Shown piece by piece: positions 1-64,000 of a DNA stretch of 64,000 nt (the first letter of the stretch is position 1; each line of letters starts with the position of its first letter). The stretch comes from Solicola gregarius (lineage in GTDB: Bacteria > Actinomycetota > Actinomycetes > Propionibacteriales > Nocardioidaceae). Below the pieces are notes generated by a model, which worked only from the letters and a program-made list of their open reading frames with translations, was not told the origin of the DNA and ran no database searches. Both the position numbers and the translations under genes were made by a program. The DNA lies in assembly GCF_025790165.1 (NCBI RefSeq), contig NZ_CP094970.1:4836001-4900000 (forward strand). Direction: 5' to 3'.

Positions 1-560
1 AGGGCGTCAAGCTGACGTTCCTGCCGTTCTTCGCCAAGGCCACCGTCGAGGCGCTCAAGCAGCATCCGAACGTGAACGCTTCGTACGACGAGGACGCCAA
101 GGAGATCACCTACCACGGCGCGATCAACCTCGGCATCGCCGTCGACACCGAGCAGGGCCTGCTGTCGGTCGTCATCCACGACGCCGGCGACCTCAGTCTG
201 TCGGGTCTCGCGCAGCGCATCGCCGACCTCGCCGCGCGGGCGCGCAGCAACAAGCTGAAGCCCGACGAGCTGTCCGGCGGCACGTTCACGGTGACCAACC
301 TCGGCAGCAACGGCGCACTGTTCGACACCCCGATCCTCGTCCAGCCGCAGTCGGCGATGCTCGGCACGGGCGCGGTCGTCAAGCGTCCCGTGGTGATCGC
401 CGACGCCGACGGCAGCGACACGATCGCGATCCGCTCGATGGTCTACCTCCCGCTGACGTACGACCACCGGCTGATCGACGGCGCCGACGCCGGCCGCTTC
501 CTCACCACGATCAAGCGACGCCTGGAGGAGGGCGGCTTCGAGCCCGACCTCGGACTCTGA
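1..560 (+). CDS. sucB: Dihydrolipoamide acyltransferase E2 subunit, 3' part (probably 2-oxoglutarate dehydrogenase)
   Basis: Partial: cut by the left window edge, with the frame running from base 3. The roughly 185 visible residues are the C-terminal catalytic domain of a 2-oxoacid dehydrogenase E2, which moves the acyl group from lipoyl-lysine to CoA in the TCA cycle or pyruvate oxidation. The diagnostic motif [13 protein letters not shown] near the end holds the catalytic His and Asp, and [13 protein letters not shown] is the usual E2 core motif. Lipoyl and subunit-binding domains would lie to the left. The symbol rests on the neighbourhood (TIGR01777, lipB and lipA downstream, as in many actinobacteria); a pyruvate dehydrogenase E2 cannot be excluded from this part alone. 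Confidence 0.85.
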
Positions 561-612
561 CCAGGTACCGAAGAAAGATGCGCTTCGCCCGTCGACCCGG
601 CACGATAGCCCG

Positions 613-1503
613 ATGAAGTACGTCATCGGCGGTGCCTCGGGCCAGACGGGCACGGCGCTGTGTCGGCACCTGCGCAGCAACGGACACGACGTCGTCGCAC
701 TCGTACGTCGTGATCCGCGCGGTCCGAACGAGTCACGCTGGGACCCGTACACCGGCTCGGTCGACGCAGCGCTGATCGGCTCGGCCGACGTCGTCGTCAA
801 CCTGTCCGGCGCCGACCCGCGACGCATCCCGTGGACGCCGGCGTACAAGCGCCGCATCCTCGACTCCCGGGTCTCCGCGACGCGAACGCTCGCGCGTGCC
901 GTCGCGGCAGCGACGTCGAAGCCGGCGTTCCTGAGCGCGTCGGGTTCGACGATCTACGGCGCCGAGCGTGGGCCCGAGGTGCTCACCGAGACCTCGCGGA
1001 CCGGGAGCGGGTTCCTCTGCTCGGTCGCCCTCCACTGGGAGGAAGAGGCATCGATCGCGGCCGACGCCGGTGCGCGGGTGTGCCTGCTGCGTACGACCGC
1101 GACGCTCGACCGTACGGGCGGGCTGCTGCAGCTGATGCTGCCCGTCTTCCGACTCGGGCTCGGCGCGAGATTCGGCGACGGCTCGCAGTACTTCTCCTGC
1201 CTGTCGCTACGAGACTGGGTCGCGGCCGTCGCCTGGCTGGCGGCAGACGATTCGGCGATGGGTGCCTACAACCTGGCGTGCCCGGAGACGCCGACGAACG
1301 CGGAGCTGACCCGTGAGCTCGCCCGCCGCCTGCGCCGACCTGCCGTGTTGCGCGCTCCGGGCGCCCCGATGCGGTGGGTACTCGGCGAGCAGGCCCTCGC
1401 CGTACTCGGCTCGTCTCGGGTGCGACCCGCGCGGCTCCTCGACTCCGGGTTCGAGTTCCGCGACCCCGACGTCGCAGCGATCCTCGCCACCGCCCTCGGC
1501 TGA
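613..1503 (+). CDS. TIGR01777-type NAD(P)-binding epimerase-like protein
   Basis: 296 residues beginning with a Rossmann dinucleotide fold (GGASGQTG, residues 6-13), followed by SRVSATRTLARAV, typical of the TIGR01777 group of short-chain-reductase-like 'nucleoside-diphosphate sugar epimerases', and SASGSTIYG around the expected catalytic Ser/Tyr area. The substrate is unknown for the family. Full family length, ATG start 52 bp after the E2 gene. The position between the E2 gene and lipB/lipA is common in actinobacteria, but no functional link to lipoylation is established. Confidence 0.8.
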   Translation: MKYVIGGASGQTGTALCRHLRSNGHDVVALVRRDPRGPNESRWDPYTGSVDAALIGSADVVVNLSGADPRRIPWTPAYKRRILDSRVSATRTLARAVAAATSKPAFLSASGSTIYGAERGPEVLTETSRTGSGFLCSVALHWEEEASIAADAGARVCLLRTTATLDRTGGLLQLMLPVFRLGLGARFGDGSQYFSCLSLRDWVAAVAWLAADDSAMGAYNLACPETPTNAELTRELARRLRRPAVLRAPGAPMRWVLGEQALAVLGSSRVRPARLLDSGFEFRDPDVAAILATALG

Positions 1504-1510
1504 CGCGGCA

Positions 1511-1536
1511 TGTTTACCATGTAAACATGGTAAACA
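1511..1536. repeat. AT-rich perfect palindrome between convergent genes
   Basis: Two 11-bp arms (TGTTTACCATG / CATGGTAAACA) separated by TAAA. It stands out as AT-rich in very GC-rich DNA and lies between the convergent ends of the TIGR01777 gene and the PucR regulator. It could be a bidirectional hairpin terminator (no T-run seen) or a protein-binding site; the sequence does not decide. Confidence 0.6.
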
Positions 1537-1595
1537 TCCTCCTTGCACGGCGTATTCACCATGCGAGGCGGCCGTTCGCCGTGCAGAGCGCCCGG

Positions 1596-3215
1596 TCAGG
1601 ACGCCGTACGCGCGTCGGCGAGCAGCCGCAGGTGGCAGAGCAGCCGCACCGTCGGATCGTCGAGGTCGATCTCGGCGACGGTAGCGACGCGCCGGAGTCG
1701 ATGCCGGAGCGTGTTCGGGTGGACGTACAAGGCGGCTGCCGCGGCGCGTACGTCTCCATGCGCCTGCAGGTACGCCAGCAGCGACTCGCAGAGCGAGGTG
1801 TGATGCGCGGCGTCGTGCTCGCGGAGCCGGCCGACCGCAGGGTCGTCGAGCTCGTCGTGCTCGTCGAGTAGGGCAAGCGTCTCGCCGAGCAGGACCTCGG
1901 CCCGGAGGTCCTCGAGCGTCGCGACGTCGGGACCGCCGCGGTGGCGCCCGAGCGCGTCCGCCACCCGGTCGGCCTCCGCTCGCGACTCGGTCATCGAGGA
2001 GAGCGCGACTCGACCGCCGACCCCGGCGACCGCGCGGGTGCCTCGTCCGCGAGTGAGTGCCTTCACCACGCCGCGGGCGACGGCCGCCGCGGACGGGGAC
2101 GCCGCCGCACCGGCTGCGAGGAGTACGTAGACGCGACCGCCCAGCGACGCGACGAGCGGCGATGGCCGGCTCGCGGCCAACGCGGCACCGGACGCGCCGA
2201 CCGCGGCGCGTTCGACGAGCTCGGCCGTTGGCTCATCGCCGCCGGCGACCGTCACCGCGATCACGACGCACTGTGCGGACAGGTCGATGCCGAGCTGGTC
2301 CGCGACGAGGTCGGCACGCGCCGACCCCTCGAGAGTCCGCGCGAGCAGCGCCCGCCGGTCACGGGTGCCCGCCGAGACCGCCGGCCGGGCACCGACGAGG
2401 TACTCCGCCGCAACGCGCGAGGCGCCCCGCAACGTCTCGGCCGCGTCATCGGCGAAGGCGCCGGCGCTCTCGGCGATCCAGATCGTGCCGAGGTTCGCGC
2501 CACTCGACCCGATGCCGACGACGAGACGCCCGCGAATGCCGAGCTCCGGCCTCTCCGCCAGACGTACGACCTCGTGGCCCTCGCGCACCTTCGCGTACAC
2601 ACCCCACTCGCGCAGCAGCGCGAGGTACGGCTCTGGTCCCTGCAGACCGAGGATCGTCTGCCGGCGCAGCTCGTCGGCGTCCTCGCTGGAGCGCGAGTAC
2701 GCGAGGACCCGGGCGACCGGATCCTCGATCGTGACCGACCCGTTGGTCAGCTCCGCGACCGTCTCGGCGAGCGAGAACAGCCCGGACACGGGCAGGTCGG
2801 CCCGGGTTGCGTCGGCGTCCTCGATGCCGGTCCGCAGCTCCTGTACGAGCGTCACGAGCTGCTCCCAGCGCATCCGCGGCTGTACGCCCAGCAGCGCGAC
2901 TCCCCCTTCCTCGGCGACCTCGAGCAGCTCGGGCAGCGCCGGCGCTGAGTCGAGCTTGACGGCGACGGCAGCCGCTCGATGGGCGGCGGCCGCGCGTACC
3001 AACCGCGCCGCCTGTCGCCCCCGAGCGCCGATCAGCAGTACGAGCGCATCGGTGAGATCGGTGGCCTCGTCGTCGGGGTCGAGGATCGCCAGCCGGTCGA
3101 GCGTCCGGTCCAGCTGCCCGTCCGGTACGTACAGGTCGGACAGCGGCTCGCCGACCACGAGCAGCAGCTGGCGCAGGGTCGGTCGCACGACCCGCGAGGC
3201 AATGGGTTCCAGCAC
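1596..3215 (-). CDS. PucR-family transcriptional regulator of proline catabolism (inferred)
   Basis: 539 residues with the PucR layout: a long N-terminal sensory part and a C-terminal helix-turn-helix (HPNTLRHRLRRV, about 35 residues from the end). GTG start at 3215 chosen because a purine-rich AGGGGG lies about 9 nt upstream and the protein then begins right before a conserved-looking region. The gene is divergent from pruA-pruB with 118 bp between starts, and an 11-bp inverted repeat sits in that gap, so control of proline breakdown is likely. PucR proteins elsewhere act as activators or repressors of amino acid and purine catabolism; the ligand (proline or P5C) is inferred from context only. 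Confidence 0.75.
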   Translation of the reverse strand: MLEPIASRVVRPTLRQLLLVVGEPLSDLYVPDGQLDRTLDRLAILDPDDEATDLTDALVLLIGARGRQAARLVRAAAAHRAAAVAVKLDSAPALPELLEVAEEGGVALLGVQPRMRWEQLVTLVQELRTGIEDADATRADLPVSGLFSLAETVAELTNGSVTIEDPVARVLAYSRSSEDADELRRQTILGLQGPEPYLALLREWGVYAKVREGHEVVRLAERPELGIRGRLVVGIGSSGANLGTIWIAESAGAFADDAAETLRGASRVAAEYLVGARPAVSAGTRDRRALLARTLEGSARADLVADQLGIDLSAQCVVIAVTVAGGDEPTAELVERAAVGASGAALAASRPSPLVASLGGRVYVLLAAGAAASPSAAAVARGVVKALTRGRGTRAVAGVGGRVALSSMTESRAEADRVADALGRHRGGPDVATLEDLRAEVLLGETLALLDEHDELDDPAVGRLREHDAAHHTSLCESLLAYLQAHGDVRAAAAALYVHPNTLRHRLRRVATVAEIDLDDPTVRLLCHLRLLADARTAS

Positions 3216-3226
3216 GAGGAGCCCCC

Positions 3227-3274
3227 TTGTCCGATCGTCACACCCGGCTCGATCGATGCTAGCCGATCGGACAA
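3227..3274. promoter_or_regulatory. Inverted-repeat operator candidate between the PucR regulator and pruA
   Basis: Perfect 11-bp inverted repeat, TTGTCCGATCG at 3227-3237 and CGATCGGACAA at 3264-3274, 26 bp apart, in the 118-bp divergent promoter region. The centre-to-centre spacing (about 37 bp) would let a dimer or tetramer bridge two sites. Probable binding site for the adjacent PucR-type regulator; inferred from position and symmetry. Confidence 0.6.
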
Positions 3275-3333
3275 CGACAGCCGATGCAGGTGCGCCGCAG
3301 ACTGGATGCACGCCGACCGAGAGGACGCCCACC

Positions 3334-4959
3334 GTGGACGCAGTCACGAACCCGCCCGCCCCGCGCAACGAGAAGGTGTTCGAGTACGAGCCGGGTACGC
3401 CCGAGCGCGACTCGCTCGAGGCGGCGCTGAAGGTCGTCGGTGGCACCAAGCACGAGCTCACCTGCACGATCGGCGGCGTCGAGTCGTACGCCGACGGGCC
3501 GAAGATCGAGGTCGTCGAGCCCCATGCCCACGCGCACGTACTCGCGACGATGGGCACCGCGACGCACGCGGACGCCACCGCCGCGATCGACGCGGCCGCC
3601 GAGGCGGCGCGCCCGTGGCGCGAGCTGAGCTTCGACGACCGGGCCCAGGTGCTGCTGCGCGCGGCAGACCTGCTGACCGGCCCGTGGCGCGACACGATCA
3701 ACGCAGCGACCATGCTCGGACAGTCGAAGACGGCGTACCAGGCAGAGATCGACGCCGCGTGCGAGCTCGCCGACTTCTGGCGCTTCAACGTGCACTTCGC
3801 CCGCCGACTGATCGCCGAGCAGCCGGTCAGCAGCCCCGGCGTCTGGAACCGGCTCGACCACCGCCCACTCGAGGGCTTCGTGTACGCGATCACGCCGTTC
3901 AACTTCACCGCGATCGCCGCCAACCTGCCGACCGCACCGGCGCTGATGGGCAACACCGTGCTCTGGAAGCCGTCTCCCACCCAGGGACTGGCGGCCCACT
4001 ACACGATGCGGCTGCTCGAGGCCGCCGGCATGCCCCCTGGCGTCATCAACCTGCTGACCGGCGACGGGCTGGACGTCTCCGAGGTCGCGCTCACGCATCC
4101 GGACCTCGCCGGCGTGCACTTCACCGGCTCCTCGGCGACGTTCCAGCACCTCTGGTCGACCGTCGGCGCCAACATCGGCGGCTACCGCACGTACCCGCGG
4201 CTCGTCGGCGAGACCGGCGGCAAGGACTTCGTACTCGCCCATTCCAGCGCCGATCCCGACACGCTGCGCACTGCGCTCGTACGCGGCGCGTACGACTACC
4301 AGGGCCAGAAGTGCTCGGCGGCGTCGCGCGCGTACGTCGCGCGGTCGGTGTGGGAGCAGGTACGCGACGGCCTCGTCGACGAGGTGCGGTCGCTTTCGAC
4401 GGGCGACGTCTCCGACTTCTCCCACTTCATGGGCGCGGTCATCGACAAGCGCAGCTTCGCCAAGCTGGCGGCGGCGCAGCAGCGGGCGCACGCGACCCCG
4501 TCGCTCGAGGTGCTCGCCGGCGGCAGCTCCGACGACAGTGTCGGCTACTTCGTCGAGCCGACGCTCGTCGAGGGCACCGACCCGCACGACGAGGCGTTCA
4601 CGACGGAGTACTTCGGCCCGTTCCTCGCGGTGCACGTCTACGAGGACGACGCGTACGCCGAGGAGCTGACGGTCATCGACACCAGCACGGCGTACGGGCT
4701 GACCGGCGCCATCATCGCCGACGACCGCGCGGCCATCGACCAGGCACGCGACTCGTTGCGCTATGCCGCGGGCAACCTCTACGTGAACGACAAGCCGACC
4801 GGTGCGGTCGTCGGGCAGCAACCGTTCGGCGGCGGACGAGCGTCCGGCACCAACGACAAGGCCGGGTCGATCCTGAACCTGCAACGGTGGGTGAGCCCGC
4901 GGGCGATCAAGGAGACCTCGGTCGCCCCGCACCAGTCCCGCTACCCGCACCAGGGCTGA
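3334..4959 (+). CDS. pruA: Delta-1-pyrroline-5-carboxylate dehydrogenase
   Basis: 541 residues, aldehyde dehydrogenase superfamily, ALDH4-like. Oxidises P5C/glutamate semialdehyde to glutamate with NAD+, the second step of proline catabolism. The catalytic Glu is about residue 293 (in LVGETGGKDF) and the nucleophilic Cys about residue 327 (in GQKCSAASR); the C-terminal PFGGGRASGTNDKAG matches the family. GTG start at 3334, preceded by GAGAGG about 9 nt away; the N-terminus fits monofunctional P5C dehydrogenases. Five bases separate it from pruB, so the two form an operon. The very long antisense frames opposite are shadows of GC-rich codon use. Confidence 0.95.
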   Translation: MDAVTNPPAPRNEKVFEYEPGTPERDSLEAALKVVGGTKHELTCTIGGVESYADGPKIEVVEPHAHAHVLATMGTATHADATAAIDAAAEAARPWRELSFDDRAQVLLRAADLLTGPWRDTINAATMLGQSKTAYQAEIDAACELADFWRFNVHFARRLIAEQPVSSPGVWNRLDHRPLEGFVYAITPFNFTAIAANLPTAPALMGNTVLWKPSPTQGLAAHYTMRLLEAAGMPPGVINLLTGDGLDVSEVALTHPDLAGVHFTGSSATFQHLWSTVGANIGGYRTYPRLVGETGGKDFVLAHSSADPDTLRTALVRGAYDYQGQKCSAASRAYVARSVWEQVRDGLVDEVRSLSTGDVSDFSHFMGAVIDKRSFAKLAAAQQRAHATPSLEVLAGGSSDDSVGYFVEPTLVEGTDPHDEAFTTEYFGPFLAVHVYEDDAYAEELTVIDTSTAYGLTGAIIADDRAAIDQARDSLRYAAGNLYVNDKPTGAVVGQQPFGGGRASGTNDKAGSILNLQRWVSPRAIKETSVAPHQSRYPHQG

Positions 4960-4964
4960 TCGCG

Positions 4965-5897
4965 ATGAGCGTCCTGCGATCGACCTTCGTCGCCGCCTCG
5001 CGGTCGCCACGACTGCGCTCGACGGCCGAACGCTCGTCCATCCTCACGCCCGTGGTCGAGCGATTCGTCGCCGGCACCGACGTCGATGCGGCGATCGAGG
5101 TGGCGCGTGACCTCGCCGCCGACCGGTACGTGAGCCTCGACCATCTCGGCGAGGCCACCACCGACCCGCACGCCGCCGAGGCGACCGTCGAGGCGTACGC
5201 GACACTGCTGCACCGACTCGACGCTGAGGGGCTCACGGGGCGCGCCGAGGTGTCAGTGAAGCTCTCTGCGCTCGGCCAGGCGCTCGGTGACGACGGCCAG
5301 AAGATCGCCCGCGACAACCTGCTGCACATCTGCTCCACTGCCGCGGATGTCGGCGCGACCGTCACCGTCGACATGGAAGACCACACGACGACCGACTCGA
5401 CGCTCGAGATCGTGCGCGACGTACGCGCGGACTTCCCGTCGACCGGGACCGTGCTGCAGGCATCCCTTCGTCGCACGGAGGCCGACTGCCACGACCTCGC
5501 CGGACGAGGCTCGCGGATCCGGCTGTGCAAAGGCGCGTACGACGAGCCCGTCTCGGTCGCGTACCGCACGAAGGCCGAGGTCGACGCGTCGTACGTCCGC
5601 TGCATGCGGATCCTGATGACCGGGCAGGGATACCCGATGGTCGCGACGCACGACCCCGCGTTGGTGACCGTCGGCGAGCAGCTGGCGATCGCAGCGGGGC
5701 GCGGCCGCGACGCGTACGAGTTCCAGATGCTGTACGGCATCCGGCCCACCCATCAGAGCGAGCTGGCCGCCGCGGGGCACAAGCTGCGCATCTACGTGCC
5801 GTACGGCACCGAGTGGTACCCGTACTTCATGCGGCGCCTCGGCGAGCGACCCGCGAACATCGGGTTCTTCCTGCGCTCCTTCACCGGCCGCAGTTAG
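4965..5897 (+). CDS. pruB: Proline dehydrogenase (monofunctional)
   Basis: 310 residues, the normal length for a monofunctional PRODH. FAD-dependent oxidation of proline to P5C, feeding electrons to quinones at the membrane. Family motifs are present: EVSVKLSALGQ, VTVDMED, RLCKGAY, and the C-terminal YVPYGTEWYPYFMRRLGERP, which holds substrate-binding arginines. ATG at 4965, 5 bp after pruA, so co-transcription with pruA and channelling of P5C is likely. Control is presumably by the divergent PucR-type regulator. Confidence 0.95.
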   Translation: MSVLRSTFVAASRSPRLRSTAERSSILTPVVERFVAGTDVDAAIEVARDLAADRYVSLDHLGEATTDPHAAEATVEAYATLLHRLDAEGLTGRAEVSVKLSALGQALGDDGQKIARDNLLHICSTAADVGATVTVDMEDHTTTDSTLEIVRDVRADFPSTGTVLQASLRRTEADCHDLAGRGSRIRLCKGAYDEPVSVAYRTKAEVDASYVRCMRILMTGQGYPMVATHDPALVTVGEQLAIAAGRGRDAYEFQMLYGIRPTHQSELAAAGHKLRIYVPYGTEWYPYFMRRLGERPANIGFFLRSFTGRS

Positions 5898-5962
5898 GGC
5901 CGGCCGCGGGACTGACACCATGGGACCGCGCACAGCCCCTATCCCCGAGGAACTGCTCGCCC

Positions 5963-7141
5963 ATGCCTGCACACCGTGCCCACCACATCTCGATGGTCGG
6001 CGTACCCGCCGTCAGCCACGTCCTGCCGAGCCTGGCCGTCATCAAGGAGCTGGTCGACCGGGGCCACCGCGTGACGTACGCGAACGATCCGGCCGTGTCC
6101 GACCTGGTCGAGACGACCGGCGCCGAGCTCATACCGTGCAGCTCGACCCTGCCGGTCGCCGACAACGACTGGCCCGACGATCCGATCGCCGCGATGGGTC
6201 TCTTCCTCGACAACGCGATCCACAACCTGCCCCAGCTCCACTCGGCGTACGACGACGATCCGGCGGACCTCTATCTGTACGACATCGGAGGTTTCGCCGT
6301 ACGGGCCCTCGCCGAGTCGCAGGGGCGGCCGCTGGTGCAGCTCTCCCCGACGTTCGTCGCATGGACCGGCTTCGACCGGGAGGTCACGGCCCAACTGCGG
6401 CAGCTTCCGGGCGCTGACGAGTACCGCACGCGGTTCGCGCAATGGCTCGACGACTGCGGCGCCACGACGACCGACATCGACGCCTTCGCCGGCGTCCCGG
6501 AGCGGGCCCTGGCGCTCATCCCGAAGGCGATGCAACCGAAGGCGGACACGGTCGACACCGGGATCGTGACCTTCGTCGGGCCGTGCTTCGACGCCCGCTC
6601 CGCCATGGACTCCTGGGACCGCCCGGCCGACGCCGAGAACGTACTGCTGATCTCGCTCGGCTCGGCGTACACCCGGCAGCCAGCCTTCTACCGGGAGTGC
6701 CTGGCCGCGTACGGCGACCTGCCCGGATGGCACATCGTCCTGCAGGTCGGACAGCACACCGACCCCGACACGCTCGGCGAGATCCCGTCCAATGTCGAGG
6801 TGCATCCATGGGTGCCGCAGCGTGCGATCCTCGAGCGGGCCGACGCATTCGTGACTCACGCCGGCATGGGTGGTTGCGGCGAAGGCCTCCTCGCGGGCGT
6901 CCCCATGATCGCGGTGCCGCAGGCTGCGGACCAGTTCATGAACGCCGACAAGCTCGTCGAACTCGGCGTCGCCCGGCGCATCGACACGGCCGACGCCACA
7001 GCCGAGGCTCTCCGTGCTGCCCTGAACGAGCTCACGACCGACGCAGATGTCGCGCACCGCTCGGCGGCGTTGCGTGCAGACGCGCAGGCCGAAGGCGGCA
7101 CCATGCGCGCAGCCGATCTGATCGAGGCGATGCTGCCGTAG
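5963..7141 (+). CDS. MGT-type (GT1) glycosyltransferase
   Basis: 392 residues, GT-B fold of the macrolide glycosyltransferase group. The N-terminal domain starts HISMVGVPAVSHVLPSLAV. The C-terminal domain has LLISLGSAY and the sugar-nucleotide motif region VEVHPWVPQRAILERADAFVTHAGMGG, followed by GVPMIAVPQAADQ. Such enzymes glycosylate small hydrophobic molecules (macrolides, flavonoids) with UDP-sugars and often detoxify antibiotics; the acceptor cannot be told here. ATG at 5963 with GAGGAA about 10 nt upstream. It follows pruB by 65 bp but shares no evident pathway with it. Confidence 0.85.
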   Translation: MPAHRAHHISMVGVPAVSHVLPSLAVIKELVDRGHRVTYANDPAVSDLVETTGAELIPCSSTLPVADNDWPDDPIAAMGLFLDNAIHNLPQLHSAYDDDPADLYLYDIGGFAVRALAESQGRPLVQLSPTFVAWTGFDREVTAQLRQLPGADEYRTRFAQWLDDCGATTTDIDAFAGVPERALALIPKAMQPKADTVDTGIVTFVGPCFDARSAMDSWDRPADAENVLLISLGSAYTRQPAFYRECLAAYGDLPGWHIVLQVGQHTDPDTLGEIPSNVEVHPWVPQRAILERADAFVTHAGMGGCGEGLLAGVPMIAVPQAADQFMNADKLVELGVARRIDTADATAEALRAALNELTTDADVAHRSAALRADAQAEGGTMRAADLIEAMLP

Positions 7142-7167
7142 GCCACCACGGGAGCGGAGTTCGCACG

Positions 7168-7632
7168 TCAGCCGGCTACCCGTCGGATGCCGGCGATTCG
7201 CCAACCAGCACGCGTGTTCGTCAGTGTGATGACGTGTTCACTCGGCCGATCGCGCGGCAGCGGTCGCCACGCGCCACCCGCGGGCGCACGTACCCGAACG
7301 GCACCGAGCCGATCGAGCACCCGCAGGAGTACGCGCCTCTCGGCCCGCGAGACAACCTCCACATCGCGTACGCGCATCGGCACCGCGTCGAGTTCGAGAC
7401 CGCGCCGCTCGTACGCCCGAATCAGCCGCGCGTCGGCGCGACGCACGTCAGAGCCGGGCACGTAGACCCGGCCGAGCAGGCCCGCGTCACCGCGTACGAA
7501 CGCACGCTCGCGCGCCGCATCGAGCTGTCGCAACACCGACTGCCAACGCGCCGAGTCGTCCGCGTCGTCCGGCGCACTCTGGGCAGGAGCGCAGCCGGCG
7601 AGGGCCAGCACCAGAATCAGGATCGCCTTCAC
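7168..7632 (-). CDS. Small hypothetical lipoprotein
   Basis: 154 residues from a GTG at 7632. The protein starts with a short charged/hydrophobic leader and a lipobox (LALAGC), so it is probably exported and lipid-anchored. The rest is charged, rich in Arg and Asp, with an ending (HVITLTNTRAGWRIAGI) like many actinobacterial secreted 'nuclear-transport-factor-2-like' proteins; I do not recognise a family firmly. The frame is open to another GTG at 7677, but that would put 15 extra residues before the signal peptide and has no ribosome site. A weak GAGGG sits unusually close to the chosen start. Convergent with the glycosyltransferase. Confidence 0.6.
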   Translation of the reverse strand: MKAILILVLALAGCAPAQSAPDDADDSARWQSVLRQLDAARERAFVRGDAGLLGRVYVPGSDVRRADARLIRAYERRGLELDAVPMRVRDVEVVSRAERRVLLRVLDRLGAVRVRAPAGGAWRPLPRDRPSEHVITLTNTRAGWRIAGIRRVAG

Positions 7633-7726
7633 ACCCTCAGCATGCCGCCGCGTACGACCGATGGCGCGCTTGTCCACAGGGTCGATCCGGCAAGGTCGTC
7701 GAGGACCTCCGCGTTAGGCTGACCCG

Positions 7727-8485
7727 GTGACGATCTCCGCCGAGCCACAGCAGTCTCGTACGCGGGCCGGTCTGCAGATCCGCTACGGGGGGTTCGGCGA
7801 CAACGCCGTCGACTACGCCAGCGCGTGGGAGACCCAGCGACGCCTGCACGAGCAGCGGGTCGCCGACGAGATCGGCGACGTCGCGCTGTTCGTCGAGCAC
7901 CCGCCGGTCTACACCGCGGGCAAGCGGACGAACCCGCTCGACCGGCCGACCGACGGCACGCCGGTGGTCGAGGTCGACCGCGGCGGCAGCGTCACGTTCC
8001 ACGGACCCGGCCAGCTGGTCGGCTACCCGATCGCCAAGCTCCCTTCGCACGTGTACGTCGTCGACTACGTGCGCCGCGTCGAGGAGGCGCTGATCCGCGC
8101 GGTCGGTGATCTCGGCATCGCCTGCGGCCGGGTCAAAGGACGCTCGGGCGTCTGGATCCCCGCCGACGGTCGCGGCGACGAACGCAAGGTCGCGGCGATC
8201 GGCGTACGCGTCGCGGGCAAGGTCACCATGCACGGCTTCGCGCTCAACTGCGACGTCGACCTCGCGTGGTACGACCGGTTCGTACCGTGCGGCATCCGTG
8301 ACGCGGGCGTCACGTCCCTCACCCAAGAGCTCGGCCGCCGGGTGTCGGTCGACGAGGCCGCCCGGCTGGTGGAGCCGCACCTGCACGACCTGCTGTCCTG
8401 GCGGCCGTACGACCGCTCCCCCGTCATCGCCGCGACCGCGGAGCCGAGTCAGGGCGTCACGTACGGCATCGATCCGCTGCGCTGA
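7727..8485 (+). CDS. lipB: Octanoyl-[ACP]:protein N-octanoyltransferase
   Basis: 252 residues. Transfers octanoate from acyl carrier protein to lipoyl domains (such as the E2 at the left end), the first step of lipoate biosynthesis; LipA then adds the sulfurs. Family signatures: GGSVTFHGPGQLVGYPI, the invariant Lys in AAIGVRVAGKVTMHG, and the catalytic Cys in FVPCGIRD. GTG start at 7727. Unusually for the group, about 6 kb of unrelated genes separates it from lipA. Confidence 0.95.
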   Translation: MTISAEPQQSRTRAGLQIRYGGFGDNAVDYASAWETQRRLHEQRVADEIGDVALFVEHPPVYTAGKRTNPLDRPTDGTPVVEVDRGGSVTFHGPGQLVGYPIAKLPSHVYVVDYVRRVEEALIRAVGDLGIACGRVKGRSGVWIPADGRGDERKVAAIGVRVAGKVTMHGFALNCDVDLAWYDRFVPCGIRDAGVTSLTQELGRRVSVDEAARLVEPHLHDLLSWRPYDRSPVIAATAEPSQGVTYGIDPLR

Positions 8486-8573
8486 AGCCGCATCGGGCGC
8501 GTACGTTCTTTCCCAGCCTTGTGCAGCCCTGTGGTACGTTCGGCGTCGCCGCGCAGCACTGCGAACCGAGGAG

Positions 8574-8627
8574 GTGAGACCGATCAACACCACGACAGGT
8601 CGGGACTCCCTCCTTCGCGCCGCCTAG
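8574..8627 (+). CDS. Possible 17-residue leader peptide
   Basis: GTG at 8574 directly after a strong GAGGAG ribosome site, reading MRPINTTTGRDSLLRAA and then TAG at 8625-8627. The stop lies 38 bp upstream of the hydrolase start. No family is recognised. A good ribosome site with such a short frame suggests a leader peptide or a translated upstream ORF controlling the hydrolase, but codon evidence in 17 codons is weak. Confidence 0.35.
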   Translation: MRPINTTTGRDSLLRAA

Positions 8628-8665
8628 GGAGTGCCCGCAGTAGGCATCCCGAAGGGTCGAACGCT

Positions 8666-9397
8666 ATGCGCTTCACCTCTGAGACGTCGTCCGACGGCGT
8701 CACCCAACAGCTCTTCATCCTCGATCAGATCCCCGGCGTGCTGTGGACGCCGGAAGGTGCCACCGGCACGCATCCCCTTGTTTTGATGGGGCACGGCGGC
8801 GGGCAGCACAAGCTCGCACCCGACATCGTGGCCGGCGCGTACCGCTTCGTCGTCGAGTGCGGGTTCGCGGTAGCGGCGGTCGACGTACCCGGCCATGGCG
8901 ACCGGCCGACGGATCCGGAGTACGACCGGATCGCGACCGAGAACGCCGCTCGCATCGACGCCGGCGAGGAGGTGGCCCCGCTCGTCGCGAGCTTCCAGGC
9001 GCTCGTCGCCCGCCAGACCGTGCCGGAATGGCGAAGGGTCCTGGACGCGCTCCAGCAGCTCGAGCACGTCGGCACCGGCCCCGTGGGCTATTGGGGCGTG
9101 TGCTTGGGCTGCGGGCTCGGCGTCCCGTTCGTCGCCGCCGAACCCCGCGTTCGCGCGGCGGTGCTCGGCCTGGGTGGGGCACTGGCATCGGCAGAGCCCG
9201 CCGCGAGAATCACCGTCCCGGTTGAGTTCCTGCTGCAGTGGGACGACGAACGAGTGCCGCGGTCGGCGGGCTTGGCACTGTACGACGCGTTCGCCTCGAC
9301 AGAGAAGACGCTGCACGCCAACCCCGGCAAGCACGCCGAGACTCCGGCATTCGAGCTGGACAGCACGCTCCGGTTCTTCGCCCGGCACCTCGCCTAG
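8666..9397 (+). CDS. Alpha/beta hydrolase, dienelactone-hydrolase-like
   Basis: 243 residues with an alpha/beta hydrolase fold: oxyanion-hole region LVLMGHGGGQHK, then VDVPGHGDRP, and nucleophile elbow GYWGVCLGCGLGV. The elbow carries Cys where most esterases have Ser, as in dienelactone hydrolases. A C-terminal His (GKHAET) is the likely third triad member and an Asp near DDERVP the acid. Substrate unknown. ATG at 8666. A hairpin terminator follows at 9444-9467, before the convergent ABC transporter genes, so it is probably a single-gene unit. Confidence 0.75.
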   Translation: MRFTSETSSDGVTQQLFILDQIPGVLWTPEGATGTHPLVLMGHGGGQHKLAPDIVAGAYRFVVECGFAVAAVDVPGHGDRPTDPEYDRIATENAARIDAGEEVAPLVASFQALVARQTVPEWRRVLDALQQLEHVGTGPVGYWGVCLGCGLGVPFVAAEPRVRAAVLGLGGALASAEPAARITVPVEFLLQWDDERVPRSAGLALYDAFASTEKTLHANPGKHAETPAFELDSTLRFFARHLA

Positions 9398-9443
9398 CCG
9401 GCGCCTCGGGCTGCGCGGTGACCGTCGCGATCGAACGCGGGCT

Positions 9444-9467
9444 GCTCCCCTCCCCGAGGAGGGGAGC
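9444..9467. terminator. Hairpin terminator between convergent genes
   Basis: Perfect 10-bp stem (GCTCCCCTCC / GGAGGGGAGC) with a CCGA loop, 46 bp after the hydrolase stop and 7 bp beyond the end of the ABC permease on the other strand. It can serve both strands; there is no T-run. Confidence 0.7.
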
Positions 9468-9474
9468 GTACTGA

Positions 9475-10650
9475 TCAGTCCGCCTGGAGCTTGAACGCCT
9501 CGCGGTAGCCGATCGTGGTGCCCGTCTTGAGCAGCGTCCGCTCGTACAGCCGCGTCCCGATGCGTACGAAGGCGAACGCCGATGCGATCGTCACCACCAC
9601 CGCGACCGCGACCTGCCACATGGGCACGTCACCCTCGACCATCCGGCCGGGCATCAGCATGCTCGACACGACCGGCAGCATCGACACGACGGTCTTCACC
9701 TGCTCGCCGGCGAACACGGCGACCAGGTACGGCGCGAACAGGATCACCTGGCCGGGCAGAGTCGTGCTCTGTAGGTCCTGTTGACGGCTCGCGATCGACC
9801 CTGCCACCGACCAGAGACTTGCGAGCGTGACGAAGCCGAGCACGAAGAACAGCACGTACCACGCCGCGGCCGGTCCGACCCCGGACAGCAGGTCGGTTCG
9901 ACCGGTCGCCGCGAGGCCCGCGAGCCCGACCGCGACCACGAGCACCACCTGCGCGAGCCCGAGGAGCGTGTTGCCGACGACCTTGCCCCACAGCAGTGCC
10001 CGGATCGGCACCGCGGCCGCAAGGATCTCGACGACGCGACTCTCCTTCTCCTGTACGACGCTCTGCGAGATCATCATCCCGAAGCTCAACGCCGTTATGT
10101 AGAAGATCAATGCGAATGCGAAGGCGATGCCGGAGCGCGCATCCGAGGTGTCTGCGTCAGGGTCGAGGGAGCGTTCGTGCAGGCTCGTACCGGCCTGCAG
10201 GGCCTTCAGGTCGACGCCTTGCTGCTGCGCGTTGGCCTCGACACCCGCCTTCGAGACGGCGGTCGCGAGGGCCGTGTGCAGCGTGTCGTCGGCGGTGTCC
10301 TCCGCGACCAGCTCATAGCCGTCGTCCGCCGGGAGCAGTGCGACATCGACGTCGCCGTCGCGTACGGCCCGTTCTGCGTCGTCGGCCGTGTCGTACGGCT
10401 TGGCGGACACGGAGTCGTCGGAGTCGTCGGCCTCGACGATCGCGCTCGCGGCCTTCGCGGTGGTCGTGCCCTGGTCGTCGATGACTGCCACGTCGTACGT
10501 CGTCGCCTTGCCGCCGACGAACTGCATGATGACGAAGATCGCGACGATGACGAGCAGCATGAACGCCGTACCGCCGAGGAATCCCTTGTCTCGCAGGCGC
10601 GTACTGACCTCTCGACCGGCAACGATCCGCCAGGCTGCATCGTTTCTCAT
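9475..10650 (-). CDS. ABC-2 type transporter permease (NatB-like)
   Basis: 391 residues. One transmembrane helix near residues 25-45, a large extracytoplasmic domain (about 50-175), then five or so membrane segments from about 180 to 375: the plan of ABC-2 exporters such as NatB. SQSVVQEKESRVVEILAAAVP is the conserved cytoplasmic loop of this group. Its ATG overlaps the stop of the ATPase gene upstream by 4 bp, so the two are translationally coupled into one exporter. Substrate unknown (Na+, drugs or peptides are known for relatives). Confidence 0.85.
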   Translation of the reverse strand: MRNDAAWRIVAGREVSTRLRDKGFLGGTAFMLLVIVAIFVIMQFVGGKATTYDVAVIDDQGTTTAKAASAIVEADDSDDSVSAKPYDTADDAERAVRDGDVDVALLPADDGYELVAEDTADDTLHTALATAVSKAGVEANAQQQGVDLKALQAGTSLHERSLDPDADTSDARSGIAFAFALIFYITALSFGMMISQSVVQEKESRVVEILAAAVPIRALLWGKVVGNTLLGLAQVVLVVAVGLAGLAATGRTDLLSGVGPAAAWYVLFFVLGFVTLASLWSVAGSIASRQQDLQSTTLPGQVILFAPYLVAVFAGEQVKTVVSMLPVVSSMLMPGRMVEGDVPMWQVAVAVVVTIASAFAFVRIGTRLYERTLLKTGTTIGYREAFKLQAD

Positions 10651-11531
10651 GCCGCGACCACCTCCGAGAAGAGCTCCGACAGCGGCTGCACCGAACGGGC
10701 GAACTCGATCACCTTCTCGCGAGCGACGAGCGCCTGGAGTACGTCGGCCGGCACGCTGCCGTCGAGCTCGATCAGCGCGGACGGACCGTCGACGTCGAGC
10801 ACTCGTACGCCGGCGACATCGCGCAACCAGGCCGCGTCACCCGACTCGAGTACGACGCGATAGCGCTCGGACTCGGTCGAGCGGAGCTCGTCCTTCGACC
10901 CGCTGGCGACAACAGCGCCGTCGGACAGGATGATCAGGTCGTCGCACAGCCGCTCGACGAGCTCGAGCTGGTGGCTGGAGAACAGCAGCGGCACGGTCGG
11001 CGCGACCTCGACCCGCAGCAGCTCGACCATCGACTCGACCGCGATCGGATCGAGTCCGCTGAACGGCTCGTCGAGGATCAGCGCGACCGGCTCGTGGATG
11101 AGCGCCGTCGCGATCTGGACCCGCTGCTGGTTCCCGAGTGACAGCGTGTCGAGCAGATCGCCGGACCGCCCGTCGATGCCGAGATGGCTCAGCAGGTGCA
11201 TCGCGCGCTCCTCCCCCGCGGCCGGGCTGTAGCCGTGCAGGCGGGCGAAGTAGACGAGCTGGTCGAGCACCTTCATCCGCGGGTAGAGGCCGCGCTCCTC
11301 CGGCATGTAGCCGAACCTCCGGCGCAGCTCGGTCGTCGCCTGTTCGCCGTCCCACAGCACTTCGCCGGCCGTTGGAGCGAGCACGCCGACCATGATCCGC
11401 ATCGTGGTCGTCTTCCCGGCGCCGTTCGCGCCGACGAACCCGGTGATCCGCCCCGCACGTACGTCGAAGGAGACGTCATCGAGCACCGTGATGTCGCCGT
11501 ATCGTCTGGTCAGCTGTCGCACACTCAACAT
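10647..11531 (-). CDS. ABC transporter ATP-binding protein (NatA-like)
   Basis: 294 residues. Walker A GANGAGKTT at about 35-43, signature LSLGNQQRVQ, Walker B ALILDEPFSGLD, H-loop in LLFSSHQLELVE: a complete ATPase. The roughly 70-residue C-terminal extension is typical of ATPases paired with ABC-2 permeases (DUF4162-like). ATG at 11531 chosen because MLSVRQLTRRYG is the normal domain start; upstream codons in frame do not look coding. Partner permease lies immediately downstream (ATGA overlap). Confidence 0.9.
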   Translation of the reverse strand: MLSVRQLTRRYGDITVLDDVSFDVRAGRITGFVGANGAGKTTTMRIMVGVLAPTAGEVLWDGEQATTELRRRFGYMPEERGLYPRMKVLDQLVYFARLHGYSPAAGEERAMHLLSHLGIDGRSGDLLDTLSLGNQQRVQIATALIHEPVALILDEPFSGLDPIAVESMVELLRVEVAPTVPLLFSSHQLELVERLCDDLIILSDGAVVASGSKDELRSTESERYRVVLESGDAAWLRDVAGVRVLDVDGPSALIELDGSVPADVLQALVAREKVIEFARSVQPLSELFSEVVAA

Positions 11532-11605
11532 GGCACCGACGCTATTGGGTTCCGCGCCGTGCGTCGTCAGCCTGCGGATTGACCTTGCGCATCCGCCTCC
11601 GGACG

Positions 11606-11661
11606 GACGCACGAATGGTCCTTTGACCGGCTGGGGGCGGTCAAAGGACCATTCTTGCGTC
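11606..11661. terminator. Long stem-loop terminator (related to the one at 12677-12732)
   Basis: 24-bp arms at 11606-11629 and 11638-11661 with one mismatch and an 8-nt loop; the core is GAATGGTCCTTTGACCG and its complement. It begins 2 bp beyond the stop codon of the minus-strand gene at 11664-12602, so it probably terminates that gene. A near copy sits at the other side of the same gene. Confidence 0.75.
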
Positions 11662-11663
11662 GG

Positions 11664-12602
11664 TCAGCCGCGCCAACCGCCGCGGCGAAGCATGCGAACG
11701 AGTTGATCCCCGACTCGATCGGACAGGTGACGGACCGCGAACGAGCTGAACACGAGCACTCGAGGTCCAACGATCGTGATCTCGTTGATGCGTGCGAGGT
11801 CTGACTCCCACTGCACGACCTGCAGATGGGGTAGGCCGTGGATCTCACAGGCGGTGTCGTACGTGCGCCACTCGACGTCAAGATAGTAGCGGCCGTCGTC
11901 GCGCTGAACCTTCGTCTGCCTGCTCGGTTCGGGAAGGTGCAGGCCCGCGCGGAGCATGTCGAAGTCCCGCTCCGGAAGCGACTGGATGCCGCCGGCAACA
12001 TCGAGGACCGACTCGACGATCAGCGCACGATGTCGACACTGGCCGCGGCGCTGCAGCGCTTCGCGGAAGTGGCGGGGAGTCGCCATCCGTTGCTGCCCGA
12101 CAGCGAGGATGACGGCGCGCGCCCGCTTCTGCATCGAGGCCGGGGTCCAGCTGGCCTCGTCGATGGCCGCTCGGGCAGGGCGGTGCCGCGGCGGCCGGTG
12201 GAGCGGGTGTACGTCGCGCTCGTCGAGGTACTCCGACCAGTGCAGCTCGACTGCGTCGTACGAGTGGCGCTTGGTGCCCAGCGGCTGCACGACGCGCGGG
12301 AGTTCGAGGTCGGTCTGCAGGCCGGTGAAGCCTTCGCAACGCAAGGCAGTGAGCCCGCCGAGGACCGAGCCGCGGGCACAGGCCAGCAGCGCGACCCAAT
12401 GATGCTGCGCAGGCGATAGTGGGCCATTGTGCAAGACGACGACACCACGGGCGGGCCGATGCCAGCGGCCGCGTCCCACCTCGTTCTGCACGCGGTGCCG
12501 ACCGAAGAGCGCCGTTGCCTGCCAGGTGGACAGCACACCGTCCTGGTCGGTGGCAACGGTCTCCGACACGGCCCGCGCGGCAGCAGCGATCTGCGTAGGC
12601 AT
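11664..12602 (-). CDS. AbiEi/DUF559-like protein (type IV antitoxin-like N-terminus, endonuclease-like C-terminus)
   Basis: 312 residues. The N-terminal part (QDGVLSTWQATALFGR, then GRWHRPARGVVVLHNGPLS) resembles the winged-helix AbiEi-type antitoxin domain. The C-terminal part (KVQRDDGRYYLDVEW, then CEIHGLPHLQ) resembles the DUF559/Vsr-fold region common in actinobacterial proteins of this class. Function unknown; such proteins are numerous in actinobacteria and rarely sit with a toxin partner, and none is seen here. ATG at 12602; a GTG three codons upstream is an alternative. It stands alone between two related long hairpins. Confidence 0.6.
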   Translation of the reverse strand: MPTQIAAAARAVSETVATDQDGVLSTWQATALFGRHRVQNEVGRGRWHRPARGVVVLHNGPLSPAQHHWVALLACARGSVLGGLTALRCEGFTGLQTDLELPRVVQPLGTKRHSYDAVELHWSEYLDERDVHPLHRPPRHRPARAAIDEASWTPASMQKRARAVILAVGQQRMATPRHFREALQRRGQCRHRALIVESVLDVAGGIQSLPERDFDMLRAGLHLPEPSRQTKVQRDDGRYYLDVEWRTYDTACEIHGLPHLQVVQWESDLARINEITIVGPRVLVFSSFAVRHLSDRVGDQLVRMLRRGGWRG

Positions 12603-12676
12603 GCGTGCCACCCTGCCGCCCCGCGAGATGGAGCAACAGAGGCCCATCGCAAGCTGTGGATACGCAGTCCCTCGCC

Positions 12677-12732
12677 GACGCGAGAATGGTCTTTTGGCCG
12701 GCCAGAGGCGGTCAAAAGACCATTCTCGTGTC
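12677..12732. terminator. Long stem-loop terminator (sister of 11606-11661)
   Basis: 24-bp arms at 12677-12700 and 12709-12732, two mismatches (both can pair as G-U in RNA), 8-nt loop. The core GAATGGTCTTTTGGCCG is almost that of the hairpin at 11606-11661. It starts 16 bp past the stop of the response regulator, whose transcript it likely ends. Confidence 0.75.
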
Positions 12733-12748
12733 TGCCGCGCGGCCCGGC

Positions 12749-13426
12749 TCAGCCGCCTTGCGGCGCGACCAAACCGGACTCGTACGCCGCGACGACCGCC
12801 TTGACCCGGTCGCGCACGTCGAGCTTCATCAGGATCCGCGAGACGTGGGTCTTCACCGTGGCCTCGCCGAGTACGAGCTCGGCCGCGATCTCTGCGTTGC
12901 TCAGGCCGCGCGCCATCAGCACGAGTACGTCGCGTTCGCGTTCGGTCAGCTCCGCCATCCGGTCCGCGTCGCGTACGACCTGCCCGGGCGTGCGGGCGAA
13001 GCGCGTGATCACCCGCTGGGTGACCTCAGGCGCCAGCAGGGCATAGCCGTCCGCGATCGACCGGATCGCCGAGACGAGATCGTCCGGGTCGCTGTTCTTG
13101 AGCAGGAACCCGCTCGCGCCCGCCTGCAGCGACTCGAAGAGGTACTCGTCGCTGTCGAACGTGGTCAGGATGACGACCTTCGGCTCGCACGTACGCGCGA
13201 CGATCTCACGGGTCGCCTCGATGCCATCCATGCCGGGCATCTGCACGTCCATCAGCACGACGTCCGGCTCGTCACGGATCGTCGCCTCGATCGCCTCGCG
13301 GCCGTCGGCGACCTCGCCGATGACCTCGATGTCGTCCTCGACCGAGAGGATCATCCGGAACCCCGCACGGATGAGGTCCTGGTCGTCGACCAGGAGTACC
13401 CGGATCGGCCCGCCGTCATCGGTCAT
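12749..13426 (-). CDS. NarL/LuxR-family response regulator
   Basis: 225 residues: receiver domain (acidic pair at about 14-15, phospho-acceptor Asp about residue 60 in VLMDVQMPG, Thr in VVILTTF, Lys in GFLLKNS) and a C-terminal LuxR-type HTH (LTERERDVLVLMARG, then SNAEIAAELVLGEATVKTHVSRI). ATG at 13426 after GGAGGA, overlapping the kinase stop by 4 bp. The partner is the kinase immediately upstream. Target genes are unknown. Confidence 0.92.
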   Translation of the reverse strand: MTDDGGPIRVLLVDDQDLIRAGFRMILSVEDDIEVIGEVADGREAIEATIRDEPDVVLMDVQMPGMDGIEATREIVARTCEPKVVILTTFDSDEYLFESLQAGASGFLLKNSDPDDLVSAIRSIADGYALLAPEVTQRVITRFARTPGQVVRDADRMAELTERERDVLVLMARGLSNAEIAAELVLGEATVKTHVSRILMKLDVRDRVKAVVAAYESGLVAPQGG

Positions 13427-14709
13427 CGTGCTTCCTCCAACGGCAGGCGTACGCGTACTCGGAACCCACCACTCGGACGCGGCCCGATCTCGGACTCGCC
13501 GCGATGCAGCTGGGCGCGTTCCTTGATGCCCTGTAGGCCCCAGCCGCCCTCGCGTACAACGGCCGTCTTACGCGGCGACCCGTCGTCGGTGACCTCGACC
13601 TCGACGCGGCGCGTTGAGTCCTCCGACAGGTACCGCAGGACGACTCTGGCCGTCGTCGCGGTGGAGTGCGCGCGTACGTTCGACAGCGCCTCCTGCACCG
13701 TGCGGTAGATCGACAGGCCGGCGGTGCCGGAGATGTCGAACGGTTCACCCACGACGCCGAGCTCGACCGTGGGGCCCTCGCCGGACGTCTCGGACACGAG
13801 CCGCTCGAGGTCGTCGATGCCCGGCTGAGGAGACCGGTCGCCGCCCACGTGCGCGGCGACATCGGCGTCGTACGCGCGGAGCAGCCCGACCAGCTGGTGC
13901 ATCTCCGAGACCGCCGTACGACTGGAGCCCTCGATCGTCCGCAGAGCGTCGGACGCCGACTCGGGCGCGCGGTCCAGCAGCCGTCGTGCGCCCGCGGCCT
14001 GTACGCCGATGCTGCTGACGTGGTGCGCGACCACGTCGTGCAGCTCGCGCGCGATGCGTACGCGCTCCTCGGCGACGGCCCGGCGAGCATTCGACTCCTG
14101 CTCCAGGCGCAGCCGCTCGGCGTACGCCTGCAGCTCCTCGCGTTGGCGAGCGCCGCGCCACGACACGAGGCCGAATGCGATCGCACCGAAGAAGTAGACG
14201 ACGTTCGCGCCGATCTGGTAGACGGCGAGCGCGATGAGGGGCGAGAAGATGCCGACCGTCGGCATCCCGGCGCCGTAGTCCTCGACGGCGAACTGCCAGA
14301 CGACCCAGACGAACATCCCGATGACGACCAGGGCCGAGGTCCAGCGCAGGGCCGGCCGGTTCCGCGACCACGCCCATGCCGAGTACATCGCCAGGAACTG
14401 GCAGATCTGGACGGGCAGCGAGATGCCGAAGTACGGCGCACGGTGACCGACCGCGAAGAACAGTAGCGCCGAGAGTACGAGCACGCTCAGCGGGAACGTG
14501 CGGCGTACGCAGAGGACGAGCCCGAGCGCGGCCGACCAGAGGTACGCCTCGATGTCGTTCCAGCCGAGCTCCGCGGTCGGGTTGGCGCTGTGCAGCAGCT
14601 CGATCGCGAGCGCGCTCAGCGCCGCCAGCGATACGCCGACGACGACGTCGTTGCGCCGCTCACGCGGCGTCGGCCGGTCGCGGAGCCAGGTCTCACGGTT
14701 CGTCGCCAC
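13423..14709 (-). CDS. Sensor histidine kinase, HisKA_3 type
   Basis: About 428 residues. Several hydrophobic segments in the first 190 residues form a membrane sensor without a large outside domain. The dimerisation/phosphoacceptor box is [15 protein letters not shown] (His after LHDVV), and the ATPase has an N-box ([12 protein letters not shown]) and a G-box ([13 protein letters not shown]). Cognate of the response regulator downstream. GTG at 14709 chosen for an AGGG 8 nt upstream; a GTG at 14730 is also in frame but lacks a ribosome site. Divergent from lipA with a gap of about 38 bp. Confidence 0.88.
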
Positions 14710-14747
14710 CCGCCCGACCCTACCGACCACCGCGTACGCTGGTCCGC

Positions 14748-15695
14748 GTGACTATCGCACCTGACGGCCGCAAGATGCTCCGCCTCGAGGTACGCAACAG
14801 CCAGACTCCGATCGAGAAGAAGCCGGAGTGGATCAAGACCCGCGCGAAGATGGGTCCGCAGTACCGGGAGCTACAGGATCTCGTGAAGAGCGAGGGTCTC
14901 CACACAGTCTGTCAGGAGGCCGGCTGTCCGAACATCTACGAATGCTGGGAAGACCGCGAGGCGACGTTCCTGATCGGCGGCGAGCAGTGCACCCGGCGGT
15001 GCGACTTCTGCCAGATCGACACCGGCAAGCCGGCCGACCTCGACCGCGACGAGCCGCGCAGAGTCGCCGAGAGCGTCCAGCAGATGCAGCTGCGCTACTC
15101 CACCATCACCGGTGTCGCACGCGACGACCTGCCCGACGGCGGCGCCTGGCTGTACGCCGAGACGGTGCGCCAGATCCACGAGCTCAACCCCGACACCGGC
15201 GTCGAGAACCTCATCCCCGACTTCAACGGCGAGCCCGATCTCCTCGAGCAGGTCTTCGACTCGCTGCCCGAGGTGCTGGCGCACAACGTCGAGACCGTTC
15301 CGCGCATCTTCAAGCGGATCCGGCCCGCGTTCCGCTACGACCGCTCGCTCGACGTGCTGCGCCAGGCGCGCGCGTACGGGCTGGTGACGAAGTCGAACCT
15401 CATCCTCGGCATGGGTGAGGAGCGCTCCGAGGTCTCGCAGGCGATGCGTGACCTGTACGACGCCGGCTGCGAGCTGCTGACCATCACGCAGTACCTCCGG
15501 CCGTCGCCGCGGCACCATCCGGTGGAGCGGTGGGTCAAGCCCGAGGAGTTCGTCGAGCTCAAGGACGAGGCCGACGAGATCGGCTTCGCCGGTGTCATGT
15601 CGGGGCCTCTCGTACGCTCCTCGTACCGCGCGGGCCGGCTCTACCAGCAGGCGATCGAGGCACGCGGCGAGCAGAACGAGGCCGCGAGCGCGTAG
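14748..15695 (+). CDS. lipA: Lipoyl synthase
   Basis: 315 residues. A radical-SAM enzyme that inserts two sulfurs into octanoyl-lysine on lipoyl domains. Auxiliary cluster motif [13 protein letters not shown] (C-x5-C-x5-C) near residue 50, radical SAM motif CTRRCDFC (C-x3-C-x2-C) about residue 80, and the C-terminal RSSY serine ligand in [14 protein letters not shown] start at 14748. Works after LipB; both serve the E2 subunit at the left end. Followed after 9 bp by the DUF4191 gene. Confidence 0.97.
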
Positions 15696-15704
15696 GCTTG
15701 GACC

Positions 15705-16397
15705 ATGTCCACTCCCGCCGCAGAGCCCCCGAAGGGACGGCTGCGCCAGATCGCGCAGGCGTACCGCATCACCAAGCGCTCCGAGAGGTTCATCGGTCTA
15801 CGCCTGCTGGCGTGGTTCGTCGTCGTCGGAGGCATCTTCGGCGCTCTCGGCTACGTCATCATGGGGCTGTGGCTGGCGATCCCGCTGGCCATCCTGACGG
15901 GCTTCCTGGCCGCGGTGATCGTGTTCGGCCGGCGCGCCGAGAAGGCCGCGTACGCCCAGATCGACGGGCAGGTGGGGGCCGCCGCGGGTGCGCTGCAGAT
16001 GCTGAAGCGCGGCTGGCACGTGAAGACGGCCGTCGCGTTCACCAAGAACCAAGACGTGCTGCACCGGGTCGTCGGCCGGCCCGGCATCATCCTCGTCGGC
16101 GAGGGCGTACCCACGCGCGTACGCAACCTGCTCGCGGCCGAGAAGAAGAAGCACGCGCGGGTGGCCGGCGGGGTGCCGATCATCGATATCGTCGTTGGCG
16201 ACGATGACGGCCAGGTGAAGATCCCGAAGCTGATCAAGCACATCCAGAAGCTGCCGAAGTCGACGACGCCGGCCGAGATCACCGAGCTGATGCAGCGGCT
16301 GCGCGCCCTCGACGCGATGCGCCCGCAGGCGCCGGTGCCGCACGGCCCGGTCCCGACCTCGATGAAGGGCGCCCGCAAGCTGATGCAGGGCCGCTGA
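15705..16397 (+). CDS. DUF4191 membrane protein
   Basis: 230 residues with two adjacent transmembrane helices at about 31-75 and a soluble, basic C-terminal part; matches the DUF4191 family found next to lipA across actinobacteria. No function is established. Starts 9 bp after lipA, so it is co-transcribed. A long perfect hairpin ends the unit at 16425-16492. Confidence 0.85.
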   Translation: MSTPAAEPPKGRLRQIAQAYRITKRSERFIGLRLLAWFVVVGGIFGALGYVIMGLWLAIPLAILTGFLAAVIVFGRRAEKAAYAQIDGQVGAAAGALQMLKRGWHVKTAVAFTKNQDVLHRVVGRPGIILVGEGVPTRVRNLLAAEKKKHARVAGGVPIIDIVVGDDDGQVKIPKLIKHIQKLPKSTTPAEITELMQRLRALDAMRPQAPVPHGPVPTSMKGARKLMQGR

Positions 16398-16424
16398 GGT
16401 ATCCCGCACCCGCCGCCGCCCGCG

Positions 16425-16492
16425 CCCGCTGGGCCGCACGTTTCGGCCCTGCCGGATCCGTTCGGCGCGGCCGAAACGTGCGGCCCAGCGGG
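16425..16492. terminator. Long perfect bidirectional terminator hairpin
   Basis: Perfect 24-bp arms (16425-16448 and 16469-16492) with a 20-nt loop, in the 108-bp gap between the convergent DUF4191 and RDD genes. The stem contains GGCCGCACGTTTCGGCC. Position and strength indicate a terminator for both strands; there is no T-run. Confidence 0.85.
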
Positions 16493-16505
16493 TGCGGCCT
16501 CGCGG

Positions 16506-16883
16506 TCAGCGGCGTACGGCGATGGACCCGACCGCTCGGTCGTGCAGCCCGCGTCGGCGCTCGTCGTTGATCAGCGGCGGGATGATCACGCAGATCAGCG
16601 CGGTACGTACGGCCGCGCGCAGCGGATCGAGCTGGGCACCGTCGACGCGTACGATCTTGACGCCCGCGATGCGCTGGCCGATCGAGTAGCCGAGCAGCCC
16701 GGTGAGCACCGAGACCTCGACGAAGAACGCGAGCAGGTTCCACCACGAGCTGGTGTTCGACTCCCAGATCGGCGTGCCCGCGATCGCGGACACGGTCAGC
16801 AGCGCGACGAACCAGTCGATGAACAGCGCGATGATCCGGCGCGGCCAGCCCGCGGCCTGCAGCGCTTGGGCACTTTCGGACAC
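16506..16883 (-). CDS. RDD-family membrane protein
   Basis: 125 residues, three hydrophobic segments. The RDD signature is seen as [15 protein letters not shown] near the N-terminus (Arg and Asp) and [14 protein letters not shown] in the middle. The family is of uncertain role (some members are Na+/H+ antiporters). Commonly found beside glnA in actinobacteria. Divergent from glnA. Confidence 0.85.
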
Positions 16884-16916
16884 GCTGCGACACTATCGCG
16901 GGCGTCCTCGGCCTCC

Positions 16917-16954
16917 GTAACATGGGCGAAACACCCGAGTCATGGTCGAGAAAC
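16917..16954 (+). promoter_or_regulatory. GlnR binding box upstream of glnA
   Basis: Four half-sites in exact register: GTAAC (16917-16921), 6 bp, GAAAC (16928-16932), 6 bp, GTCAT (16939-16943), 6 bp, GAAAC (16950-16954). This fits the actinobacterial GlnR consensus a1-b1-a2-b2 (gTnAc-n6-GaAAc repeated), with one deviation in a2. It lies 73 bp before the glnA start, so glnA is very likely under nitrogen control by GlnR. Confidence 0.85.
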
Positions 16955-17027
16955 GGCGTCGCCGTACGTTCGAGTGGCAACGCCACCACGATTCGATGGA
17001 ACGCCCCGGGCGGGGCGAGGAGGCCAC

Positions 17028-18446
17028 ATGTTCGCCAACAAGGACGAACTCTTCAGCTACATCCGCGACCAGGGCATCGAGTTCGTCGACGTCCGCTTCA
17101 CCGACCTGCCGGGCATCCAGCAGCACTTCAGCGTCCCGATCTCGTCGTTCGGCCCCGAGGTCTTCGACGAGGGCCTGATGTTCGACGGCTCGTCGGTACG
17201 CGGGTTCCAGGCCATCCACGAGTCGGACATGGCGTTGTTCCCCGACGCGAGCACCGCGTACCGCGACCCGTTCCGCGAGCGCCCGACGCTCGCGATGGAG
17301 TTCTTCATCCACGATCCGCTCACCGGCGAGGCGTACTCGCGCGACCCGCGCAACATCGCCCGCAAGGCGGAGGCGTACCTCGCGAGCACCGGCATCGGCG
17401 ACACGGCCTTCTTCGCGCCCGAGGCGGAGTTCTACATCTTCGACAGCGCGCGGTTCGAGACGAGCGCCAATCGTGGCTACTACGAGATCGACTCGGCCGC
17501 GGCCGCCTGGAACACCGGCCAGGAGGAGGAGAACCGCGGCTACAAGGTCCGCTACAAGGGCGGGTACTTCCCGGTCACCCCGACCGACCACTTCGCCGAC
17601 CTGCGCGGCGACATGGTCTACAACCTCGAGCAGGCCGGTCTCACGGTCGAGCGCGCGCACCACGAGGTCGGCACCGCGGGCCAGGCGGAGATCAACTACC
17701 GCTTCAACACGCTGCTCGCCGCCGCCGACGACGTGATGAAGTTCAAGTACATCATCCGCAACACGGCCTGGGGCGCCGGCAAGACGGCGACGTTCATGCC
17801 CAAGCCGATCTTCGGCGACAACGGCTCCGGGATGCACTGCCACCAGTCGATCTGGGCCGGCGGCGAGCCGCTGTTCTACGACGAGGCCGGGTACGCCGGA
17901 CTCTCGGACATGGCGCGCTACTACATCGGCGGCATCCTGCGCCACGCGCCGAGCCTGCTCGCCTTCACCAACCCGACGGTCAACTCGTACCACCGCCTCG
18001 TGCCGGGCTTCGAGGCCCCGGTCAGCCTGGTCTACAGCCAGCGCAACCGCTCCGCGTGCGTACGAATCCCGATCACCGGCGCCAACCCGAAGGCCAAGCG
18101 CATCGAGTTCCGCTGCCCCGACCCGTCGGCCAACCCGTACCTCGCGTTCTCCGCGCTGCTCCTCGCCGGCGTCGACGGCATCCGCAACAAGATCGAGCCG
18201 CCCGAGCCCATCGACAAGGACCTCTACGAGCTCCCGCCCGACGAGCACGCCCAGGTGCAGCAGGTCCCGACCTCGCTCACGTCTGTCCTCGACTCCCTCG
18301 AGAACGACCACGAGTTCCTCACCCAGGGCGACGTCTTCACGCCTGACCTGATCGAGACGTGGATCGACTTCAAGCGCACCCAGGAGATCGAGCCGCTGGC
18401 CTTGCGGCCGCACCCGCATGAGTTCGAGCTCTACTTCGACATCTAG
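17028..18446 (+). CDS. glnA: Glutamine synthetase type I-beta
   Basis: 472 residues, full length. ATP-dependent synthesis of glutamine from glutamate and ammonia; forms dodecamers in the cytoplasm. Motifs: [18 protein letters not shown] (metal ligands), [20 protein letters not shown], and the adenylylation loop with Tyr at about residue 400 (KDLYELPP), so adenylyltransferase control is expected. ATG at 17028 with GAGGAGG 5 nt upstream. The last 8 codons lie inside the att repeat: the reading frame is preserved, but the TAG stop now comes from the integrated element, while the matching copy at 28930-28954 is followed by TGA. Confidence 0.98.
18420..18444 (+). repeat. attL core: 25-bp repeat in the glnA 3' end
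   Basis: 25 identical bases at 18420-18444 and 28930-28954, encoding the glnA C-terminus EFELYFDI. The next bases differ (AG here, GA at the right copy). The integrase gene lies 28 bp inside this end, as expected for an att site. Confidence 0.95.
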
Positions 18447-18454
18447 GCGTTCTG

Positions 18455-18470
18455 CCCCGGAATTCCGGGG
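18455..18470. terminator. 16-bp perfect palindrome after the integrase gene
   Basis: CCCCGGAATTCCGGGG, 2 bp beyond the integrase stop and 10 bp inside attL. It may end integrase transcription and also transcripts leaving glnA; as a loop-less palindrome it could instead be a protein site. Confidence 0.5.
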
Positions 18471-18472
18471 TC

Positions 18473-19555
18473 TCACGCCTCGCTAGTCCGCAGATTGTCC
18501 GCAGGAATCGACGTCCGTGCCGCGAGCACGCCGTCGACTGCGGCTCGCGTGGAGTCGTCCGAGTCGGGCCAGAGATGCGCGTACGTGTCGAGCGTCGTCT
18601 TCGCTGACGCGTGCCGCATCCTGGCCTGAACGACCTTCACGTCGGCACCGGACGCGATGAGTAGCGACGCGAGGTAGTGCCGCAGGTCTTGATACCGGAA
18701 GCCCGCAGGCAGGCGGTCGACCTTGCCCCTGGCCTCACGGAAGGCCAGCTCGAGGGTCCACGGCGCGAGCTGCTTGCCCCACATGTTCGTGAGCAGCGTC
18801 TCGGCATCGCCAACCGCCTTAGACAGCTCGACCGCCAACGACCGCGGGATCGGTACGGCCGTCTTCGACGTCTCGGTCTTGAGCGGTTCGGACGGGTACT
18901 GCACCGCGGGCGTGACGATGCCACGCATGAAGTCGACGTCACCGACCCGCAGCCCGCACGTCTCACCGACCCGGAGCCCGACGAACGCGCCGAGCAGGAT
19001 CGCCGGCCGCAGGTGCTCAGGCATGGCGTCGTGCAGCGCCCACACCTGCTCGGTCGTCGCGACGTACGGCCGCTGCTTGCCCATCGGTGGCGACGTACGC
19101 CGCGAGCACGGATTCCGCGCCACTACCCCGTCGTGCACGGCGTCGTCGTACAACTGCGAGAGACGAGCGTGAAGGGCGTACACGTACGACTCCGCCTTGC
19201 CCTCGGCCTTGAGCTTCGCGCACCAGGATCGGACGTGCGACGGGCGTACCGCGTCCAGCCGCATCGCCTCGAAGTGCTCGCGGATCACCGCGATGTGAAC
19301 CTCGGCCTGTCGGACGGTGGAGTCTCGGCGTGTTCGGTAGCCCTCGATCCAGATATCGCACCACTGACCCACGGTCGTCTTCGCGGTCTTGGGCGCAACG
19401 TGCGTCCCGGTGACCAGCTTCGAAGTCTGCTCGTCGAGCCAGTCCTTCGCCTCCACGCGACGGGCAAAGTGTCGGGCGTGTTCCTTGCCTGCCCCGTCCC
19501 GGTAGCGCGCACGCCAGCGACCGCTCGGGCGCTTCTTGATGCTGCTGCTACTCAT
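18473..19555 (-). CDS. int: Tyrosine recombinase (phage-type integrase)
   Basis: 360 residues. N-terminal arm-binding-like part (KKRPSGRWRARYRDGAGKEHARHF), a core-binding SAM-like domain (about 75-165), and a catalytic domain with Arg in GAFVGLRVGET, RYQDLRHYLAS (box II Arg), RHASAKTTLDTYAHLW (His and Tyr nucleophile). Catalyses site-specific integration/excision at the glnA site. ATG at 19555 chosen; it overlaps the repressor stop by 8 bp, so repressor and integrase are co-expressed. The box II position usually held by His before DLRH is Gln here, a tolerated variation. Confidence 0.95.
   Translation of the reverse strand: MSSSSIKKRPSGRWRARYRDGAGKEHARHFARRVEAKDWLDEQTSKLVTGTHVAPKTAKTTVGQWCDIWIEGYRTRRDSTVRQAEVHIAVIREHFEAMRLDAVRPSHVRSWCAKLKAEGKAESYVYALHARLSQLYDDAVHDGVVARNPCSRRTSPPMGKQRPYVATTEQVWALHDAMPEHLRPAILLGAFVGLRVGETCGLRVGDVDFMRGIVTPAVQYPSEPLKTETSKTAVPIPRSLAVELSKAVGDAETLLTNMWGKQLAPWTLELAFREARGKVDRLPAGFRYQDLRHYLASLLIASGADVKVVQARMRHASAKTTLDTYAHLWPDSDDSTRAAVDGVLAARTSIPADNLRTSEA
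18486..18504 (+). repeat. Left arm-type repeat pair (integrase/excisionase site candidate)
   Basis: GTCCGCAG-ATT-GTCCGCAG, two 8-bp copies 11 bp apart (one helical turn), 41 bp from the attL core, within the end of int. A matching pair lies near attR at 28809-28827 in the same orientation. Placement near both ends suggests accessory binding sites for Int or Xis. Confidence 0.5.
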
Positions 19556-20075
19556 CGGTCTCGTCACCCCATGCCGCACGTGGATCGGTGTGCACGGCTG
19601 TGATGCCGCCGCGCCCGATCGGACTGTCCTCGAAGTCGCGGACTCCCCGAGCGGCTACATCGCTCGCGAGGCTGTCGCCGGCCCAATCGTCAGCGTGCTC
19701 ACGCAGTTGCGCGGGCAGCTCCCCGGCATGCTTCTCGACCAGGAAGGCGAGCGAGCGCCGCAGATATTCCAAGCTCGCGATGCTGGCGCGAGCGCTCTCG
19801 GCAGTGTCGATGAGCTGTCGCAGGACCTGGCTCACCTTCTCGGCGGGCTCGACGTCGGGCTGATACAGGTACTCGACGCTGACCGAGAGAGCCTCCGCGA
19901 TCGCGACCGCCTCGGTCAGCTTCAGCGGACGAGAGCCCTTCTCGATCTTGAGGATCGTCTGCTGTCGGAAGCTCTCGTCGACGTGGCTGGCGAGTTCGGT
20001 CTGCGACATGTTGACCGCCTGGCGCAGCTTTCGGATGTTAGCGCCTACCGCCTCGTTCAATCGCTCATCAGTCAT
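19548..20075 (-). CDS. XRE/Cro-CI-type repressor of the element
   Basis: 175 residues. Helix-turn-helix at about 10-65 (NIRKLRQAVNMSQTELASHV, then QQTILKIEKGSRPLKL), followed by a helical C-terminal part with no visible protease or LexA-like domain, so induction may depend on an antirepressor rather than self-cleavage. ATG at 20075 chosen because the HTH fold begins there; in-frame codons continue to 20111. Divergent from the excisionase over a 91-bp region that holds repeated TGGTGTG half-sites. It probably keeps the element silent. Confidence 0.85.
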   Translation of the reverse strand: MTDERLNEAVGANIRKLRQAVNMSQTELASHVDESFRQQTILKIEKGSRPLKLTEAVAIAEALSVSVEYLYQPDVEPAEKVSQVLRQLIDTAESARASIASLEYLRRSLAFLVEKHAGELPAQLREHADDWAGDSLASDVAARGVRDFEDSPIGRGGITAVHTDPRAAWGDETDE

Positions 20076-20085
20076 AGCCACAACA

Positions 20086-20153
20086 TACACCATCTCGGCG
20101 TGTTGGTTCACGCGTTGTTGGTGTGTACCGTTATGGTGTGCTTATCCACACCA
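20086..20153. promoter_or_regulatory. Genetic-switch operator region with four TGGTGTR half-sites
   Basis: Half-sites at 20086-20092 (minus), 20119-20125 (plus), 20134-20140 (plus) and 20147-20153 (minus). The last two form a perfect operator, TGGTGTG-CTTATC-CACACCA, which ends at the AGGAGG ribosome site of the excisionase gene, so a bound repressor would block it. The set lies between the repressor and excisionase genes, as expected of a lysogeny switch. Confidence 0.65.
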
Positions 20154-20166
20154 GGAGGTTGTGAGC

Positions 20167-20352
20167 ATGACGAAGCTACTTCGAGTCTCGGAGGTCAGCG
20201 ATCTGACCGGCATCCCCGAGGCCACCCTGCGGTTCTGGCGGCATCAGGGCACCGGCCCGAAGTCCGCCAAGCTCGGCCGGCGCGTCGTCTACCGCGAGGT
20301 CGACGTCATCGCGTGGATCGACGCGCAGTTCGACGACAAGGCGACCGCGTGA
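20167..20352 (+). CDS. AlpA/excisionase-like small HTH protein
   Basis: 61 residues with a MerR/AlpA-type winged helix (RVSEVSDLTGIPEATLRFWRH, residues about 6-26, then LGRRVVYREVDVIAWID). Such proteins direct excision (Xis) or activate element genes. ATG at 20167 with AGGAGG about 9 nt upstream. First gene of the rightward operon. Confidence 0.85.
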   Translation: MTKLLRVSEVSDLTGIPEATLRFWRHQGTGPKSAKLGRRVVYREVDVIAWIDAQFDDKATA

Positions 20353-20353
20353 C

Positions 20354-20629
20354 ATGGCGGCTTCGCGAGGGGGTGCGGATCGCGACGCGTACGTGGCGAA
20401 CTTCCAGCGCAGAGTGATCCAGTCGGCGCTGACCGACGCATCGGTCTGGTACTACCGCCGTCGTGCCGCCACGTTCAACGCGGTCGGTACCACCGAGTGC
20501 GACGAGATCGCGACCGCCTGCTCGAATCACGCCGCGTTCATCGAGAGGTACGGCCTCGACCAGGACGAGCTGCTCCGCGACCTGTTCGCCGTCGCCGTGT
20601 TCGGCGTCACCGACGAGGAGGTTGCGTAG
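20354..20629 (+). CDS. Hypothetical element protein
   Basis: 91 residues, helical and soluble, ending GLDQDELLRDLFAVAVFGVTDEE. ATG at 20354, one base after the excisionase stop and directly abutting the GTG of the next gene, so clearly part of the operon. No family recognised. Confidence 0.7.
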   Translation: MAASRGGADRDAYVANFQRRVIQSALTDASVWYYRRRAATFNAVGTTECDEIATACSNHAAFIERYGLDQDELLRDLFAVAVFGVTDEEVA

Positions 20630-22270
20630 GTGATCGACGTCAAGTACCCGCTGCCCGCTCGGCAGCCGTACCCACCGTTCAAGGACCCCGACGACTGGCG
20701 AGGCTCCCGCGAGACGACCGCATCCGAGTCGAGGGGTGCGCTGATCCGCCAGGTGGTCGACGACGCGACCGCGAACCACATCGGCAAACACGTACACCGC
20801 GATCATCCCTGGTGCATCCACTGCGATGTCCGGATCCAGACCAACGGGGCTCCGCCGCCAGAGCCGCACAAGCTGGCCCGCTGGCTACGCGACACCCTCG
20901 ACGACGCGCAGATCACCGTCACGCCGGATCAGATGGAGCGGGTAGAGGAGGCGTGGAGCCGCGACGAGCTGGCCGACACGCAGGACGGCTACGGCATCCC
21001 CGCCGGTTTCGGAATCCCCGACGAGGCCATTCCCGCGATCAACGAGTTCCTGAACGGCCTGGACAGGCACGCGGCCCAGCATTCTGAGGCCAGATACGAC
21101 GCGCGCGCCCGCGCCACCCGATACCTCATCCTGAACAACCGCCCGCCCGTCGACGACTACGACCCCGATGAGGACGAGGCCAAGTTCGACGCCGAGTTCC
21201 TACAGCGCGACGAGCTCGACGACCTGCCCGAAGCCGAGCCACTCATCGAGGGCATCATCCCGCGCCACGCATACGGCATCCTCCGCGGCCGTGACGGCAC
21301 GTACAAGTCGTTCGTAGCGCTCGACTGGGCGCTCTGCCTCGCCACCGGGCGACCGTGGCAGGGCCGCTACGTCGAGCAGGTCCCCGTGCTGTACATCGCA
21401 GGTGAGGGCGCGTACGGACTCGCCTCACGTGTCACCGCATGGGAGCAGGCGAACGACCTCAAGGTCGACACCGAGTGGTTCGTCGTACGCCGCTCCGCAC
21501 TGAACCTGCACAAGCCCGGCCCCGCGTTCGACCACCTGCTCGCCCATGTCGAGGACGGCAACTACGGCCTCGTCATCGTGGACACGCTGCGACGCGTAGC
21601 CGGTGCAGCAGACGGCAACGGATCCGAGATGGGCGCAGTGGTTGACAACCTCGATCGGATCAAGCGCGCAACCGACGAAGGATCGGCTCTCGCACTCGCG
21701 CACACCGACAAGGGCGACAACGACACCCGCGGCTACTCCGGGATCGAGGACGACGCCGACTTCGTATGGCACGCCAAGCGCGACGAGGCCAACCTCGAGC
21801 TGACCAACACGAAGATGAAGGACGGACCGGACGGTGTGACCGTGCACCTGCGCACGTCGTCCGTCGCCGGCTCCCTCGTGCTGGTCGGGTCCGACGGTAT
21901 CGACACGAGCAAGACCACCGAGTCCCAACTGACCCTGCTCGACACGCTGCGCAACACCTTCCCCGACGGTGCGCACACGTCGCCGCTGATGAAGGCGTCA
22001 GGACTTCCAGAGCGCACGTACTACCGAGCCATAGCTGAGCTGCGAGACGCCGGACACGTGACCAACACCGGCACGAAACAGCGCCCGTTCCACGAACTCG
22101 TCCGTTCGGAGGACTGCCATCCACTGCCAAGCGAAGAAACGCCCCTGACCTGCACGACTGCCACGACTGCCACGACTGCCATCAAGCCCGGTGACACTGC
22201 CACCACTGCCACCCCTCTTATAGGTGGCAGTGGCAGTCAGGTGGCTGGCACTGAGGAAGAAGCATCATGA
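20630..22270 (+). CDS. RepA/RecA-like AAA ATPase (replication helicase of the element)
   Basis: 546 residues. Residues 1-200 form an unassigned N-terminal domain. The RecA-like ATPase (AAA_25/RepA type) follows: Walker A GRDGTYKS about 219-226, YIAGEG, Walker B-like YGLVIVDTLRR, and ALAHTDKGDNDTRGYSG, the usual sensor region of RepA-like helicases. A winged-helix-like segment (HTSPLMKASGLPERTYYRAIAELRDAG) follows near 450, then a Thr/Ala-rich tail encoded by short repeats. GTG start at 20630. The likely role is replication initiation of the excised element; the tail-coding repeats may be the origin. Confidence 0.8.
   Translation: MIDVKYPLPARQPYPPFKDPDDWRGSRETTASESRGALIRQVVDDATANHIGKHVHRDHPWCIHCDVRIQTNGAPPPEPHKLARWLRDTLDDAQITVTPDQMERVEEAWSRDELADTQDGYGIPAGFGIPDEAIPAINEFLNGLDRHAAQHSEARYDARARATRYLILNNRPPVDDYDPDEDEAKFDAEFLQRDELDDLPEAEPLIEGIIPRHAYGILRGRDGTYKSFVALDWALCLATGRPWQGRYVEQVPVLYIAGEGAYGLASRVTAWEQANDLKVDTEWFVVRRSALNLHKPGPAFDHLLAHVEDGNYGLVIVDTLRRVAGAADGNGSEMGAVVDNLDRIKRATDEGSALALAHTDKGDNDTRGYSGIEDDADFVWHAKRDEANLELTNTKMKDGPDGVTVHLRTSSVAGSLVLVGSDGIDTSKTTESQLTLLDTLRNTFPDGAHTSPLMKASGLPERTYYRAIAELRDAGHVTNTGTKQRPFHELVRSEDCHPLPSEETPLTCTTATTATTAIKPGDTATTATPLIGGSGSQVAGTEEEAS
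22157..22237. repeat. Iteron-like repeats at the 3' end of the ATPase gene (possible origin)
   Basis: ACTGCCAC (one copy ACTGCCAT) at 22157, 22166, 22175, 22196 and 22205, spaced 9 bp within groups, then two overlapping inverted copies GTGGCAGT at 22224 and 22230, around the only AT-rich patch nearby (CTCTTATA). Position at the end of a replication gene resembles satellite and plasmid origins. Alternatively it is merely low-complexity Thr-Ala coding DNA. Confidence 0.45.
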
Positions 22271-22479
22271 CCAAGCGCCTGACAATCGAACTCGAAGATG
22301 CCGACGACTTCGGCCAGACGATCCGCCTCGTCGGCGATAGCCGCATCGCCGTTGATGACATCGGCCTGATGGTCGACCTGATCGACAGCATCGGCAAGTG
22401 GCATCAGAACCACTGCGTGGCCGATGACGAGTGCTGCTGCCAGTTCCGACCCTTTACGCGAGTGGGTATGGACAGATGA
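22267..22479 (+). CDS. Small hypothetical element protein
   Basis: 70 residues, acidic, with Cys-Cys-Cys near the end (DDECCCQF). ATG overlaps the ATPase stop by 4 bp (ATGA) and its own stop overlaps the HNH start, so it is in the operon. No family recognised. Confidence 0.65.
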   Translation: MTKRLTIELEDADDFGQTIRLVGDSRIAVDDIGLMVDLIDSIGKWHQNHCVADDECCCQFRPFTRVGMDR

Positions 22480-22904
22480 AACCCTGCATCCGGTGCGGCG
22501 AGATCACCGACGCGACCCGCTGCCCTGACTGTGCTGGTCCGCTGCCATCGGAGGTACGACGCGGCTCGGCTCGCTCACGAGGCTATGACGCGCAGTGGGA
22601 CAAGCTCTCGGCTCGAGCACGCCGCATGTCTCCGGTCTGCGAGGACTGTGGCGCAGTCGATCGCCTGTCCGTCGACCACTCGCCTGAGGCGTGGAGGCGC
22701 AAGGCCGCCGGCAAGCCGATCCGCCTCCGTGACGTCGCCGTGCTGTGCCCGGTCTGCCAGATGGCTCGAGGATCGTCCCGTCCTGGCTCTGAGCGCGCTC
22801 GTGAGGCCCTGGGGACAGCACCCGCCGGAAAGGGTCAGGGACCGCGGGGCAAGGCGCAGGGGCAAATGAACTTGACCCTTCAACCTTCCGGGGAGGGCTC
22901 GTGA
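22476..22904 (+). CDS. HNH endonuclease-like protein upstream of terminase
   Basis: 142 residues. N-terminal zinc ribbon (CIRCGEI, CPDC) then an HNH-like domain: YDAQWDKLSARARRMSPVCEDCG, SVDHSPEAW and LCPVCQMARG. In HK97-type packaging systems an HNH protein next to TerL is needed for DNA cleavage. The last HNH position, usually His in the C-H-x-x-K/R motif, reads Gln here, so activity is uncertain. The stop overlaps the TerL GTG. Confidence 0.75.
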   Translation: MKPCIRCGEITDATRCPDCAGPLPSEVRRGSARSRGYDAQWDKLSARARRMSPVCEDCGAVDRLSVDHSPEAWRRKAAGKPIRLRDVAVLCPVCQMARGSSRPGSERAREALGTAPAGKGQGPRGKAQGQMNLTLQPSGEGS

Positions 22905-24373
22905 GGTCCGGGAACAAGGGCAAGCTCGAGAACGAGCTCGTGCCGCTGCCGTTCCGGCCTCGGGGCAGGGTCGAGTCTGAGCGGTTCCTGGCGTTCGCGG
23001 ACAAGTTCCTGAGGGTGCCGAAGGGCACCGGGGCGCGCGGGAAGCTCCACCTGCGCGACTGGCAGGTCGACATTGCTCGTGACGTGCTCGACTCCGGTGC
23101 CCGAACGGTCGGCGAGATGCTGCCGCGTGGGTCGGGTAAGACGACGCTCAACGCGGCGTTCGGCCTGTACTGCCTGTTCACGTGGGGTGAGGGTGCCAAC
23201 GTCGTCGTGGTCGCCGTGGACGAACGACAGGCCGGCCTCGCGTTCTCCGCTGCGCGCCGGATGGTCGAGCTGTCCGAGGACCTGTCGAGCCGCTGCCACG
23301 TCTACCGCGACAAGCTCGTACTGCCGCTGACCGACTCCACGTTCCAGGTGCTGCCCGCCACGCCCGCCGCGCTCGAGGGACTCGACTACGTGCTCGCGAT
23401 CGTGGACGAGGCCGGCGTCGTCTCCCGTGACATGTTCGAGGTCGTCCAGCTCGCGCAGGGCAAGCGGGAACGGTCGGTACTGGTCGCGATCGGCACCCCT
23501 GGCCCGAACCTCGACGACCAAGTGCTGTTGAGCCTGCGGGAGTACGCCGCGGAGCACCCCGAGGACCGCTCTCTCATCTTCCGCGAGTGGTCAGCCGCAG
23601 GGTTCGAGGATCACCCGGTGGATTGTCGCCACTGCTGGGACCTGAGCAACCCGGCGCTCGGAGACTTCCTCCACGAGGACGCCATGACGGCCCTACTTCC
23701 TCCCAAGACACGTGAGGCGACGTTCCGCCGTGCTCGGTTGTGTCAGCTACCCGTCGACGTCGACGGTTCGTTTCTGCCGCCGCATGTGTGGGATGGCCTG
23801 AGCACGGGTGAGTCGATCCCGGATGGCTCGCGCGTCGTCGTCAGCCTCGACGGATCGTTCAGCGACGACTCGACTGCGCTGGTGGTCGCGACGGTCTCCC
23901 CGACCCCGCATCTCGACGTGGTGAAGGTGTGGGAGAAGCCGGCCGATGATCCCGAGTGGCGCGTGCCGGTCCTCGAGGTCGAGCAGACCATCCGCGACGC
24001 CTGCCAGCGCTGGGACGTCGCCGAGGTCGTCGCCGACCCGTTCCGGTACAACCGGACCCTGCAAGTCCTCGAGGCCGAGCGTCTCCCGGTCGTGGAGTTC
24101 CCGTGGTCGCCGTCGCGGATCACCGCGGCAACGGGCGACTTCTACAACGCCGCCATCGAGGGACAGCTCACCCATTCCGGTGACGCGACGCTCGCCGCCC
24201 ACATCGCCGCCGCGGTCCTGCGCGAGGACACGCGCGGCTTCCGTATCGACAAGACCTCACGCTCCCGCCACGCCAAGAAGATCGACTGTGCGGCGGCTGC
24301 CCTGATGTGTCACAGCCGAGCCGTCTGGCTCGGCCGCAAGCCCCGCAAGCGGTCGCGATCGTTCGCGGCCTGA
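22901..24373 (+). CDS. terL: Terminase large subunit
   Basis: 490 residues. ATPase domain with Walker A PRGSGKTT at about 75-82 and Walker B YVLAIVDEAG near 165. The RNase-H-like nuclease has acidic motifs VVSLDGSFSDDST, AEVVADPFRY and KKIDCAAAALM. Pumps and cuts DNA into the prohead. GTG start overlaps the HNH stop. No clear small terminase gene is present; the HNH protein or one of the small proteins may cover recognition. Confidence 0.92.
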   Translation: MRSGNKGKLENELVPLPFRPRGRVESERFLAFADKFLRVPKGTGARGKLHLRDWQVDIARDVLDSGARTVGEMLPRGSGKTTLNAAFGLYCLFTWGEGANVVVVAVDERQAGLAFSAARRMVELSEDLSSRCHVYRDKLVLPLTDSTFQVLPATPAALEGLDYVLAIVDEAGVVSRDMFEVVQLAQGKRERSVLVAIGTPGPNLDDQVLLSLREYAAEHPEDRSLIFREWSAAGFEDHPVDCRHCWDLSNPALGDFLHEDAMTALLPPKTREATFRRARLCQLPVDVDGSFLPPHVWDGLSTGESIPDGSRVVVSLDGSFSDDSTALVVATVSPTPHLDVVKVWEKPADDPEWRVPVLEVEQTIRDACQRWDVAEVVADPFRYNRTLQVLEAERLPVVEFPWSPSRITAATGDFYNAAIEGQLTHSGDATLAAHIAAAVLREDTRGFRIDKTSRSRHAKKIDCAAAALMCHSRAVWLGRKPRKRSRSFAA

Positions 24374-24384
24374 ATGGAGAACCC

Positions 24385-25680
24385 ATGACCGACAAGTTGC
24401 TCGACACCCTGATCAAGAAGCTCGACGCGCCGCAGTCGACGTACGCCGGCCTGGACGCCTACTACGACGGATGCCAGCCGCTGAGCTTCCTCTCACCGGA
24501 GGCGAGGACCGCGCTCGGTGACCGTCTGCACCGCGTCTCGGTGAACGTCCCGCGCCTGCTTGTCGAGGCCGTCGCCGAACGTCTCCGCGTGGTCGGATTC
24601 GATGGGGCCGACGTCTGGCCGGCGTGGCTGGCGAACGACATGGACCAGCGCGCCGCAGTCGTACACCGCGAGGCCCTGTGCCTCGGAACGTCGTACGTGG
24701 CTGTGTGGGGCAACCTCGACGGCTCGGCGCTCATCTCGGCTGAGTCGGCGAAGCAGGTGACGGTCCTGCTCGACCCCGGGACTCGTCGTGTCGTCGCCGC
24801 GGTGAAGCGCTGGAACACCGATTCGACCACCGAGGCCACGCTCTGGGAACCGCACCAGGTGACCCGACTACGCGCCAACACCCGCGGAGCCACTACCGGC
24901 GGCCTGCGCGTCGTGGACACGCCACTGCCGAACCCGCTCGGCGTGGTACCGGTCGTGCCGTTCGTGAACGCCACACGGATGCTCGACGACGACGGCCGCT
25001 CGGAGATGGCCGACGTCCTGTCGCTGACCGATGCCGTTGTGAAACTGACGAGCGATCTCCTCGTGAGCTCCGAGTACACCGCTCGACCTAGGCGTTTCGC
25101 GACCGGAATTGAGCTTGAATCCGACGAGGAGACCGGCGAGGCCGTCAACCCCATCCCGGAGGGCGATCGGGCGATGGTCTCGGAGAATCACGAGGCCAAG
25201 TTCGGGCAGCTTCCAGGATCCGACCTCGTGGGATACGAGAACGCGATCGGCGTCATCATGCGCCAGATCAGTGCCGTGTCCGGCCTTCCCGAGCACATGC
25301 TCGGAATCGGTGGCGACAACCCGACCTCTGCCGATTCCATCCGCGCATCCGAGGCCGCACTCACCGCACGCGCCGAGGCCCGCCAGCAGGCGTTCGGGCG
25401 TAGCTGGGAGGAAGTCATGCGGCTGGCCGCCGCGGTCGCCGGCAAGGTCGCTCCCGGCTCCGTAGACGTCCGTGTCCGTTGGGCCGATGCCGCCACGCGT
25501 TCGGTTGCTCAGGAGGCCGACGCCGCAGTCAAGCTGGTGCAGGCCGGCGTCCTGCCCGCGTCGTACGCACTGCGCAAGCTCGGGTACTCCGAGGACGAGA
25601 TCACCGAGATTCGACAGGCCCGCCGGGTCGAGTCGGTCGACGCGCTCGGAGTCGACCTCGGTCAGGTCGTGACGTCGTGA
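24385..25680 (+). CDS. Portal protein (SPP1 gp6-like)
   Basis: 431 residues. Typical actinophage/SPP1-like portal features: LHRVSVNVPRLLVEAVAERL early, REALCLGTSYVAVW, and ISAVSGLPEHMLGIGGDNPTSADSIRASEAAL in the stem/wing region, ending in a basic/acidic tail. Forms the dodecameric DNA gate at one capsid vertex. ATG at 24385, 11 bp after terL. The stop overlaps the MuF-like gene. Confidence 0.9.
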   Translation: MTDKLLDTLIKKLDAPQSTYAGLDAYYDGCQPLSFLSPEARTALGDRLHRVSVNVPRLLVEAVAERLRVVGFDGADVWPAWLANDMDQRAAVVHREALCLGTSYVAVWGNLDGSALISAESAKQVTVLLDPGTRRVVAAVKRWNTDSTTEATLWEPHQVTRLRANTRGATTGGLRVVDTPLPNPLGVVPVVPFVNATRMLDDDGRSEMADVLSLTDAVVKLTSDLLVSSEYTARPRRFATGIELESDEETGEAVNPIPEGDRAMVSENHEAKFGQLPGSDLVGYENAIGVIMRQISAVSGLPEHMLGIGGDNPTSADSIRASEAALTARAEARQQAFGRSWEEVMRLAAAVAGKVAPGSVDVRVRWADAATRSVAQEADAAVKLVQAGVLPASYALRKLGYSEDEITEIRQARRVESVDALGVDLGQVVTS

Positions 25681-26270
25681 CGGCCCCGACCGAGCAGGTT
25701 CCGCCGAGTGCCGAGGGCGTGCTGTTCCAGCAGTACGCCGACAGCCTCGCGACGCTGGCCGAGCGCGCAGGCGTCGCACTGTTGGCGCAGTGGATCGCGG
25801 GCGCATTGTCAGACATGGCCTGGCAGACACAGCTTGCCCGTCTGTTCATCCGGGTCAACCGGGGCGGCACCGTCGTGGCCGACCTCTACGCCGCTCGACA
25901 GTTGCGCCTCATGGGCATTGAAGCCTCGCCGCTCGGCCTGAGCCTGCCCGACGACGTAGCCGAGGTCCAGCGCCTCACGAAGGCGGTCACGACGCTGAGC
26001 GAGGCCCTGGACGACCCGGAGTCCCTCGAGCCTCGCGTCGTACGGGTGGCCCGCTCCGAACCCGTCAACGCCATGCAGCAAGGCGTCGTACGCGCCTACG
26101 CCGAGCACGGCGTCGGAGGCTACCGACGTGGCCTCGACGCCGACCCCTGCGAGCTGTGTGTCTGGCTCGCGAAGAAGCACCTCGACCCGGCCGGGTACAT
26201 CTACGCGGCCGGCACCCCGTTCCACCGGCATCCCGGATGCCAGTGCGAACCCGTCCCGGTGACCGCATGA
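25677..26270 (+). CDS. MuF-like minor head protein
   Basis: 197 residues. The C-terminal motif ADPCELCVWLA followed by GTPFHRHPGCQCEPVPV is the Cys/His pattern of phage Mu gpF-like and related capsid proteins placed right after portals. Probably one or a few copies inside the prohead. GTG at 25677 overlaps the portal stop. No toxin domain is fused. Confidence 0.8.
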   Translation: MTAPTEQVPPSAEGVLFQQYADSLATLAERAGVALLAQWIAGALSDMAWQTQLARLFIRVNRGGTVVADLYAARQLRLMGIEASPLGLSLPDDVAEVQRLTKAVTTLSEALDDPESLEPRVVRVARSEPVNAMQQGVVRAYAEHGVGGYRRGLDADPCELCVWLAKKHLDPAGYIYAAGTPFHRHPGCQCEPVPVTA

Positions 26271-26467
26271 CCAGCCGGACCGACGACACCTGGACCGAGG
26301 CGTGGCGACGTCACGCCCGCGAGTACGACCCGATCCACACCATGACCGAGGACCTCGACGGGCAACCGCTCGGCGTGACCCGGCACCGGGTGCGCGGATT
26401 CATCATCTCGGCCGACCAGATGGCCGCGATCGCCAACGACGAAAGGAAACCCCATGATGACCACTGA
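26267..26467 (+). CDS. Small hypothetical head-module protein
   Basis: 66 residues, hydrophilic ([16 protein letters not shown] at the start). ATG overlaps the MuF-like stop by 4 bp, and its end overlaps the scaffold start by 14 bp. No family recognised; conserved spacing suggests a structural or assembly role. Confidence 0.65.
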
Positions 26468-26894
26468 CACCAGCACCGAGGCCACCGAAGCCACGGAGAC
26501 GCCGCAGGACTCGCCCGAGAGCGACGAGCAGACCACCGAGGAGACCGAGGGCCGCAAGGGCAACCCGGAGGCCGCACGCTACCGCGTGGAGCGCAACGAG
26601 GCCCGCGCCGAACGTGACAACCTGCTCGAGCGTGTGACCTCACTACAGGGTGCCGAGGTCGCCCGCCTCGCGACGGGACCCGGCAAGCTCCACGACGGAT
26701 CCGACCTCGCGTTCTCCGACGCCCTGCTCGACGAGGACGGCAACGTGGACCCCGAGAAGGTCGCCGCCGCGGTCGCCGAGCTCGTCGAGTCAAAGCCGCA
26801 CCTAGGCCAGGCCGCGTACGGCGGGGACGTCGGACTCGGCAACCGTGGAGGGTCCGACACGTCGACCACCTGGGCGAGCGTGATCCGCGGCTAG
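26454..26894 (+). CDS. Capsid scaffolding protein
   Basis: 146 residues: strongly acidic Glu/Thr-rich first 35, then a coiled coil ([20 protein letters not shown]), then a short C-terminal part, the usual build of actinophage scaffold proteins. It lies directly upstream of the capsid gene. Tandem ATGs at 26454 and 26457; GAAAGGAAA precedes them. Confidence 0.85.
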
Positions 26895-27057
26895 GTACCC
26901 CTGTCGGGTACCATTGGGGAGTCGGGACAGGTGCAGGCATCGTCCCGGCTCCCCTCGCTAGAGCGAGACCGTGTGAGGCGTTGACCGCCCGCGGCATCCG
27001 AAGTCCCCGAATCCCGGAGGACTCCTCGTGATCATCGTTAGCGGAGGAATCGCACTC
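26895..27057 (+). promoter_or_regulatory. Structured leader before the capsid gene
   Basis: Three consecutive stem-loops: GGTACCC/GGGTACC at 26894-26912; a 13-bp stem GGGGAGTCGGGAC (26916-26928) with GTCCCGGCTCCCC (26942-26954, one G-U pair); and CTCGCT/AGCGAG at 26954-26967. Two ribosome sites follow, GGAGGA before GTG 27028 and GGAGGA before ATG 27058. It is the only sizeable gap in the operon and precedes the most highly made protein, so it may stabilise mRNA or control translation. Confidence 0.5.
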
Positions 27058-27903
27058 ATGGCCATGTACACCACCACCGACGACGTAGGCGGCCTGCTCC
27101 CCGAGCAGATCGGCGCGCTCGTCGTCCAGCCAGTCATCGACGGATCGGTCGCCGCTCAGATCGGCACCGTCGTCACCATCGGGAGCACGACCTACCGAGT
27201 CCCGCTCGTCACCGCAGACCCGGCCGCCGCATGGGTAGCCGAGGGCGCGGAGATCAGCCCGGCAGACGCCACGATGGACGAGCTCGAGTGCACGCCGTCC
27301 AAGGTCGCCGGCCTGACGATCATCTCTCGTGAGCTTGCCGAGGACTCGAGCCCCGCGGCTCAGCAGGTCGTCGGCGACGGACTCGCCCGCGACATTGCCC
27401 GCAAGGTCGACGCAGCGTTCTTCGACGCCGACGGGGCGACCACCAACGGCCCCGGAGGTCTCGAGGCGCTCACCATGTCGACCGCGAACTACGCGGCCGA
27501 CGGTCCGGCGAACCTCGATTGGGCGGCCGAGGCGATCAGCAAGTCGGAGCAGAAGGGCGGCAGCCTGACGTCGTTCGTCACCGACCCCGCGACCGCGCTC
27601 GTGCTCGCGAAGGTCAAGGAAGGTACCGCGTCCAACGCGCCGCTGCTCGGTCGGGACGCGACCAGCGCCACGAGTCGTTCCGTGCTCGGCGTGCCGCTGC
27701 TCGTGTCCTCGTCTGTCACCGCCGGCACCATCTACGGCATCGACTCCCGGTTCGTGCAGGTCGTCGTCCGCGACAACACGAGGCTGGAAGTCGACAAGTC
27801 GGCGTACTTCTCGAGCGATCGCGTGGGCGTCAAGGCCACGATGCGCGTGGGCTTCGCGTTCACGCACCCGCTCGCGCTGGTCAAGGTCACCGAGAGCGCC
27901 TGA
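27058..27903 (+). CDS. Major capsid protein, HK97 fold
   Basis: 281 residues from ATG 27058 (GGAGGA 9 nt upstream). HK97-type features: a short N-arm (TTTDDVGGLLPEQIG), then PVIDGSVAAQIGTVV, YRVPLVTADPAAAWVAEGAEI, DELECTPSKVAGLTIISRELAEDS and the terminal VGVKATMRVGFAFTHPLALVKV. No protease gene is seen and a separate scaffold is present, so maturation probably does not need a fused delta domain. A GTG at 27028 in the same frame with its own ribosome site would add 10 residues. Confidence 0.93.
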   Translation: MAMYTTTDDVGGLLPEQIGALVVQPVIDGSVAAQIGTVVTIGSTTYRVPLVTADPAAAWVAEGAEISPADATMDELECTPSKVAGLTIISRELAEDSSPAAQQVVGDGLARDIARKVDAAFFDADGATTNGPGGLEALTMSTANYAADGPANLDWAAEAISKSEQKGGSLTSFVTDPATALVLAKVKEGTASNAPLLGRDATSATSRSVLGVPLLVSSSVTAGTIYGIDSRFVQVVVRDNTRLEVDKSAYFSSDRVGVKATMRVGFAFTHPLALVKVTESA

Positions 27904-27905
27904 GC

Positions 27906-28232
27906 ATGGCTGAGCCGACCGCTACCGGCGTCGTGGCGTTCCTGGGGAGACCTGGGGACGCCGCGACGCTGGCGCTCGCGACAGAGCACCTGCCGACCGT
28001 CCGGGCGATGGTGCGCGCATACACGCGTGGCAAGGGCTTCGACACGTCCACCGACGTACCGGCCGACGACCTCGCGGCCGTCATCGTCTCCTCGTGCGCG
28101 CGTCTCGTCGTCAATCCGACCGGCACCGTCGAGGAGTCCATCGGCGAGCTGACGATCCGCCACGGCACATTCTCAGGCTGGACCCTGCCCGAGCTCGCCG
28201 TACTCCACCAGTACCGCAAGCGGGCGCTATGA
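27906..28232 (+). CDS. Head-tail connector (adaptor) protein
   Basis: 108 residues, mostly helical, beginning with a leader and TEHLPTVRAMVRAYTRG, ending IRHGTFSGWTLPELAVLHQYRK: the pattern of gp6/gp15-like head-completion proteins that follow capsid genes in siphophages. ATG 2 bp after the capsid stop; stop overlaps the next ATG. Confidence 0.75.
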   Translation: MAEPTATGVVAFLGRPGDAATLALATEHLPTVRAMVRAYTRGKGFDTSTDVPADDLAAVIVSSCARLVVNPTGTVEESIGELTIRHGTFSGWTLPELAVLHQYRKRAL

Positions 28233-28615
28233 GGCCCAACGTCGAGCTGCTCCGCGGCCGGATCGGTGACCTGCTCACCGACACCGGCACGATCAGCTAC
28301 GACACCGGCGAGACCGAGTTCGACGAGGAGACAGGCGAGGAGACACCCATCTTCGCCGACCGGTACGTCGGCCCGATGCTCGTACGCCCGCAGTACGCCA
28401 CCCCGGCCGAGTTCGATGCCGGCGGCGCACAGTGGACCGTCAGCCGCTACGACGTCACGCTGCCCGCCGACACCGACGTGAGGATCGGCGACCGCGTGCA
28501 GGTCGAGTCCACGTTCGATACCAAGCTCGCCGACACGTTCGTCTACATCACCGACGTGCGGCTCGACCAGTGGCAGATCGCTCGATTCTGCATCGCCGAA
28601 AAGTCGAGCTCGTAG
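28229..28615 (+). CDS. Head-closure protein (DUF6093-like), last gene of the element
   Basis: 128 residues rich in beta strands (TGTISYDTGETEFDEETGEETPIFADRYVGPMLVRP, quoted here only as a type; key parts are YDVTLPADTD and RIGDRVQVES). Similar to DUF6093 head-closure/stopper proteins of actinophages that join the head to the tail. Overlaps the connector stop by 4 bp. In phages the next genes would be tail terminator and tail tube; here a terminator and attR follow, which fits a satellite that docks helper tails onto its own heads. Confidence 0.7.
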   Translation: MRPNVELLRGRIGDLLTDTGTISYDTGETEFDEETGEETPIFADRYVGPMLVRPQYATPAEFDAGGAQWTVSRYDVTLPADTDVRIGDRVQVESTFDTKLADTFVYITDVRLDQWQIARFCIAEKSSS

Positions 28616-28742
28616 AAGACCGGCGTCAACGCCACCGGCCCGCGCGGGGACTCCATGAAGTCGCTCACCCGCCGGAACCGGAACGATGGTGCGAGAGCGG
28701 TTCCCTATCCTTTCGACCGCGGCGACCGCACCAGCGCCGAAC

Positions 28743-28786
28743 AGAACGCCACCCCTGCAACCGAAGTCGTCCGGGGGTGGCGTTCT
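28743..28786 (+). terminator. Terminator of the element's rightward operon
   Basis: Perfect 13-bp stem (AGAACGCCACCCC / GGGGTGGCGTTCT) with an 18-nt loop, 127 bp after the last head gene. Confidence 0.7.
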
Positions 28787-28808
28787 ACTGCTCGTGTGGG
28801 GTCCCGGT

Positions 28809-28827
28809 GTCCGCAGAAAGTCCGCAA
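28809..28827 (+). repeat. Right arm-type repeat pair
   Basis: GTCCGCAG-AAA-GTCCGCAA, same 11-bp period and orientation as the pair at 18486-18504; 102 bp from the attR core. Candidate Int/Xis binding sites. Confidence 0.5.
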
Positions 28828-28929
28828 GACGTTCACAAACCGCCAACGCTGCCAATCGCTACAGATAGGCGTTTGTGCAGGTCAGGGTGCATATCCAACG
28901 ATTGCCAATCACTGCCGACACGCCGAGTA

Positions 28930-28954
28930 GAGTTCGAGCTCTACTTCGACATCT
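28930..28954 (+). repeat. attR core: 25-bp repeat of the glnA 3' end
   Basis: Identical to 18420-18444 and followed by GA, so it still reads EFELYFDI-stop (TGA). This is presumably the original end of glnA; a strong terminator hairpin follows at 28965. Confidence 0.95.
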
Positions 28955-28964
28955 GATTCGTCTG

Positions 28965-29024
28965 CGTTTTGGAGAGTTTGGGTCGGTTTCAGCATGCGCA
29001 AACCGACCCAAACTCTCCAAAACG
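28965..29024. terminator. Long perfect hairpin, probable original glnA terminator
   Basis: Perfect 25-bp arms (28965-28989 and 29000-29024) with a 10-nt loop, 8 bp after the TGA that follows attR and 13 bp beyond the jetD stop on the other strand. It would end both jetD transcripts and, before integration, glnA. Confidence 0.85.
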
Positions 29025-29037
29025 GGAACGCTGGCGG

Positions 29038-30192
29038 TCAGATCCGCTGGTATGGCAGGCGCTCGGTCGCCCAGCCCCAGGCGATGCGCTCCTGCTCCAG
29101 CCGGACGGCGTTGCCGTAGCGGTCGGTCACCAGATCCGTGTAGACCGAAGCCTCGTCGGTCGCGAGGCGCCCAAGCCGAGCACTGGTCGGCCCGGTCTCG
29201 CTCCCCCACCGCTGACGATGCTCGAGGAGCGTCGCTCGGTCCATCAGGAACGACTCGGTCTGTGGAAGCCACGCCCGCAGCTGATCGAGGATGGCGAAAC
29301 CGTGGGTGTCGAGGTCACCCCAGTACCAAACCGGCACATCGGCCAGCCAGCGCAGCGCACCCACCCGGTCCACATCGAATCCCTTACCCCACAGCAACAC
29401 GCCATCGTTCGGAGGATCGAGACTGAGGAAGGTCACTTCGTTCTCGACGACCACGGCGCAACCTACGCCGACCTGGAGACCAGCGATCTCGTCGACCCGG
29501 AACGTCGCCTCGGTGACGCTGCGCGGCAGGCCGAGGAACCCCGGGCAGAAGCGCATCCGGACTGTGTCCGGCTTGGCGGCCAGGCCGAGGTCGCGAGCGA
29601 ACGCCGACGGTCTCCTGCCCGCCCCTAGGAGTTGGCCGAGCACTGGCCGATGCCGCTCGACGAACTTGGTGTCCACGCCCGGCGCATCGATCGTACGCAA
29701 GTACAGCCCCGAGCCTCGTGCGGCCGCGAGCCACCGGTACGCAGCGAGCAAACTCTCCCAGTCGTCGGTTGCGTCCAGCGACTTGAGCGGGTGATCGCCG
29801 ACCCATGCTCGTACGACCGGGAGGTCGCTCACCAGCTCGAGGATTTCGACGTACGAGGCGACCCTTCGCTTCGCGCCGAGAAGTGCCCACGCCTGGTCGT
29901 AGCTGGTCAGGCGGGCGCGGGTTGGGAACCGATTGCGCCCGATCTCACGACCCCCGATCACGCTCCACTCGATCTCGAAGCATTCGCCCTGACGGCTCGC
30001 GTCCTCGAGAGCGGCGATCCAATCCCGCACCGCGCCGACATCCACCCCGATCTCGCTCACTTTGGGTCCACGGATTGGGAAGTCTTGCGCGGGGAAGTCC
30101 TCGCCGGCGGCCAGTGCCCGCAACAACGTCTGGTCGTCCCAGCGACGCTGCACCTTGGCCCTGACGTCGGCCGGCGTGGTCCAACGCGTCAC
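29038..30192 (-). CDS. jetD: Wadjet nuclease subunit JetD (DUF3322/DUF2220)
   Basis: 384 residues. N-terminal DUF3322 part (TTPADVRAKVQRRWDD onward) and C-terminal DUF2220 Toprim-like part with the metal-binding pattern VWYWGDLDTHGFAILDQLR. In type I Wadjet, JetD is the topoisomerase-VI-like nuclease that cuts closed circular plasmids after the SMC complex has extruded them. GTG at 30192 overlaps the jetC stop by 4 bp. Full length and intact. Last gene of the operon, ended by the hairpin at 28965-29024. Confidence 0.93.
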   Translation of the reverse strand: MTRWTTPADVRAKVQRRWDDQTLLRALAAGEDFPAQDFPIRGPKVSEIGVDVGAVRDWIAALEDASRQGECFEIEWSVIGGREIGRNRFPTRARLTSYDQAWALLGAKRRVASYVEILELVSDLPVVRAWVGDHPLKSLDATDDWESLLAAYRWLAAARGSGLYLRTIDAPGVDTKFVERHRPVLGQLLGAGRRPSAFARDLGLAAKPDTVRMRFCPGFLGLPRSVTEATFRVDEIAGLQVGVGCAVVVENEVTFLSLDPPNDGVLLWGKGFDVDRVGALRWLADVPVWYWGDLDTHGFAILDQLRAWLPQTESFLMDRATLLEHRQRWGSETGPTSARLGRLATDEASVYTDLVTDRYGNAVRLEQERIAWGWATERLPYQRI

Positions 30193-33100
30193 TCGGCACG
30201 CTCCACCCGGCGTCGTTCGTGAAACTCCTCGATCGTCAGCGTCTGCAGCCGCGAGTTGTTTCCGGACGGGTTGTCGACGAACCCGATCGCCCGGACGTAC
30301 GGCTCGATCACATGCACCTTCTGCAGAGGTGTGATCACGAGCAACTGCAGCCCCAGCTTGGCGAACAGGTCGAGGGCGTAACGCGTCGACTGATCCGACC
30401 CTCGCCCGAACGCCTCGTCGATCACCGCGAATCGGAAGTCGCGCGACTCCTTGACACCCCAATCCAGGCCGAACTGGTACGCCAGTGAGGCGGCGAGGAT
30501 GGTGTAAGCGAGCTTCTCCTTCTGCCCGCCGGACTTGCCGTCCGAATCACGGTAGTGCTCATGCTCCTCATCGGTCTCCCGGTCGCGCTCGGACGCGGAG
30601 AAGGTGAACCAGTTGCGCACGTCGGTGACCTTCGCGGTCCACGCCTTGTCGGAGTCGGTGTGGCCCTCTCTCCCGCGGAATCGCTCGATGATCCGCTGCA
30701 CGTCGAGGAACCGCTGTTCGGAATAGCGATCATCCTGCGGCGTGAGGGTGTCGCCGGTCGCGTCGCGCAGGTCGGTCTGGAACTGCCGGACGTCGGTGTT
30801 GGGCGTCGCCTCGGGTTCGAGCCGGATGATCCGACCTGGGCTGTAGTCGATGGCGGCGAGTGCGTCGTTGATGGTGGCGACGCGGTCATGGATGACGTCG
30901 CGCTGTCGCCGCAACCAGTTGTTGAATCCGGCGAGCTCCTTGATCGTCTCCGTGTTGAGCTGCCGCTTGAAGTCCTCCTCGAACCTCGGCAGGTCATCGT
31001 CGCGCACGCGGTCGTGGAAGGCCCGGAACTCGGCCCTCGCTCCGATGTCGGTGTCCATCTCCGTGGTGGACTCGGGCCACCGGCGTCGAACCTCGGCCAT
31101 GTGCCGGAGTGTGTTGGTGGCTTGAGCGTTCATCTGCTGGGTGAGGCGCTCGATCCGTCCGCCCAGCTCCGCGGTCAGCCCGCTCTCCGCCGCGGCACAG
31201 TCGTCGGAACGGGTCGGATGATCACTACCGAGTCGGTTGGTGAGAGCGTCGTACGACGCTCGCGTGCCGGTCAGGTACGCGCGGTCAGTCGCGGCGAGAA
31301 GCGATCGGTCCTGCTCCCGGGCCCCCTCGGCACGATCGATGCGTTCGCCCACGCGCGCGATGTCCTGCTGGGCCTGCTTCTCGTGGCCCTCGATTTCGCG
31401 GATCGCGGTGCCGACCTCGGTCATGCGCCGTTCGATCTCGGCCAGTTCCGACGAGCCGGCGAGCCGACGCTCGCGCTCCGTACGTGCCAAGGCCGCACGC
31501 TGCTCGGCCTCTTCAACGTCGAGCTCAGTCCAGGATGAGTACTCCGCGAGGCGTTCCAACGCTGTCTCTCGACTGCGGATCGCGTCACGTTCGGCGTCCA
31601 CCTTCTCGGCGGCCCGGTCGACCTCGGCCAACTGGGACTCCAACTCCGCGACATGCGACTCGAGTGCCTCGATCTTGCGTTCGTTGGCCCAGCCGAGTAG
31701 CCAATGGCGTGGGTCGTCCGCGCGGTACCGGTCGTCCTTCTCGTGCCGGTCTCCGGAACGTACCTGCCCCTCGCGGGTGACCGCACGCATCGCTTCGCGG
31801 AACTCGTCCAGCGTCTCGGCGCAGCGATGCCCCGCGCGGCGGTTGAGCTGCGATCGGAGGTAGTCCTCGAACCGGCCGCCAGCCACTTCGAGCGTCTCGG
31901 CGAGGATCAGACCGCCCTCCTCGCCGTGGGGCTGGAGCCCGACACTGCGGTGCGGCACTCGCTCGTACACCAGCCGCATCCCGAGGTGCCGCTCGTTGAC
32001 CCACTGTGACACGGCTTGATAGTGCTGCTGATCGACGAGCAGCGACTGGGCGAATCCGCGGAGTACGCGTTCCGCGGCGCCGCGCCACTGTTCGTACCCC
32101 TCGGCGACGTCGATGAGCTCGCCGGCGAACGGCAGATCGTCGACGTCGAGTCCGAGGTCGCGGCAGAGTGCCTCGCGTACCGCCAGCTGGTTCCGACCGA
32201 GGTTGCTGCGTCGTCCGCGCAGGCTCTCGATGTCCTCCTTGGTCTCCTGCGTCGCCTCACGTATCCGTGATCGCTCGCTGAGTCGCTCGGCGACGGCGTG
32301 ATCCAGCCGCTTGCGTTCCTCGGCGATCCCGGCCAGCTCAGCCGTTGCCTGCTCGCCGACACGGACGAACCCGTCGGCATCGGTGACCTCGGCGAGGCCG
32401 GCGTCGGCGAGGTGGCCGGCATAGCGTGCGCGCCGTCCGGCTCGCGCCTCGGCTTCCTCGCGCGCGATCCGCTCCAGCCGTTCGAGCTCGCCGATCCGGT
32501 CACCACCGGCGGCAGCGCGTTCGCCGATCAGTCCGTCGCGCTCGCTCACCAGCGTTACTCGCCGCGCGGCCAACTCCTCGGCTTCGCGGTTGGCGCGAGC
32601 CGACTCGGCCTTGTGCGCCTCCAACTCCTCGTCGAGGAGCCGCAGCCGGAGCTCGGCGATGTAGAGGCGTACGGCCTCGCGTTGCCGGTCGAGTCCGGCG
32701 CGTTGTTCGAGCGCCGTGTCGTACTTGTCGGCCGCGTCGACCAGCGGGATCAGCGCGGCGAGCTGCTCGCGTGCCCGGGTCACTGCCTCGTGGGCCTTCG
32801 TGAGGTCGTCGAAGTGACCCACGATGTCACGCACCCGCGCGGAGGAGTCTGCGGGCTCGAGCATGTGGTCGCGCACGAACTCGTTCAGGTTGCCGACGGA
32901 CTTCATCGACACGGTCTGGCCGAACAGCTCGAGGGCCTGGTCAGACCTGATGCCGAGCAACCGCCGGAGTCGCCGGGAGTACTCCGGGTAGTTGTTGCTG
33001 ATTTCGCAGCCCGCCCCGCGCAGCCGCTTACGGAGCTGATTGAGGTCGGTGCCGAAGTCGGTGAAGTCCGGATCGATCGCCAGCGACTTGATGGCGGTGA

Positions 33101-33563
33101 CGAAGAACCGGTCTGGTTGGCCCTTGTCGCGCTGCTTCTGGTGGAAGACCTGAGCGAGGGTGACCTCCTCGTCGTATCCCGCGTTGACGAAGACGCCGAG
33201 GACGACGGAGTACGACCGATGGTCACGCAACCCGATCGGCCGGGAGGTGCCTGTGGCCTCGTTGCGCTCGGACTTGAAGTGGCCCTCAACGTAGCTGCGC
33301 AGGGTGCGCTCTTTCGACTCGGCACCGGCGGCCTTGTTGTACGTGATCTTGTTGGCCGGCAGGAGCAGCGTCGTGACGGCATCGACCAGGGTGGACTTGC
33401 CGCTGCCGATGTCGCCGGTGAGCAGGGAGGTTTCTCCGTCGGGCGTCAGGCGCCAGACCCGCTGGTCGAACGTGCCCCAGTTGTAGACCTCGATCCGCTG
33501 CAACCGGTAGCCCGCTCGGGAATCATCGGCGAGCCCGGCAGCAGAGAAGAGCCCGTCACTCAT
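30189..33563 (-). CDS. jetC: Wadjet SMC-like ATPase JetC
   Basis: 1124 residues. Walker A LLTGDIGSGKST at about 48-58 following RIEVYNWGTFD; long charged coiled-coil regions in the middle (about 290-480 and 640-780) around a hinge; C-terminal signature SGGQKEKLAYT and Walker B FRFAVIDEAFGRGSD. MukB/SbcC-like loop-extruding motor of the Wadjet complex. ATG at 33563 overlaps the end of jetB by 8 bp. Intact throughout. Confidence 0.95.
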   Translation of the reverse strand: MSDGLFSAAGLADDSRAGYRLQRIEVYNWGTFDQRVWRLTPDGETSLLTGDIGSGKSTLVDAVTTLLLPANKITYNKAAGAESKERTLRSYVEGHFKSERNEATGTSRPIGLRDHRSYSVVLGVFVNAGYDEEVTLAQVFHQKQRDKGQPDRFFVTAIKSLAIDPDFTDFGTDLNQLRKRLRGAGCEISNNYPEYSRRLRRLLGIRSDQALELFGQTVSMKSVGNLNEFVRDHMLEPADSSARVRDIVGHFDDLTKAHEAVTRAREQLAALIPLVDAADKYDTALEQRAGLDRQREAVRLYIAELRLRLLDEELEAHKAESARANREAEELAARRVTLVSERDGLIGERAAAGGDRIGELERLERIAREEAEARAGRRARYAGHLADAGLAEVTDADGFVRVGEQATAELAGIAEERKRLDHAVAERLSERSRIREATQETKEDIESLRGRRSNLGRNQLAVREALCRDLGLDVDDLPFAGELIDVAEGYEQWRGAAERVLRGFAQSLLVDQQHYQAVSQWVNERHLGMRLVYERVPHRSVGLQPHGEEGGLILAETLEVAGGRFEDYLRSQLNRRAGHRCAETLDEFREAMRAVTREGQVRSGDRHEKDDRYRADDPRHWLLGWANERKIEALESHVAELESQLAEVDRAAEKVDAERDAIRSRETALERLAEYSSWTELDVEEAEQRAALARTERERRLAGSSELAEIERRMTEVGTAIREIEGHEKQAQQDIARVGERIDRAEGAREQDRSLLAATDRAYLTGTRASYDALTNRLGSDHPTRSDDCAAAESGLTAELGGRIERLTQQMNAQATNTLRHMAEVRRRWPESTTEMDTDIGARAEFRAFHDRVRDDDLPRFEEDFKRQLNTETIKELAGFNNWLRRQRDVIHDRVATINDALAAIDYSPGRIIRLEPEATPNTDVRQFQTDLRDATGDTLTPQDDRYSEQRFLDVQRIIERFRGREGHTDSDKAWTAKVTDVRNWFTFSASERDRETDEEHEHYRDSDGKSGGQKEKLAYTILAASLAYQFGLDWGVKESRDFRFAVIDEAFGRGSDQSTRYALDLFAKLGLQLLVITPLQKVHVIEPYVRAIGFVDNPSGNNSRLQTLTIEEFHERRRVERAE

Positions 33564-34146
33564 CGGCATCGCCCCGCAGTCCCGCGGCGTACTCCTCGAG
33601 CTTGGCAGCGTAGTCGCCCAGCGTCTCGGCATCGACGTACGCCTTCAGCACCCGCCGGACCTCCCACTGGTCACTGCTCCCCTGCAAGGGGCGAAGGAAG
33701 CCTATATCTGCCACCTGCTTGATGGTCGTGTCGACCTTGTCGATCATCCGTGCCTCGTGGGAGGACTCGGGCAGGAACGTACGCAACTCGTCGACGATCT
33801 GGTCGCGACTCAGGACCAGCTTGCCGTCGATTGCCACGGTGTCGAACTCCACGAGCCGCTTACGTAGCAGCACCAGCAAGAGGCTCTGCGAATGGGTGAG
33901 AGCACGGCGGCGTACCAGCCGTGGCAAAGGCTCCTCACCATCGTCCTCGGGCTGGGACTTGAGGTAGGCGTAGCCTGCCGTGTCGTCGACGACGACATCG
34001 ACGCCGAGAGTGGCGAAGTGATCACGTACGGCGGCGCCGTGCCGGTCGAGTGTCTCCCACCCCGACTCGTGGGTCTCGCGATAGACGACACCACGCATCA
34101 GCTCGATGATGGTGGTGGCCACGGCATGTTCCTCGGGCGTTCTCAT
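33556..34146 (-). CDS. jetB: Wadjet subunit JetB (DUF4194, kleisin-associated)
   Basis: 196 residues, DUF4194: MRTPEEHAVATTIIELMRGVVYRE at the start (a type note only), then GYAYLKSQPEDD, LPRLVRRRALTHSQSLLLVLLRKRL and a winged-helix-like DKVDTTIKQVADIGFL. Counterpart of MukE. ATG overlaps the jetA stop by 4 bp. Confidence 0.92.
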   Translation of the reverse strand: MRTPEEHAVATTIIELMRGVVYRETHESGWETLDRHGAAVRDHFATLGVDVVVDDTAGYAYLKSQPEDDGEEPLPRLVRRRALTHSQSLLLVLLRKRLVEFDTVAIDGKLVLSRDQIVDELRTFLPESSHEARMIDKVDTTIKQVADIGFLRPLQGSSDQWEVRRVLKAYVDAETLGDYAAKLEEYAAGLRGDADE

Positions 34147-35573
34147 CGGCGGCTCACTCTCACGCCGGGCAGTCGGGCACGACGGGCGTGACCGTCGATA
34201 TCGACGTAGTCGATGATGCTCTCGTCGGTCTCGTCCATCTCCACGTCCAGGTCGTCCTCGGCGAGCGAGAGATAGCCGAGGATCTCGGCGGCACCGTACT
34301 CGATCGGATAGAGATCGATGATCTCGTTGAGGCTGGTGGCGCTGGCCGCCGGGAGAACGGCCCGTAGGTTGTCGGCCAGCCGAGCACGATCGACGAAGTG
34401 CTGCCCGAAGAGCGCCGTCATGTCGAGGTCCTCCTCCGCCGACGGCGTCAGCAGACTGTCGACCTCTGCGGCGGGCTGCACGCTGTAGAGCGGACGCTCC
34501 ATCGGCAGGCTGATCGGGATGCCGGGGAGATCGATCATCAAGCCGTCGGCGGGAGGCTCGTCCTGTATTTCCAGCGCGGTGGCCTCGATCTGGCGTACCA
34601 GGTCGACGACGCGGCGGTTCTCCACCCACACCTGGTCGTCGAGGAACCGGCGGAACTGCTCGGAGATCTTGCGGACCGTGCCTTGGGTACGCTCGGCAGC
34701 CAACGACCAGTCGTGATGGATCGTGCCGAGCCGTCGGTCGGTCGTCACCGCATCGAGCTGCTGTACGCGTCGCAGCAGGTCGCTCAACTCGTCCTGTCGG
34801 CGCTCGGAGAGTAGGAAATCGTAGAACGCCTGGAAGGTCGTGCCCTGGTCGGAGCTGCCGATGTCGGAGCGGCTCGCCACCAGCTCTGCGAGCAAGTCGC
34901 CCTTGGAGCCCTCCCACCCGGCGATCCTCTCGCGGGCGTTTCGGTCGAGCTCACGGAACTTCTCTCCGACCTCGCGGAAGTCGCTCAGCAACTCCCGGGC
35001 GGTGCTGGCGAACTGCTGGTACCGGTCGCGTACGGCACCGTCGCCCAGCACGGCGACCTGCCCGGACTCGACATCCGCGATCTCTCGGTCGAGGGCATCG
35101 CGCTGCTCGCGTAGCCGCTCCAGTCGGGCCTCGGGGTCGCCGTCGGTGCCGTGGACGATCTGCCGAAGGAGCTCGACGACCGTGTGCAGCCGGGACTCGG
35201 TGCCGACGAACTCGCGTTCGGCCAGGCCGGTGACCCAGGCGTACGCCTTCTCGAACGCCGACGTGGCCTCGTAATGCACCTCATCGGAATGGTCGGGGTA
35301 GAAGCTGCGCAGCCACCTGGCGTCGGGGGCAGCCCAGTCTTCGAGGTACTCCTCGGGCCGCTTGGGAAACCGATCTCCGTCGCCATGGTCGAGGTTGCGA
35401 GCATAGAGCTCGTCGTCCAGAGCATTGGCGAGCTCGGAGACTCCAGTGGCGCCGTGGTTGTCCTCCACGTACCACCGGCCCAGGAATGCGAGCACGAGCG
35501 AGGCATTGCCGGCGCGGAGCAACTTCCATGCCGGATGCTTCTCGCGCAGCGCATCGATCTCGGCGTACTCCAT
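34143..35573 (-). CDS. jetA: Wadjet kleisin-like subunit JetA (DUF3375)
   Basis: 476 residues, DUF3375. Starts IDALREKHPAWKLLRAGNASLVLAFL (shown in part by LREKHPAWKLLR) and contains a coiled coil around 150-230; ends with an acidic tail (EDDLDVEMDETDESI). MukF/kleisin counterpart bridging the JetC heads. First gene of jetABCD; the 160 bp upstream should hold the promoter, though none is obvious. Confidence 0.93.
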   Translation of the reverse strand: MEYAEIDALREKHPAWKLLRAGNASLVLAFLGRWYVEDNHGATGVSELANALDDELYARNLDHGDGDRFPKRPEEYLEDWAAPDARWLRSFYPDHSDEVHYEATSAFEKAYAWVTGLAEREFVGTESRLHTVVELLRQIVHGTDGDPEARLERLREQRDALDREIADVESGQVAVLGDGAVRDRYQQFASTARELLSDFREVGEKFRELDRNARERIAGWEGSKGDLLAELVASRSDIGSSDQGTTFQAFYDFLLSERRQDELSDLLRRVQQLDAVTTDRRLGTIHHDWSLAAERTQGTVRKISEQFRRFLDDQVWVENRRVVDLVRQIEATALEIQDEPPADGLMIDLPGIPISLPMERPLYSVQPAAEVDSLLTPSAEEDLDMTALFGQHFVDRARLADNLRAVLPAASATSLNEIIDLYPIEYGAAEILGYLSLAEDDLDVEMDETDESIIDYVDIDGHARRARLPGVRVSRR

Positions 35574-35734
35574 GGCTCACCTCCCGTCGACGCGGTCCAG
35601 CGTAGAGGCCGCGACCGACAAGCGAGGGCCGGCATGCCGCGAGGTGGAGGGCGTCGAGCGTCCCTCCGGAGCGCGCAGCGGGGACGGAAGGTCGGCCAGC
35701 GCCCGCACAGGTGGGCAGGTAACCATCGACCGCG

Positions 35735-36089
35735 TCAGTACCCATCGATCGTGACCGCTGCCTGCTCGAAGAGTTCGCGAAGCGACTGTCGCCAATCGGC
35801 GAGGTCAACCGATAGCGTCAACCAGGTCAGTTCGCGGTCGATCTCATCGTACTGATGGATGATGAAGTTTCGGTTTGCGATGGCAAGCGCCCAGTCCACG
35901 CCGTCGGGTGCGAGCACGCCAAGTTTCGCCAGTCGATTGGCCGCCTCTCCCAGCTTCATCATGAGGAGTCTCCGGCCTCTTGTAGGAGATCGTCCGCCAG
36001 GTACGCAGCCTTGCCTTGGTGTGCAATCGCGTCGGCACGCCCGAGCCAGCTCGAATGTGCAGCAACTCCTTGGCTGTCTTGCGGTCCAT
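35735..36089 (-). pseudogene. hepT: HEPN ribonuclease toxin (HepT/DUF86), broken by two 1-bp deletions
   Basis: Start ATG at 36089 overlaps the MNT gene stop (TGATG). Frame 1 reads MDRKTAKELLHIR. After a 1-bp loss near 36050 a second frame reads SWLGRADAIAHQGKAAYLAD and on to QEAGDS. A second 1-bp loss near 35965 leads into MMKLGEAANRLAKLG and the active-site motif RNFIIHQY (R-x4-H-x-Y of HepT RNases). Adding two bases restores a 118-residue protein of normal size. So the toxin is probably inactive, or the two indels are sequencing errors. Confidence 0.75.
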
Positions 36090-36562
36090 CAAATGAGCAC
36101 AGCCTCACGACGGATGTCGTCGTCCAGTCCCGCCTTGAGACCGCCGTACGAGATGAGGTCGACGGTCCGCCCGAGAATCTCCTCGATCAATTGCTTGAAT
36201 CGGATGAACGCGAATGATGACGTCCCGTCAGGTGCCTGGATCAGCAGATCGATGTCGGAGTCTTGATGCGCCTGTCGGCGTGCGACCGAACCGAAAGCTG
36301 CCAAGTCCGTGTAGCCATACGCATCGGCCAGCGCCTTGAGCACCGGCGTGGCTGCACCCAGTAGCACCCCCGGGTGCACCGCAGCGAGATCCGGCGCAAA
36401 CTTCAACTGCTGGCTGACAGCCGGCTGCGAGATACCCAATGTCTCGGCGATGTCTCGCTGGCTCATGCCCGTTGCCACCATCGCACGCAGCGCGAGCACG
36501 CGACGCAGACGAGCAACTTCCTCATCCCGTCGGGCATCGCGATAGACGGCCATCAACTCCAT
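36089..36562 (-). CDS. mntA: MNT-domain antitoxin (MntA-like) with N-terminal HTH
   Basis: 157 residues: an HTH (ATGMSQRDIAETLGISQPAVSQQL, around residues 30-53) followed by a minimal nucleotidyltransferase (GSVARRQAHQDSDIDLLI; the usual GSRARG is GSVARR here, acidic pair D-x-D kept). MntA enzymes neutralise HepT by AMPylating its active-site Tyr. The HTH suggests autoregulation. Possible start also at the ATG 36553, which has a better ribosome site (GGAG). Intact although the toxin gene is frameshifted. Confidence 0.85.
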   Translation of the reverse strand: MELMAVYRDARRDEEVARLRRVLALRAMVATGMSQRDIAETLGISQPAVSQQLKFAPDLAAVHPGVLLGAATPVLKALADAYGYTDLAAFGSVARRQAHQDSDIDLLIQAPDGTSSFAFIRFKQLIEEILGRTVDLISYGGLKAGLDDDIRREAVLI

Positions 36563-36863
36563 AAGGCAATCTTATCAGCGGGCCAAGGGACATCCACTCG
36601 CAAGCACCTTGGCAGCTCCGTAAGCGCCACCTCCATTGCTGCGATCAGCAGAGTAGATGCCATGCGATTGGAAGACTCGAACATCCTGCGTTCGGTAGAG
36701 CAGTCCGTTGCCGGCGGTGGATCACGCAACGTGGCTTCGACCGAATCCGTCGAATAGCACCGGCCCACACCAACGGCACCTGGCCCGAGCCACCCAGACC
36801 AGACTTGCAGGCCGACTTCCGAGCCACCAGACCAAAGATGGAACGCAAGATCGGCCACCTGAT
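36563..36863. other. Gap without a supported gene
   Basis: 301 bp upstream of mntA. Open frames exist on both strands, but none shows a recognisable domain or ribosome site; probably decayed DNA plus the mntA-hepT promoter. Confidence 0.4.
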
Positions 36864-37070
36864 GCCGATGCGACGACGGCCATCGCCGCGTACCTCTCCG
36901 CCGAGCGCGACGCAGGCAGGATCGCGCCCGACGCCGATATCGGCGCGCTGACGCTGTCCCACGTCGGGGGCGGCCACCTCCTGTTCGCCGATTGGGAGGA
37001 GCGACCGACCAATGCGGCCGTCGAGAGATTCGTGACCGCGACCGTCAAGGACGCCCCGCGAGATTTGTGA
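36864..37070 (+). pseudogene. Remnant of a TetR-type regulator (C-terminal part)
   Basis: About 68 codons reading TTAIAAYLSAERDAGRI, then GALTLSHVGGGHLLFADWEE and VERFVTATVKDA: the typical C-terminal ligand domain end of actinobacterial TetR proteins. No N-terminal HTH is found upstream in any frame, so only a tail is left. Family call from pattern alone. Confidence 0.45.
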
Positions 37071-37116
37071 CGCAACGGCGACCTCCCCGGGGTCAAACAC
37101 ACCGTTACGTCACAAA
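37064..37116. terminator. Hairpin between the TetR remnant and the phosphodiesterase remnant
   Basis: 17-bp arms (37064-37080 and 37100-37116) with two mismatches around TTTGTGACGnAACGG, 10 bp beyond the end of the minus-strand phosphodiesterase gene. Same style of long stem as the other terminators here. Confidence 0.65.
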
Positions 37117-37126
37117 CCCTGGAGGG

Positions 37127-38093
37127 TCAGGCCACGCAGACGTCGTGCGCGCGCTTGGCGAGCACCGCGGCCCGCTTGCCGTGCACGGCGCGGTCACCGA
37201 GTACGTCGTTGAGCTTGTCGGGGAAATTGGTGAACATCCCGTCCACCCCGATCTCGATCAGGCGGACCGTGTCGTCGACGTCGTTGACCGTGTAGGGGTG
37301 CACGGCCAGGCACGACTGATGCGCACCCTCGATGACCCCCGCGTCAACGTCGCTGTGCGACGGCCCGAGTCCCTCGGCGTACGTGGCGACCTCGGCGGCA
37401 CCTGCACGGACCTCGCCACTGGTCGCACTACCCGAAACCAGCTGTACGAGCGGGAGTTCCGGAGCGGCCGAGTCGATCTGACGCAGGCTTGTCTCGCTAA
37501 AGGACTGGATGAGCACCTGCCAGCGATCACGTGCCGGATTCAGCAGGTGAAACTCGTCCATCAGCGCGAGCAGCTTGTCTTCCATCTCGGGGTACAGCGA
37601 CGGCGACTTGGTCTCGATGTAGTAGTTCGCCCGGTGCCGGTAACGCTCGAAACGTCCCGCAGGATCGCGATCTCCAAGCCGACGTAGTCAGGCCCGCCCT
37701 GTCGGGGTTACGCCTCGTTGAACCAGCTGCCCATGTCGCAGGTCTTCAGCTGCGCGAGCGTCTTGGTGCCCACGGCTCCGGTGCAGTTTGCTTTCGGCCC
37801 CCTCGCGGTACGGTCCAGCGTCTGGCGTGCATGACCACCAGGACGCCGTCGGCGGTCATCTGCAGGTCCTGCTCGATGAAGTCGGCGCCCATGCGGATGG
37901 CGCGGTCGTACGCGGGGAACGTGTGCTCAGGCGCGTAGCCAGACGCACCACGGTGCGAGACGTCGGCGACGACCCGCTCGGCCGGCGCACGGTTCGGACT
38001 GCCATTCGCCGCGGTCGGGGCGGTCACAGCAAGCCCGAGCGCGACAGCGACGGCCATGGCCACCGCTACGAAACGGAAGGGTTGTAGACGCAT
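37127..38093 (-). pseudogene. Secreted glycerophosphodiester phosphodiesterase, multiply frameshifted
   Basis: N-terminal signal peptide ([15 protein letters not shown]) and GDPD catalytic start [13 protein letters not shown], then [13 protein letters not shown] and VVMH. After this His the frame is lost; the true continuation ([15 protein letters not shown], then [13 protein letters not shown]) is in another frame, meets TAA near 37707, and shifts again near 37650 into YRHRANYYIETKSPSLYPEMEDK and the final 37585-37127 stretch. At least two shifts and one stop, so it is non-functional unless the reads are poor. The enzyme would release glycerol-3-phosphate from glycerophosphodiesters outside the cell. 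Confidence 0.8.
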
Positions 38094-38377
38094 CGGTCAT
38101 CCTCCAGATGGGAACGGACAACGAGCCGCGTACGTTCATCGGCTCGCCTTCACGCCCTCAGCCCACTGCCGCGCGGGGACCAGTCCCGAAACTGCGCATG
38201 ACCGACAAATGAAGTTCGTCCTATGCGCCGCGCCGCGCTCACCACGGCCGAGTACGCCGGTCGCGTCGTGATCACGGTCGCCTGGGAGCGGGTCATCGAT
38301 TGTTCAGGATCTGTGCATGTTCAGTTTTCCCGAAAAGCCACGAATACTGAACAAGGGCAACTGCCACAGTTTCGAGC
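38094..38377. other. Gap upstream of the broken phosphodiesterase
   Basis: 284 bp with no supported gene. It holds a weak inverted repeat TTGTTCAG (38300-38307) / CTGAACAA (38347-38354) that may help end the glycohydrolase transcript. Confidence 0.4.
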
Positions 38378-39520
38378 TCACCAGCCCGGGTAGCGGATCC
38401 CCCATCTCGTATCGGGACCGTAGTCGCCATGAAGTCGGTCGCCGGCCGTGAACTCGTAGATGAAGTCGTCGGCGAGAGTGAGGATCGTGCCGCGTCCTTC
38501 CACCTCGAAGGCGAGCACTGGCGGCAGGGCCGTCTCGCCGTGCAGCGCGCCCAGGATGTTGCCGCAGATCGCTCCCGTGGAGTCGCTGTCGCCGGAGTGG
38601 GTCACTGCTAGGGCCAGCGCATCGCAAATCTCGCTTGGCTCCGGGTACGCAAGTGCGGCGTAGACGGCGATGCCGAGTGCTTCCTCGGCGACCCACCCGT
38701 CCCCGAGTTCCTCAATCGCGGCTGCGCTGGCGGGCTCCCGCGCGGCATCGACGGCTTGCTCGATCGCGTGTGTGGTCCCCTCGTGGTGCTCGTACTGGCG
38801 CAGTTGCTCCAGCATCGTGTCGACCGCCTCCGCGAGGTCTTGCCCACGCATGATCGCGCCGATCAGCACGGCGAGGGCACCCGAGGCCAGTTGTCCGGTG
38901 CGGTGCCCGTGGGTGTAGCCAGCCGCCTCGGCGGCCGCGTCGAACTGCGATTGCAGCGATGCCCATGTCCAGGGCGGCAGCAGCCCGAACGGTGCGCTAC
39001 GCATCACACCGCCGCAGCCCTTCGACTGGTTGCGTGCCGCGCCACCGAACGGCCGGATCCTCCGTTCGCCGTCCCGCGCCACCTTCAGCGCGTCGAGGCA
39101 GGTGTTTCCGGGTGCCCGGCGCGAGTACAACCAGCGTTCGGTGATGAGCCAGCTATCACGCTCACCATCGGGCCGGGGGAGCAACTGTGTATCGAGCCAT
39201 CGGTCGTACGCGTGATGCAGCACCGCGACTGTGAAACCCAGCCCGCGATCGGTGCGGACCGACGCCCGGATCATGCCTTCGACGGTGAACAGCGTCATCT
39301 GCGTGTCGTCGGTGATCCGGCCGTACGCGATAGTGCCCCCGACGTCCTCGGGCACGTACTCCCTGACACCCTCGCGGCCGCATCCGCGGTGGATGCGGTC
39401 CAGATCCCAGAACTCGACGGGACCACCCAGCGCATCGCCGATGGCTCCGCCTAGCAGCGAACCCCGCACACGCGAGCCGTACGCCTCGAGCATCTGCCGG
39501 TCTGCCGGTCTGCTGACCAT
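38378..39520 (-). CDS. ADP-ribosylglycohydrolase family protein (DraG-like)
   Basis: 380 residues from ATG 39520. Family motifs: GSLLGGAIGDALGGPVEFW at the start, TDDTQMTLFTVEG (metal-binding Thr-Asp-Asp) and SGDSDSTGAICGNILG (second metal site). Removes ADP-ribose from proteins or nucleic acid; target unknown. Lies 64 bp after vsr on the same strand, so it may be the tail gene of the defence operon or an independent island gene. Confidence 0.88.
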   Translation of the reverse strand: MVSRPADRQMLEAYGSRVRGSLLGGAIGDALGGPVEFWDLDRIHRGCGREGVREYVPEDVGGTIAYGRITDDTQMTLFTVEGMIRASVRTDRGLGFTVAVLHHAYDRWLDTQLLPRPDGERDSWLITERWLYSRRAPGNTCLDALKVARDGERRIRPFGGAARNQSKGCGGVMRSAPFGLLPPWTWASLQSQFDAAAEAAGYTHGHRTGQLASGALAVLIGAIMRGQDLAEAVDTMLEQLRQYEHHEGTTHAIEQAVDAAREPASAAAIEELGDGWVAEEALGIAVYAALAYPEPSEICDALALAVTHSGDSDSTGAICGNILGALHGETALPPVLAFEVEGRGTILTLADDFIYEFTAGDRLHGDYGPDTRWGIRYPGW

Positions 39521-39584
39521 CGTCGACCTATCTCTCACTCCGCCACTCCACGAGCGGCCACCGAATGGGACCCGTCCGACGGGC

Positions 39585-40028
39585 TCACGTTGGACCGTCG
39601 CTCGGCGACACCAACTCAATATTCGCCCCCTCGAGACAACCGGTCACGCGACGCGTGGCGTCGTCTGCCGATTCGTGCTCCCAAACAGAGACCACAGTCC
39701 AGCCGAGCTCGCGAAGTGCGTCCCGGTTCCGGCGGTCGCGTTCCTTGTTGGCGTCGAGCTTCTCTCGCCACCAGACCGCATTGTTCTTCGGAGCGGTCGC
39801 GTGTTCGGGACAGCCGTGCCAGAAGCAACCGTCGACGAACACGACCACCATGCGCTTTGTGAAGACGATGTCTCCTCGAACCCGCAGCGATGGCTCCAAC
39901 CGGTGATCGACTCGGAATCGATAGCCGAGCGCATGGAGCCGGCGTCTGATCGCCACCTCCAGCGCGGTGTCTCGGCGGCGTTGGCGTTCCATCCGCCGCC
40001 GGACGTCGTCGCTGAGCGGCTCGGGCAT
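39585..40028 (-). CDS. vsr: Very short patch repair endonuclease (Vsr)
   Basis: 147 residues. Vsr motifs: RRRDTALEVAIRR, GDIVFTKRMVVVFVDGC (catalytic Asp), CFWHGCPEH (zinc/active-site His), WWREKLDANKERDRRN. Nicks next to the T of T:G mismatches produced when 5-methylcytosine deaminates, starting repair. The ATG lies 1 bp after the stop of the cytosine methylase, so the pair is co-expressed, as dcm-vsr pairs are. Confidence 0.95.
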   Translation of the reverse strand: MPEPLSDDVRRRMERQRRRDTALEVAIRRRLHALGYRFRVDHRLEPSLRVRGDIVFTKRMVVVFVDGCFWHGCPEHATAPKNNAVWWREKLDANKERDRRNRDALRELGWTVVSVWEHESADDATRRVTGCLEGANIELVSPSDGPT

Positions 40029-40029
40029 C

Positions 40030-41160
40030 TCAGCCCGCTGTCAAGGCGGCGATATGCGCGTCGAGCGCTGCCACGAACCGATCGTCGCGTCGCAATGTGC
40101 TGGCCTTGAGCCGTTTGGTGAAGCCACTGGTCGCTCCCAGGCTCAGGGGCTCTGCGGTGTAGCGATCGAGCAGGTTCATCAATGACACGCCCGATCGCTT
40201 GTCGACTGGGCGCTCACCGATCGACCACGCCTCGCGATTCCCGGCAACCGACGACGCGGCGAACGGCCAACGCCGACCCGGCGTCAACGCGCGACGATCG
40301 ACATCGACGGGATAGCCCGGCGCCACCAGCCGACTACCTAACCATTTCGCAACCGGCACCGTCACGGCATTGCCGACCAGTTTCCATCGCTCCCCGAGCG
40401 TGCCGGATCCGTCCGTCCAACCTGCCCTGAATCCCTGCAGCCGCTCCCCTGCGGCGATGCTCGGCCGACAAATCGCACGCCCATCCTCGGCAGAGGGAAT
40501 CCACACGGCCGGAGGCGATGCGATTCCGAGCTTCGATCCGCCCTTCAGCGTCGGGACGACTCCCTCTCCCCACCCGATGCCCCGATTGCCCTCGGTCCAG
40601 TAGAAGCCGTACGCGGTGTGCCGCTTCTGGGCACTGGACCCGCCAGTCTCATCGGCGAACAGCACCGTACGCGGATCCTGCGTCTTCGACGCAACGAGGA
40701 ACACTCGGCGGCGGCGCTGACGTACGCCGAAGTGGCGGGAGTCGACCGTTCGGTACGCCCAGTTCCAGCCGTTCTCATCGAGCCATTCAGTGACGTGCCG
40801 GATAGGTGATCCGCCTTGGAGCGTGAGCATGTTCGGTACGTTCTCGAGCACAAGCCACGTCGGTGGAGTGTCGGCAACTAGCCGGAAGACCTCACGGATC
40901 AAGCCAGACTCATCGCCACTGATACCAGCCGTCCGGCCAACCTGGCTGAGGTCGGTACAAGGAAAACCTGCGGCGACGATGTCGGCCGTCGGCAATGAGC
41001 GGAGCTCACGAATGTCCCCGACAACCGGCGCATCGAACCGTCTACGAAGTGTGTCGGCGGCAGGTTCCCAGTACTCGCAAAGCAACTCCGTCTCGATCCC
41101 GGCGTCGCACAATCCGAGCTCGAGCCCGCCGATGCCGGAGAAGAGCCCCACTGACCTCAC
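40030..41160 (-). CDS. drmMII: C5-cytosine DNA methyltransferase (DISARM class 2-type, DrmMII-like)
   Basis: 376 residues from GTG 41160 (GAGGA 7 nt upstream; protein begins VRSVGLFSGIGGLELGL). Motif I FSGIGG, motif IV with the catalytic Cys about residue 68 (AAGFPCTDLSQ), motif VI WLVLENVPN, motif VIII FGVRQRRRRVFLV, motif X near the end (ERWKLVGNAVTVPVAKW). Marks host DNA, so the operon spares self. In characterised class 2 DISARM this enzyme methylates CCWGG; the Vsr partner fits such a site. Target not provable here. Confidence 0.9.
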   Translation of the reverse strand: MRSVGLFSGIGGLELGLCDAGIETELLCEYWEPAADTLRRRFDAPVVGDIRELRSLPTADIVAAGFPCTDLSQVGRTAGISGDESGLIREVFRLVADTPPTWLVLENVPNMLTLQGGSPIRHVTEWLDENGWNWAYRTVDSRHFGVRQRRRRVFLVASKTQDPRTVLFADETGGSSAQKRHTAYGFYWTEGNRGIGWGEGVVPTLKGGSKLGIASPPAVWIPSAEDGRAICRPSIAAGERLQGFRAGWTDGSGTLGERWKLVGNAVTVPVAKWLGSRLVAPGYPVDVDRRALTPGRRWPFAASSVAGNREAWSIGERPVDKRSGVSLMNLLDRYTAEPLSLGATSGFTKRLKASTLRRDDRFVAALDAHIAALTAG

Positions 41161-41209
41161 TCGAGCATCCTCGAGCGAAGTGGTCGAGTAGTCAAGTCGG
41201 CGCTCCGGC

Positions 41210-41449
41210 TCATCCGATACTGGGAAACGCCGCTCGGATGATCTCCAGGGGCTGACGCGCGTTCGACTCGTCCAGTTGCAGGGACTGGCTGCTCTTCGGA
41301 CCACTACGGCGGTCGTCAGACCCGAACGTCGTGAGGTGTAGGAAGCGTGAGCCATCGACCCCGGTCACCACCTGATGGAAGCAATCCACTTCGGTCGGAT
41401 GCACTCGGACGTGCTGGGTGCCTTCTTCGAAGCTTCTCAGTCGTGCCAC
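41210..41449 (-). CDS. Small unknown protein in the DISARM-like operon
   Basis: 79 residues: an Arg-rich start (MARLRSFEEGTQHVRVHPTEVD), a beta-rich middle (CFHQVV, RFLHLTTFGSDDR) and a C-terminal helix (NARQPLEIIRAAFPSIG). It lies between drmC (21 bp upstream) and the cytosine methylase (49 bp downstream) on the same strand. Looks like a compact folded domain rather than chance coding. I recall similar short proteins near C5-methylases but cannot confirm. Function unknown. Confidence 0.75.
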   Translation of the reverse strand: MARLRSFEEGTQHVRVHPTEVDCFHQVVTGVDGSRFLHLTTFGSDDRRSGPKSSQSLQLDESNARQPLEIIRAAFPSIG

Positions 41450-41470
41450 GGGTCTCCTCCATCCTATCGT

Positions 41471-42178
41471 TCAGTTCAGGTCGATGAGTACGCCATGGCG
41501 ATGCAACAGGTCGAGTCGTTCCCGCAGGCCCGTGGCAATGGTGGCGTCGACGCTCAGCAAGCCACATTCGAGGCTGCGCTCGGCAGCGGCCAAAGAGAAG
41601 TTCGCGCTTGTCACCAACGCTTCGCGATCATCAACGGCGATCAGCTTCGCGTGTTGGATGGCGTACGCGTCATCCTCAGGCTCATCGAGAGTCCACACCC
41701 GAGCGCCGTCCAGCATCCCGGCGATCATCTCCGCGGTTTCAAGGCGCTGCGCGGTGTCTACGACGATCGTCACAGCGACACCGCGGGTTCGCGCGTTCTT
41801 CAACGCCACGAGATGCGGTGACCCCCAGCCGGCCGAGTAGGTCGCGGCATAGACCACGCCCTCAGCTCGGTTGATCAGGTCGAGTGCGGCCTTCGTAGTG
41901 CGACCTTCGGCTCCAGGTACGTCGCGCGGGTTGGTCCAGACGAGATCGGGACGTGGCACACGCGGTACCGCCGCGATACCTTCCAGCGCGGCAACGCCCC
42001 GCTCCACACTCGTGTCAGATCCGATCAGCTCACGCAGCAGTGTCCGCACCACGGCCTGATTGACCCCGTACGCCCGCTTGGCAGCGATGTTCGGCCGGCG
42101 GCTCTGCCGCAGGCTGGCGGCTACCCTGCTCGCCTCCTCCGGCGTAAGCAACGCTCCGAGACGCGCGATGGCAGACAT
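41471..42178 (-). CDS. drmC: DISARM protein DrmC (phospholipase D-like)
   Basis: 235 residues. One PLD/HKD motif: QHAKLIAVDDREALVTSANFS (H-x-K, then Asp and Asn), preceded by the family pattern VVYAATYSAGW. Dimerises in relatives to form one active site. In published DISARM work DrmC is dispensable for some phages. Starts 1 bp after the drmB stop. Confidence 0.9.
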   Translation of the reverse strand: MSAIARLGALLTPEEASRVAASLRQSRRPNIAAKRAYGVNQAVVRTLLRELIGSDTSVERGVAALEGIAAVPRVPRPDLVWTNPRDVPGAEGRTTKAALDLINRAEGVVYAATYSAGWGSPHLVALKNARTRGVAVTIVVDTAQRLETAEMIAGMLDGARVWTLDEPEDDAYAIQHAKLIAVDDREALVTSANFSLAAAERSLECGLLSVDATIATGLRERLDLLHRHGVLIDLN

Positions 42179-42179
42179 G

Positions 42180-44246
42180 TCAATGCACCTCGACGAGGCT
42201 TTCGAGCAGACCCGGAGTACTCACCTTTGGGTCGTCGACCACGCCCAGTAGCATACGTCGGTCGAGAAAGCGGTTGGTACGTTCGCAACTCGTCTCACTC
42301 AGGAACAGGCAGAAGTGACACGCGGCGCCGTGGAGGAACTCCTCTTTGCCTTCCGGCACCCGGTGCCCGCAGATGGGGTCGGAGGAGCAGCGCTGTCCGC
42401 GTCGAAGCGCCTTCCTCACGAGATCCTCGAGCTTGTCCGGCTTGGCCAGCTCCACCAAGCCACCAAGCGTACCTTCACTGTCGGAGGCAGTCGTACTGAT
42501 CAGCAGACCCGCGGCCGGTGGGTGTTCGTCGTCGCCCTTCCATGCGTAGATTCGCTCGGTGAGGCTGGCCGACCCGTAGCCGCTGGACATCGCAGCCTGA
42601 CGGATGAGCAGATGCGAGAGGGTGTGGATCACCCAGTAGCGCGGCGGTGGGAACCGATCATCGGGTTCGAGATCGTCGGCCGTCTTACTCGTACGACGCT
42701 TGAAGTTGATGCGATGTGCGTCCTTGAACCGCTCCCACACCTCGAGATCTTCGACGGAGTCCTCCCACGGCGCTATGACAGCTTCATCGAACCGCAAGAA
42801 CACGCCTTCACCACGGTCCTCCGTGGCAGGTACCCAGGTCGGCCGGCCGTCGCGTGTCAATGGTGCGACCCGTTCCGCAGCGTCGTCCATCCGGTCCAGC
42901 GCATCGATCCGAGTAAAACCGATGAACGCGTTGACCTTCTTGAGCTTCTCGACGGCCACCGTCGCGGCAACAACTCCTGAGAGCAGATCCGGCACGTCGC
43001 GACGCGCGGCGCGAAAGTCGGCCATACCGGAGTGGCGCATGTACTTCTGTTCATCGGTGAGCACTGTCCACTCGGGCGCGAGGATCGTCCGCGGATCCGT
43101 ACGCTTCTCCGGCGCGGTCACCACGTTCGGGACGGAATCCCCGCGTGCGAGTTGCACGGCGCGCCACAACACCTCGTCGGGTAGGTCGTCGAACACATCC
43201 GTCTGTGCGATGTTCGACGCCATCATCCGGAACATGCCGATCGCCGACACGTCCTGCGGGCCGTCCAGGGCGCCGTTCGGTAGTGCTCTCAGGTCTGGCA
43301 CCAACTCCTCAGGCGTCGCGGACTCTTCTCGGGGCAATGCCAAGAGGCTCAACGTCGAGGGGAACCACTGATTTGCCGCGCCGAGCATCATCAGCTTGCC
43401 CTGGTGCTCACACGGGTAGAACGCGTCGAGGTGCGGGTGCCGGCCGCGGCAGTAGGGCAGCTTCTCTTCGGCATCTCGTGCCGTCGCCTCACGCATGCCG
43501 CGCGTGACGTTGCACGACTGGCAGGTGAGACGTACGTCCGGGCCGATGTTGCTCTTCCACTCGTCCATCTTCATTCGCGGGTACGCATCTCCGCTCGAGC
43601 ACGGCTTCCCGCGGTGTACCCACTCGACGTACGGGAACTCGTCGAGGTGCCCGTCTACGCAGGCAAGGAGGTAGCGGGCCGGTATCGCAGCCTGGGTACT
43701 CGCCCTCGCTTTGCCGCGCCTGCCAGTACACCGCTTGTGCACGAACCTGGCCTGGTCGGGCCGATAGCGGTTGGTGTTCTCGTAGTCGAAGAGTTCGTGC
43801 GAGACTTTCGCGAGCAGGCCGCAGCCGGTGCAACGCAGCCATTGCGGGAAGATCCTCCCGGGGATGCCGAGGTCGATCGCGTCCCCACCAGCGTGGCGCT
43901 TCTCGTCCGGCGCCCAAGGCGGCTTGCGGAGCTCGCTGACCTGGCTGCCGAGGTGGGAGCGGACGAGCTCGAGCAGGCGCGACTCGAGGATGACATCGGT
44001 GGTGGGGCGCCGCGCGTAGATCCGCTCCCAATCATCGAGCCCGTGCGGCATCACTGCGATGTGGGGCATGTCGACCGTGGCGCCGACGCCGTTGGTGTAG
44101 AGCATCGCCGACGGCCTGATCGACCCGACGCGGGCGCGGTTGCGTGGATTGTTGTGCTCGACGTCGCCGGCGGGATCCAAGGGCTCCGCGCCGGCTGCGA
44201 CCGGCTCCGAAACCGTGACAAGACCGTCCTCGATGGATTCGCTCAC
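42180..44246 (-). CDS. drmB: DISARM protein DrmB (DUF1998)
   Basis: 688 residues from GTG 44246, which overlaps the drmA stop by 4 bp. N-terminus IRPSAMLYTNGVGATVDMPH, Cys-rich spots (LRCTGCGLL, LTCQSCN, CYS pairs near 590-640: GAACHFCLFLSETSCERTNRFLDRRML in part) and the DUF1998 region (YWVIHTLSHLLIRQAAMSSGYGSASLTERIY in part). DrmA and DrmB form the complex that binds unmethylated DNA with a 5' overhang. Intact. Confidence 0.92.
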   Translation of the reverse strand: MSESIEDGLVTVSEPVAAGAEPLDPAGDVEHNNPRNRARVGSIRPSAMLYTNGVGATVDMPHIAVMPHGLDDWERIYARRPTTDVILESRLLELVRSHLGSQVSELRKPPWAPDEKRHAGGDAIDLGIPGRIFPQWLRCTGCGLLAKVSHELFDYENTNRYRPDQARFVHKRCTGRRGKARASTQAAIPARYLLACVDGHLDEFPYVEWVHRGKPCSSGDAYPRMKMDEWKSNIGPDVRLTCQSCNVTRGMREATARDAEEKLPYCRGRHPHLDAFYPCEHQGKLMMLGAANQWFPSTLSLLALPREESATPEELVPDLRALPNGALDGPQDVSAIGMFRMMASNIAQTDVFDDLPDEVLWRAVQLARGDSVPNVVTAPEKRTDPRTILAPEWTVLTDEQKYMRHSGMADFRAARRDVPDLLSGVVAATVAVEKLKKVNAFIGFTRIDALDRMDDAAERVAPLTRDGRPTWVPATEDRGEGVFLRFDEAVIAPWEDSVEDLEVWERFKDAHRINFKRRTSKTADDLEPDDRFPPPRYWVIHTLSHLLIRQAAMSSGYGSASLTERIYAWKGDDEHPPAAGLLISTTASDSEGTLGGLVELAKPDKLEDLVRKALRRGQRCSSDPICGHRVPEGKEEFLHGAACHFCLFLSETSCERTNRFLDRRMLLGVVDDPKVSTPGLLESLVEVH

Positions 44247-47200
44247 TTCGACGCCCCCTCGCGGAAGGTCCATTGCGGTCCTTGGTGCGGCTCCTTGAAG
44301 GCGAGCTGGTCGGCGGTCGGACTTACGAGCAGGTTGATCTCCGGCTGGACCTCACGCATCGAATTGGAGACGACGAACACGCGATCCGCCTGCTTCGGCA
44401 CCTTGGCCTCCGGGCTGATCAGCAATGGTTGGCCAACTCTGTTCTGCGGGACTCGTTCGTAGAACAGTGCACCCCTCTCCGCTTGGGCCTTGTCGTGCCA
44501 GCGGTCGAGACGCTGTAGCAGTTTCAGCCGCATCCGGTCGGCGGACTCCGGCGCGTCTGCGGCCGCTTGGGCACGCGCGACCATCTGGTCGATCAGCGCT
44601 GTGACAAGGGGCATCTCGCTTGGCAGTCGCCCGGCACCGCTCTCTGGCGAGAGCACGCGCTGGCTAACACGCGCAACGCTGGCGAGCACGCCCATCAGAC
44701 CGCGTTCCATCGCCGTATCGGAGTACGGAGTGACGCTGAGCGCCTCCACCTGAGCGTAGAAGGTTTCATGGTAGTGCCGGAACTGTTCGAAGTGCGCCAT
44801 ATCCCGCGGGCGGGACCAGTTGGCGAGCGACAAAACGAGTCCTGGCCTGTCACGATCGCGACCGACGCGCGAGGATGCCTGGATGTACTCGGCCGTGTTC
44901 TTCGGTTGGCCGACGACGAGCATGAGCCCGAGCCGCGGCACGTCAACACCGACCTGGAGCATCGAGGTGGCGAGGACGACATCGTATGGCTTCTTGCCCC
45001 ACGGCGGCGGCGTCCTGTCTGCCTCCTTGGCTTCCGCGACCGCGTTACGGTGTTCGTTTCGACCCTGGGTGCTCCAGCGTCGGGTGAATGGCAAGGACAG
45101 CTTGTCGAGAGTCTTGGAGATCTCTTCGGCCGATATCCGCGAGGTGAGTTCGCCGATCTGCAGACCCTCCCAGTCGGTCGTACGGCGTGGGAATGGTTCG
45201 GTTTTGCCGGTGACACGAGTTGTCACGTCGTCGTCGAGGTAGCGCCGCATTCCAGCGAGCTCGCGGGTCGCGGAGAAATAGCCAACCGTCGTCAGGTACG
45301 GATCCGCTGCGTCCTCGTACTCGTCCAGCAGTTTCTGGCCGGCAAGCAACAGCACTTCGGCGAGGCGGATCTCGGCGAGGGTGAGTCGGATGCCGTGCGC
45401 GCAGACGCCGAGGTACTTCCGGCCAGGGTCATCTGCAGAGACAGGCAATTCCCGAGAGAAGTAGGTGTCGCGGACGTCGAGCACTTGGGGTGGGAAAACG
45501 TCGACACCACGACCATACAGTGATTGGACCTGCCGCTCGGCGTTGGCGACGGTGGCCGTAGACGCGACGATGAGGGGCCGAATCGTCTGCCCGTCTCTGG
45601 CGTATGACGACAGCAAGTCGACCGCGTTCTCGAATACCCCGACGGACGTGCCGAGCGCTCCAGTGATGAGGTGCAGTTCGTCTTGAATGATCAGGTCCGG
45701 CGGACGAAGTCGGTCGACCTTCTGCATTACCACCCTCGGGAGCTTTCCCTTGGTCTGGTGTGACTGTGCGGGCACACAAGCAGATCGACTGTCCGGGTGC
45801 CGGTAACCGTGGCGCGGACACCACTCGTCCACGTACCCGAAGAGGCTGGCAGCCTCGCCTTCTCGGGCAAGGCGAGCGAACTTGTCAACGGTGGCAAGCA
45901 GGAACGTCGGCGGATTGCGATAGATCTCGTCGTCGACGGTGATGATCGGCAAGGCGCCGTCGGCGTCGCCCTCGATGGAGAACTCGCAGTCGCCTCGCTT
46001 GTGGTCGCCGCAGTGGACACGTACGCGTTCGGCGTCTGGGTCGGCGACGACGTCGCGCTTGGGGTCGATCTTCGTGCCGCACCATGGACAGCGTTGGAGT
46101 TGCAGAACGGTGAGGCCATGGGCTCGCTGGCTGTTGTCAGCACGTACTGCCTTCACCTGGGCTTCGGCATCCTTGTACCGTTTGGGACTGACCGCGGATC
46201 CGACCCAGAGCCCGATGCTGAACGGCTTCTCGCCCCAGGTTTCGGTGTCCTCCTGACGGATCAGCTCGGTAGCGCAGACGAGTGCCGCAGCGCGCTGGAA
46301 CTGCTGCGAGGTCAGGAGCCGCAGCGTGTAGCGCATGAGTACGGCGACACCGTCGCCTCCGTCGAGAGCACCGTCGTCGGTCTCGATCTTGCCTTGCAGC
46401 CGTCGGATGGCGAAAGTGAATGCCGCGAGCCCGAGATAGGCCTCGGTCTTGCCGCCGCCAGTCGGGAAGAACAGGAGCTCGACGTTGGCCGCGTCGCCGC
46501 TGCGGTACGGATGCACCGGATCGGTGAGCGACCGCAACTGAAGCAGAACGAAAGCGAGCTGAAACGGTCGCCACGACGCTACGGAAGGGTCATCCGATTC
46601 CCGATCTCTCAGGTCAGTCAGGACGTCACCGATCTTCTTGGATTCGTCACTCGCCCGTGTTGCCGCGACCTGGCTGTGGATCCGCTGGTCTCGCATAGCG
46701 CGATTCATGAATCGGAACGCCTGCAACGCTTGAGGGTCGGACTTCAGCAGTTCGACACCGTCATGGAGCCGTTCCGCGACGACTTCTGCCTCGCCGATGG
46801 CGTCCTCCGCGGTCTCGCGAAGGTGCTCGGGCAAATCGGCGGCGATCTCGTGCTGGGCTCGTAACCACTGCTCATACCCGCTGATGAGTGGTCCGAGCGC
46901 GGCTTCGGCCTCGCCGGCTTCGAGCTCAGCGAGAGTCTTCATCGAGGTGACGGCATCGGCGGCCCCGCCGGGCACTGTCTGCGCGACATCAGCGATCGGC
47001 AGCCACGTGGTCTCGACCGACGTCGCCCTCCGTGAGTCTTCCGCCACGTCCCAGGTGGCCGAGCAGGTTCGGCCGACCGTGAACTCCAGCCGATGTCTGT
47101 ACTGAAGGTCGAGCCGGCGGCGCTCATCGTCGATCTCGTCGTATCCGCCTTCCACCACGTCTCGGGTCGGGAGAAAGACCGCCTCGCCGCCGTTGGCTTC

Positions 47201-47902
47201 GACCTTCAGCTTCGTCTGAAACAGCCAGTCCTTCGGCGGGGCGTCCATCCCTGTGACCCGGTCGTTCGACAGAGCCACCTCGACAATTGTGCGGTCGTCG
47301 AGCGGAAACAGCTCGACCCGGAGAGTGACGTCATCGTCGAGCTTCTGCGGATCGAGCGTCGCGTGCCGATCATGGCGCCGCACATCGATCTCCGCCGACG
47401 TTTCGAACGGCCTCCTCTGCGAATAGAGAATCCTCCGACCTTCCTCGTTCTCGCGCCGCTCACCTTCGTAGCGACCCCACGAGGCAGTGACCACGAGCAC
47501 GCCGCAGTCTCTCGGCACCTGGAACCGCAAACCCATCGACGACGGGTGCGTCAGTGCCCCCTTTGGGCCCTCATCCCGATCCTCGTCGTCGTCGGCAGCT
47601 CCTGTGTCCTCATCCGTGTTGACCGGAACGCCATGCTGCAGCAGATGCTCGCTGTCGACATCGGACAGCGCAGAGCCGGTGAGATTCGGGTCATCGCCAC
47701 CGGAATCCACGGCATCGACAGTTGCCCGCTCAGGATCGACTGTGACGGGCGCCAGCGCGCCCACCGCATACCGGGCGCGCGGCGTGCCGACGATCTCCTC
47801 CTCCGCACCGGCCCGCGGACCGAGCAGCTCCTGCTCGATCAGGCCCACGAGTTCGCGACGTACAGCGGTCGAAGGGCCCGCCTTGTCACCCGGTTCGTTC
47901 AT
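44243..47902 (-). CDS. drmA: DISARM helicase DrmA
   Basis: 1219 residues, SF2-like helicase. Walker A LLFFPTGGGKTEAYLGL in the middle, DEAH-box variant LIIQDELHLITG, motif III-like IVASTATVANAE, C-terminal helicase motifs including VLATSMLQVGVDVPRLGLMLVVGQPKNTAEYIQASSRVGRD (in part). ATG at 47902 chosen (GGGGAA upstream); the frame is open further to 47983 without support. Core DISARM subunit with DrmB. A zinc-ribbon-like CPWCGTKI is present between the helicase lobes. Confidence 0.92.
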   Translation of the reverse strand: MNEPGDKAGPSTAVRRELVGLIEQELLGPRAGAEEEIVGTPRARYAVGALAPVTVDPERATVDAVDSGGDDPNLTGSALSDVDSEHLLQHGVPVNTDEDTGAADDDEDRDEGPKGALTHPSSMGLRFQVPRDCGVLVVTASWGRYEGERRENEEGRRILYSQRRPFETSAEIDVRRHDRHATLDPQKLDDDVTLRVELFPLDDRTIVEVALSNDRVTGMDAPPKDWLFQTKLKVEANGGEAVFLPTRDVVEGGYDEIDDERRRLDLQYRHRLEFTVGRTCSATWDVAEDSRRATSVETTWLPIADVAQTVPGGAADAVTSMKTLAELEAGEAEAALGPLISGYEQWLRAQHEIAADLPEHLRETAEDAIGEAEVVAERLHDGVELLKSDPQALQAFRFMNRAMRDQRIHSQVAATRASDESKKIGDVLTDLRDRESDDPSVASWRPFQLAFVLLQLRSLTDPVHPYRSGDAANVELLFFPTGGGKTEAYLGLAAFTFAIRRLQGKIETDDGALDGGDGVAVLMRYTLRLLTSQQFQRAAALVCATELIRQEDTETWGEKPFSIGLWVGSAVSPKRYKDAEAQVKAVRADNSQRAHGLTVLQLQRCPWCGTKIDPKRDVVADPDAERVRVHCGDHKRGDCEFSIEGDADGALPIITVDDEIYRNPPTFLLATVDKFARLAREGEAASLFGYVDEWCPRHGYRHPDSRSACVPAQSHQTKGKLPRVVMQKVDRLRPPDLIIQDELHLITGALGTSVGVFENAVDLLSSYARDGQTIRPLIVASTATVANAERQVQSLYGRGVDVFPPQVLDVRDTYFSRELPVSADDPGRKYLGVCAHGIRLTLAEIRLAEVLLLAGQKLLDEYEDAADPYLTTVGYFSATRELAGMRRYLDDDVTTRVTGKTEPFPRRTTDWEGLQIGELTSRISAEEISKTLDKLSLPFTRRWSTQGRNEHRNAVAEAKEADRTPPPWGKKPYDVVLATSMLQVGVDVPRLGLMLVVGQPKNTAEYIQASSRVGRDRDRPGLVLSLANWSRPRDMAHFEQFRHYHETFYAQVEALSVTPYSDTAMERGLMGVLASVARVSQRVLSPESGAGRLPSEMPLVTALIDQMVARAQAAADAPESADRMRLKLLQRLDRWHDKAQAERGALFYERVPQNRVGQPLLISPEAKVPKQADRVFVVSNSMREVQPEINLLVSPTADQLAFKEPHQGPQWTFREGASK

Positions 47903-47986
47903 GGTTCCCCAATCTGTCACAGCGTCCCGACATTCGATGGCCGCCAACCCACGTAGTAGATCAGGACACGAATGGACCAGCATCCG

Positions 47987-49186
47987 TCAGAACGGCGCGT
48001 CGCCCGGTTCATCCCGCCAGCCGGGCACGTCCACATCGGCAGGCGAATCAGCGACCTCGTCTCTTGAGCCACCGCCGTCGGGCTTCCCATCGGACGTTGA
48101 AAGAGCGAGTGCATGTTCCGCGGTCTCGATGAGATCGGCGTAGTGTCGAAGCTGTATACGCGTGTGGTGGCTGTTGAAGATCCGAATCGCCTCGTCGATC
48201 TCGTCCCGGCTGTAGCCGTCGACGAACTTCGGGTGGCCTATGAGCACCGTGGCGGACGCCCGTCGTGTATCGATCTTGAATCGACTCAGAACCGTGTCGC
48301 GGGACTCATCGAGGTGCGTAAGGTAACTCATCACCTGGCCAACCGCCCGGTTTGCCTCCGCACCCACAACTAGGGGCACATCCTCCTGCAGACCCCCGAC
48401 CCCGACGCTCCTGTCCTTCGCGCCCCTGTACTGCTCCACTAGCTTGGGGGCGTTCGCTGCCTTCAACTCGACAACGTGGAGCGAGCCATCGGGACGAAGA
48501 AGGGGCACGTCAAGCACATCGCCGGCTATCAACGACTTCCTACGCGCCTCGCCGACGTATTCTCCTCCGAAGACCCATGTCATCTCTCTGATCAATGGGT
48601 GGATGTCGTCACGCTCCGAGCTCTCAGATGCCTCGACCACGCAGCGCAACTCACGCAACTGTTGCCGACGTCGTTCGAGTTCGACAGCACCGGCAATGCT
48701 GACACCTTCGGGCGACGCGGCTAGGGCGGCTATCAGACCGGGGTTGGAACCCGCCAACTCCACGAGGCGCACAGCATCGGCACCGCCCAGGTCACCGTCG
48801 CTGAGTTGATCGAGGAGTTCTCCGGCGTCGCTTTCCGTATGCACGAGCCGAAACTCACCAGCCTGTGGGAACTCGTCGCTCAGCAGCATGCGAACGGCCT
48901 CGATCTCCTTCGAGCCGTCGCAATGCCAGTGATAGTCGGTCTTGTCGAAGTCGTACCCAGCACCTGCAGGTTTCGCCGCCCATGTCTGCGCGCGAAATTC
49001 CTGGCGCTTCACCTCGCCGGTTTGCTCGTCGCCGAACGCCAACAGACTGACCGTTTTCCACGCCTGCGGTCCGGGATGAACTGTGACTACGCGCGCTCGC
49101 AGCACACCGCGCTCTGACTTGTAATGGTCAGCAACTCTGATCGGAAGCTCCTGCGCTATGCGCTCCGCATCACTTCGACTCGCCAT
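47987..49186 (-). CDS. DUF4263/Shedu-like PD-(D/E)XK nuclease-domain protein
   Basis: 399 residues. A nuclease-like core lies about 235-330: GEARRKSLIAGDVLDVPLL, then SLHVVELKAAN (D ... E-x-K), and later QVMSYLTHLDESRD and SATVLIGHPKF, as in the DUF4263 domain of Shedu SduA. The N-terminal 200 residues are a separate unassigned part. ATG overlaps the adenine methylase stop (TGATG), so it is an operon member. It is not one of the core DISARM genes I know of; it could add DNA cleavage. Ends 84 bp before drmA. Confidence 0.75.
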   Translation of the reverse strand: MASRSDAERIAQELPIRVADHYKSERGVLRARVVTVHPGPQAWKTVSLLAFGDEQTGEVKRQEFRAQTWAAKPAGAGYDFDKTDYHWHCDGSKEIEAVRMLLSDEFPQAGEFRLVHTESDAGELLDQLSDGDLGGADAVRLVELAGSNPGLIAALAASPEGVSIAGAVELERRRQQLRELRCVVEASESSERDDIHPLIREMTWVFGGEYVGEARRKSLIAGDVLDVPLLRPDGSLHVVELKAANAPKLVEQYRGAKDRSVGVGGLQEDVPLVVGAEANRAVGQVMSYLTHLDESRDTVLSRFKIDTRRASATVLIGHPKFVDGYSRDEIDEAIRIFNSHHTRIQLRHYADLIETAEHALALSTSDGKPDGGGSRDEVADSPADVDVPGWRDEPGDAPF

Positions 49187-52100
49187 CAGAACAGTTCGCC
49201 CTGGTCGGGGACGTCTTGGCCTTCGGCGCGGGCACGTTCGTGGTTCAGTTCGAGGAGGCGGTCGAGGATCTCGACGCGGGCGTCGGGCGAGACGGTCCAA
49301 CGCGTCACTTGGCGGTAGGTGTGAAAGCCGTGGTCGAGTTGGAGGTCGTCCCATCCGTACGCTTCTATCGTCGCTTCGTCGACCTCGACGTGGATCTCAC
49401 GCAACCGGTCCACATATGCGTCCCCCCGCACGTCCGGATCATTAATCAGGTTGTAGAGCTTCGTCAGACCAAGTCCGCGGCGCAGCATGATCTCACGACG
49501 CTCCTCGTCCAGGGCCTTGCCGACCTTATGTAATCGAGCGTTCGATTCTGGCTGCGGGAAGGTTTCGAACACGTCGCTCGGCGTGTATCTCATTCGCGTC
49601 TCATGCGTCGAGCCGTAAGCGATTGCCCAGTAGAAGTGAGGCGCAGACGAAAGTAGCCCCTCGAGCGCAAACGTTGCGTCAACAAAGACAGTTACGCCAT
49701 GGCTAAACACCAGGTTTGCACTCACGCGAACGGGCATCAGCGTCTTGCTTGTGGATACCAAAACAAGCACGTCATCCGCGTTGGAGAGGGCTTCTCGAAG
49801 TCTTACGCCGGAGCGCTCGTACAGCCACCAGTCGCGTTTGACCTTGGGCTTATTGCTGAGTTTCTCCCTCACCGGACGTACGCGGGAATCGACCCAGTCG
49901 AATGCTACCCTATACTGACCGGCCTGTAGCTCGGTTAAGCCAGTGAAGTCCACTATCCAACGGGTAGGCGACACCGATGCAGTGCCATTGATGTCGTCCT
50001 TCCCGCTAAGGAAAGGGCGAACGACGTGGCCGACCGAATCATCCGCCCTAACCCACGCGTTCGCTAATTCAAGCGGGACTGAGAATTCCTCGACTCCGTT
50101 GATAAACGAGCCGACGAACGACTTTCCTGCGTTGGCCCGAAGATGTAAGGGACGACCCTTCACCCGACCTTCGGGCTCCAAGAACGCCGATATTTCGGTA
50201 GCAGGATGGCCATCACAGTATCTGACGACACTCGAGCCTATGCGTGGTCTAGACGCGACCCCCCATATCGCGGCGTACTCGAGGCTCACCGACTTGGAGG
50301 GCCACGGAGCGCTACGAACTGCACGAACGATCTCAAGACCTCCGGTCAGTAACTGATCCAAGCCAACTTCCCGGGTGTCTCCCTGCGCCAGCGTGTTCGT
50401 CGCAATCAATCCGAGCCAACCGTTGTGCGCGAGGATAGCCCTAGCACGGAGAAAGAAGTATGCAACTAGGTCGGCGTTACCTCGCGCGCCATGCGCGACG
50501 ACATTGACTAGCCACTCTCTAGCGTTAGCGCCGATAGCGCCTGAGACCTTCTTCCCACCGAGGAATGGCGGGTTTCCCACCACCGCGTCAAAACCACCTC
50601 GATCGACGATAACATCGGGCGCCTCGATGACCCAGTGCAGCGGTTGCCAGCGGTCATAGTCGGTCTGCACCGCCGGGGTAAGGCCATCGGAGATGATTTC
50701 CTCAAGTTTTGCACCCGATCGGCCGCCCGCACCGAACGCCTCTGAACATGCCCCTTCCAAAGCCTTGTAGGCATCCTCGAGCTGAACGCCTGGCTTTCCG
50801 CCGAGGCGCAGGCCGGCGGCGACCACTCCGTCTGCCATCCTCCGAAGTTCCGCCGTGGCTGCCTGAGATTGGCGAAGCAACCGCGACTTCCCAGCTTGGC
50901 TTCGCATCGGATCGTTCGGATCGACGGGTGTGGCCAGTTGCTCTCGTAGCTGGGTAGCCGCATGTAGCTTCGCTCGAACGTCGATGTAGGGAACGACGAA
51001 CTTGCGCTTACGGTCCGGATCGATGTGGAGATGTTCGAGCTGTGCGGCCGTCGTCAGCCCGAGCAGCGAGTTGCCGCAGAAGATCTTGTCGTCGACGAAC
51101 GAGAACGGCTTCGTCGGATCGAGCGAGACCAACCAGAGCGAGAGCTTGCACATCTCGACGGCCATCGGGTTGATATCGGCACCGTACAGGCAGCGAGCAA
51201 CGACCTCGCGAATCGCCCGGTCGTACGCGTGATCCGGCTTCGCGACTTCCTCGGTCGAGATCGCATCCTCGGCTGTCCATGCTTCGACGACTCGTTCGGC
51301 GAGGAACCGCGCCGCCGCGACGAGGAACGCCCCTGAGCCGGCAGCGATGTCGGCGACCTTCAGGTCGAGAATCGCCGTACTCCCCTTGAGGTGCCACTGA
51401 TCGCGATCGTTCTCCTGCAGAGGCCCGGGTTCGTAGACGAGTGGCTCCAGGGCGTGTTGAACGACCTCTTCCGCAAGCGAGCGCGGCGTGTAGTGAGCAC
51501 CCGCGTTCTTCCGAGAGGGAGTCTCCGCGACGACCAGCCCACCTACAGGGACAATGAACGGAATGCCTCGTAGGTCACGACGAATCAGTGGACTCCAGTC
51601 GACGAGGAATGCAAGCAGTTGCTCGTCGCTACCGACGACCGGGTTGAGTTGGCGAGTGACCTCAGCACGCTCTTCATCGGTGATGTCGGCGTTGTACGCC
51701 TTCACGATCTGCTTCGGAGTCGCCGGTTTGGCCGATGCTTGCCGTTCCTTCACCTCGGCGAGCAAGGCAAGACCGAAAGTCTTGCCGTCACTTGACTCGT
51801 CGTACAGCCGCCGAAGCGTGCGGGCGTCGATCTCCGGTTCCTCGCCGTCCCTGCCGATAAGGCCGACGATGGCGTCACCCTCCACGGTCTGGCAGGTGTA
51901 GCCCAGCAGGCCCTCGTAGATGTAGCCGATCTGCTCGACATCGATGTCGCGGAAGGAGATCCGACGGGCTTCGTTGCCGATGGTGGCGTACTGGACGGAT
52001 CTCAAGACGTGCAGCATCACCCGATCGCGGACCTTGATCCGCAGACCCTTGTCGTCGGTGGCCGACAGCCACGGGAAGCGACCAGGATCGAGCAGGCTGC

Positions 52101-53202
52101 CGCCGTACGCGGGCATACGCATCTCGTCGTAGTTGACTCCGTTGTGCAGAGCGTCGCTCACGGCGAGCAGGCGATGCCAGGTGTCGTACGTTTCGTCGAG
52201 CAACTCCTCACCGTGTGCCGCACGCTTATGGAGATCATCCAGGACGTCGCGCATCGCGTACGACTCCCAGTACAACCGTTCGGTCGGGAGCATGCCGCGT
52301 TCCTCGGCGAAGAGCAGGAAGACGACACGCATCATGATCGTGACGGCCGCCTGATAGACCTCGTCATCGTCGTCGGGCAGTGGGTCAGAATCGCCTACCG
52401 ATCGTGCCTCGAAGCGGGCACGAGAGAACGAGCTGACGAGGAGTTCAACTGCCTTGCGTACCTGGGTGCCGAGAGCTTCGGTGATTTCCTCGGCGGCAGC
52501 TTCACTGTCTGCGAGCAACTTCGGTAAGCGTTCGTCGACGTTCTTGGTGCGGAATCGGCGTTGATCGATGAGGGTGAGAAAGGCGTCGCGAACGAGCGGC
52601 TCTTCGCCCCAGGTAGCGGCGTCCGTGACCGCAGAGCCTGTGGGTTTGTCTCGGTGTGCCCAGACAATCGCCCACCATCGACCGTCGGTCACGATGCCCA
52701 CCTCGACATCGGCCTTGCGAAGGAGTCCGGCCATCCGGTCGACCTCCGTCGCCGACCAACCGTCGAGCCCTGGGCCGCGCAGGTCATCCCTCGGTTCGAC
52801 GATCCGCAGCAGGGCTGCATAGTCAGCGCCTCTGCCCTCGAGGGCGCCATCCGGGCGGATCCTGATCTGTTCACCCGGAGAATGGATCTCGAGGTCAGCG
52901 GGCACGTGATCGCCGTCGATGCGTAGGTCGTCCCATTCAGCGAGCTGACCGAGAACGGTGTCGACCCACGCACGAGTGATCTCGGCGTACTCATCTCGGT
53001 TGTCGGGTGTGCGGGCGTCATAGGCACGCAACCAGTTCGCGTACGCCTGTTTGAAGACGACACCTCGCTCGTCCGTGTCGCCGAGCCGGTCGACGCCGCT
53101 GGGCCACGCCGATTTCACCACGGGAAGGCTCAGGAACGGCCCGTCGGTCTCGAACTGGTCGAGCCAGGAGTAGTCGACGGGACTGCTCCTTCGCTCCCTC
53201 AT
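49186..53202 (-). CDS. drmMI: N6-adenine DNA methyltransferase (DISARM class 1-type, DrmMI-like)
   Basis: 1338 residues. SAM-binding motif VADIAAGSGAFLVAAARF and catalytic NPPF motif (FDAVVGNPPFLGGKK) define a gamma-type amino-methylase; the long N-terminal part and C-terminal specificity-like region resemble Eco57I/BREX-PglX-size enzymes. ATG overlaps the drmD stop by 4 bp. Its place after an SNF2 helicase and before drmA fits class 1 DISARM; no BREX genes (brxC, pglZ, brxL) are near. The target site is unknown. Confidence 0.88.
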   Translation of the reverse strand: MRERRSSPVDYSWLDQFETDGPFLSLPVVKSAWPSGVDRLGDTDERGVVFKQAYANWLRAYDARTPDNRDEYAEITRAWVDTVLGQLAEWDDLRIDGDHVPADLEIHSPGEQIRIRPDGALEGRGADYAALLRIVEPRDDLRGPGLDGWSATEVDRMAGLLRKADVEVGIVTDGRWWAIVWAHRDKPTGSAVTDAATWGEEPLVRDAFLTLIDQRRFRTKNVDERLPKLLADSEAAAEEITEALGTQVRKAVELLVSSFSRARFEARSVGDSDPLPDDDDEVYQAAVTIMMRVVFLLFAEERGMLPTERLYWESYAMRDVLDDLHKRAAHGEELLDETYDTWHRLLAVSDALHNGVNYDEMRMPAYGGSLLDPGRFPWLSATDDKGLRIKVRDRVMLHVLRSVQYATIGNEARRISFRDIDVEQIGYIYEGLLGYTCQTVEGDAIVGLIGRDGEEPEIDARTLRRLYDESSDGKTFGLALLAEVKERQASAKPATPKQIVKAYNADITDEERAEVTRQLNPVVGSDEQLLAFLVDWSPLIRRDLRGIPFIVPVGGLVVAETPSRKNAGAHYTPRSLAEEVVQHALEPLVYEPGPLQENDRDQWHLKGSTAILDLKVADIAAGSGAFLVAAARFLAERVVEAWTAEDAISTEEVAKPDHAYDRAIREVVARCLYGADINPMAVEMCKLSLWLVSLDPTKPFSFVDDKIFCGNSLLGLTTAAQLEHLHIDPDRKRKFVVPYIDVRAKLHAATQLREQLATPVDPNDPMRSQAGKSRLLRQSQAATAELRRMADGVVAAGLRLGGKPGVQLEDAYKALEGACSEAFGAGGRSGAKLEEIISDGLTPAVQTDYDRWQPLHWVIEAPDVIVDRGGFDAVVGNPPFLGGKKVSGAIGANAREWLVNVVAHGARGNADLVAYFFLRARAILAHNGWLGLIATNTLAQGDTREVGLDQLLTGGLEIVRAVRSAPWPSKSVSLEYAAIWGVASRPRIGSSVVRYCDGHPATEISAFLEPEGRVKGRPLHLRANAGKSFVGSFINGVEEFSVPLELANAWVRADDSVGHVVRPFLSGKDDINGTASVSPTRWIVDFTGLTELQAGQYRVAFDWVDSRVRPVREKLSNKPKVKRDWWLYERSGVRLREALSNADDVLVLVSTSKTLMPVRVSANLVFSHGVTVFVDATFALEGLLSSAPHFYWAIAYGSTHETRMRYTPSDVFETFPQPESNARLHKVGKALDEERREIMLRRGLGLTKLYNLINDPDVRGDAYVDRLREIHVEVDEATIEAYGWDDLQLDHGFHTYRQVTRWTVSPDARVEILDRLLELNHERARAEGQDVPDQGELF

Positions 53203-56200
53203 CGGATGGTCACCTCCCCAGACGCGGCGTCCTCTGGGGACAGTGCGAAGACCACCGCGGCGTGGAACGTACGTGCCTTGACATCGGCATACCGGGCATC
53301 GACTGCGGCGAGTTCGCGTTCACGCTCCTCGGCGAGGGCTTGGATGCGCTCGCGGATCTGCGCGAGATCGCGCTCCGACTGTCGGCGTTCGTCGGTGAAC
53401 AGGGCGAGCTGGTCATCATCGGCGAGTTCCCTCGCTTCACGCAGAGCTTCCTCGAGTGTGTGGCCAAAACGATCGAAGATCGCGATGACGCGATCATGAT
53501 CGGCCTCATGACGTGCGGTGAGTTGCTGCTCGATGTCACGCCGGCGCCGGGCGACGCGATCCTCGACCGCGGCGGCAACGCGTGCTCGGAGGCCGTCGGC
53601 TGTGTCACTGCTCCAGGCCGACGCGATCTGGCGAATGACCACGTCGCTGGGGCGTTCGAGCTTGTCAGAGTCCAACGCACGTTCGAGCAGAGCCTCCGAC
53701 TTCTCCTCGCCGAGGGCCTGACGTCTGGCCAGTCGGGTACCGGCCAAGAAGACCTCCTCATGAACACGCAGACCAGCGTCGCCGATCAGCACCATGCGGG
53801 TGACCGCGGCGGCAAAGGACTCTCGGAGCTCCGGAACGACCACAGCGGTGACGCGTTCGAGCGAGCGCTCAGTACCCCAGATGGCTGCGCGAAGCCGTTT
53901 GGTGGCCCGCTGCAGCAGCGGGCTGCCTAGGTGCTGGTACACGACGTCGGGATCACCGCCCTCGTCGCGTGGGGCAAGCACCCGAGGGTCAAACGCGATG
54001 GGGCGAAGGTTGTCTGGGTCGAGGCGCGTGCTCAGGCCACGGGTGACCTGCTCCCAGGACTGGTCGAGCGACGGCAACCGCAGCACCGGAACGTCCGTGT
54101 ACTCCGAGCCGACTTCCTCGAGCTCCGGGATACGGTCGAGCTCGAAAGCTGTCTCGACCACCCGCTGGAGATTGGCTGGGCGAAGGTGGAGCGTCTTGCG
54201 ACTGCTGGTCAACTCGTCGGCGAGCTTCGTGAGTTCGGTACCGAGGCCGCGCCCGCCGGACAGCATCTTGCCCATCGGGTCCTTCTCGGCCCGTACGCTG
54301 GGGGCAGCGACGTCGACGCCGCCGAGTTGACGTTGGATGTCCGGAGCGATGATCTCATTGGCAGAGCCGAGGTCTCTCATGATCTGGGAGACCCTTCGCG
54401 CAACTCGCGCCAGCATTTCAACGTCTGCGGCAAGCTCGTCAGTGGCGTCTGTGCTCGCCGTGAAGTGGCGGATCTCTGGCGGAATCTGTTGGCCATAGCG
54501 GTCGACCCGACCAATGCGCTGTTCGAGTCGATTCGGATTGAACGGAATGTCGAAGTTGACCAGCCGGTGACAATAGTTCTGCAGGTCGATGCCCTCGCCC
54601 GCTGCGTCGGTGGCCCATAGGATCCGGATCGGCTCCTTTGCAGGATCCTCGTTGAAGCGATCGCGGATCAGTTCCCGCTCGTCAGAGTCTGTGCCGCCCG
54701 CGATCACGTCGATACGCTCGGATTCCCATCCCTTCTGGCGAAGGATGTCGCGAATCCAGTCGAGCGTGTCTACGTACTCGGTGAACACGACGACCCGCTC
54801 GTTGTTCCACTGACCATCGGGGCGACAGGCAGCCTCCAGGTATGCGATGAGCGACTCGAGGCGAGCGTCGGGACGCGCGTCGTAGCGATGACCCCACGTG
54901 CTCAGCCACTCCAGATCCTCGGTGTCTTCATCGGACAAGGGCGGCAGGGCGTTCTTAGTCTTCTGCAGGGTCTGCATCTCGGGTTGTTCGACCCGGCCTT
55001 CTTCGGCCCCGTCGGAGTCGGTTCCGACGACCTCGTCGTACAGGCTGTCGAAGTCCACCGGCAGGTCTCCGGCGCGGGTCTCGCGGTAGATGTCCACGGT
55101 GCGGGCGAACGCAACGGGCGAGGACAAGAACCGCTTCTTCAGCAAGAGCGTTGCCATGTCCTTCGCCGCCCGGCTGCCATCGGCCCTCGCAACGGCGTTG
55201 TCCCGACGTCTGGTGAATTCGAGCAGCCGCTCGTACGCCTCCGACTCCTTGTCCGTCGGCGCGTAGTCGAGGGCCTTGACCTCACGTTTGACGAAGCGCC
55301 CCGGGATGTCGTCCTTGAGTCGACGAACAGCAACCTGCTCGAGAGCCTTCTCATCGAGCGCCGTGCCTCGAACGAACCTCTGCGGATCGATCATCTCCAG
55401 AAGCGCCGTGAACGACTCGGTGTAGCCGTTGTGTGGGGTCGCGGAGAGGAAGAGTCGGTGCTCGCATCGCTCGGCCAAGTCTCGGACGGCGCGGGTGCGG
55501 AGTGAGTCGACGGCGTACCCACGGGTGCGGCCGACCTTGTCGCGGCGGGTCGGGGCGCTCGGAGCCACATGGTGGGCCTCATCGACCACGAGGATGTCGT
55601 ACGCGAACCGCGAGGCGTCGCGTTCATGGGCGTGGAACGCATCGCGGAGCTGCCGTTGGGCGCGGGCACCGGGGAGCCACGACATCGATACGATGATGCG
55701 CGGAAAGAGTGTGAACGGGTTCGCGTGAACACCATGGCTACGGCGTACCTCGCGCATGGTCTCGGAGTTCATGATGGTGAACTCGAGGCCGAACTTCTCG
55801 GCCATCTCCTCCTGCCATTTGATCCGCAGGCCCGCCGGGCACACGACGATCGCCGTCCGCGCGCGGTGGCGCAGGAAGAGCTCCTGCATCACCAAGCCGG
55901 CCTCGATGGTTTTCCCGAGGCCTACGTCGTCCGCGAGTAGCAGGTTGACTCGTGGCTCTCGGAGCGCCCGAACCAGCGGTTCGAGCTGGTAGTGCTCCAC
56001 ATTCGCACCGGAACGAAACGGCGCTTGGATCGTCTTGTCGTCGGCGCTGGTCAGTGCTCCCCAGCGGAGGGCATCGATGAAGGCCGCAAGCCGTGCAGGA
56101 TCATCGAAGCGTTCGGGAACGAGATCGGTCGGGAGATCCTGCGGCGGTGTCAGGCTGCGGCCGGGTTCGAGCTCCCACACCACGCGAAGTTCCTCGCCGA

Positions 56201-56414
56201 GGCGGTCGTCTTCGACCGACTGGAGCGTCACGGCGTGTTGGAGCTGCTGGACAGCATCGTCCTGCGCGCTTCGCGGGAGACTCTGTTGCTGAACGTCCGC
56301 CACTGCCCAGTTGGCTCCCCGGACGCTGACGATCTGTCCTGGCTCCGGCACGGCCGTGGCTGTCGTGTGTTCCCTCGCTGTCACAGAACCGACCCTATCG
56401 ATGGACACCGACAT
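53199..56414 (-). CDS. drmD: SNF2-family helicase DrmD
   Basis: About 1071 residues. SNF2/SWI2 ATPase: Walker A LLADDVGLGKTIEAGLV, DEAH box ILVVDEAHHVAP, motif III LFLSATPHNGY, C-terminal RVVVFTEYVDTLDW and LWATDAAGEGIDLQ with LEQRIGRVDRYGQ. Defining gene of class 1 DISARM and first gene of the operon. Start uncertain: ATG 56414 is used; an ATG at 56465 and a GTG at 56381 are in frame and none has a strong ribosome site. Promoter expected in 56415-56681. Confidence 0.9.
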   Translation of the reverse strand: MSVSIDRVGSVTAREHTTATAVPEPGQIVSVRGANWAVADVQQQSLPRSAQDDAVQQLQHAVTLQSVEDDRLGEELRVVWELEPGRSLTPPQDLPTDLVPERFDDPARLAAFIDALRWGALTSADDKTIQAPFRSGANVEHYQLEPLVRALREPRVNLLLADDVGLGKTIEAGLVMQELFLRHRARTAIVVCPAGLRIKWQEEMAEKFGLEFTIMNSETMREVRRSHGVHANPFTLFPRIIVSMSWLPGARAQRQLRDAFHAHERDASRFAYDILVVDEAHHVAPSAPTRRDKVGRTRGYAVDSLRTRAVRDLAERCEHRLFLSATPHNGYTESFTALLEMIDPQRFVRGTALDEKALEQVAVRRLKDDIPGRFVKREVKALDYAPTDKESEAYERLLEFTRRRDNAVARADGSRAAKDMATLLLKKRFLSSPVAFARTVDIYRETRAGDLPVDFDSLYDEVVGTDSDGAEEGRVEQPEMQTLQKTKNALPPLSDEDTEDLEWLSTWGHRYDARPDARLESLIAYLEAACRPDGQWNNERVVVFTEYVDTLDWIRDILRQKGWESERIDVIAGGTDSDERELIRDRFNEDPAKEPIRILWATDAAGEGIDLQNYCHRLVNFDIPFNPNRLEQRIGRVDRYGQQIPPEIRHFTASTDATDELAADVEMLARVARRVSQIMRDLGSANEIIAPDIQRQLGGVDVAAPSVRAEKDPMGKMLSGGRGLGTELTKLADELTSSRKTLHLRPANLQRVVETAFELDRIPELEEVGSEYTDVPVLRLPSLDQSWEQVTRGLSTRLDPDNLRPIAFDPRVLAPRDEGGDPDVVYQHLGSPLLQRATKRLRAAIWGTERSLERVTAVVVPELRESFAAAVTRMVLIGDAGLRVHEEVFLAGTRLARRQALGEEKSEALLERALDSDKLERPSDVVIRQIASAWSSDTADGLRARVAAAVEDRVARRRRDIEQQLTARHEADHDRVIAIFDRFGHTLEEALREARELADDDQLALFTDERRQSERDLAQIRERIQALAEERERELAAVDARYADVKARTFHAAVVFALSPEDAASGEVTIR

Positions 56415-56681
56415 GTGCTCGACAATCAGTGAACCCAATAGCCGACTTGTTGTACGCGGAGTCACGACTTTGACCTCGACGCAGGACTGCGCTCAGTGAG
56501 AATTGGCCTCGGAATGAGACGTTCGGGCCGTGGCGGAGGGAGCGGATCTACAGAGGTGACCGACCACCCGTCAGGTTCGAGGTCCGGCGAAGCGTCGTGA
56601 CACGGAGGCAACATCTTCTGGGGGTGTCGGACCAAGAAGAGATCCAACATGCCCGCGCATCCGAGAGCCACATCCCAGGAG
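56415..56681. other. Gap upstream of the DISARM-like operon
   Basis: About 270 bp between the membrane-protein gene and drmD, both on the minus strand. No gene is seen; it presumably carries the operon promoter. No clear -10/-35 pair or palindromic operator was recognised. Confidence 0.4.
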
Positions 56682-57278
56682 CTAGTTCGTTGCCGTTTTC
56701 GACGTCAGACCGGGCACGCGCATGTTGTCACGACCCTCAAGAGGGACTGCAGCGCTCGACGCATTGTGCGCCTCAACGGGGCGATCGGCGTCGGCAAGCC
56801 GCTGCACGGACAGCTTCTGGTCGATTCGTCGGCGGATCTGCCGACGAGCTCGTGGGACGGTTCCAACCCAGTACACAAGCCCCACGATTGCGACGAAACA
56901 CGCGATGACCGCCGGGATCATGAGCAGCGGCAACAGTCGTCCAAGGAGTCCAAGGATGACGAAGAGTGCATACGCCACCATGACACCAGCCAGAAAGATG
57001 CTTCTGACCGGATGCTCGCGTGCAAACTCCATCTCGGCAAGTGGCCTGACTGCCGCGGAGCGGGCAGTTCGTCTCCACTCCTCGGCCCAAGCTGTCTCAC
57101 CGTCTTTCGCGAGCTGATCTGCCATCATCAGAAGGCGCTTGCGTTCTCGATACCCCTTCTCGATCCGGTCCTGCGGGAGCCACTCGGTTCGGAACCAGTG
57201 GCCGGTCAGTCTGCTCGCACCGACGATGGCGAGTGGGATCACCGCTGCAAGAACTACTCCCATTAGCTGGTTGCTCAT
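56682..57278 (-). CDS. Small membrane protein of unknown function
   Basis: 198 residues from ATG 57278 (GGGAGGA 6 nt upstream). One N-terminal helix (about 6-20), a charged stretch (EKGYRERKRLLMMADQLAKDGETAW in part), a pair of helices at about 95-140 (FLAGVMVAYALFVILGLLG and the following PLLMIPAVIACFV) and a basic C-terminal tail. No family recognised. Upstream of the defence operon on the same strand, but about 270 bp apart, so linkage is uncertain. Confidence 0.65.
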   Translation of the reverse strand: MSNQLMGVVLAAVIPLAIVGASRLTGHWFRTEWLPQDRIEKGYRERKRLLMMADQLAKDGETAWAEEWRRTARSAAVRPLAEMEFAREHPVRSIFLAGVMVAYALFVILGLLGRLLPLLMIPAVIACFVAIVGLVYWVGTVPRARRQIRRRIDQKLSVQRLADADRPVEAHNASSAAVPLEGRDNMRVPGLTSKTATN

Positions 57279-57457
57279 GTCGTCCTCCCAACGTTGGATT
57301 CGAATGATCCCGCACGGCGCTGACAATAGCGCCGCAATAGGACCGGCGACCACCAGTCCGTTCCCGAAGGGCATGGGTGAGGCCGCGCGCCGCGCAAGCT
57401 CAGCTCGTCGTGTTGTTTCCAGAACCTGGCACGGAAGCGCACACGGACGGTGTCGAA

Positions 57458-59036
57458 TCAGGACATCAGAACGCCGGGGTTCATCACGCCCGCCGGGTCG
57501 AGCCCGTCCTTGGCGGCGCGGAGTACGCGGCCGAACGCGTCGCTGCGTTGCTGTTCGTACCACGGGCGGTGGTCGCGGGCGATGGCGTGGTGATGGGTGA
57601 TCGTGCAGCCGCTGTCGATGATCGCGGCGGAGACCGCCGCCTTGATCTCGTCCCACTGTGAGAGCAGACCGTCCCAGCGTCCGGGTGCGTACACGCCGTA
57701 GTACGGCGCGGGGCCGTCGGGATAGACGTGCGTGAACCGACACGTCACGAGGCCGATACCGCAGACCGCCTCGACCGCCCGCTGTGCCGCCGTACGGACC
57801 GCGTTATGGAAGGCTTCGAATCGGTCCCATGTGCACGCGGTTTCGAACGTCTCCACCACCATCGAACGCTGGGCCATGGCATCAAGCTGGTACGGCATCC
57901 GCAGAAACGACGACCGCCACGAACCGGCGGCGTCCCGCTCCGTCGCCGAGGCCGAACGGTCCTTGGTCTCCCCTGCGCGTCCGCCGTGGTCGGCGACCAG
58001 CTCGAGCGCACGGTTCATCCACGCCTCGACCGGATGGTCGGCCGACTCGAACGCGACCACCAGCACTCCTCCGCTCGTCGAGATGCCGGCGTTCAGGTAC
58101 GCCTCCGCCGGATCCAGCAGACGGCAATTGGTCGGGTAGAGCCCAGACTGCGCGAGCGCACGCGTCGCCTCGACCGCCTGCGCGAAGGAGTCGAGCTCGA
58201 CCGACGTCGTCAGTCCGTACGTCGGCCGGTCCTGCAGCCGCATCCACGCCTCGGTGATGATGCCGAGACTGCCCTCGGAGCCGAGGAAGAAGCGATCGTG
58301 CGACGGACCAGCACCTGACCCCGGCAGCCGTCGCGACTCGCTCACCCCCGACGGCGTGACCACACGCAGCGACTCGGTGAGATCGTCGATGTGGGTGTAC
58401 AGCGTCGCGTAATGCCCGCCCGCGCGCGTGGCCAGCCAACCGCCGAGTGTCGAGAACTGGAACGACTGCGGGAAGTGCCGCAACGTCAAGCCATGTGGGC
58501 GAAGCTGATCCTCCAAGCTCGGGCCGTACACACCCGGCTGGATCCGCGCCGCCCTGCTCGTACGGTCGATCTCGACGACCCGGTCGAGACGCTCCAGGTC
58601 GATCGTGACGACCGGACCATCGACCCGTGCCTCGACTCCCCCCGACCACCGAGCTGCCGCCGCCGTACGGGACGACCGCGATGCCCGCGTCGGAGCACCA
58701 GTCGAGCAAGGCGACGACGTCGGCCTCCGTACGCGGCCGCGCGACCCAATCGGGTACGTACTGCAGATCGCCGCGCAGGTTGCGTACGACGTCGCGAAAC
58801 GCCTTGCCGTGCGCGTGACCAGCCCGATCCGCGGGCGCATCGGAGCATAGCTCGGCCAGCGCGGCGGGCGGGCGTACGCGCGGCCCCGGGATGTCGAGCG
58901 ACTCCGGGCTCGGCGGCTCATGCATCGTGAAGTCGTGCTCGGGTACCAGCGCCGCGACGCGCTCCACCAAAGCGGCCGCTTCGGCCGCTTCGACGGCCTC
59001 ATCGACGTCACCCCAACCCCACCATGAACGACTCAT
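57458..59036 (-). pseudogene. FAD-linked oxidase (alkylglycerone-phosphate synthase-like), single frameshift in a G-run
   Basis: ATG 59036 with GAGGAG upstream. The first frame runs through DWVARPRTEADVVALLDWC and the FAD-binding motif VPYGGGSSVVGG. The frame then breaks at the six-G run near 58644; with five Gs it continues VEARVDGPVVTIDLERLDRV, STLGGWLATRAGGHYATLYTHIDD and LGSEGSLGIITEAWMRL to the end EGLDPAGVMNPGVLM (shown in spirit; key motifs only). About 525 residues once repaired, normal for the VAO-type family of AGPS/GlcD oxidases. A homopolymer slip may be a sequencing error or phase variation. Substrate not certain. Confidence 0.8.
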
Positions 59037-59100
59037 CAAGACTCCTCACGAAGGACACACGACGCCGGCAGCCGCGCCGTCGGCGCTCGATGCGAGCGTC

Positions 59101-60394
59101 TCACTCCTGCGTACGAGCAGGCACGGCGCGCTGCGGCGGAGAGGCTTGCGTGTCGAACTTCGTGCTCGCGAGTTGTCGCTCCGCGAACGTCACGAGATCC
59201 AGCACCTCGCCTGCCACGTACGCCCGAGTACCACGTTCAATCGACTTGCCATGCAATATCCCTGCCTGGCGTAGCTCATCGAGGGCGGCGTTGGCAGCCG
59301 GAAAAGAAACACCGAGAATCCGTCCCAGCGTCGTCGCCGTCAGGACGGGCGCTTCCGGTAGCTCAGCGAGCAGCCTCGCCACCGCTGAATCCGACCGTGG
59401 CGTTTCACGCAGACCTGCCGACGTTCGGTGCGCACGGAGGCGTTCCTCCCAAACCGAGCGCAAGTCGCTGATCTGCTGCATCAGACGCCGTGACTGCTCT
59501 GCTGCGACCGCAGATGCCTCGATGAACGAGTCGAGCCACGCATGAAGTGCGGAGTTGGCTTCCGAGCCGCCTGCCGGCCCGTCGTGGCGATAGGCCCCGA
59601 GCCCTTCCACATAGGCCGTACGCAGGGTTGCGAGGACGAGACTGATCGGAAGCACTGCCTGCTCAGTCATCCCGCGCCTTGTCAGCACGGTATGGATGAG
59701 TGCGCGGCCGACTCGGCCGTTTCCGTCCGTGAATGGATGGATCGTCTCGAACTGCGCATGCACAATGGCCGCTTGGATCAGCGGTGAGTGTGCCGAGCCG
59801 TTCAGGTAGTCGACGAGATCGGACATCAACGCGCTCACTCTGCTCGGCGCGGGCGGTACGAAATCCGCTCCGACCGGACTCCAGTCCGAGCCACCGATCC
59901 AGTTCTGCACCGACCGTAAGCCATGGTGCCGTAGTTGATCGGGGAGCAAGGCTCGGTGAAGGTCGACGATCTGATCGACGCTCACTGTCTCGACTTCGGC
60001 GAGCTCTGTCGTCGACCTCCACACGACCGTCATGTTGTTGGCAACGAGTCTGGCCTGCTCCCCAATGCCGCGAACATCCTCGGACTGCCCCAACTCGGCG
60101 AGCGCCACCTGCTGCGCCGAAGGTGCTATGCCCTCGATCCGAGAGCTCGCGATTGCTTCCGACCTCAGCAAGAATCGAGCCACCCCAGCCAGACCGTCCG
60201 CACCTGGGCCGTTCACTGCCCGGATACTCCGCTCCACCGTCGCGATCCGTCGCGACAGGCTCCCCCTCAACCGCGAGCGCAAGGCCATCGACCGGGTCGG
60301 GAACATAGCTCTGGTAGCGACCCGAGCGCCGCGCACGACGAGGCACGCCCGACTCGACACTGGATTCCCACTGCGCGCTCTCCCACGCGGCCAT
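59101..60394 (-). pseudogene. Fic-domain protein, frameshifted near its N-terminus
   Basis: ATG 60394 opens with AAWESAQWESSVESGVPRRARRSGRY and SYVPDPVDGLALAVEGE, the usual Fic N-terminal region; an extra C near 60262 breaks the frame. The other frame then gives LSRRIATVERSIRAVNGPG, the self-inhibitory motif ASSRIEGI (S-x-x-x-E-G/N type), and the AMP-transfer motif HPFTDGNGRVGR, ending with a winged helix. Class II-like Fic AMPylator. A shorter protein starting at an internal codon would still hold the whole Fic domain, so activity is possible even if the shift is real. Confidence 0.8.
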
Positions 60395-60548
60395 CGGGTC
60401 TAACCTTTCGCGAGTCCATGAAGCATTAAAGGATACGTAGTGATCCTTTCACAGGTGTCTCGTGAATGTAAGGATATGAGCCACGGTTCTCACCGGGCGG
60501 GCTCGTGGACCTCTTCGCATCGGCTCGCATTCGCCGACCACACGTTCG

Positions 60549-61730
60549 TTAAGCAGCAGCGACCAGGTGCGGGGTCCTCGTCCTCCATGCCAGGGGGATG
60601 ACGGTTGCGAAGCCACCGATCGCCATCAGCATCATCCACATGGCCGGGTAGCCGAGACGTTCAACGACGAGCCCTGCTGAGGGCGGGCCGCACATGAAGC
60701 CCAAGAACAGGCCGAGCGACACCCGGCCCGTGGCGCGCCCGATCGAGTCGGCGGGAGTGACGTTGAGGACGGCGACCATCACGAGGACATTGGCGGCAAG
60801 GGCACTGAAGCCGAAGAGCCCGGCGGCCGGCCAGACCAACCAGGCACCGACCTGCTCAGTGAGCATGATCCCGACGAGCGCGATGACCGTGATCACAGAC
60901 AGCCAGCTCATGGGCGTACGAAGGTCGCGAACATCCTGTACGCCCCTCCCCCACAGGAATCTCGCGACCACGCCGACGCCACCGAGAACGGCGACAACCA
61001 GCCCGGCCGTCGATGCAGACAGGTCGAGCTCCACGTGCGCGAACAAGGGAAGGTAGACGTTCGTCGCCTGGGCGACGGCACCGGCCGCGAAGGCGTAGAC
61101 GAACAGCCACGCGACCTCCGGGCCATGCCTTATCGACCCTGACGATGTTGCGCTACGACGAGGCCCAGGTCCGCCAGTCGCCGGGACGGTTGCAAGTATT
61201 CCGACGATGGCGACGGCACAGCACACGGCAAGGGCGTTCCGCCATCCCCACCACATTGCGAGTGGGGGAAGCAGGAGTCCCGCCATCAGCTGACTCGCCT
61301 GCACGCCGGACTGCTTGATGCCCAAGATCGACCCGCGTCGACGTGGGTCCACCCGCTCGAGCAGGTAGCGGTTCGTCGCCGGGTTGGCCAGTGCTTGCGC
61401 GACTCCCGACAGCACGAGCGCCACTATCAAGACCAAAAACCCAGCAGCCGACGCCGCGCCTATGGTTGCGAGCCCCGACACCGCGAAGGTCGCGATGAAC
61501 AGACCACGGAGGCCCATCCGGTCGGCAAGCCAACCGCCGGCGGTGGTTGCCACGCTCGCCGCCGCGAACACGACCAACCACAGCTGACCGTACTGTCCGA
61601 CCGAGAGATCGAGGTCGTCTACGACGAACGGCCCTAGCGCCGCGAGAGCGTAGTGCGTCAAGGGGCCGACACCCATGGCCATGGCGAGGTACGGTGCCAC
61701 GAACCACGGGGTCGGCCGTCTCGACTTCAA
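60549..61730 (-). CDS. MFS transporter
   Basis: 393 residues, about 12 transmembrane helices. Loop 2-3 motif GGWLADRMGLRG (the MFS motif A) and LLERVDPRRRGSILGIKQSG. Resembles the CynX/NimT-like transporters of small organic acids or drugs. ATG 61730 is 16 bp past the stop of the substrate-binding protein gene, so it is probably co-transcribed with that gene and may import a related compound. Confidence 0.85.
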   Translation of the reverse strand: MKSRRPTPWFVAPYLAMAMGVGPLTHYALAALGPFVVDDLDLSVGQYGQLWLVVFAAASVATTAGGWLADRMGLRGLFIATFAVSGLATIGAASAAGFLVLIVALVLSGVAQALANPATNRYLLERVDPRRRGSILGIKQSGVQASQLMAGLLLPPLAMWWGWRNALAVCCAVAIVGILATVPATGGPGPRRSATSSGSIRHGPEVAWLFVYAFAAGAVAQATNVYLPLFAHVELDLSASTAGLVVAVLGGVGVVARFLWGRGVQDVRDLRTPMSWLSVITVIALVGIMLTEQVGAWLVWPAAGLFGFSALAANVLVMVAVLNVTPADSIGRATGRVSLGLFLGFMCGPPSAGLVVERLGYPAMWMMLMAIGGFATVIPLAWRTRTPHLVAAA

Positions 61731-61746
61731 GACCGGCCTGGCCGGA

Positions 61747-62766
61747 TCACTTCAAGCCGTCGTAGATGACCGAGTCTGGCGGCGTCTTCGTCAGATAGCC
61801 GGTCTCCTGCCCGGCCTTGAACACCGATGCGATGCCGGCAGAGACGTCGCTTGCAGGCACGACGTTCATCCGCAGCCGTTCATCGTTGTTCTCGATCAGG
61901 TCCTGGATCACGCCGGCATCCCCTCCGGGGATCTCGGCGGCGATGATCTCCGCCGCGTCCTCCGGGTTCTCCATCGTCCAGTCGGCCGCGGCCTTGTACG
62001 TGTCGTACATCGCCTGGACCTCATCGGGATGATCGTCGGCCCAGTCAGACTGTGCCGCCACCCCGAGGTAGGGGATCTCGTCGGTTCCGAACTCGGCATT
62101 CCACTTCGCGGCGTCTAGATCGATCGTCTCGATGTCGGAGTTCTTCTCCACGAGCGTCGAGTACGCGGGCTCCCATAGTTGGGTCGCGTCGGTACGCCCG
62201 GTCTGCGCCATCGTCGACAGTCCCGCGGTCGTCTGGTTCTGCGTCTCGACATTGTCGAGGGACAGCCCCTCCTTCTCCGCGAACCACTGGAACATCGCGA
62301 AGTTCGTCGTACCCGTCGCGGCGGCGAGGGTCCTGCCGTCGAGGTCGGGCAGCGCCTTGATGTCGGACTCCTGGGTGACGACCGTCCCGTAGAAGTCGAA
62401 CAGGTTGAACAGGTACGTCACGTCCGAGTCGCGTTCCGTACGAAGACCTTCCGAGAGCAGCGCCGCGCTCGCGCCGACGTCGTAGTGTCCGGCGCCGAAC
62501 TCCGTGTTGTAGTTGTCCGGCGTCGCGTACGTGAAGGTCATGTTGATGTCGTTGTCCTCATCGAGCTTCTGATCCTCGATGACGGCGGGCAGGAATGCGC
62601 CGAGAGACGGCGCCTGGAAGGCGACGACCTTGACCTCGGTCGCGTCCGATCCAGAGCAGGCGGTCAGGCTCACCGCCGACACGAGCGCAAGCGCGCCCAC
62701 GACGGCGGGGGCACGATGCTTGCGAAACTGGAGCCGGGCGATGTTGCTGAGTGGGTTGCGGGGCAC
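61747..62766 (-). CDS. NitT/TauT-type substrate-binding lipoprotein
   Basis: 339 residues from GTG 62766 (GAGGA 5 nt upstream). Signal peptide and lipobox (VSAVSLTACSGS), then a periplasmic-binding-protein fold: VKVVAFQAPSLGAFLPAVI, GAGHYDVGASAALL, ALPDLDGRTLAAATG. Of the family that binds nitrate, taurine, aliphatic sulfonates or riboflavin/thiamine precursors. No permease or ATPase gene is adjacent in the window; instead an MFS gene follows, which is unusual. Confidence 0.85.
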   Translation of the reverse strand: MPRNPLSNIARLQFRKHRAPAVVGALALVSAVSLTACSGSDATEVKVVAFQAPSLGAFLPAVIEDQKLDEDNDINMTFTYATPDNYNTEFGAGHYDVGASAALLSEGLRTERDSDVTYLFNLFDFYGTVVTQESDIKALPDLDGRTLAAATGTTNFAMFQWFAEKEGLSLDNVETQNQTTAGLSTMAQTGRTDATQLWEPAYSTLVEKNSDIETIDLDAAKWNAEFGTDEIPYLGVAAQSDWADDHPDEVQAMYDTYKAAADWTMENPEDAAEIIAAEIPGGDAGVIQDLIENNDERLRMNVVPASDVSAGIASVFKAGQETGYLTKTPPDSVIYDGLK

Positions 62767-62828
62767 GATGTCCTCACTTCTGTGCATGGTGGACGCCGGA
62801 TTCGGCGCCCACCGGGTTACCAATGGAT

Positions 62829-63566
62829 TCAGCCCCCGATTGGTGTTGACCGTTCCGTCGGATACGGCAGTACGTAGGTCACTGGGATCCGGCCGATGCG
62901 GCTCCCACGTCCGCCTCGACTGCGCCGGCCGATGAGTACGCCGACGACGCCAGTGGCGAGCGCCAGAGCCGCCGGCGCAGCGGCACGGCGCAGGAGCGGC
63001 AACGCGACCGTGCGCATGACGTCGAGCTGCTCGCCCGACCCCATGTCAGTCGTGGGAGCCTGCGAAGCCCGGATCGGCTGCTGGCCAACAGAAGCCAGCG
63101 GCTCCCCAGCACCGCTCGCACCCTGCTCGATCATCGCCTCCAGGCGATTGACGAACTCCTTGACGAGGGAGTCGCTCACCTCACTGAGCAGGCTTCGGCC
63201 GAACTGCGCCGCACGGCCGCTGATCGCCAGCTCGGTCGACACGTCGACCAGTGTCTGCGCGCCTTCGGGCTTGAGGGAGGCCGTGATCAGAGCACTGGCA
63301 GAGCCGCTGCCCTTCTCTTCGCTTCCCCTGGCCTCGATCACGGCGCGGCGGCCAATCTCGTCGCGTTCGCTGAACGAGGCGACGCCGCGGTACTTGGCAC
63401 TGATCGGGCCGATCCGCGTCGACAAGCCGCCGCGGTACTCGCCCTCGACCACATCGTTGAGGCTCGCGCCCGGCAAGCACTGTGCGACCTTCGGCAGATC
63501 GAGCAGGAGGTCCCAGGTGTCCTCGACCGGCAACGAGACGCGGAACTGGTGGTGGAGTTCGATCAT
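62829..63566 (-). CDS. CoxG-like SRPBCC protein with C-terminal membrane anchor
   Basis: 245 residues. Residues 1-150 are an SRPBCC/CoxG domain (HHQFRVSLPVEDTWDLLLDL, LPGASL, YRGGLSTRIGPISAKYRG, ELAISGRAAQFGRSL). A linker and a hydrophobic C-terminal helix (RAAAPAALALATGVVGVLIG) follow, then a basic tail. CoxG anchors CO-dehydrogenase-type molybdenum enzymes to the membrane, and relatives occur with other xanthine-oxidase-family enzymes. ATG overlaps the NIPSNAP stop. Confidence 0.85.
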   Translation of the reverse strand: MIELHHQFRVSLPVEDTWDLLLDLPKVAQCLPGASLNDVVEGEYRGGLSTRIGPISAKYRGVASFSERDEIGRRAVIEARGSEEKGSGSASALITASLKPEGAQTLVDVSTELAISGRAAQFGRSLLSEVSDSLVKEFVNRLEAMIEQGASGAGEPLASVGQQPIRASQAPTTDMGSGEQLDVMRTVALPLLRRAAAPAALALATGVVGVLIGRRSRGGRGSRIGRIPVTYVLPYPTERSTPIGG

Positions 63567-63901
63567 CGTGCTGCCTTCTGATCATCGGCCGTCCAGTACG
63601 AGACGGGCTGGAGGTTGCGGCTCGTCATCGATGCGACGATCGGGCCGTTCTTCTCCGAGTCGGCCTTCGCCGACTTCCACTCCTCGTCCTGCTGAAAGCC
63701 TTGCCAGGCTGACGCCTGCGCGTCGCTGTCGGTGAAGCTGAGCAGGTACAGGATCCGCGTCGGGTCGGCCTCATCGGTCCAGAATCCGACGACGTTCAGC
63801 CCATGCCGCTCGAACAACGGCAGCGTGGCGTCGCGGAACCGATCGTGTACCTGGGTCTCTGCGCCGTCGTTGGCGACGTACTCACGAAGTTCGTAGATCA
63901 T
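63563..63901 (-). CDS. NIPSNAP-family protein
   Basis: 112 residues, ferredoxin-like dimeric alpha/beta barrel: MIYELREYVANDG at the start, LFERHGLNVVGFW, LLSFTDSDAQASAWQGF, FQQDEEW. Full length for the family; biochemical role generally unknown. Start overlaps the stop of the upstream gene (ATGA), and its stop overlaps the CoxG-like gene, so it is in the same operon. Confidence 0.88.
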   Translation of the reverse strand: MIYELREYVANDGAETQVHDRFRDATLPLFERHGLNVVGFWTDEADPTRILYLLSFTDSDAQASAWQGFQQDEEWKSAKADSEKNGPIVASMTSRNLQPVSYWTADDQKAAR

Positions 63902-64000
63902 GCGGACTTCTCCTGAAGCGATGGGGACATGGTCTGGGCGGCGCGGTCGAGCGCCTCGGTCACGACTCGCTCGACGAGAGCGCCGGCGACATCGCGCCGA
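63898..64000 (-). CDS. C-terminal end of an unidentified operon gene (cut by window)
   Basis: Only the last 33 codons are in the window (ending DVAGALVERVVTEALDRAAQ and then a short tail, TGA at 63898-63900). The stop overlaps the NIPSNAP ATG by 4 bp, so it belongs to the same operon. Too short to assign; the CoxG-like partner would be consistent with a molybdenum-hydroxylase or a catabolic enzyme. Confidence 0.6.
   Translation of the reverse strand, partial: RRDVAGALVERVVTEALDRAAQTMSPSLQEKSA

Follow-up and report, generated by a model that had tools for sequence, protein, structure and literature searches.

The phage satellite and the Wadjet type I operon that stand side by side in the chromosome of Solicola gregarius were very probably acquired independently, next to a single landing site at the 3' end of glnA, and a functional bond between the two is unsupported. 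The window (the whole stretch of DNA analysed, 64,000 nucleotides) corresponds to positions 4836001-4900000 of a 4.92-Mb single-contig genome, and the coordinates given below are those of the window. The locus is a tidy case in which a landing site at the end of glnA puts a satellite beside a defence island.

The Wadjet operon, the satellite and the spacer between them

The Wadjet type I operon (29038-35573, minus strand) is complete and consists of jetA (34143-35573, minus strand; DUF3375), jetB (33556-34146, minus strand; MukE-like, Pfam DUF4194), jetC (30189-33563, minus strand; SMC ATPase) and jetD (29038-30192, minus strand; predicted Toprim-like nuclease), of which adjacent genes overlap by 4, 8 and 4 bp. 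The best PADLOC matches of all four products were type I model groups (JetA1, 5e-183; JetB1, 1e-89; JetC1, E=0; JetD1, 5e-124), and the Pfam assignments agreed (AAA_29/SbcC_Walker_B for JetC and DUF3322/JetD_C for JetD, in addition to those for JetA and JetB). The motifs of JetC are intact, with Walker A at 50, SGGQ at 1011 and VIDEA from 1045; we take SGGQ to be the signature and VIDEA to be Walker B. In JetD, E250 aligns with the E248A position of the JetD in PDB 8q72, and the DxD motif at 293/295 (D293, D295) is kept. The relatives with solved structures were the JetA, JetB and JetC chains of 8dk1-8dk3 and 8as8 and, as for JetD, MksG (8b7f) and JetD (7til and 8q72). The operon shares with the solved Wadjet type I systems (8dk1-8dk3, 8as8, 8q72) the gene order ABCD, the four families, and the ATPase and nuclease residues, and there was no difference in kind, the proteins of the window being distantly related in sequence to those of known structure; a satellite adjoining Wadjet type I was seen only at the window locus among the loci examined. 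The nearest jet operons were found in other genera (JetC identity, 49-64%), and the genome has a single JetA match. In our view, nothing sets jetABCD apart from other Wadjet type I operons; it appears to be intact, and nuclease activity is predicted. The first-pass annotation had described it as complete, with overlaps of 4-8 bp and intact motifs, and all of the coordinates were confirmed.

The left attachment site, attL (18420..18444, plus strand), lies within the end of glnA (17022..18446, plus strand, the region taken as query; glutamine synthetase, Pfam Gln-synt_C 3e-136), the last codons of which are the attachment site, and its 25-bp core is an exact copy of that of attR (28930..28954, plus strand). 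The two cores are identical at 25/25 positions (GAGTTCGAGCTCTACTTCGACATCT, starting at 18420 and 28930), and the distance from attL to attR is 10,510 bp, in agreement with the 10.5 kb given earlier for the satellite. No further copy of the 25-bp core with up to 3 mismatches was found elsewhere in the window, and none was found in 100 shuffles. The stop codon of glnA (TAG, 18444-18446) is supplied from the element side of attL, and attR runs into TGA at 28954-28956, a native-type glnA stop; glnA of the other genome of the same genus (G001) likewise ends ACATCTGA.

The gene set between the two att sites is that of a capsid-forming phage satellite. On the minus strand, next to attL, there are a tyrosine integrase of the glnA-site clade (18473..19579; PF00589 3e-17, phrog_1 6e-60), whose relatives are found beside glnA, and an HTH repressor-like regulator (19548..20111; PF01381 4e-11, phrog_2439). 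On the plus strand, these are followed by an AAA_25 primase/helicase-like replication protein (20630..22270; PF13481 9e-36, phrog_906 7e-37), an HNH endonuclease (22431..22904; phrog_144 2.5e-11, with no Pfam match above the curated cut-off), the terminase large subunit (22901..24373; phrog_9 1e-77), the portal protein (24307..25680; phrog_104 2e-111, PF05133), a probable head maturation protease (25479..26270; weak match to phrog_193, 4e-6, and no Pfam match), a scaffold-like protein (26454..26894; weak match to phrog_4708, 2e-6), the HK97-type major capsid protein (27028..27903; PF05065 9e-34, phrog_10 5e-41), and a DUF6093 protein (28094..28615; PF19586 4e-16), for which a role in head completion is probable from its position.

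The available part of one paper names, as genes that capsid-forming PICIs (cf-PICIs) carry themselves, those for the capsid, the portal, the protease, the large terminase and HNH (PMC10690885), and each of these genes was found in the satellite, the protease by its weak match. The satellite is also like the cf-PICIs in the integrase and the replication protein and in being a small element bounded by att sites. The cf-PICIs rely on a helper phage for tails, and in the scanned ORFs of the satellite, which included part of the small ones, no gene for tail or lysis functions was recognised. No small terminase was recognised in them either, which would be a difference from the cf-PICIs. The likeness to the cf-PICIs is one of gene content. 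The capsid protein was matched by 14 of 50,697 phage records, 12 of which were Mycolicibacterium aichiense phages (WillG and others). These are the nearest relatives of the capsid among the phage records, and the 10 listed of the 12 have 36% identity and genomes (10.87-11.04 kb) about equal in size to the satellite. WillG (the one record examined) differs from the satellite in its gene order, in having a serine integrase and in the annotation of a tape measure protein; no paper on M. aichiense satellites was found in our literature search. MulchRoom and MiniFlayer (satellites of Streptomyces phages) are also actinobacterial and encode their own capsid and packaging genes, but they are reported, in the part of the same paper available to us, to be without primases and with terminal repeats, whereas the satellite here has the primase/helicase-like gene (PMC10690885).

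The gap between the end of attR (28954) and the end of jetD (29038) is 83 bp, as had been stated for the distance from the operon to attR. A perfect inverted repeat (28965..29024; 25-bp arms and a 10-nt loop) lies in this gap, between the convergent glnA side and jetD, and in G001 an unrelated inverted repeat was found by eye at the equivalent place after glnA. The repeat at 28965-29024, which did not appear in the earlier annotation, is probably a native two-way terminator. If it is taken as such, the spacer would belong to the glnA flank rather than to the satellite.

The glnA end as a landing site and the interval beyond it

The integrase was matched at E<=1e-60 in 19 of 391 genomes of the order, and glnA lay within 1.5 kb at nine of the 19 integrase loci (the one in the window included). 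When wider stretches were considered, glnA was found at 2 kb in G222 and at 12 kb in G191; the remaining eight loci were without glnA in the stretch examined, and seven of these had the most distant integrases (37-43%). The same arrangement was found in G014 (integrase 1.2 kb from glnA) and also in Blastococcus massiliensis (integrase identity, 66%) and Kocuria marina (48%), each of the latter two with a related capsid gene. A second att copy was sought at 12 glnA-site elements besides that of the window (G199 and G191 were not among the 12). A repeat of the glnA end (21-23 of 24 bases) closes 10 of the 12 sites at a distance of 9-36 kb, and no second copy was found at G346 (37 kb examined) or G014 (7.7 kb examined). 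The contents of these elements are diverse: the 9-kb element of G125 encodes a major head protein as well as a tape measure protein, whereas type III restriction genes are found in the 29-kb element of G224 along with a SNF2/HKD helicase. As for G346, where the end of the element was not found, a phage tape measure protein is encoded 28 kb downstream of glnA. Judging from these sequences, the 3' end of glnA is the insertion site of the integrase clade in several families of actinobacteria. A similar picture, in which mobile elements and defence systems vary between flanks that are conserved, is given for the defence hotspots of E. coli in the accessible part of a paper (PMC10121019); the site here differs in being the glnA end in actinobacteria.

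For the same-genus comparison, one other genome (G001) was used. Its glnA has 96% protein identity to that of the window and an unoccupied end, and collinearity with G001 resumes (blastn) at 60556, inside an MFS gene (60549..61730, minus strand; blastn and Pfam), which is the right edge of the interval. From glnA to the MFS gene, the interval is 42 kb in the window versus 7.8 kb of other genes in G001 (DUF998, an AMP-binding enzyme, a short-chain dehydrogenase, a TetR regulator and an SLFN-type helicase). In the window, this interval contains the satellite, Wadjet, a HepT/MntA remnant, a split GDPD gene, an ADP-ribosylglycohydrolase and Vsr, and then a cytosine methyltransferase with the DISARM genes drmC, drmB, drmA, drmMI and drmD (40030..56465, minus strand; PADLOC), an FAD oxidase and a Fic protein. 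Since the content differs in the two genomes, glnA-MFS is a variable interval; and since glnA of G001 is unoccupied and 7.8 kb stands in place of the 42 kb, the jet genes belong to a separate island, together with DISARM, beyond the native glnA end. The GC content was 0.59-0.69 at 29-57 kb, 0.67-0.75 to the left of glnA, and 0.65-0.66 in the right flank (60-64 kb); the composition is uninformative on the origin of the island because the right flank is equally low in GC.

No jet match was found in the 20 kb around glnA of G001, nor was a JetD match or a capsid match found in its whole genome. The occurrence of jetABCD as ordinary backbone beside an empty glnA site, which the first-pass annotation had named as the observation to look for against its proposal, was therefore not seen in this genome. 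Because only this one other genome of the genus was compared, the jet genes could be ancestral in the genus and have been lost in G001.

A much more distant Wadjet lineage was observed downstream of glnA in one genus (g7), where the operon is convergent with glnA and on the same contig, 7.5-195 kb away, in at least 16 genomes; the distance of JetA from glnA was only 7.5 kb once, in the nearest case. The glnA site might have a long history with Wadjet. This arrangement speaks for a reading in which jetABCD has long stood beside glnA in the bacterial family and was only later separated from it by the landing of the satellite, but the JetC of the g7 lineage has only 23-28% identity to that of the window in the stretches read, and some g7 genomes differ in arrangement (e.g. 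G302, G189, G179 and G193). The close relatives of the window operon (JetC, 49-64%) are without glnA in the stretches examined: among 118 relatives, jet genes were not found beside glnA in the close jet carriers G013, G020, G021 and G086, G010 (another close jet carrier) had no glnA match, and no glnA match was found near JetA at any of 25 loci. Together with the lack of a jet match at glnA in G001, these results make an old association with glnA highly improbable.

The satellite and Wadjet could also have arrived at glnA as one composite element, of which the distal att or a second integrase was later lost. The finding of neither satellite nor jet genes at glnA in G001 is in line with this, as is the presence of defence genes in the glnA-site element of G224. 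However, a perfect attR separates the satellite from the jet genes, which lie outside its att sites. No distal att-like copy above chance was found in 29041-60560 (best, 17/25; 16-18 in 8 shuffles), the left flank had no 12-mer in common with the right end of the island, and the scan of the island (part of the ORFs at 29-60 kb, by families) gave no tyrosine integrase belonging to the glnA-site clade. Moreover, no jet match was found at the 12 other glnA-site elements (7.7-40 kb examined each). An alignment scan with the capsid, with one genome per species, gave 30 actinobacterial loci, in which satellites and prophages are unsorted, and jet genes were beside the related capsid gene at none of the 30 (flanks up to 10 kb, some shortened by contig ends). 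The sister satellite in the same genome (see below) was likewise without a jet match in its 20-kb stretch. We therefore regard arrival as one composite element as very unlikely. In the first-pass annotation, the two had been proposed as neighbouring cargo brought in at the same site; the part on the site is supported, in that the glnA end is a recurrent landing site and the glnA-MFS interval differs between the two genomes, whereas the part on joint arrival is not.

The preferred reading, two independent acquisitions, may be summarised as a sequence of events. An acquired island, with Wadjet first and then DISARM, Fic and others, would fill the space from the native glnA end to the MFS gene, and the island presumably preceded the satellite. 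The 10.5-kb satellite would then have been inserted by site-specific recombination in the last codons of glnA; this insertion would have preserved the coding sequence of glnA and supplied a new stop codon. Insertion at the glnA end would place the satellite between glnA and the jet operon, and the 83-bp gap would be the remnant of the native spacer with its terminator.

Co-occurrence of satellites and Wadjet, and the excised circle

A profile was built from 34 integrases, and a tyrosine integrase was found near JetA at none of 25 loci (8-20 kb each) versus one of 20 control stretches. Adjacency of a satellite and Wadjet is not a habit. At the level of the order, 135 of the 391 genomes were JetA positive (134 above the cut-off), as were 13 of the 21 genomes with a related capsid gene (E<=1e-15), which is above the overall rate; the same was true of five of the six genomes with a close capsid gene. 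For these counts, up to 6 capsid and up to 4 JetA candidates were scored per genome. The family-stratified odds ratio was 3.9 (p=0.003), calculated with hand-counted family totals (f1, 172; f2, 173; f3, 38; f4, 8) and ignoring relatedness and assembly quality. At the level of the phylum, JetA was found in 12 of 29 genomes with a related capsid gene (the genome of L104 was left out of the 30), which is about the proportion of actinobacteria (42%) that carry any Wadjet according to the available part of PMC10482375. Since Wadjet occurs at the usual or a raised rate in genomes with the capsid gene, satellites of this family are not excluded by Wadjet; in other words, Wadjet type I does not keep them out of genomes.

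Cleavage of small closed circular DNA by Wadjet is known for relatives of the present operon, and circles larger than about 100 kb and linear DNA escape it, as described in the part of a review available to us (PMC10586767). By analogy with these published relatives, the Wadjet of the window would act on small closed DNA circles by loading on them, followed by extrusion and cutting by JetD. The integrated satellite, as chromosomal DNA, would be no target, and there would thus be no paradox in the two standing side by side; the excised circle, at 10.5 kb, would be well below the limit of about 100 kb given in that part of the review and of a size that can be cut (PMC10586767). The earlier annotation had pointed to a conflict between satellite and Wadjet. 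Its premise, a circle in the size range of Wadjet, agrees with the limit just cited, but the implied conflict is weak because the integrated element is chromosomal DNA. In the titles and the beginnings of abstracts covered by our literature search, no study was found in which satellites or excised elements are examined as targets of Wadjet, although a remark within a text is possible.

The satellite might have evolved to live with Wadjet, by a resistant replication form or an inhibitor, so that the adjacency reflects a bond. Two sister satellites do co-reside with the intact operon in this genome, and the excess in the order described above points in the same direction; but that trend is uncorrected for relatedness and assembly quality, and the rate in the phylum is about the published one. 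Furthermore, in the 12 other genomes of the order with both, the capsid gene and JetA were separated by 320 kb or more if they shared a contig at all, and an integrated satellite can co-reside with Wadjet without resistance. We give little credence to such a bond. It would be a long shot to extend this idea to actinobacterial capsid-forming satellites in general as adapted to Wadjet hosts, for example by exiting only as replicating or packaged linear DNA, with Wadjet clearing competing plasmids and leaving the satellite unharmed; if this were true, Wadjet hosts would be a preferred home of satellites, as the excess in the order hints.

The second satellite of the genome is located at tRNA-Lys(CTT) and has a different integrase. 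The distance between its att copies is 10,517 bp, versus 10,510 bp for the element of the window, and the DNA identity between the two is 86-91% over a region that starts at the regulator and extends beyond the head genes, except for a short stretch at 76%. With its two sister satellites and single intact operon, this strain would be well suited to a study of what Wadjet does to excised circles. Note that, as for the tRNA site, a third copy of the tRNA end was observed 4 kb beyond the sister satellite.

Wadjet and its neighbours in the window island

In the window, Wadjet and a DISARM system (DrmD, DrmMI, DrmA, DrmB and DrmC, with a cytosine methyltransferase gene and a Vsr-like gene adjoining; 39585-56465) lie in one island. 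Adjoining jetA, a HepT-like gene (35735-35962) and an MntA-like nucleotidyltransferase gene (36089-36562) lie side by side; the match of the HepT-like gene covers only the last half of the HepT family, and the two genes are perhaps a degraded toxin-antitoxin pair. The glycerophosphodiester phosphodiesterase gene of the same island is in two pieces (37127-38093), the two ends of the profile matching separate ORFs, and is probably a pseudogene.

A Fic-family gene was found near Wadjet in 4 of the 25 loci with JetA that were compared (L224, L226, L229 and L065) and adjoins jetA in three of these four; the Fic gene of the window is 24 kb away from jetA.

Wadjet downstream of glnA in another genus

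In g7, another genus, at least 16 of the genomes listed carry a distant Wadjet lineage, of which JetC is 23-28% identical to that of the window, on the downstream side of glnA; the operon is convergent with that gene and 7.5-195 kb from it (loci L256, L257, L260, L262, L264, L266 and L269, plus positions in genome-wide listings). The arrangement was not uniform, and other g7 genomes differ.

Attachment sites of the satellites

The glnA end is repeatedly used as an attachment site by one integrase clade across several actinobacterial families (loci L072, L078, L093, L124, L125, L127, L128, L131-L135, L144-L151, L154-L162 and L259), where the cargo comprises satellites, phage-like genes and restriction genes.

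The source genome has a second satellite, sister to that of the window, at about 3453704-3464221 of the same contig (L059 and L163). The two are near-equal in size (10,517 bp for the sister), and the sister has a different integrase and uses tRNA-Lys as its insertion site. The end of this tRNA gene is present once more at 3449666, 4 kb beyond the sister satellite, so that a second element or a remnant of one may lie there in tandem.
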